Shown piece after piece: positions 1-25,171 of a stretch of 25,171 nucleotides of DNA. Position 1 is the stretch's first letter; every line of letters begins with the position of its first letter. Source of the DNA: a virus; the IMG/VR virus record IMGVR_UViG_3300032265_000773, positions 1-25,171 of that record. The stretch is one strand, 5' to 3'. The notes beneath the pieces are model-generated. The model was not told where the DNA came from. It searched no databases and saw only the letters and a list, made by a program, of their open reading frames with translations. The translations under genes were made by a program, and so were the position numbers.

Positions 1-188
1 GCCTAGCCGGCTTAGCTGGCACATTTGGAATTGGTGGAACAACAAGTGGCGGCCAAACTCACGTTCCGACCAAGAGTACTTTTACAGTAACACTTCAACC
101 AATTTACAGCCGTACAAGTGCTCGAAATTTTAGTCTTGATAGATTTGTATCAGGCGGGTATCTTAATAATTCATTTGGATATATTTAA
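1..188 (+). CDS. Baseplate tail-tube junction protein, gp48/gp54-like, C-terminal fragment
   Basis: An open frame enters from the left edge (first full codon at base 3) and stops with TAA at 186-188, giving 61 residues. They begin with a Gly-rich stretch (LAGLAGTFGIGGTTSGG) and end with STFTVTLQPIYSRTSARNFS followed by LDRFVSGGYLNNSFGYI. The 'TVTLQPIYSR...FSL..F..GG' ending resembles my recollection of the C-termini of the gp48/gp54 proteins, which cap the baseplate and nucleate the tail tube in T4-type phages. The position directly before a gp53-like gene fits this. Only the last 61 residues are present, so the assignment rests on a short motif and on context; another tube-associated structural protein is possible. 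Confidence 0.55.
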   Translation, partial: LAGLAGTFGIGGTTSGGQTHVPTKSTFTVTLQPIYSRTSARNFSLDRFVSGGYLNNSFGYI

Positions 189-190
189 TC

Positions 191-490
191 ATGGCACTAT
201 ACACAAACACTAGTCCATACTTTACTACACCCACCGTACAGACTTATCTTGATTTTTTACAAATCAGACCAGTACCTGCAGATGCAGATGATTTTCTCTA
301 TACAATTGAAGCACAGTATACATATCGTCCAGATCTATTAGCATTTGACCTATATGAGACTCCGGCACTGTGGTGGGTGTTTATACAGCGTAATCTTGAT
401 GTGTTACAAGATCCTATTTTTGATTTTGTTCCAGGCAAGCAAATTTATATTCCAAAAAAAAGCGGACTAACTTTATTGTTAGGATTATAA
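191..490 (+). CDS. 53: Baseplate wedge protein, gp53-like
   Basis: This 99-aa protein resembles the gp53 baseplate wedge family of T4-like phages. The recognisable core is 'YRPDLLAFDLYETPALWWVF' (about residues 45-64) followed by 'DPIFDFVPGKQIYIP' (about 74-88), the pattern of a short LysM-like fold. In T4, gp53 joins wedges at the baseplate centre and is needed for six wedges to assemble around the hub. T4 gp53 is about twice as long, so this is a compact form, as is usual in marine relatives. The ATG lies two bases after the upstream stop, with only a weak GGAT-type ribosome site, suggesting translational coupling. Confidence 0.8.
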   Translation: MALYTNTSPYFTTPTVQTYLDFLQIRPVPADADDFLYTIEAQYTYRPDLLAFDLYETPALWWVFIQRNLDVLQDPIFDFVPGKQIYIPKKSGLTLLLGL

Positions 491-491
491 T

Positions 492-2708
492 ATGGCCGAT
501 ATTACCGGAGCAACAAGCGCAGCTAGTCAAGTAATCAATACTGTATCTAATTCAGGACCTGTATCGGCGATAGGTGGCGCATTAGGAAATGTATCTAGTT
601 TATTTTCTGGTATTCCTAAAAAAGTATTTCCGCTACCAAATGTACTAGCGTCGTATGCTAGTTACGAATACGTGATAAGTTTATCATGTCTTACAAAAAA
701 ACAGTTAGAGCAACCTGACTTGACCTATATAGCCGGAGCACAATTACCTCTGCTAGCAAAAACAGCTAACATGGATCCTAACAATAGAATTACAACAGCA
801 TACGGTAAATTTGATTTCTTCATAGAGAATTTAGTAATGAACAATGCTATTGCACAAAAAAGTGGAAAGGCAATGTTTACTGGAAATATAACATTTGACA
901 TTATTGAACCGTATAGCATGGGGTTATTTCTGCAATGTGTACAAGAAGCAGCTTACAAAAACGGGATGAAATCATATACCGAAGCACCATTTCTTTTTAA
1001 AATTGAATTTAGAGGCGCCAAAGAAAACGGAGTAATGTCAACTGTTCCGGATAGTACTCGATATTTTGTCTTACGTTTTACAGAAATAGATTTTAAAGTC
1101 ACATCGGGTGGAACAGTATATCATTGTAAAGCATTTGATTGGTCGCATGGTGCTAAAACTCAAGAATTTAATAAACTAAGATCTGATCATGCAGTACAAG
1201 GAAAAACTATACGCGAGGTATTGCAATCGGGCCCTAATAGTTTACAGTCAGTAGTAAATGCAAAATTTAAAGACCTAGTTAAGCAAGGTGTATTAAAGGA
1301 TGCTGATGAAATTGCAATAATCTTCCCAACAGCAGATAAGATACCTTCTTCTGGTGCAATAGTAACCTCGTCACCCAATGTCACTGCTACACAGAGTACA
1401 AATCAACAAGCTACTAGCAGTATCTACTCTACACTCGGATTAACTAGGGATAACCAGCAAAATCTTATTCAACAAGATACCGCAGTAAATGAAATTGGGT
1501 CTTGTGCAATGGATTTTAGTTTTGATAGGAAACCAAACGCTGTTCCAACACCGGAAGATAGTATATGGGACCCAAATAAACAAACATGGGTTCGTTCAAA
1601 TATTAAAGTTGATCCTACTACGGGGGTGTTAACATTCCCCCAGGATAGTACTGTAACAAACGCGATTGTTCAAACAATATTATCGAGCGGCTATACTAAA
1701 AAAGCATTTGGTGAAAATGGACTAGATGATAAGGGACAGCGTAATTGGTTTAATATAGATACACAGGTATATATTATAAGTGATGCAAATTTAAAAGTTA
1801 CAGGTAAATTTACAAAATTATTAGTATATCGTATAGTACCTTACAAAGTTCATGCGAGTACTTTTCCAATGGCACCCGGAGTAAAACCTCCTTACAAACC
1901 ATTAGTAAAAGAAGCAGTTAAGTGGTATAACTATATTTATACCGGCAAAAATACAGAAGTAATTGATTTTAATATACAATTTAGTACAGCATTTGCAAAT
2001 TTAATGGCAGCAGATAGTTTTAGAAAGAATCCTAAAGTAATTGCTGGTGCTTCTGAAGGTAGCGGCGTCAACAAAGCAGATACTAATTCATCACCTAATC
2101 CAATCGGCGAAGGTAATGATGTGCAAAGAGGAAATGCGGTTTCAAAAATAGATCACACTATAACTAATAGTTGGTTCGATCGCCAAGGCGGCCCCGGTAT
2201 AGAAGATGATGCTACAAGGGCGGCCCGAGTATTTCATCAAGCTGCTACAAAAGGTAATGAGATGATGTCGTTAGATTTAAAAATAGTAGGTGATCCGTAT
2301 TTCCTTCCGGATAGCGGATCCGGAAATTATACAGCTAAACCGACTAGCCAACAAAATTTAAATGCAAACGGATCAGTAAATTATCAAAATGGTCAAGTTG
2401 ACATTATAGTAAATTTTAGAACACCGATTGATATAAATCAAGCTACTGGATTATATAATTTTGGTGCAGGTACAAAAACAGTTCCTGTGACGACATGGAG
2501 TGGACTGTACTATGTTACTAGTGTCAGAAACGAATTCCGCGGAGGAAAATTTACACAGACTCTTACTGGAAATAGAAGACCTAATCAAGAATTAGATGAT
2601 ACTGCTGTAGCTACAGGCGCACAATTAGGAAATGTTACCGAAGTTGTTAAAAAAATATCAGACTACGCAACTGGCGTAATTGGAGGACTCTTTGGCAAAT
2701 CCAATTAA
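492..2708 (+). CDS. Probable baseplate hub protein (gp27-like role)
   Basis: This 738-aa structural protein lies between gp53 and the gp5-like spike. I do not recognise it by clear family motif, but the C-terminal part reads like phage hub or tail proteins: 'QVDIIVNFRTPIDI' (about 635-648), then 'WSGLYYVTSVRNEFRGGKFT' and 'QTLTGNRRPNQE' (about 673-705), the pattern shared by hub proteins ending in a beta-barrel before the spike. Residues 1-45 are Ala/Ser/Gly-rich, an apparently folded part runs from about 50 to 270, and a Ser/Thr/Gln-rich linker covers about 285-325. No enzyme motif, signal peptide or membrane segment is evident. T4 gp27 is about 390 aa, so this would be a much larger version. 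The start ATG follows AGGA at 481-484 with a 7-base spacer. Its last 17 bases overlap the next gene. The hub role is inferred from context and the C-terminus. Confidence 0.55.
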   Translation: MADITGATSAASQVINTVSNSGPVSAIGGALGNVSSLFSGIPKKVFPLPNVLASYASYEYVISLSCLTKKQLEQPDLTYIAGAQLPLLAKTANMDPNNRITTAYGKFDFFIENLVMNNAIAQKSGKAMFTGNITFDIIEPYSMGLFLQCVQEAAYKNGMKSYTEAPFLFKIEFRGAKENGVMSTVPDSTRYFVLRFTEIDFKVTSGGTVYHCKAFDWSHGAKTQEFNKLRSDHAVQGKTIREVLQSGPNSLQSVVNAKFKDLVKQGVLKDADEIAIIFPTADKIPSSGAIVTSSPNVTATQSTNQQATSSIYSTLGLTRDNQQNLIQQDTAVNEIGSCAMDFSFDRKPNAVPTPEDSIWDPNKQTWVRSNIKVDPTTGVLTFPQDSTVTNAIVQTILSSGYTKKAFGENGLDDKGQRNWFNIDTQVYIISDANLKVTGKFTKLLVYRIVPYKVHASTFPMAPGVKPPYKPLVKEAVKWYNYIYTGKNTEVIDFNIQFSTAFANLMAADSFRKNPKVIAGASEGSGVNKADTNSSPNPIGEGNDVQRGNAVSKIDHTITNSWFDRQGGPGIEDDATRAARVFHQAATKGNEMMSLDLKIVGDPYFLPDSGSGNYTAKPTSQQNLNANGSVNYQNGQVDIIVNFRTPIDINQATGLYNFGAGTKTVPVTTWSGLYYVTSVRNEFRGGKFTQTLTGNRRPNQELDDTAVATGAQLGNVTEVVKKISDYATGVIGGLFGKSN
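2682..2694 (+). promoter_or_regulatory. Ribosome binding site and TTG start of the gp5-like gene, inside the hub gene
   Basis: GGAGGA at 2682-2687 is the strongest Shine-Dalgarno match in the window and lies 4 bases before an in-frame TTG at 2692. The longest open frame begins at another TTG (2680), but that codon lies before the GGAGGA and has no ribosome site of its own. No in-frame ATG occurs before the conserved OB-fold. The TTG at 2692 is therefore the more likely start, giving MANPINN as the N-terminus. The initiation signal overlaps the last codons of the hub gene, tying synthesis of the two proteins together. Confidence 0.65.
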
Positions 2709-4248
2709 TAATCAGGATTATACAGCAAATATTCCGCATGACGATTCAAAAATTGATGCCGGTCCGTACCTAGCTAAGGTAGTAGGTCACTTTGAACCTA
2801 ATTACATGGGCGTTCTCGAAGTACAACTGATTAAACCAACAGGTAATGATAGTTCCGCCGGACAAACATTTAAAGCACGTATGATGACTCCATTTTTTGG
2901 TGCAACAGGAGATCAATTTATTAGAGATACTGTTGACGATTATAATAATACACAAAAGAGTTATGGTATGTGGATGGTGCCTCCGGATGTTGGTGCGCTG
3001 GTGATGGTTATATTTGTCAACGGTGACTCGTCACAACCTTTTTGGATAGGATGTGTACCGCCAGAAGATGCTAATTTTATGGTGCCTGGAATTGCTGCAA
3101 CTGAATATACCGTCGACGGCGGCGATTTTCAAGATGCAAGCGGTCGAGCCGGCCGTGTTCCTGTAGCAGAATATAACAAAGTAGTTAACGGAAAAGAAAT
3201 ACCTGATGCAACTAAAGTTACTAAACCTAAACATCCTTTTACTAGTATCCTATCAAATCAAGGATTATTGTTAGACGACATACGAGGCATTACTACAAGT
3301 AGCGGACGCCGCGAAATACCAAGTATGGTGTTTGGTATATCAACTCCGGGGCCTATAGATAAACAACCTAATGCTCAACGCGGTGAGATTGGTAAAGCAG
3401 ATAGTCCAGCACAGAACGTGCCAGTTAGTCGTCTTGGCGGCACTACATTTGTAATGGATGATGGCGATGATAAGTTTATAAGAAAAACAGCAGCTAATGC
3501 CGGCCCGCCTATTTACGAATCAATAGAAGGACTAGCTGATAATGCAACACCATCCGGAAATGTTACTATTCCGCATAACGAATTAGTTAGGATTAGAACA
3601 CGCACAGGTCATCAGATATTGATGCATAATTCTGAAGACTTAATTTACATTGGCAATGCCTCGGGAACTACCTGGATCGAATTGACTAGCAATGGTAAAA
3701 TAGATATCTATGCTAAGGATAGTATTAGTATACACACAGAAGCTGATATGAATTTTTATGCTGATAGAGATATTAATATGGAAGCTAAACGAAATATTAA
3801 TATGAAAGCAACAGGTAATGTACAAGTTGAAAGCGGAAAAAATACAACTCTAATGGTTGGACAAAATGGTTTTATTACAACCACCGCGGCATTTAATATT
3901 AACAGCGCCAACAATTTTTTTACTGCAACAGGCACAACACACATTAAGAGTACTACACAATATAATTCAGGTACTGCTGCTTATTCACATTTTGTAACTG
4001 GTGGCACAGCAGATGCTGCCGCAGCAGGTAAAGGTACAAAACTAACTACACATACCAATCCGGGTATCACAGTTGCTAGTATTTTAAAACGTATACCTGC
4101 GCATGAGCCGTACGCACATCACGAAAATTTAGACCCAACTGCGTTTACTCCAGCAAAGACAGATAGAGATGTTGCTGGCAATTTAGCTACGCCAAAAGCA
4201 TTTAACAACTACTCTACGTCAGTTGACACATTTAGGAAAGGAACATAA
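2692..4248 (+). CDS. 5: Baseplate central spike protein, gp5-like, without a lysozyme domain
   Basis: A 518-aa protein (from TTG 2692). Residues about 22-125 fit the gp5/VgrG OB-fold: 'GPYLAKVVGHFEPNYMGVLE', 'KARMMTPFFG', then 'MWMVPPDVGALVMVIFVNGD' and 'FWIGCVP'. A loop-rich linker follows to about 280. After 'VRIRTRTGHQILMHNSED', residues 337 to about 424 form regular eight-residue repeats (IDIYAKDS, ISIHTEAD, MNFYADRD, INMEAKRN, INMKATGN, VQVESGKN...), the signature of the triple-stranded beta-helix needle of gp5 and VgrG. The C-terminus carries 'RIPAHEPYAHHENLDP'. T4 gp5 has a lysozyme domain between OB-fold and helix; none is visible here, so the spike probably punctures without digesting peptidoglycan. 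It should sit on the upstream hub protein as a trimer at the tail tip. Confidence 0.85.
   Translation: MANPINNQDYTANIPHDDSKIDAGPYLAKVVGHFEPNYMGVLEVQLIKPTGNDSSAGQTFKARMMTPFFGATGDQFIRDTVDDYNNTQKSYGMWMVPPDVGALVMVIFVNGDSSQPFWIGCVPPEDANFMVPGIAATEYTVDGGDFQDASGRAGRVPVAEYNKVVNGKEIPDATKVTKPKHPFTSILSNQGLLLDDIRGITTSSGRREIPSMVFGISTPGPIDKQPNAQRGEIGKADSPAQNVPVSRLGGTTFVMDDGDDKFIRKTAANAGPPIYESIEGLADNATPSGNVTIPHNELVRIRTRTGHQILMHNSEDLIYIGNASGTTWIELTSNGKIDIYAKDSISIHTEADMNFYADRDINMEAKRNINMKATGNVQVESGKNTTLMVGQNGFITTTAAFNINSANNFFTATGTTHIKSTTQYNSGTAAYSHFVTGGTADAAAAGKGTKLTTHTNPGITVASILKRIPAHEPYAHHENLDPTAFTPAKTDRDVAGNLATPKAFNNYSTSVDTFRKGT
3700..3963 (+). repeat. Octad (24-bp period) repeats encoding the spike beta-helix
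   Basis: About eleven consecutive eight-residue units (24 bases each) run in register from residue 337 of the gp5-like protein. The pattern alternates hydrophobic and polar residues, with Ile/Met/Val at positions 1 and 3 and Asp/Asn near position 8. The first seven units are very regular, and later ones (GFITTTAA, FNINSANN, FFTATGTT) are looser. This is the architecture of the T4 gp5 C-terminal needle, whose octads intertwine in a trimer. The DNA itself is not a close tandem repeat; the period is at the protein level. Confidence 0.75.
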
Positions 4249-4250
4249 TT

Positions 4251-4694
4251 ATGAGTTCTCCTGCGACACTTTACAATAAAATAGTACTAACAGGTGCTAA
4301 AAATAATGATCAAAATATCCTACAGCAGTATAGGGGATTTAGCACAATCAGTCCTGATACAGAAAACTATGCACTGTATGATTATCAGTTAGTTAAACAA
4401 GATTTGTTAAACAGCTTTTATATTCGTCAAGGCGAGCGCCTAATGAATCCAACCTACGGATGTATCATATGGGATCTGTTGTTTGAGCCCTTAACAGACG
4501 GTCTTAAAAATCTTATTTTGCAAAATGTACAACAAATTGTTTCTAATGAACCAAGGGTACGTGCAGATCAAATTTTAGTTACTCCGTATGAAAGTGGAAT
4601 ACAAATAGAGCTACAGTTGACCTACATAACATATAATCTACAACAGTCCTTGCAGATTAAGTTTGATCAGGCCAACGGACTGATAACACAATAA
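4251..4694 (+). CDS. 25: Baseplate wedge protein gp25 (GPW/gp25, TssE family)
   Basis: A 147-aa protein of the gp25 family, the most widely conserved wedge protein of contractile tails and the equivalent of TssE in type VI secretion. Key features are 'VKQDLLNSFYIRQGERLMNP' (about 48-67), 'YGCIIWDLLFEPLT' (about 69-82), then 'VQQIVSNEPRVRADQILVTP' (about 93-112), which carries the family's E-P-R motif, and a C-terminal beta strand pair ('GIQIELQLTYI'). It binds gp6 and the sheath in the wedge core. Despite the historical label 'lysozyme-like', the family is structural. The start is two bases after the spike gene stop and is preceded by AAGGA at 4238-4242, an ideal 8-base spacer. Confidence 0.92.
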   Translation: MSSPATLYNKIVLTGAKNNDQNILQQYRGFSTISPDTENYALYDYQLVKQDLLNSFYIRQGERLMNPTYGCIIWDLLFEPLTDGLKNLILQNVQQIVSNEPRVRADQILVTPYESGIQIELQLTYITYNLQQSLQIKFDQANGLITQ

Positions 4695-4715
4695 AATACG
4701 TAGATTATTATACAA

Positions 4716-4723
4716 AATAAATA
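4716..4723 (+). promoter_or_regulatory. Late-promoter-like box (AATAAATA) before gp6
   Basis: The 47-base gap between gp25 and gp6 contains AATAAATA at 4716-4723, seven of eight matches to the T4 late promoter TATAAATA and a full match to the NATAAATA form reported for marine T4-like cyanophages. It lies 18 bases before the gp6 start, so a transcript beginning about 5-7 bases downstream would have a very short leader carrying the ribosome site. It is the only such box I found in a non-coding position. In AT-rich DNA a chance match is possible. Confidence 0.5.
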
Positions 4724-4730
4724 CAGATAT

Positions 4731-4744
4731 AGGGATAATTCATG
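4731..4744 (+). promoter_or_regulatory. Ribosome binding site and ATG of gp6
   Basis: AGGGA at 4731-4735 lies 6 bases before the ATG at 4742. It follows the late-promoter-like box directly, so gp6 and the giant gene after it could be expressed from their own short-leader transcript as well as by read-through. Confidence 0.6.
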
Positions 4745-7700
4745 AGTGTAACCACAAGACAGAATAGGCTATTACTAGCCCAAGATTGGAAGAAGATATA
4801 TCAATCTTTCCGCAATGCAGACTTCACTAGCTATGATTTTGAAAATCTGCGTCGCACAATGATTGACTATATCCGCACGAATTATCCGGAAGATTTTAAC
4901 GATTATGTTGAGTCTAGCGAATACCTTGCCCTAATAGATATGATAGCATTCTTGGGCCAAAGCATAGCTTTCCGCGTTGACCTAAATGCTCGTGATAACT
5001 TCTTAGAATTAAGCGAGCGCAGAGACAGTATCCTTCGTCTTGCTCGCATGATCAGCTATAATGCTAAACGTAATAATGCTGCCAACGGTCTGTTAAAAAT
5101 CACCAGTATCACTACAGATGAAGGTATTATTGACTCTAATGGGCGTAACCTTGCTGGGCAACCTGTTGTATGGAATGATGCAAGTAATACTAATTGGTAT
5201 GATCAATTTATCAGAGTGCTGAACGCTGCCTTTCCTAGTACACAACAGTTTGGTAGCCCATCGGATTCAGCAAACATATATGGAATACCGACACAACAGT
5301 ATAGAATTAACAGTGCTGTTACCGGTGTTCCTGTTTATAGTTTTACAAAAACAGTTGCTGGCAGATCGATGGCATTTGAAGTCACCAGTACGACATTTAA
5401 AGGGCAATCATATATCTATGAAGAAGCTCCAAAGATTGGAAATACCCTAGCATGTGTCTACAGAGATGACGGACACGGTCCAGGAAGTTCTGCTAATGGA
5501 TTCTTTTTTAATTTTACTCAAGGCACACTGAATCAAGGTGTTTTTAATATTAGTCAACCAAGCAGTAATCAGAGTATTGATATCGATGCAAACAATATTA
5601 ATAATTCCGATGTTTGGCTATATCGTTTAGACAATAACGGTGCGGAGTCTGAATACTGGACACAGATTCCATCATTAACTGGTAACAATGTAATTTACAA
5701 CAGCTTGAATAAAAATATTAAAAATATTTACGCTGTTATTAGCAGAGTGTCTGATCAAATCAGTTTACAATTCAGCGACGGTACATTTGGTAATTTACCT
5801 CTTGGTAATTTTAGAGCATACTACAGAGTAAGTAACGGTCTTTCTTATACTATCAATACCGCAGATATAAAAAGTGTTGCAATATCAGTGCCATATACAA
5901 ATGCTAGCGGACAGACACAAACACTATCAATAACACTAGGATTAACAATCGGTGTTTCTAATGCATCGGTAACAGAAACAAATGATAGCATTAAAACTAA
6001 TGCTCCTCAAACATACTATACACAAAATAGAATGATCACTGCTGAAGATTACAACATTAGTCCGTTATCTTCTAGCACCCAGGTTGCAAAAGTCAAAGCA
6101 ATCAATCGAACAAGCAGCGGAGTTAGCAGATATTTTGACCTGATAGATCCAACAGGCAAGTACGGATCAACAACATTATTTGGCACTGACGGCATATTAT
6201 TCAATGAAGTGTATAAGTCAACTTTCTTGTTTTCTTATTTGACAAAGACTGATATCTATGATACTATCTATAATAATGTTTATGAAATTTTAAAAACAGA
6301 CGATTTAAAAAATTATTACTACGGTAACTATATTAACACAATTCAATCTACTTCACAATATACTTGGTATCAAGAAACTGCTGACTCAATATCCGCTACA
6401 GGTTATATTGGAGACGCAGTTACCAAAGTTCCACTAGCAGTAGGACAGTTTACAGCAACAACTTTAAAATATTTTCAAGTAGGTAGTCTTATAAAATTTG
6501 TCCCCCCAGCCGGCTACTATTTTGACGGCAGTAATTATAATACACTAATGCCATTAACTCAAGGTGCTACTTTGCCACCGGCTGCACTAATGTATATCTG
6601 GGCAGAAGTATCAAAGGTAGTCGACGATGGTACAGCGGCATATTCATCAACTGGACTTAAAACATTAGCCAGCGGATTAGGACCAGTCACTTTAAATAAA
6701 CCATTACCGTCACTAGTAGATAATTCTGGAACTCATTCACCATATATTGCTCAAATTATCCCGCCTTGGAATACTACTATACCATCGTCAGTAGTCACAA
6801 CAATGATTGATCTAATCTATGCTAATAAGACATTTGGTCTACGTTATGAAGCTGTTACACAGACATGGCAGATTATATATGAAAGTAATTTAGATAGGGT
6901 AAATGCATTCAGTCTAGGCAAACAAGGTGATGTAACAAATCAAAATCTAGATTCTAGTTGGCTTTTATTATTCACAACAGATAATGTAGTATACACAATT
7001 ACCAATCGTGCCAGTAGATACATTTTTGAAAGCAATAAACAGATTAGTTTCTATTTTGATTCAAGCAAAAAAATCTATGATAGTATTAATAATATGATTG
7101 TAGAAGATAATATCAACATCTTAAGTATTAATACACGACCTAATTCAGTAATGCCGTTTGGTCAAGATTACAAATGGAAGATAGTCAACGAGTGGCAAGG
7201 GCTTGACGGATACGTTGATAATAGCAAGTTAGTTATTGGATTTGCTGATTCATCAGTCAACGGCACAGTGGACAATCCACAGCTATTCTTAGACCTAGTG
7301 ACTCCAGTAGTTTCAACTTTTGCTACGGGTACAGTGTTTCAAAATACGATAGTAGTAGCAGACTCAACAGGGCTAGTTACTGGAATGAATGTTACAGGTC
7401 AAGGAATTGGTAATTATGCTACTGTACTATCGGTAAACAGTATTACTAGCACAATTACATTGAGTGTTCCTAATTCCGGAACTTTAAATGCAACACTTGT
7501 AACATTTAATTTAGTAACTTATATTGTAGAAGAAAAATATGTAATAGCTCAAGGACAAGAAGATTATCGATATGTATATAACGACCCGGCTAATCCAGTG
7601 GTACTAGTTTTACCAAGTCAGATCTACCTTGATACATTGTCACAATATACTGACGGACAGTATTTTTATTTCCAAGACACCGATGTAGTCAAACAATTAA

Positions 7701-8446
7701 ATTTAAACACAGCTAGACTTATTCCATCATTAGATTATAAAGTATACGTTGGCCGCGATGATCTTAAATTTCAGTATAAGCACAATGCCGACTATGAAAG
7801 TAGAATAGATCCTGGTGCAAGTAATATTGTTGATGTATATGTACTAACACAAAATTACGATACTGCTTATAGGCAGTGGCTTGCAGGTACAAAGAAAACA
7901 CAACCATTGCCTCCGGGTACTGACGAATTATATGATTTATTATCACCTAAACTTAATTTAATTAAGAGTTTGTCAGATGAAATTGTTTATCATTCTGTGA
8001 AATATAAAAAATTATTTGGTCAAACAGCACCAGCAGAATTGCAAGCATCATTTAAGGTTATTAAAAATACTAGCGAAGTACTAAGTGATAACGATGTTAA
8101 ATCTAGAATTATCACAGCAATCAACGATTATTTTAGTTTAGGTAATTGGGATTTTGGTGATACATTTTATTTTACAGAAATGGCAACGTATGTGATGACA
8201 AAAATGGCACCTGACATTTCTAGTTTTGTAATTGTCCCACGCTTAGGTGGTCTAGGATTTGGTAGTTTATTTGAGATAACAAGTGCTAGCAACGAATTAT
8301 TCATAAGCACCGCAACAGTTAGTGATATTGACATTATTACAGATATTACTGCTACAGAAATTAAATCAATCGCAGGTACAACAGTGACTACAAATGCAAC
8401 AAGTCAAGTAATAACAAGTTCAACATACGGATCAACAAATGGCTGA
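4742..8446 (+). CDS. 6: Baseplate wedge protein gp6, enlarged
   Basis: A 1234-aa protein. The N-terminus ('LLLAQDWKKIYQSFRNADFT' then 'DFENLRRTMIDYIRTNYPED' with 'SSEYLALIDMIAFLGQSIAF' and 'ERRDSILRLARMISY', about residues 10-110) is characteristic of T4-like gp6, as is the ending ('FVIVPRLGGLGFGSLFEI' plus 'NELFISTATVSDIDII', about 1160-1200). In T4, gp6 dimers form the iris ring that joins the six wedges and drives baseplate expansion. T4 gp6 is 660 aa, so this version is nearly double; the middle (about 140-1050) is expanded with beta-rich segments. Residues about 855-925 are a module also found repeatedly in the next gene. The gene ends by overlapping the giant gene by 8 bases. Confidence 0.88.
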   Translation: MSVTTRQNRLLLAQDWKKIYQSFRNADFTSYDFENLRRTMIDYIRTNYPEDFNDYVESSEYLALIDMIAFLGQSIAFRVDLNARDNFLELSERRDSILRLARMISYNAKRNNAANGLLKITSITTDEGIIDSNGRNLAGQPVVWNDASNTNWYDQFIRVLNAAFPSTQQFGSPSDSANIYGIPTQQYRINSAVTGVPVYSFTKTVAGRSMAFEVTSTTFKGQSYIYEEAPKIGNTLACVYRDDGHGPGSSANGFFFNFTQGTLNQGVFNISQPSSNQSIDIDANNINNSDVWLYRLDNNGAESEYWTQIPSLTGNNVIYNSLNKNIKNIYAVISRVSDQISLQFSDGTFGNLPLGNFRAYYRVSNGLSYTINTADIKSVAISVPYTNASGQTQTLSITLGLTIGVSNASVTETNDSIKTNAPQTYYTQNRMITAEDYNISPLSSSTQVAKVKAINRTSSGVSRYFDLIDPTGKYGSTTLFGTDGILFNEVYKSTFLFSYLTKTDIYDTIYNNVYEILKTDDLKNYYYGNYINTIQSTSQYTWYQETADSISATGYIGDAVTKVPLAVGQFTATTLKYFQVGSLIKFVPPAGYYFDGSNYNTLMPLTQGATLPPAALMYIWAEVSKVVDDGTAAYSSTGLKTLASGLGPVTLNKPLPSLVDNSGTHSPYIAQIIPPWNTTIPSSVVTTMIDLIYANKTFGLRYEAVTQTWQIIYESNLDRVNAFSLGKQGDVTNQNLDSSWLLLFTTDNVVYTITNRASRYIFESNKQISFYFDSSKKIYDSINNMIVEDNINILSINTRPNSVMPFGQDYKWKIVNEWQGLDGYVDNSKLVIGFADSSVNGTVDNPQLFLDLVTPVVSTFATGTVFQNTIVVADSTGLVTGMNVTGQGIGNYATVLSVNSITSTITLSVPNSGTLNATLVTFNLVTYIVEEKYVIAQGQEDYRYVYNDPANPVVLVLPSQIYLDTLSQYTDGQYFYFQDTDVVKQLNLNTARLIPSLDYKVYVGRDDLKFQYKHNADYESRIDPGASNIVDVYVLTQNYDTAYRQWLAGTKKTQPLPPGTDELYDLLSPKLNLIKSLSDEIVYHSVKYKKLFGQTAPAELQASFKVIKNTSEVLSDNDVKSRIITAINDYFSLGNWDFGDTFYFTEMATYVMTKMAPDISSFVIVPRLGGLGFGSLFEITSASNELFISTATVSDIDIITDITATEIKSIAGTTVTTNATSQVITSSTYGSTNG
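7303..7515 (+). repeat. G-M-x-V-x-G-x-G-I module inserted in gp6
   Basis: Residues about 855-925 of gp6 read 'TVFQNTIVVADSTGLVTGMN' then 'VTGQGIGNYATVLSVNS' and 'TSTITLSVPNSGTL', ending before 'YIVEEKYVIAQG'. This is the same pattern (short strand, 'GL..GM.V.G.GI', 'T.V..V', 'T.TLS.P') as modules in the giant protein downstream. The flanks, 'NPQLFLDLVTP' and 'YIVEEKYV', look like adjacent parts of one gp6 segment, so the module appears to be an insertion. It is a small, Thr/Val/Gly-rich beta domain of unknown function that I associate with phage tail proteins. Confidence 0.6.
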
Positions 8447-9700
8447 TAAAATTAATCCTAGTGCATCGACTAGCCAAGGTTCGGATTTAATTCCAAAAAT
8501 TTATCAGTCAGATGCTAATAAGAAATTCATCCAGGCAACAGTTGATCAACTAATACAACCAGGTACTGTTAACAAAGTTAATGGATACATTGGCCGAGAA
8601 AATGCCAAGGCATCAACTGGCACAGACATTTTTGTAGAAGCTGCTGATCAAACAAGACAGAATTATCAATTAGAACCTGGTTTAACTGTGCAGGACACAC
8701 TTGGGAATACAACATTTTTTAAAGATTATCAAGATTATATTAATCAATTAGCGGTGTTTGGCAGTAACACTCTTAATCATGCTAGATTAAACAAGCAAGA
8801 AATGTATTCTTGGGATCCGCACATTGACTGGGATAAGTTTGTAAATTTTAATGACTATTATTGGTTACCATACGGCCCTGATAGTATTCAGGTATATGGT
8901 CAGCAAAATGCAATTTCTAGTACCTATATTAGTATTGTAACACAGGACGAAAAAGGCAATGATCAATATGTGTTTACTCCGGACGGTCTAACACCTAATC
9001 CTACTATTAAGTTATATCGAGGCCAGACCTATCACTTTGATATTAATAGTCCGGGAAATCCGTTTACTATTAAAACATCAAGGACTCTTGGTGTTGTTGA
9101 CTACTATACACCACCGTCAGGTTTACCTAAAAATGCTGTAGAGATCGGAACAGTTACATTTACTGTGCCGGCTGATGCTCCAGATATTTTATATTACCTA
9201 AGTAATCGTGATCCTGATATAGGCGGTGTATTTGAAATATTTGACATAACTGAAAATACAGACCTTGATATTAATAAAGATGTATTAGGTAAAAAAACTT
9301 ATACTCTTCCCGACGGAACAGCATTAAGCAACGGAATGAAAGTACAGTTCCGTGGCAATGTAACTCCAAAAGAATATACAACGGGTAATTGGTATGTTGA
9401 AGGTGTAGGTACTGCAATCACCTTAGTTAACGAAACAACATTAGAAGTAATAAGTCCGTATACAACAAACGAAGCAATATTATTTGATACTACACCGTTT
9501 GATGCTAGACCGTTTGCTGATGCCAGCGGATTTGCAACTATTAAAGATTATATTCTTATTAATAGAGCTTCTCAAGATCATAATGCATGGTCAAGATATA
9601 ACCGTTGGTTTCATAAAGATGTTATTACAGCCAGTGCTAAAATTAATGGTAACATCCCAGAGTTAAATCAAGAAAGCCGCGCAATTCGACCTATCATAGA
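8439..9700 (+). other. N-terminal block of the giant protein
   Basis: Residues 1-420. The first 120 residues are mostly helical in appearance ('SDANKKFIQATVDQLIQPGT', 'VNGYIGRENAKASTGTDIFV', 'FFKDYQDYINQLAVFGS'), followed by the aromatic block 'YSWDPHIDWDKFVNFNDYYW' at about 122-141. After the cupredoxin-like domain comes 'INRASQDHNAWSRYNRWFHK' at about 373-392. These ungapped aromatic motifs look like a protein-protein interface and are the likely anchor to the baseplate wedge, by analogy with the conserved N-termini of wedge and fibre proteins. That anchoring role is inference. Confidence 0.45.
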
Positions 9701-12700
9701 ATTTGAACCGGATCTAAAATTATATAATTTTGGTAATGTAGCAATTAGCGATGTAGACGTTATCGACACAGTAACTACCGATGCCATGAGTATTGTTGAA
9801 GGCGCCATCGGATATATTGTAGATAGTGTTTCACTAATTGATGGTCATCGTGTGTTATTTGTTGCAGATACCGACGTCCTAGTAAAAAATCAAATATTCA
9901 CAGTACAATTTGTCACAGTTGGCGCTCGCCGACAAATACATTTAGTTCCGACTCAGACTCCAAATACAAATAATACTATTCTAGTCAAGAGTGGAAAAGT
10001 AAATCAGAGTAAGATGTTCTGGTATAATGGAGCAACATGGATTGAAGGTCAGCAAAAAACCTCCACAAACCAACCTCCACTTTTTGATATAGTTGATAGT
10101 AAACTGGTATCGTTTAGTGATACGTCATCAACAGCATATCCTGGTTCAACATTTAAAGGAACTACACTATTTTCTTATAAAGTAGGCACAGGGTCGTCCG
10201 ACGTTGCACTAGGATTCCCTCTTACTCATAAAAATATTGATAATATTGGAGATATTGTTTTTAATTTTGCACTAGCAACTGATGCATTTACCTACAAGAC
10301 TGCTAGTGATGTATTTTCAATTACGATTAATACTGGCTATCTAGTTAAGACAGGATACACACAACAATTAAGTTATGTCAACGGCTGGAAAACGTGTGTG
10401 GTGCCAATAACACAGGCAGCATTACGTATCTATAAAAATTCAAATAAAACAAATAACTTTGATATTGATATCTTTGATAATATTAATGATCTATCAGATC
10501 TAGTTATTCGCATCTATGTTAACGGCATACGTTCTGCTCCTGACAATTGGTCAGTAGTTAACGGAGTAGTGTATAAAAAGATTGTGTTTGTTACCCCAGT
10601 AAAAACCTCTGATGTAGTAACAATTAAAACCTATGCAGCACAACCAATTAATAGTAATGGGTACTATGAGATTCCAGCTGCCTTACAAAATAACCCATTT
10701 AACAATACAATTTTAGATTTCACATTAGGTGAAGTTATTGATCATGTTTCTAGTATAGTTGATAATGCACCTAAATTTATTGGAGCATATCCCGGTGCCA
10801 GTAACTTAAGAGATATTGGAAATTCAACGGCATACGGCACAAAATTTGTTCAACATAGCGGTCCGTTAAGTTTAGGGTTGTATCATATCACGACTGAATC
10901 TAATAATATTATTAAGGCAATTGAAAAATCAAGAGACGACTATCAAAGTTTCAAACGAAATTTTATAACAGTTGCTACTAGCCTAGGATTAGATACAGAT
11001 GTGGTCACACAAGTGAACACAATTTTACAGCGTATTAATCAAGATAAACCTAAGACAGGTGCATATTATTCTAGCGATATGGTTGCCTACGGCGCAGCAA
11101 TTCGCAGAGATCTAACAGTTGTAGATTATCGAATTAAGAATTATCCGCTAAGTTCAATATTCTCACTTGATGTATTATCGACAAAATCAGTACTTGTTTA
11201 TCTTAATGGGACACAACTACTCCACGGCAGAGACTACACATTTGATGGACAAGGATTTGTTGTAGTTACAGCAGTATTAGCCAACGGTGATAAAATTACC
11301 ACGTACGAATACGAAAACACAAATGGAAGTTTCATTCCAGAGACTCCTACTAAATTAGGATTATGGCCAAAGTATCAACCTAAGAAATATTTAGATACTA
11401 GCTTAATCACTCCTACAACAGTTATTCAAGGCCATGACGGTAGTCAAATTACTGCATATGGCGATTATAGAGATGCAATTATTTTAGAATTAGAGACACG
11501 TATCTATAATAATATTAAATCAAAATATGATAGTACAATATTTGATATCCACGATTTAATTCCTAGTTATAATAGAACTAATGATTATACTCTTGCAGAA
11601 TTTAATGAAGCCCTGTCGCCTAATTTTTACAAATGGGCAGTTAATATCGGTAGAGATTTTACTCAACCAGTTAGTTATGATAGAAATAATCCGTTAACAT
11701 TTAACTATCGCGGTCACTATGCGCCGGATGGCAGAGATATTCCAGGATACTGGCGTGGTGTATACCGCTGGATGTATGACACTGACAGACCAGGTCAAGC
11801 ACCTTGGGAGATGCTAGGCTTCACTGATCAACCAAGTTGGTGGACAAGTGTTTACGGTCCTGCACCCTATACTAGTGACAATTTAGTGATGTGGCAAGAT
11901 CTTGCTGCTGGACTAGTTAAAGATCCAGCCGGTGCACCGTATGTGATACCAAAATTTGTTAGATCATATTTGCTAGATCATATTCCAGTGGATGATCAAG
12001 GTAACATCCTTAGCCCATACCTGGCCGGAGTTGCCCGAGGTGTAAATACAAATTTAACAAATGCAGATTATGTATTTGGTGATGTAGGCCCAGTAGAAGC
12101 TACTTGGCGCCGCAGTAGTCACTATTCATTTAGCGTAATACGTACCGCGCTAGTATTGCTACCAGCAAAGACATTTGGTGTATTATTAGATCGTTCAAGG
12201 ATAGTTCGCAATATAGCCGGGCAATTAATCTATAGTAATACTGGACTGCGTGTTCGTCCTAATGATATTCAGCTACCTAGCATATATTCTAGTACTACAG
12301 TATCACTAACTGCTGGTCTAATCAATTATCTTGTTGAGTATATTTTAAGTGATACATTATTAAGTTATAACGCTTATCAATATGATTTGACTCATATGAC
12401 TGCTAAGTTAAGTTATCGTGTTGGCGCATTTACTAGCAAAGAAAAATTTAATTTATTATTAGATAGTAAAACACCATTAAGTACAGGCAGTATTTTTGTT
12501 CCGCAAGAAAACTATAATATTATATTAAACAGTTCAAGCCCTATAAAAAAGATAACCTATAGCGGAGTTATTGTTAATAAGCTATCTAATCGATTCGAAA
12601 TACGCGGATATAGTCAAACAGTACCATATTTTAAATATTATCAATATCTAGGATCAGGGGCTACCATCAACGTAGGTGGTATTAGCGAAAGCTATGCAAC

Positions 12701-15700
12701 CTGGACTCCTTATCAACAATATATTTCAGGACAAGTTGTTGAGCATAATAAGCAATACTATCGTGTAATTTCAACACACACTACCGATACAGCATTTATA
12801 GCAAAATATTATTCTCGATTATCAAGTTTACCTATCGTAGGAGGAACCGAGGTAGTATTAAGAACAAAATGGGATAGAAAAAAACCTATAGTAGTACCGT
12901 ATGGTACTGATTTTACAACTATACAACAAGTTGTTGATTTCTTACAGGGCTACGGCGAGTACTTAAAAGATCAAGGATTTGTGTTTGATGAATTCAATAC
13001 AAATCTTGCATCTGTGACAAACTGGGAAACTAGTGCAAAAGAATTTGTTTTCTGGACAACACAAAATTGGTCAACCGGTCAAGATAAATGGAAAGACTGG
13101 ATTCCTAATCAACCAATTGCATACCAAGAAATTGTAAAATATAATGGTGAGTATTATCAAGCCATACAAAAAATACTACCAACCGCAACCTTTGATTCAA
13201 CAAAATATGTTAAGTTAGACGGCCTTAGCTCAGTGGGCAGTTCAGTAATTAGTTTAAGTCCAGCAGCAGATTCAATTACATTTGCAACACCGTTGTCAGT
13301 AGCTGACAGCATAGAAAATTCATTTAATAATTATGAAATATTTAAAGTAGACGGTACCCCTCTCCAACCAAATTTTATTAACTTGTACAGAAAAGATAAT
13401 ACTACTACTTACAAGACAACAACTGCCGATGGAATATATGGTGCAAGTTTCTATCTAGTACAAAAAGAACAGATAATTTTATTAGATAATTCTACATTGT
13501 TTAATGACACAATTTATAATCCCGAAACAGGTTATCGCCAAGAGCGTATCAAAGTATCTGGATATGTAAGTACTAACTGGTACGGCGGATTTGATGTACC
13601 AGGTTTTATCTTTGATCAAGCAGTAATTCAATATTGGCAGCCGTGGCAAGATTACTCGCTAGGTGACACTGTAAAATATAAAGAATTTTATTATAGTGCC
13701 GACCAACGTGTTGTTGGATCAGAAAAGTTTAGTGAAAAGGCAGTTGATGGATCAATAAACTGGGTAAGATTATTGTCTAAACCATCTGCACAATTACTTC
13801 CTAACTGGACATATAAAGCTAGTCAATTTACAGATTTCTATAGCCTAGATAGCGATAATTTTGATGCTAGCCAGCAGAAGGTTGCACAACATTTAATTGG
13901 ATATCAAAAGCGTCAATACTTGAGTAATATTATTCAAGACGATGTGAGCGAATTTAAATTCTATCAAGGAATGATTCGTGAAAAGGGAACACAAAATGTT
14001 CTTAATAAATTATTTGATGTACTTAGTGCAGATAATAAAGAAAGTTTAACATTCTACGAAGAGTGGGCGGTCCGCCTTGGTGAATATGGTGCAAGTAAAG
14101 CATATGAACAAATTGAATTTACATTAGATGAGGCATTATTTAAAAATAATCCTCAAGGTATCCAACTAACAGATGCGTTAACACCGCCGTACTATGATTT
14201 AGTTATAAGACAAACACCTACAGACATTTACCTAAAACCGATCGGGTATAATAGTAATCCGTGGCCGCTAGTGAATAATTATCGTGCATTTTTAAGGTCC
14301 GCTGGATTTCCAAGACTTAGTGATGTTAAGACGTCCGTGGCTCATTTAAGTGACATATTATCTGTAGATATCACATCTTTCTATGCCGGAGATTATATTT
14401 GGGTAGGATTTGAAGGAATTAGTTGGAATGTTTACAGACTAACGGCTTCATATATTAATGTCCTAGACATTGCATATTCAAATAATCAGTTAGTCATTAC
14501 ATCCGATGCCGATCATACATTATTTGTTGGCGACTATATTGGTATCAAAGAAGTTACTGGATTTGCAGGGTTCTATCGAGTCGCTGCTGTTAGCAATGTA
14601 ACAATTACTATTGATGCCCCAAATTTACTTAATCCTCCAAGTTCTCCATTTGCTGAACAGCATCGAGTAATAATTTATTTGTTGACCAGTAGTAGAGCTC
14701 CTAGTATTAATGAAGGTGATCAACGCTTACTGCGTGACATCAAAGTCGGGGAGAAAGTCTGGATTGATTCTGCAACATTCAATGGTCAACAGTTATGGTC
14801 AACCTGGGAAAACATTCCAGTTTATAACCCATCAGAATTAGTCTACGGATTTCCGTCAAATGGACTGGCTCTTGGTAGATCAGTAAGTTTAAGTCAAGAT
14901 GGTTTGTTATTAGTATCTAGTACAAATCTAGGCCAAATATTTGTTTGGGATAAATCAACAGCTACTTCGATCAATTGGACTCAGCGCGAATCTATAGATG
15001 TTCCGTTGATTGCAAAAAGTGATGACTTTGGGGTTAATCCTAATTCTAACAGTATCATTGGCGAAACACTAGCATTGAGTTATGATAGCAACTGGTTAGC
15101 AGTAGGAACACCGTCTGCTAGTTATGCTGCTAGTCATTGGAAATTATCTTGGGTACAATCTAGCACCTACAGTACACGTGATTTAGTAGAATATAACGGA
15201 TTATATTATCAGGCAACTACTGCTGTTCCTGTTAATACTCCGCCTGTAGTAACAGCAACAGTACAGAGTATTGTGGCCTATTCTCTAATCACTTCGTCAA
15301 CAGTTGGTACTAATGTAAGTCCATACTCTGTAAATTACAAACCAACAGGGACTTTTACAACATTATCAAATATTACTGTAAATGGTACTACCGGACTATA
15401 TGTGGGACAAAATGTCTCCGGTGTTGGTATAGCCAACGACACTTATATTAGTGCAGTGGTTATAAATGTTAATAATACAGCTACACTATCATTAACTAAG
15501 CCTGTTATTTCAGTTACTGCATCGACTACACTTACATTTGGTGGTATAGTTAAGGTTGTTGCCGGCACATCAGTATTTCAAACTACATCAATTAAAGTTG
15601 ATACTACTCAAGGAATTATTCCTGGAATGTTGGTTACTGGTGCGGGTATGTCAGCCGGCACACTGGTCATCAGTGTAGATACAACTAATAATGTTATTAT

Positions 15701-18700
15701 TTTAGATACACCAACGTATGGTCAACCAAGCGGTAAAACATTATTTGGAACAAATACAATTTCCATACCAGCAGCATCTGCTGTCGGCATATCATTAGGT
15801 ATGACAGCAATTGGTGTTAATATACCTGCTAATACTACAGTAACTGGCAGTACTTTTATCAGTTCTACCACAACATATATTTTGTTTCTAAGTCAGCAAG
15901 TAACAGGCACAGTTACCAGCACAGGCACGTTTGCGTTAGTTGCAAAACAGACTACGGCTACTATTGGATCTACTACTCTAACAGTTGCTGACAATACAAA
16001 TATCCTTATTGGTCAAACTGTGTCTGGAACAGGAATTCCAGCAAGTGCAACAGTTACAAATATCAGTGGTACAACAATAACAATTAGTACTCCTACAACT
16101 GGCCTAGTCAACTCTGTTGCTGTATTTGGCCGAAATCAAATAACAGTATTGAGTTTGCTAGGTACAATCTTGCCTACACAACTGGTAATAGGAAGTACTA
16201 TACCAGCACTAACAACTGTGACAAAAAAATCAGGATCTACTGTATTCTTAAATACTAACATTACACAAACAGTATCTGGCATTTTAGAATTTACTGGAAC
16301 TTCAAACTATTGGACACCGGTAGAATATATTCCAGTTGATGTAACAGGTACAAATAGTTCATTAACAGCACAAGGGGCTGTTAGCATTTATAAAAAAGAT
16401 AGTAATAATATCTTTACTTTAGTAGATACTATCCTTAGTCCGCTCCCAACGACTAATGAACGATTTGGTGCCAGCCTAGCATTTGTAAACCATCCGTCGC
16501 CAACCGGGCAGTCAGCATACAGTCTGTTTGTTGGAGCTCCGGGAGCAGACAGCGGTGCTGGCAGGGTATATCAACTAAAATATGAAAATTTTATACAGGC
16601 AGTTAGCGAATACAACTCAAATGGTAGTAGTAATACCGCAGTAGTACAACTTATAGTGACCGCATCAGGTAGCGGTTATATTACAAATCCTAGTGTGAAT
16701 ATTGCTGCTCCTACTGTATCCGGTGGTGTTCCAGCAACTGCAACCTCAACAATTGGTGTTGTTAATATCACCTTAATCGCAACCGGCCGCGGCTATCAAA
16801 CTAATGATCTTCTTACTGTTATAGGCGGTGTATTTGCTCCTGCGGTGTCGTCTACCACTCAGATTGCAACCATTAGAGTAGTATCAGTCAACGGGATTGG
16901 TGCGATTACTTCAGCAGTTGTTTATAGTCCGGGGACCTATACTACAGCGGCAACTACCACAGTTTCCAGAATAACTACAACTAAAAATATTCCTGTATCT
17001 GGTGGCCATGGTATCGGTGCAACATTTGATTTACTTTACGGAGTGGTATCAATTCAGGTTGTGACTCCCGGATCTGGTTATGATAAAAAGACACTACCAT
17101 TAATAACATTTTCAAGCACCACAGGTGCCGGAGCAGCAGCCTACGCATCAATTGGCAGTACCATAAGCGTATCCGATACCACAAATATTTCACCAGGCAT
17201 GCTGATAAGCAATGCAATAACAGTAAACGGAGTAACTACAATAGGTAAGGCATTTGATTCAGCTCAGACAGTATCACAAGTCATACAAAATCCGTTATAC
17301 CCTACAGTCACAGCAGGCATCCTTGTAATCAGTGCAGCTCCTACCGAAACACCTAAAGGTGTCCTATACTTTACTACTCCTTCGTGGGCATATAATTCTA
17401 CGCTTACTGCACCATCGGGACAATACGGATTTGGTGCTACATTAGTGACTAACACTAGCGGTATAGGTAATTCATTAGCAGTAGGAGCACCTGGTCAAAC
17501 TGTTGCAGCTATCATAGGTGGAGTGCGAACAATCCAAGTAACCCCGGGAGCAGCAACAGTGTTCCGATATGACAAAGCTACTGATATATGGTATCAGTTA
17601 CAGGTATTACCTGGAACAGTATATAACTATGGCTCATCGGTAGCATTATCATCTTACGGCGGCCCACTGAATTTTCAAAGATACGAGACACTGCCTTTTG
17701 TAGAATATCTAGCAGTAGGTAGTCCGTTAGATGGTTCGGGGAAAGTTGAAGTATATTATTTTGATGATACAGCATATCGATTTGTACGATATCAAGAATT
17801 ATTCAATACCCGCCCTAAAAACCAAGGACAATTTGGATATAAGTTAGCGTTTGGTTATATATCTGATACTCTAGTAGTATATAGTAACAACGCAGATGCA
17901 CTAGTTACTACCATGTTCGATGGTGAGGATACAATATTTGACAGTAAGTCGACAAAATTCAGACACAACGAAATAAATTCTGGCAGCATATCTGTATACG
18001 ATGCAGATTCAAATACCGGAACAAAATTTACATTTGGAGAGATGTTAGTAAACCCTGCACCTTCAAACAGTAAGTTTGGAAATAGTTTTGCGATCGGAAC
18101 ATGGAATATTGTTGTAGGTGCACCGACTGCTGTTATTAATGCAGTATTAGAAAATTGTACGATTACTGGAACAATATTAACAGTAGGAACAACAGTAGCT
18201 GGTCAAGTAGTTGCCGGCATGATATTATCAGGTCAAGGTATTGCTACCGGAACAACTGTAGTAAGCGGTAGTTCTGGAATATACGTAGTTAGTATTAGTC
18301 AAACAGTAGCTAATGCAACCATTACTGGTACTAGCACGGTATCATCAGGAAAGATATATGAGTATACTAAACCTCCAGGAACGTTTGCATGGAATGTAGT
18401 GCATCTTGAAGAACCAAAAGTTGATATCAGTAAGATAAAACGTGCCTTTATATATGATAAAATTACGAATCAAGTAATTACATATCTTGATGTGATTGAT
18501 CCTATTCAAGGTCGCATAGCCGGCCCAGCCGATCAAGAAATTAAATATAAATCGTTTGATGATCCTGCAATTTATAGTCAAGGTGATTCCTCAGTAACAG
18601 TAAAACCCGGTATGGCATGGGGTCCTAAGCAAGTAGGACAGTTATGGTGGGATTTAAGCACTGCTAAGTTTATTGATAGTCACGATAATGATACTGCATA

Positions 18701-21700
18701 CAGAACAAGTAACTGGTCTACAATATTTCCGGGAGCAAGTATTGATATCTACGAATGGGTAGCTACTAGCTATACTCCAGATAGATGGAACAGTTTAGCC
18801 GATACTGATGCAGGATTAACTCAAGGAATTAGTGGAAAGACGTTATACGATGCTTCAATATACAGCATTGAAACAAAGTATGACACTATCAGTAATAGTG
18901 CTAAGAATACTTACTATTTCTGGGTAAAAAACAAAACCACAGTACCGAATACGCTAGGTCGATCTATAAGTGCCCAAAGTGTTTCAAATCTTATTGCTAA
19001 TCCGAGAGGCGAAGGTTATAAATTCCTTGCACTTACTGGGTCAAGTAGTATGGCATTATTCAATGTCAAACCACTATTGAAGAATACTAATGCAGTGTTA
19101 TCAGTAGAATATTGGACTTTAGATAATCCAGATCAACGAAACATACATCGGCAGTATGCTATTATCAGCAATGATTCTAATATAACACTACCTGCAAAAA
19201 TTGAAGAAAAATGGATTGACAGTTTATGCGGTAAAGATGCAAATGATCGAGAGGTACCTGATTCAAGTTTACCTTCTAAACTTCGTTATGGAATAGAATT
19301 CCGTCCTCGTCAAAGTATGTTTATAAATCGATACGAAGCATTAAAACAAGTTATCGAACAAACTAACTTAGTAATGGCTGTTAATCAAATTGCTGAGCAA
19401 CGCGATATACAAGCATTAGATACTTACGAAGCAGAACCAAATATACTACTTGGCGAGTACGATGCTGTAAAAGATACTGATACTGAATTATCGTATATTA
19501 ATATTGGAAATTTTGTTGCCCCTACACTAGCTCCAATTATTGTAGATGGTAAAATCGTTGGAATTAATATTGTAAATTCCGGCAGCGGATATTTACAAGC
19601 ACCATATATTTTAGTTGTAGGTAGTGGCGTTGATGCAGTACTTCGTGCAGTTATCGATAGTGTGACAGGCGGAGTCATTGATGCAACAGTTATTTCTACA
19701 GGAAACGGCTATGATGATAATACAGTATTAATCACTAGACCATATTCAGTACTGGTACATCAAGATACCCAAGCAGGCAACTCTTGGAGTATCTACGGAT
19801 ATGATTCATCAACTACTCCACCAACTTGGTCAAGAGTTAAAACACAAAGTTATGACGTAAGAAAGTATAGAACCTATATTGATTGGTATGCTGATAATTT
19901 TAATCAAAATACCAGTCCAACATTTGCCGTTGAAACTTTTACAGAATTAGCAACAATTTCATCGGCAATAGGCGATATTGTTAAGGTAAAAAATAATAGT
20001 AAGGGCGGATGGACATTATTACAAAAATATGCCAACAGTGCAAGTGTTGACTATACACAAAGCTATCATGTAGTAGGCATTGAACGCGGAACTATACAAT
20101 TTAGTTCTGCACTTTATAAATTTACCGATACAGTTTACGGATATGATGGCTCATTATATGATGGTAATAACTTTGATTTAACAGCTACTAACGAATTAAG
20201 AATTATTCTTAACACAATAAAAAATAATATCTTAACTGGTAATCTAAAAAAACATTATTTAGATTTATTCTTTTATAACGTTCGATATGCATTTAGTGAA
20301 CAGACCGAATTAGATTGGATTTTTAAAACTAGTTTTATCAGAGCTGAACACAATGTTGGAGATCTAAATCAACCAGTAACGTATCAACCTGACAATTTAA
20401 ATAATTTTGAAGATTATATCAACGAAGTTAAACCCTATAGAACTAAGATTCGAGAATATATTAGTAACTACAGTAAAGTTGATATTAATCAAAATATGAT
20501 CAGCGACTTTGATCTTCCAGGTGTATATGCAAATGGTCTATTTCAAGGTATTAATACCGGTATAAGCAACGGTACGATTACTGCTGATAATAATTTAATT
20601 ACAACGTATCCGTGGAAAAATTGGTTAGATAATGTTGGATTTAGTGTTGTTGATCTTAAAATTGTCGACAGCGGAAGCGGCTACATTAGTGAACCTATTG
20701 TAGAATTTACTAGCTCTTCAGGATCAGGAGTAAAAGCACGTGCATTTATAGCCAGCGGAAAAGTTAACAGAATAGAATTAACCAATACAGACTCATACGG
20801 CGGTAGTGGCACCGGATATTTGTCAGCCCCAACTATTACACTAAGCGGCGGATATGATGGTACCACCGGTCGTCCAGCAAAGGTTGTAGCAATTATTGGC
20901 AACAGCGTAATACGTACTAATACTATTGGAATTAAGTTTGATCGTATAACACAAAATTATTTTGAAACTAATCTAGCACACACAGAAACATTTACTGGTA
21001 CAGGATCACGTGTACAATTTGATTTAGCATGGGCACCAAATCTCACTATTGGAAATTGTACAGTATCAATCGCATCACCAAAAAGTCTTAGCCACTCGGT
21101 CCCAGTCTTACGTGATTTGTATACTTTAGCAATCACCAGTGATAAATCTAGAGGTTATACTAATCACTATGGTACAATTACATTTATAAATGCGCCAGCT
21201 AAGGATTCTAAAATAACTATAAACTATAATGCAGATTGGTCCTTATTAAATGCAGCCGATCGTATTCAATTCCTGTATAATCCGCAATCCGGACAACAAG
21301 GTAAAGATCTAGCACAGTTAATGACCGGCATCGATTACGGTGGGGTAATTGTCGATGGAATTGGCTTTGAAATTAATTCAGGTTGGGGAAGTGCTCCTTA
21401 CTACTCCGATAAATGGGATAGCGTCGATGCTACCTCTAATGACTATATCGTAAAAGTATCTGCAAATACCCATACGTTTACATTACCGTATACTCCGAGT
21501 GCCGGCACACTGTTGAACATTTACTATAGTCAATTCTACACTGAAACATTTGCTAGTGACGGAGCAGCATTGACTTATACTTACAACAAGAGAGATATTG
21601 CTCCAGCAGTAATAGTTACAGCATCTTCGGCAGTGGGAACAGCTCATAGTGTATCGGGTAGCACATATTTGAGTAATAAAGCAGGAAGTAATGTGATCTC

Positions 21701-24632
21701 GCTGGTAAGTACCACCGGAATTAATGTTAATGATAGAATTACAATTTCACCATATGTAGCAAATACGATTACCCTTGATACTAAAGTAACAGCAATTTTA
21801 AATTCTACCGATGTACAAATTAGTCAAATATTGTATACTAATATTGCTAATGGATCTATATTATCATTTACTAGGGAATTAACAGTTCTTACTCAACTTG
21901 ATCCGTTTGGAAACGGGTTGATAACATTGAACACACCGATAGTAGTTGCTTCAAGTGGATCAACAATTTCTATTAGTAGCTATCTGCAGCCAATTCGAAT
22001 AGACGATGAGCATTACGGTTCTCCGCAGGCTATTAATACCAATGCAGTTATGCAGACCGTAGTTGCCGATGGTATATCTAAGGTTGTTACAATACCAAAT
22101 ACATATCCTGTATTTGCTGGAGACGAATTTATTATTCGTCAAAGTACAAGTGACGGAGCATTTGCTCCACAGCAAGCAGACTATGATACTGCACTAACAG
22201 GCGGTGATCTTGCATATAGCTCAGCAACTGGTATAGCCGCAGACGATATTTTAGTTGATGGCGACCAATTTGTAACGCCTACATCAAGTCCTGCTCCTGA
22301 AGAAGTAGTTCCAGGACAAGTTGTTGATGCAGTTGCAATTAAGATATTTGAAAAACCTTTATCAGGTTCTGCCACTATTAAAGTTGACAACTACTTTACT
22401 GACGGTATTACTACTAAGTTTAAAATGACACAACTACCTAATAGCGAAGGTGCTGTAATAGTAAAAACAGTCTCAATGGGCGTAACTCAAATTATGACAG
22501 TAATAGATGATTATACTATCGATTATAGGAATAGTCAAATTCTATTTAATAGCCCCCCGACTGTTGGTACAATGGTGAGTATCTTTAATATTGGATACAA
22601 TGGTTCAAATATTTTAGATATTGATCATTTTATTGGCGACGGAACTACTACAGAATTTGTTACCAAGGCCAACTATATTACACCGACAACTAGCTTAGTA
22701 TATGTTGACGGTACAGCACAGTCCAGCGTAGCATATGAGTTATTTAAAACTGATAAAACTTATGCTCTTTCAGGATTGATGGGATTGAGATTCGCCAAAC
22801 CTCCAGCAGCTGGTTCGTTAATTAATTATGTTATTGTTAGCGGTAGCCAACAGAGCTTTGCGGTTACCAAGAAAGAAAGGATTACTCCTAACGGTAACGC
22901 TACCTACAACTTACAATATCCTATTGGTAATTCAAAACCACTTGAAAAGAGCATGATTGTTAGAGTAGATAATTCAATATTACAACCGCCAAGTCTTAGT
23001 TATTTCACAGTAGCAAACAACAAATTAAATTATGTAATTGACAATATTAAATTCCGTCCGTTTACAGCTAATGCCGCAGATTTTGTAGTAACCGCAAATG
23101 GAAAACTTTTACAACCTGGAGTTGACTATACTGTTGATCTTAGTGGTATAACAGTAAAAATTACCAAGGTGGTTTATAGTTTATATAAAGGCACTACCTT
23201 GGCAGTAAGTATCGGTACAGGTGCTGGATATACTTATAATTCTTCCACAGGTCAAATTACATTTGCACAAAATTATGATGCAGGACACATTATTGAAGTC
23301 ATGTCTAGTTACAATCATGACATTCTCGACATGCAAACTACTACAGTTAATAATAACCCAACATTGACTTACACACCAGATACTTTAGAATTTTATAATT
23401 ATAAGTCTATAGCAAATGGTACAATAATATTAGATCGACCAGTAGTTGATAGTGACTACGTATGGCTAGAACAAAATGGCAACTTACTAAGTCCAAATAT
23501 TGATTATATTGTGTTGGACGACAAGCAGACATTGCAAATGGCTAAATTACCAGCGCCTAATGATAAACTTGTTGTGTTAACTTTTAGTAATAACATATTA
23601 AAATCTGGAATAGCATACATGCAATTTAAAGATATGTTAAACAGAGTTATATTCAAACGTCTTAATGCCGCAAAACAAACTAAATTAGCTATTGATTTAT
23701 ATCCAACTGATACTACAATTACAGTACTAGATGCTAGCTCTTTTGATTTACCAAGTCCTGCGAATAACAAACCTGGTATTATAGAAATAAGAGGCGAACG
23801 TATTGAGTTCTTTACGCTAACTGGAAATGTATTAGGACAGTTACGTAGAGGTACACTCGGTACCGGAGTCGGCGATGTTCATCGCTCAGGTGCTACAGTG
23901 CAAGAAATTGGTGCTAGCGAAACAATCCCGTATCAAGATATTATTAGTACAAGTCAAGTTGTCGGCGATGGTACAAATATTGTACCTTTATCATTCACAC
24001 CTATGTCAGATGTTATTGCAAACGGGCATACTCATAAATCAACTGTTGATTGGAAGAAAACATATCCAGCTGGATTCATGTCATCAATCCCAGATGGATT
24101 TAATCAAGCCGATGATATTGATGTGTTTGTTGGTGGATACAATGCAGTAGATTGGAAGTCAGGTGTATCTTACTCTGTAGGCGACATTGTTAATTTTGCA
24201 TCATATCAATACAAGTGTGTAGTTGCAAATACTAGTACTACTAACTTTAATAATGATATTGCCAACTGGTCATATTTTATCGGAAATATTCGCTTGAAGA
24301 AAGAACCATATAAGGTTTACAATGTTAGCCAAGCACCTAATAGTCCAGAAGGTGATGTACAGTTTGATGCTGAATTTGTAGTCGACGGCACTACTAATTC
24401 GTTAAGATTAACTACGCCTGTGGCGGCAGGAACTAGGGTAACAGTAGTTAAGAGAACTGGAAAAATTTGGGATTCTACTGTAAATATACAAGAGGATACA
24501 AATCCGTATGCTATTTTTGTTAAAGCAGTACCTGGTGCATGGTACACCGGATATAATCAACATCAGATTTTAAGCATTGATAGCACAAATATCAGTGACG
24601 ATAACACTAACATAACGATTGACCAAGGATAA
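8439..24632 (+). CDS. Giant multi-domain virion structural protein (gp7 position)
   Basis: One uninterrupted frame encodes 5397 aa, roughly 580 kDa. The ATG overlaps the gp6 stop by 8 bases and lacks a good ribosome site (only CGGA upstream), so translation is probably coupled to gp6. I do not recognise a single family. A scaffold of aromatic-rich blocks reminiscent of large marine T4-like phage structural proteins ('DWDKFVNFNDYYWLPYGP', 'YDTDRPGQAPWEMLGFTDQP', 'FEDYINEVKPYRTKIREY', 'SPEGDVQFDAEFVVDGTTNS') is interspersed with modules: cupredoxin-like (about 175-275), five CBM5/12-like modules, an FG-GAP propeller (about 2138-3327), G-S-G-Y modules, eight G-M-x-V modules and C-terminal fibre modules. 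No peptidase, lyase, intein or membrane segment is evident. It occupies the slot of T4 gp7, suggesting a baseplate-peripheral or host-contact role; that role is inference. Confidence 0.8.
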   Translation: MADKINPSASTSQGSDLIPKIYQSDANKKFIQATVDQLIQPGTVNKVNGYIGRENAKASTGTDIFVEAADQTRQNYQLEPGLTVQDTLGNTTFFKDYQDYINQLAVFGSNTLNHARLNKQEMYSWDPHIDWDKFVNFNDYYWLPYGPDSIQVYGQQNAISSTYISIVTQDEKGNDQYVFTPDGLTPNPTIKLYRGQTYHFDINSPGNPFTIKTSRTLGVVDYYTPPSGLPKNAVEIGTVTFTVPADAPDILYYLSNRDPDIGGVFEIFDITENTDLDINKDVLGKKTYTLPDGTALSNGMKVQFRGNVTPKEYTTGNWYVEGVGTAITLVNETTLEVISPYTTNEAILFDTTPFDARPFADASGFATIKDYILINRASQDHNAWSRYNRWFHKDVITASAKINGNIPELNQESRAIRPIIEFEPDLKLYNFGNVAISDVDVIDTVTTDAMSIVEGAIGYIVDSVSLIDGHRVLFVADTDVLVKNQIFTVQFVTVGARRQIHLVPTQTPNTNNTILVKSGKVNQSKMFWYNGATWIEGQQKTSTNQPPLFDIVDSKLVSFSDTSSTAYPGSTFKGTTLFSYKVGTGSSDVALGFPLTHKNIDNIGDIVFNFALATDAFTYKTASDVFSITINTGYLVKTGYTQQLSYVNGWKTCVVPITQAALRIYKNSNKTNNFDIDIFDNINDLSDLVIRIYVNGIRSAPDNWSVVNGVVYKKIVFVTPVKTSDVVTIKTYAAQPINSNGYYEIPAALQNNPFNNTILDFTLGEVIDHVSSIVDNAPKFIGAYPGASNLRDIGNSTAYGTKFVQHSGPLSLGLYHITTESNNIIKAIEKSRDDYQSFKRNFITVATSLGLDTDVVTQVNTILQRINQDKPKTGAYYSSDMVAYGAAIRRDLTVVDYRIKNYPLSSIFSLDVLSTKSVLVYLNGTQLLHGRDYTFDGQGFVVVTAVLANGDKITTYEYENTNGSFIPETPTKLGLWPKYQPKKYLDTSLITPTTVIQGHDGSQITAYGDYRDAIILELETRIYNNIKSKYDSTIFDIHDLIPSYNRTNDYTLAEFNEALSPNFYKWAVNIGRDFTQPVSYDRNNPLTFNYRGHYAPDGRDIPGYWRGVYRWMYDTDRPGQAPWEMLGFTDQPSWWTSVYGPAPYTSDNLVMWQDLAAGLVKDPAGAPYVIPKFVRSYLLDHIPVDDQGNILSPYLAGVARGVNTNLTNADYVFGDVGPVEATWRRSSHYSFSVIRTALVLLPAKTFGVLLDRSRIVRNIAGQLIYSNTGLRVRPNDIQLPSIYSSTTVSLTAGLINYLVEYILSDTLLSYNAYQYDLTHMTAKLSYRVGAFTSKEKFNLLLDSKTPLSTGSIFVPQENYNIILNSSSPIKKITYSGVIVNKLSNRFEIRGYSQTVPYFKYYQYLGSGATINVGGISESYATWTPYQQYISGQVVEHNKQYYRVISTHTTDTAFIAKYYSRLSSLPIVGGTEVVLRTKWDRKKPIVVPYGTDFTTIQQVVDFLQGYGEYLKDQGFVFDEFNTNLASVTNWETSAKEFVFWTTQNWSTGQDKWKDWIPNQPIAYQEIVKYNGEYYQAIQKILPTATFDSTKYVKLDGLSSVGSSVISLSPAADSITFATPLSVADSIENSFNNYEIFKVDGTPLQPNFINLYRKDNTTTYKTTTADGIYGASFYLVQKEQIILLDNSTLFNDTIYNPETGYRQERIKVSGYVSTNWYGGFDVPGFIFDQAVIQYWQPWQDYSLGDTVKYKEFYYSADQRVVGSEKFSEKAVDGSINWVRLLSKPSAQLLPNWTYKASQFTDFYSLDSDNFDASQQKVAQHLIGYQKRQYLSNIIQDDVSEFKFYQGMIREKGTQNVLNKLFDVLSADNKESLTFYEEWAVRLGEYGASKAYEQIEFTLDEALFKNNPQGIQLTDALTPPYYDLVIRQTPTDIYLKPIGYNSNPWPLVNNYRAFLRSAGFPRLSDVKTSVAHLSDILSVDITSFYAGDYIWVGFEGISWNVYRLTASYINVLDIAYSNNQLVITSDADHTLFVGDYIGIKEVTGFAGFYRVAAVSNVTITIDAPNLLNPPSSPFAEQHRVIIYLLTSSRAPSINEGDQRLLRDIKVGEKVWIDSATFNGQQLWSTWENIPVYNPSELVYGFPSNGLALGRSVSLSQDGLLLVSSTNLGQIFVWDKSTATSINWTQRESIDVPLIAKSDDFGVNPNSNSIIGETLALSYDSNWLAVGTPSASYAASHWKLSWVQSSTYSTRDLVEYNGLYYQATTAVPVNTPPVVTATVQSIVAYSLITSSTVGTNVSPYSVNYKPTGTFTTLSNITVNGTTGLYVGQNVSGVGIANDTYISAVVINVNNTATLSLTKPVISVTASTTLTFGGIVKVVAGTSVFQTTSIKVDTTQGIIPGMLVTGAGMSAGTLVISVDTTNNVIILDTPTYGQPSGKTLFGTNTISIPAASAVGISLGMTAIGVNIPANTTVTGSTFISSTTTYILFLSQQVTGTVTSTGTFALVAKQTTATIGSTTLTVADNTNILIGQTVSGTGIPASATVTNISGTTITISTPTTGLVNSVAVFGRNQITVLSLLGTILPTQLVIGSTIPALTTVTKKSGSTVFLNTNITQTVSGILEFTGTSNYWTPVEYIPVDVTGTNSSLTAQGAVSIYKKDSNNIFTLVDTILSPLPTTNERFGASLAFVNHPSPTGQSAYSLFVGAPGADSGAGRVYQLKYENFIQAVSEYNSNGSSNTAVVQLIVTASGSGYITNPSVNIAAPTVSGGVPATATSTIGVVNITLIATGRGYQTNDLLTVIGGVFAPAVSSTTQIATIRVVSVNGIGAITSAVVYSPGTYTTAATTTVSRITTTKNIPVSGGHGIGATFDLLYGVVSIQVVTPGSGYDKKTLPLITFSSTTGAGAAAYASIGSTISVSDTTNISPGMLISNAITVNGVTTIGKAFDSAQTVSQVIQNPLYPTVTAGILVISAAPTETPKGVLYFTTPSWAYNSTLTAPSGQYGFGATLVTNTSGIGNSLAVGAPGQTVAAIIGGVRTIQVTPGAATVFRYDKATDIWYQLQVLPGTVYNYGSSVALSSYGGPLNFQRYETLPFVEYLAVGSPLDGSGKVEVYYFDDTAYRFVRYQELFNTRPKNQGQFGYKLAFGYISDTLVVYSNNADALVTTMFDGEDTIFDSKSTKFRHNEINSGSISVYDADSNTGTKFTFGEMLVNPAPSNSKFGNSFAIGTWNIVVGAPTAVINAVLENCTITGTILTVGTTVAGQVVAGMILSGQGIATGTTVVSGSSGIYVVSISQTVANATITGTSTVSSGKIYEYTKPPGTFAWNVVHLEEPKVDISKIKRAFIYDKITNQVITYLDVIDPIQGRIAGPADQEIKYKSFDDPAIYSQGDSSVTVKPGMAWGPKQVGQLWWDLSTAKFIDSHDNDTAYRTSNWSTIFPGASIDIYEWVATSYTPDRWNSLADTDAGLTQGISGKTLYDASIYSIETKYDTISNSAKNTYYFWVKNKTTVPNTLGRSISAQSVSNLIANPRGEGYKFLALTGSSSMALFNVKPLLKNTNAVLSVEYWTLDNPDQRNIHRQYAIISNDSNITLPAKIEEKWIDSLCGKDANDREVPDSSLPSKLRYGIEFRPRQSMFINRYEALKQVIEQTNLVMAVNQIAEQRDIQALDTYEAEPNILLGEYDAVKDTDTELSYINIGNFVAPTLAPIIVDGKIVGINIVNSGSGYLQAPYILVVGSGVDAVLRAVIDSVTGGVIDATVISTGNGYDDNTVLITRPYSVLVHQDTQAGNSWSIYGYDSSTTPPTWSRVKTQSYDVRKYRTYIDWYADNFNQNTSPTFAVETFTELATISSAIGDIVKVKNNSKGGWTLLQKYANSASVDYTQSYHVVGIERGTIQFSSALYKFTDTVYGYDGSLYDGNNFDLTATNELRIILNTIKNNILTGNLKKHYLDLFFYNVRYAFSEQTELDWIFKTSFIRAEHNVGDLNQPVTYQPDNLNNFEDYINEVKPYRTKIREYISNYSKVDINQNMISDFDLPGVYANGLFQGINTGISNGTITADNNLITTYPWKNWLDNVGFSVVDLKIVDSGSGYISEPIVEFTSSSGSGVKARAFIASGKVNRIELTNTDSYGGSGTGYLSAPTITLSGGYDGTTGRPAKVVAIIGNSVIRTNTIGIKFDRITQNYFETNLAHTETFTGTGSRVQFDLAWAPNLTIGNCTVSIASPKSLSHSVPVLRDLYTLAITSDKSRGYTNHYGTITFINAPAKDSKITINYNADWSLLNAADRIQFLYNPQSGQQGKDLAQLMTGIDYGGVIVDGIGFEINSGWGSAPYYSDKWDSVDATSNDYIVKVSANTHTFTLPYTPSAGTLLNIYYSQFYTETFASDGAALTYTYNKRDIAPAVIVTASSAVGTAHSVSGSTYLSNKAGSNVISLVSTTGINVNDRITISPYVANTITLDTKVTAILNSTDVQISQILYTNIANGSILSFTRELTVLTQLDPFGNGLITLNTPIVVASSGSTISISSYLQPIRIDDEHYGSPQAINTNAVMQTVVADGISKVVTIPNTYPVFAGDEFIIRQSTSDGAFAPQQADYDTALTGGDLAYSSATGIAADDILVDGDQFVTPTSSPAPEEVVPGQVVDAVAIKIFEKPLSGSATIKVDNYFTDGITTKFKMTQLPNSEGAVIVKTVSMGVTQIMTVIDDYTIDYRNSQILFNSPPTVGTMVSIFNIGYNGSNILDIDHFIGDGTTTEFVTKANYITPTTSLVYVDGTAQSSVAYELFKTDKTYALSGLMGLRFAKPPAAGSLINYVIVSGSQQSFAVTKKERITPNGNATYNLQYPIGNSKPLEKSMIVRVDNSILQPPSLSYFTVANNKLNYVIDNIKFRPFTANAADFVVTANGKLLQPGVDYTVDLSGITVKITKVVYSLYKGTTLAVSIGTGAGYTYNSSTGQITFAQNYDAGHIIEVMSSYNHDILDMQTTTVNNNPTLTYTPDTLEFYNYKSIANGTIILDRPVVDSDYVWLEQNGNLLSPNIDYIVLDDKQTLQMAKLPAPNDKLVVLTFSNNILKSGIAYMQFKDMLNRVIFKRLNAAKQTKLAIDLYPTDTTITVLDASSFDLPSPANNKPGIIEIRGERIEFFTLTGNVLGQLRRGTLGTGVGDVHRSGATVQEIGASETIPYQDIISTSQVVGDGTNIVPLSFTPMSDVIANGHTHKSTVDWKKTYPAGFMSSIPDGFNQADDIDVFVGGYNAVDWKSGVSYSVGDIVNFASYQYKCVVANTSTTNFNNDIANWSYFIGNIRLKKEPYKVYNVSQAPNSPEGDVQFDAEFVVDGTTNSLRLTTPVAAGTRVTVVKRTGKIWDSTVNIQEDTNPYAIFVKAVPGAWYTGYNQHQILSIDSTNISDDNTNITIDQG
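8960..9262 (+). other. Cupredoxin-like domain lacking copper ligands
   Basis: Residues about 175-275 of the giant protein show the phage plastocyanin-like pattern: 'TIKLYRGQTYHFDINSPGNP' with 'FTI', a loop with 'YYTPPSGLP', 'GTVTFTVPADAP', then 'ILYYLSNRDPDIGGVFEI'. Related domains in marine phages typically have 'GHP' and 'YYYCxNHxGMGG', supplying the His, Cys, His and Met copper ligands. Here the same positions read GNP and YYLSNRDPDIGG, so all four ligands are replaced. The fold is probably kept as a beta-sandwich without copper. The family consensus is from memory, and the alignment is by eye. Confidence 0.55.
10480..11340 (+). other. Fibre-type beta modules and helical segment of the giant protein
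   Basis: Two segments follow a 'V.VNG......W.V..GV..F..P...D.V.I..Y' pattern: residues about 685-735 ('LVIRIYVNGIRSAPDNWSVV', 'IVFVTPVKTSDVVTIKTYA') and about 913-960 ('VLVYLNGTQLLHGRDYTFDG', 'FVVVTAVLANGDKITTYEYE'). This is the small beta-sandwich unit common in phage tail fibres. Between them, about 817-880 is charged and helical-looking ('IIKAIEKSRDDYQSFKRNFI'). Confidence 0.4.
11443..12260 (+). other. Aromatic-rich scaffold block of the giant protein
   Basis: Residues about 1002-1275. Distinctive runs are 'GHDGSQITAYGDYRDAIILE' with 'LETRIYNNIKSKYD', 'PDGRDIPGYWRGVYRWMYDT' with 'DRPGQAPWEMLGFTDQPSWW', 'SDNLVMWQDLAAG', and 'EATWRRSSHYSFSVIRTALV'. The density of Trp, Tyr and charged residues and the lack of low-complexity sequence set it apart from the Thr/Val-rich inserted modules. 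I recall similar blocks in large uncharacterised structural proteins of marine T4-like phages. Function unknown; likely a structural core. Confidence 0.45.
12692..12828 (+). other. CBM5/12-like module 1
   Basis: Residues about 1419-1463: 'YATWTPYQQYISGQVVEHNK' followed by 'QYYRVISTHTTDTAF'. The pattern W-x(3-4)-Y-x(2)-G-x-V-V-x-x-x-x-x-Y-Y-x-V matches the core of carbohydrate-binding module families 5/12 (chitin-binding type 3), short three-stranded domains with surface aromatics. In phage tail proteins such modules are plausible glycan contacts. Binding is not shown by sequence alone. Confidence 0.5.
13068..13232 (+). other. CBM5/12-like module 2
   Basis: Residues about 1544-1598: 'WKDWIPNQPIAYQEIVKYNG' followed by 'EYYQAIQKILPTATFDSTKY'. 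It has the 'Y...E.V.YNG.YYQA......P...F' pattern of CBM5/12, with a Lys-Tyr-Val end in place of the usual closing Trp. It is preceded by a Trp-rich stretch ('EFVFWTTQNWSTGQDKW'). Confidence 0.5.
13627..13780 (+). other. CBM5/12-like module 3
   Basis: Residues about 1730-1780: 'YWQPWQDYSLGDTVKYKEFY' then 'YSADQRVVGSEKF' and the closing 'NWVRL'. This is the most complete match to CBM5/12 in the protein: W, Y-S-x-G-D-x-V, Y-Y-x-A and a terminal W are all in place. Confidence 0.55.
13938..14420 (+). other. Second scaffold block of the giant protein
   Basis: Residues about 1834-1994: 'DDVSEFKFYQGMIREKGTQN', 'VLNKLFDVLSADNKESLTFY', 'EEWAVRLGEYGASKAYEQIE' and then 'YRAFLRSAGFPRLSDVKTSV'. The first part is clearly helical and charged; the second resembles a conserved 'FLR.AGF.R..DV' block that I associate with large marine phage structural proteins. 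It precedes the FG-GAP propeller and is not repeated elsewhere in the gene. Confidence 0.45.
15135..15246 (+). other. CBM5/12-like module 4, N-terminal half (split)
   Basis: Residues about 2233-2269: 'HWKLSWVQSSTYSTRDLVEY' followed by 'NGLYYQATTAVPVNTPP'. It matches CBM5/12 up to the 'N.PP' that normally comes a few residues before the final Trp. Here no Trp follows. The expected ending, 'NYWTPV', appears about 350 residues later at base 16305. The module itself sits within or next to propeller blade 2. Confidence 0.55.
15300..16300 (+). repeat. Array of five G-M-x-V-x-G-x-G-I beta modules interrupting CBM module 4
   Basis: Five diverged units of roughly 60-70 residues follow each other: 'TTGLYVGQNVSGVGIANDTY' (15382), 'TTQGIIPGMLVTGAGMSAGT' (15603), 'VGISLGMTAIGVNIPANTTV' (15782), 'NTNILIGQTVSGTGIPASAT' (15997) and a degraded 'TQLVIGSTIPALTTVTK' (16177). 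Each continues with a 'V..V....T..LS.P' strand pair and ends near 'F.G' or 'FTG'. Protein similarity is clear but low; DNA copies have diverged, so the array is not recent tandem duplication. Composition is rich in Thr, Val, Ile, Ser and Gly. Confidence 0.65.
16302..16345 (+). other. CBM5/12-like module 4, C-terminal end
   Basis: Residues about 2622-2635, 'SNYWTPVEYIPVD', supply the closing aromatic strand expected after the N.PP of the module half at 15135-15246. The FG-GAP unit resumes soon after ('AVSIYKKDSNNIFTLVDTIL'). Confidence 0.45.
16645..17150 (+). repeat. G-S-G-Y beta modules between propeller blades 3 and 4
   Basis: Residues about 2737-2903 contain 'IVTASGSGYITNPSVNIAAP', 'ITLIATGRGYQTNDLLTV' and 'IQVVTPGSGYDKKTLPLITF', spaced with 'GATFDLLYG' and 'GAGAAAYA'. 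This is the phage module 'V.V...GSGY..PP.V.I.....GA.A.A'. The units separate 'GRVYQLKY' of blade 3 from the start of blade 4. Confidence 0.6.
17150..17400 (+). repeat. G-M module between propeller blades 3 and 4
   Basis: Residues about 2903-2986 read 'GSTISVSDTTNISPGMLISN' and 'AITVNGVTTIGKA', ending with 'GILVISAAPTETPKGVLYFT'. It is another, longer copy of the G-M-x-V module, directly after the G-S-G-Y units and before 'GQYGFGATLV', where the propeller resumes. Confidence 0.5.
18140..18342 (+). repeat. G-M module inside propeller blade 7
   Basis: Residues about 3235-3301: 'CTITGTILTVGTTVAGQVVA', 'GMILSGQGIATGTTVVSGSS' and 'GIYVVSISQTVANATITGTS'. This is the canonical form of the module ('G.ilTV.....G....GM..SG.GI..GT.V..g..G.Y.vs.sQTv....it'), which I recognise from phage tail proteins. 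It falls between 'IVVGAPTAV' and 'SGKIYEY', two strands of the same FG-GAP blade. Confidence 0.65.
18410..19440 (+). other. Third scaffold block of the giant protein
   Basis: Residues about 3325-3667, directly after the propeller: 'KRAFIYDKITNQVITYLDVI' with 'DPIQGRIAGPADQEIKYKSF', 'KQVGQLWWDLSTAKFIDSHD', 'RNIHRQYAIISNDSNITLPA' and 'LRYGIEFRPRQSMFINRYEA'. It has few low-complexity stretches and many Trp/Tyr/Arg residues, like the other scaffold blocks. It ends in a helical stretch around 'ALKQVIEQTNLVMAVNQIAE'. Confidence 0.4.
19543..19742 (+). repeat. G-S-G-Y module pair 2
   Basis: Residues about 3702-3768: 'IVGINIVNSGSGYLQAPYIL' and 'GGVIDATVISTGNGYDDNTV'. Two units of the G-S-G-Y type, set between 'TDTELSYINIGNFVAPTLAP' and an aromatic stretch containing 'SYDVRKYRTYIDWYADNFNQ'. 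Confidence 0.55.
20255..20525 (+). other. Fourth scaffold block (E-V-K-P-Y-R-T-K motif)
   Basis: Residues about 3940-4028: 'HYLDLFFYNVRYAFSEQTEL' with 'DWIFKTSFIRAEHNVGDL', then 'NFEDYINEVKPYRTKIREYI'. Mostly helical and charged, and reminiscent of a block that recurs in large marine T4-like structural proteins. Role unknown. Confidence 0.45.
20648..20900 (+). repeat. G-S-G-Y module pair 3
   Basis: Residues about 4070-4153: 'VVDLKIVDSGSGYISEPIVE', 'SGSGVKARAF' and 'GGSGTGYLSAPTITLSGGYD'. Again two units, placed immediately after scaffold block four and before the C-terminal fibre modules. Confidence 0.6.
20985..23600 (+). repeat. C-terminal series of fibre-type beta modules
   Basis: Residues about 4183-5053 hold roughly seven units of the pattern 'F.GDGTTT.F.L......V.V.VDG..Q....Y......I.F...PP..G..I.I.Y'. 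Clear starts are 'ETFTGTGSRVQFDLAW' (20988), 'ETFASDGAALTYTY' (21544), 'DNYFTDGITTKFKM' (22387), 'DHFIGDGTTTEFVT' (22624) and 'ERITPNGNATYNLQY' (22879); later units are 'FVVTANGKLLQPGVDYTV' (23083) and 'WLEQNGNLLSPNIDYIVL' (23464). Such units are common in tail fibres of marine myoviruses. A further G-M module copy (about 21680-21875, 'SNVISLVSTTGINVNDRITI') lies between the second and third. Confidence 0.55.
23695..23920 (+). other. TTITV..ASSF / RGTLGT module
   Basis: Residues about 5086-5161: 'TTITVLDASSFDLPSPA', 'GIIEIRGERIEFFTLTGNVL' and 'GQLRRGTLGTGVGDVHRSGA' before 'TVQEIG'. This follows the phage pattern 'T.I.V.d.s.FP..G...I.gE.I.Y.g..gN.l.gl.RG..GT....H..Ga.V', a small beta module of unknown function often found near the ends of large phage structural proteins. 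Confidence 0.45.
24145..24626 (+). other. CBM5/12-like module 5 and C-terminal cap of the giant protein
   Basis: Residues about 5237-5284, 'DWKSGVSYSVGDIVNFASYQ' with 'YKCVVANTSTTNF' and the closing 'NWSYF', are a near-complete CBM5/12 match. The module sits between 'ADDIDVFVGGYNA' and 'IRLKKEPYKVYNV', which look like adjacent parts of one domain. The cap continues with 'SPEGDVQFDAEFVVDGTTNS' and 'VAAGTRVTVVKRTGKIWD', a segment I recall from the C-termini of large cyanophage-type structural proteins. Confidence 0.5.
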
Positions 24633-24638
24633 AAAATG
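24625..24638 (+). promoter_or_regulatory. Ribosome binding site and ATG of the tail fibre gene
   Basis: AAGGA at 24625-24629, inside the last codons of the giant gene, lies 6 bases before the ATG at 24636. This is a good site, in contrast to the weak one before the giant gene, so the fibre gene can be initiated independently. Confidence 0.6.
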
Positions 24639-25171
24639 TCACAACAAATATTAAACATAGGAACAGCTAATAGCGGAACCGGCGACACGTTGCGTGTAGC
24701 GTTTACTAAAGTTAACAGTAACTTTAATGAATTATATACCGCCCTGACAAACGCATCTCTTAAAGGTGTTGTTGGCGGTACTGGTATAGCTGTTAGTTTA
24801 TCGCAAGCAGGCTATGCAAGTATTGTTAATACATTACCAGCAACTCCTGGATTTTCAAACATAGCAGTATCCGGCCAAACTAGAGTTTCAGCATCGTCTT
24901 TATCTGATACATTAACTGTGGCAGCAGGATCAAATGTTACGCTTATTACAAATCCAGTAACAAAAACAGTTACAATTAATTCTGGAGGCGGAATTAATAT
25001 CAACGGTAATTTTATTCCAGTAGGCGGTTCAGTAGTTATTCCTACTGGCACTACAGCAGCATCGTCGATTACTGGCACTACTTTAGCAAATAATGTTACT
25101 GGTTCAAGTTTAACCGGTGTCGGTACTATTACAACAGGAACCTGGAATGGTGCCCCTATTACTAATCAATA
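24636..25171 (+). CDS. Tail fibre protein, N-terminal part (gene cut by window end)
   Basis: The frame opens three bases after the giant gene's stop and runs off the window; 178 complete codons are present. The N-terminus 'MSQQILNIGTANSGTGDTLR' then 'VAFTKVNSNFNELYTAL' is a very common start of tail fibre and short-fibre-like proteins in marine T4-like phages, thought to dock the fibre on the virion. It continues as low-complexity beta-rich sequence with 'DTLTVAAGSNVTLITNPVTK' (about 91-110) and then 'TGSSLTGVGTITTGTWNGAP' (about 156-175), the 'S.LT.VGT.T.GTWNG' repeat of trimeric fibre shafts. The C-terminal receptor-binding part is outside the window. T4 gp10/gp12-like roles cannot be told apart here. 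Confidence 0.75.
   Translation, partial: MSQQILNIGTANSGTGDTLRVAFTKVNSNFNELYTALTNASLKGVVGGTGIAVSLSQAGYASIVNTLPATPGFSNIAVSGQTRVSASSLSDTLTVAAGSNVTLITNPVTKTVTINSGGGININGNFIPVGGSVVIPTGTTAASSITGTTLANNVTGSSLTGVGTITTGTWNGAPITNQ

Follow-up and report, generated by a model that had tools for sequence, protein, structure and literature searches.

A predicted seven-bladed FG-GAP propeller of integrin-alpha type within a giant phage baseplate-locus protein

What is a domain of the kind found in integrins doing inside a structural protein of a phage tail? The question is raised by a phage contig from IMG/VR, 25,171 bases long (the window, i.e. the whole stretch of DNA analysed here), in which a sequence-only reading had seen a seven-bladed FG-GAP propeller lying between two scaffold blocks of a baseplate-region protein. 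Our analysis makes it almost certain that an integrin-alpha-type FG-GAP propeller, closed and seven-bladed, has been inserted in frame into a giant baseplate protein. Such an in-frame propeller appears to be undescribed in the literature searched, where no paper mentions FG-GAP and phage baseplates in one context.

The baseplate locus and its giant protein

Genes in T4 order run across the window (Table 1) and end with the giant open reading frame and the start of one more gene. By scaffold homology and by its position 3' of gp6, the giant protein is of the phrog_10938 type, and this match, with the gp5–gp25–gp6–giant gene order, bears out the assignment to the baseplate region. A gp6-like baseplate-wedge gene also lies directly 5' of the giant gene in PBECO4, XbC2, MIJ3 and Phosso. 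Only gene order points to a correspondence with gp7; hhalign of the scaffold profile against the single T4 gp7 sequence returned a probability of 0.7%. Phage CBB has a homologue of the giant-protein scaffold, and CBB_236, the protein at the giant-gene position in that phage, was detected in virions by mass spectrometry (PMC5259590).

The phrog_10938 match to the giant frame breaks off at residue 1913 and restarts at 3297, leaving a gap of about 1384 residues in the query versus about 208 in the profile. The propeller, interrupted by insertions, occupies residues ~2127–3323 (window ~14817–18407). Of the boundaries first proposed for the flanking scaffold, the right-hand one stands, the block starting at ~18408 (residue ~3324), whereas the left-hand block ends at ~14807 (residue ~2123) and not at 14420. 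The HMM for the left block is imperfect, in that it drew in a second similar motif in some rows, and it was used for the window boundary and for one empty site (L167, below) only. Elsewhere in the giant protein, CBM5/12 modules scoring above the Pfam cut-off were seen at window positions 12699–12794 (residues 1421–1452) and 24153–24245 (5239–5269); judged by such matches, carbohydrate-binding modules recur along the protein.

Table 1. Genes of the window and parts of the propeller, with residues numbered along the giant frame
Feature	Window position	Strand	Residues	Basis
Hub-like gene	492–2708			
gp5-like baseplate hub gene	2680–4248	+		phrog_13211, E 9e-45
gp25-like baseplate wedge gene	4251–4694	+		phrog_261, E 8e-20
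gp6-like baseplate wedge gene	4742–8446	+		phrog_10646, E 7.5e-286
Giant baseplate-locus protein, 5397 aa, 3' of the gp5/gp25/gp6-like genes (T4 gene-7 position)	8439–24632	+		ORF; phrog_10938 virion structural protein, E 1.4e-162
Scaffold block 5' of propeller	14418–14807	+	1994–2123	Clade left-block HMM, iE 5e-33
N-terminal strand PVYNPSEL, positioned like the strand that integrins have N-terminal to blade 1	14817–14840	+		Integrin alignments start here (model residues 2 and 19)
Blade 1	14862–14999	+	2142–2187	Blade HMM, alignment A2
Blade 2, strands 1–2	15054–15122	+	2206–2228	Blade HMM, alignment A2
Blade 2, 2-3 loop insertion, ~415 aa, with weak split CBM5/12 and repeat modules	15123–16367	+		Alignment A2
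Blade 2, strands 3–4	16368–16448	+	2644–2670	Blade HMM, 19.3 bits
Blade 3, strands 1–3	16455–16589	+	2673–2717	Alignment A2, blade HMM
Blade 3, 3-4 loop insertion, ~263 aa, GSGY-type repeats	16590–17378	+		Alignment A2
Blade 3, strand 4	17379–17414	+	2981–2992	Alignment A2
Blade 4	17424–17606	+	2996–3056	Alignment A2, blade HMM
Blade 5	17619–17810	+	3061–3124	Alignment A2, blade HMM
Blade 6, with 29-aa insertion in 2-3 loop	17823–18062	+	3129–3208	Alignment A2, blade HMM, insertion count in homologues
Blade 7, strands 1–2	18069–18128	+	3211–3230	Alignment A2, blade HMM
Blade 7, 2-3 loop insertion, ~69 aa	18129–18335	+	3231–3299	Alignment A2, insertion count in homologues
Blade 7, strands 3–4	18336–18407	+	3300–3323	Alignment A2, blade HMM
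Conserved scaffold block 3' of propeller, common to PBECO4, MIJ3, Atu_ph07 and others	18408–18839	+	3324–3467	348 viral stretches match

Repeats and predicted fold of the propeller

Seven motif units had been read in order from the letters, and seven blades are indeed present, although the literal motifs are sparser than that reading implied: exact FG-x-[SA] occurs twice (residues 2676 and 3213) and exact [AV]VG[ATS]P four times (2221, 3014, 3092 and 3225), the remaining blades being degenerate (LGRS, IGET, FGAT, YGSS, FGYK). A blade HMM built from homologues only, with the window left out, recovered all seven window blades in their proper order (top scores 19.3, 15.1, 13.7, 12.0 and 9.6 bits); a chance origin of these matches was ruled out by 200 shuffles of the whole protein, of which the best reached 5.5 bits. 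Among natural versions the shortest are L056, L038, L036, L052 and L078; they lack the large insertions, and seven FG...GAP...GxVY units can be read in them. The Pfam FG-GAP search that had been suggested as a check found nothing above cut-off in the window protein alone (FG-GAP_2, 10 bits against a cut-off of 23), but FG-GAP_2 (PF14312) matched 14 of 15 homologues of one alignment with a best E of 3e-12, L056 scoring 30.3 bits and L013 54.3 bits; it is through these homologues and the fold that the window propeller belongs to FG-GAP_2.

An AlphaFold2 model of L056, an insertion-poor natural homologue, made from an alignment of natural homologues (pLDDT 84.7, pTM 0.86), has two N-terminal strands followed by 28 propeller strands, i.e. 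seven sets of four, so that the count of seven holds where insertions are absent. When this model was compared with the PDB by VIA-align, integrin alpha chains came top (Z ~31 over ~330 residues, typically at 2.9–3.0 Å), with WD40 propellers next (Z ~29.5). The AlphaFold model of the window's own 1200-residue stretch, insertions included, is weaker (pLDDT 70, the blades mostly 80–92), and it aligns with integrin alphaL at Z 33.8 over 352 residues and 3.1 Å, wrapping the whole integrin propeller. We infer that the predicted propeller is closed from the complete strand sets and from the full-circle integrin alignment of both models, which together uphold the integrin-type fold first proposed.

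Integrin alpha chains (alphaL, alphaM, alphaV, alpha5) share with the phage domain the seven FG-GAP blades and an N-terminal strand ahead of blade 1; they are its best structural match (Z 31–34) and the only PDB family returned by a search with the family sequence profile (alphaM, alphaX and alphaL, E 0.002–0.013). The phage propeller differs in that none of the DxDxDG calcium loops of the C-terminal integrin blades was found, the one loose stretch of this kind (DADSN, 3188) sitting 3' of blade 6 strand 3, outside any 1-2 loop. It is embedded in a phage structural protein, shows mostly 14–18% identity to integrins and is followed not by thigh/calf or transmembrane parts but by the phage scaffold common to PBECO4, MIJ3 and Atu_ph07. 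As both the calcium motifs and the downstream integrin domains are missing, it is of integrin-alpha type yet not an integrin.

Foldseek, on the other hand, ranked WD40 G-beta chains first by E-value. This ranking speaks for the main rival to a host-binding role, namely a function of the propeller as an assembly hub in the manner of a WD40/G-beta scaffold, whose docking partners on the baseplate would be short tail fibres, tail fibres or neighbouring wedges of the phage and not host molecules. The VIA-align order, with integrins above WD40 chains, and the integrin-only result of the profile search tell against such a hub, which we regard as unlikely, though the most serious of the alternatives.

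Gain and retention of the propeller

Eighty viral loci with the scaffold block 3' of the propeller were taken for comparison, and every locus whose stored DNA spans the site has a propeller relative flanked by the same two blocks, which stand 438 to 1264 residues apart. PBECO4, XbC2, Vibrio phage 2.275, MIJ3, SCTP-2, Atu_ph07 and Phosso keep the scaffold and have no propeller at the site, and cultivated jumbo-phage relatives, including the PA5oct group, likewise have none between the scaffold blocks; a short linker or an unrelated segment stands at the insertion point in relatives of this kind. The phrog_10938 proteins of the PBECO4/RaK2/PA5oct type thus have the same scaffold on both sides and the same gene order, and differ in the absence of the propeller. 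The viral contig L167 offers a near-empty site, its blocks lying 59 residues apart where the profile expects 58, by a weak match (iE 0.012). In the tree of the scaffold 3' of the propeller a single change (SH-aLRT 93) splits 78 rows with the propeller from 12 without. Comparison of homologues thus finds that, between one and the same pair of scaffold blocks, some relatives have the propeller and others do not, and its insertion as a single unit, surmised from the window alone, is supported. These sequences are most simply explained by a single gain in the common ancestor of a large clade of uncultivated jumbo phages, followed by retention.

One very divergent relative of the giant protein, on a deep, long branch (L168, 4800–6870), has a divergent, hard-to-detect FG-GAP propeller at the same site, with about seven blades by eye, which suggests that the insertion is old. 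A tblastn search of the GenBank phage collection found the propeller encoded in no record, a distant FG-GAP stretch in Phosso being the one exception, and no phage in that collection has it at the same place. When loci were scanned with the propeller of the window itself, a single locus was recovered, owing to the fast divergence of the propeller; alignment A3 was too divergent to serve for such a scan, and a scan with the SCTP-2 block returned no matches. When bacterial genomes were scanned for a connection to a host, the sole match was a relative of the giant protein that lacks the propeller, on a contig of a marine Gammaproteobacteria MAG (L090, NZGL01000008.1), which is probably mis-binned phage DNA.

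Retention at one fixed position in every sampled member is what an assembly hub would predict, and so is the finding that the propeller core tracks the scaffold, as if inherited with it, no signs of swapping between distant lineages being found across the homologues. Against a hub, the baseplates of the cultivated relatives are built without a propeller, and the propeller diverges faster than its scaffold, with a median pairwise identity of 0.37 for the core versus 0.59 and 0.65 for the flanks. A further alternative, that the propeller is a spacer with no ligand of its own whose insertions build up since its loops tolerate them, would suit the repeat-rich character and widely varying lengths of the insertions; however, a complete propeller persists in every member whose length allows a judgement, even at ~37% identity, and we consider a mere spacer very improbable.

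Insertions, precedents and a possible adhesin

By integrin convention the 2-3 and 4-1 loops form the upper, ligand-binding face. Long insertions were found in the 2-3 loop of blade 2 in 61 of 77 homologues, in the 2-3 loop of blade 6 in 62 and, at the commonest site, in the 3-4 loop of blade 3 in 68; outside this last site, nearly all long insertions in the 77 homologues are in 2-3 or 4-1 loops. Most insertions therefore sit in loops belonging to the integrin ligand face, where they recall the alpha-I domain, the blade 3 insertion on the opposite face being the exception. In the window, the blade 2 insertion gives a CBM_5_12 match at residues 2238–2262 (E 0.023, under cut-off), and those of several homologues are CBM5/12-like, all below the Pfam cut-off in the sequences scanned. 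Modules of ~70 aa with the pattern TVxxxxGIxxGMxVxGxGI recur in the propeller insertions (window 15585–16300 and 18171–18340), and inspection by eye suggests them in other parts of the giant protein as well as in the gp6-like frame; they are apparently mobile modules of baseplate genes.

The best overall explanation, which we hold to be moderately probable, is that the propeller serves as a peripheral adhesin platform of the baseplate. It would project from the baseplate periphery, its 4-1/2-3 loop face bearing variable loops and inserted modules, some of them resembling carbohydrate-binding modules; a protein or glycan of the bacterial envelope might then be bound by several copies per baseplate, an attachment that would set the baseplate in position or contribute to triggering contraction. 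The evolution of the propeller is adhesin-like, in that its core diverges faster than the flanks and long insertions, the blade 3 site apart, gather nearly all in 2-3 and 4-1 loops. We infer exposure and surface-ligand binding from the wedge position of the protein, the presence of CBB_236 in virions, the variability on the ligand face and the precedents of other phage propellers (phiKZ gp131C, phi11 Gp45 and PRD1 P2; PMC4901313).

These precedents also soften the view that a propeller in a phage tail protein is unusual. The C-terminal domain of phiKZ gp131 (PDB 4GBF), from a Pseudomonas myophage, is seven-bladed, lies at the baseplate periphery and has been suggested to bind a receptor (PMC4901313), but it is the C-terminal domain of another protein in a different phage group, and 4GBF is not among the best 50 matches listed for the L056 or the window model. 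The receptor-binding protein Gp45 of phi11, for which GlcNAc of wall teichoic acid is the proposed ligand (PMC4901313), is likewise a beta-propeller on a baseplate, though a five-bladed, trimeric separate protein of a siphophage. Among jumbo phages, integrin-like hemagglutinins with FG-GAP_2/integrin-like propellers are reported in Atu_ph07 and Sinorhizobium phage AP-J-162 (gp213) (PMC11242549); Atu_ph07 has the same giant baseplate scaffold, but these proteins of ~375–410 aa are encoded by separate genes and its giant baseplate protein has no propeller. In seven large contigs of the clade, FG-GAP_2 matches were found in five and were confined to the giant frame. The cultured Sinorhizobium phage Phosso (PV764938.1, 48386–68852 and 92370–93980) has 55 FG-GAP_2 matches outside its baseplate locus. 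The majority lie in a pair of giant proteins, with open frames of 3702 and 3182 aa, and further matches in a pair of small proteins of 429 and 398 aa, forming propeller-repeat arrays in a jumbo phage that has been cultured.

For adhesin function taken by itself we lean only slightly towards acceptance, and several observations count against it. Fast divergence can also reflect relaxed constraint, the commonest insertion is on the opposite face, the CBM5/12 matches of the blade 2 insertion do not reach the cut-off, and the integrin calcium motifs are missing; a host-range determinant might also be expected to show exchange between distant lineages, which was not seen for the propeller. A stronger version, in which the propeller would be the main irreversible receptor-binding head, hard-wired in the wedge protein, with exchangeable ligand-face modules working like the integrin alpha-I domain, seems to us rather doubtful. 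Processing of surface polysaccharide by the propeller or by modules inserted in it, as a depolymerase or lectin-enzyme, is highly unlikely: in several homologues the blade 2 loop holds a weak module of CBM5/12 type, and phage endosialidases with a propeller fold exist (PMC4901313), both of which would fit, but no glycosidase or lyase family was matched in the window or its homologues, and the top fold matches are non-enzymatic integrins.

The propeller illustrates how the baseplates of T4-like jumbo phages grow by the insertion of whole domains into conserved scaffolds, here a complete adhesion-type propeller that was apparently gained once and then kept. If host binding holds true, the receptor-binding head would be situated in the baseplate wedge itself and not on a fibre, and the natural empty-site and insertion-poor relatives make this reading directly testable.
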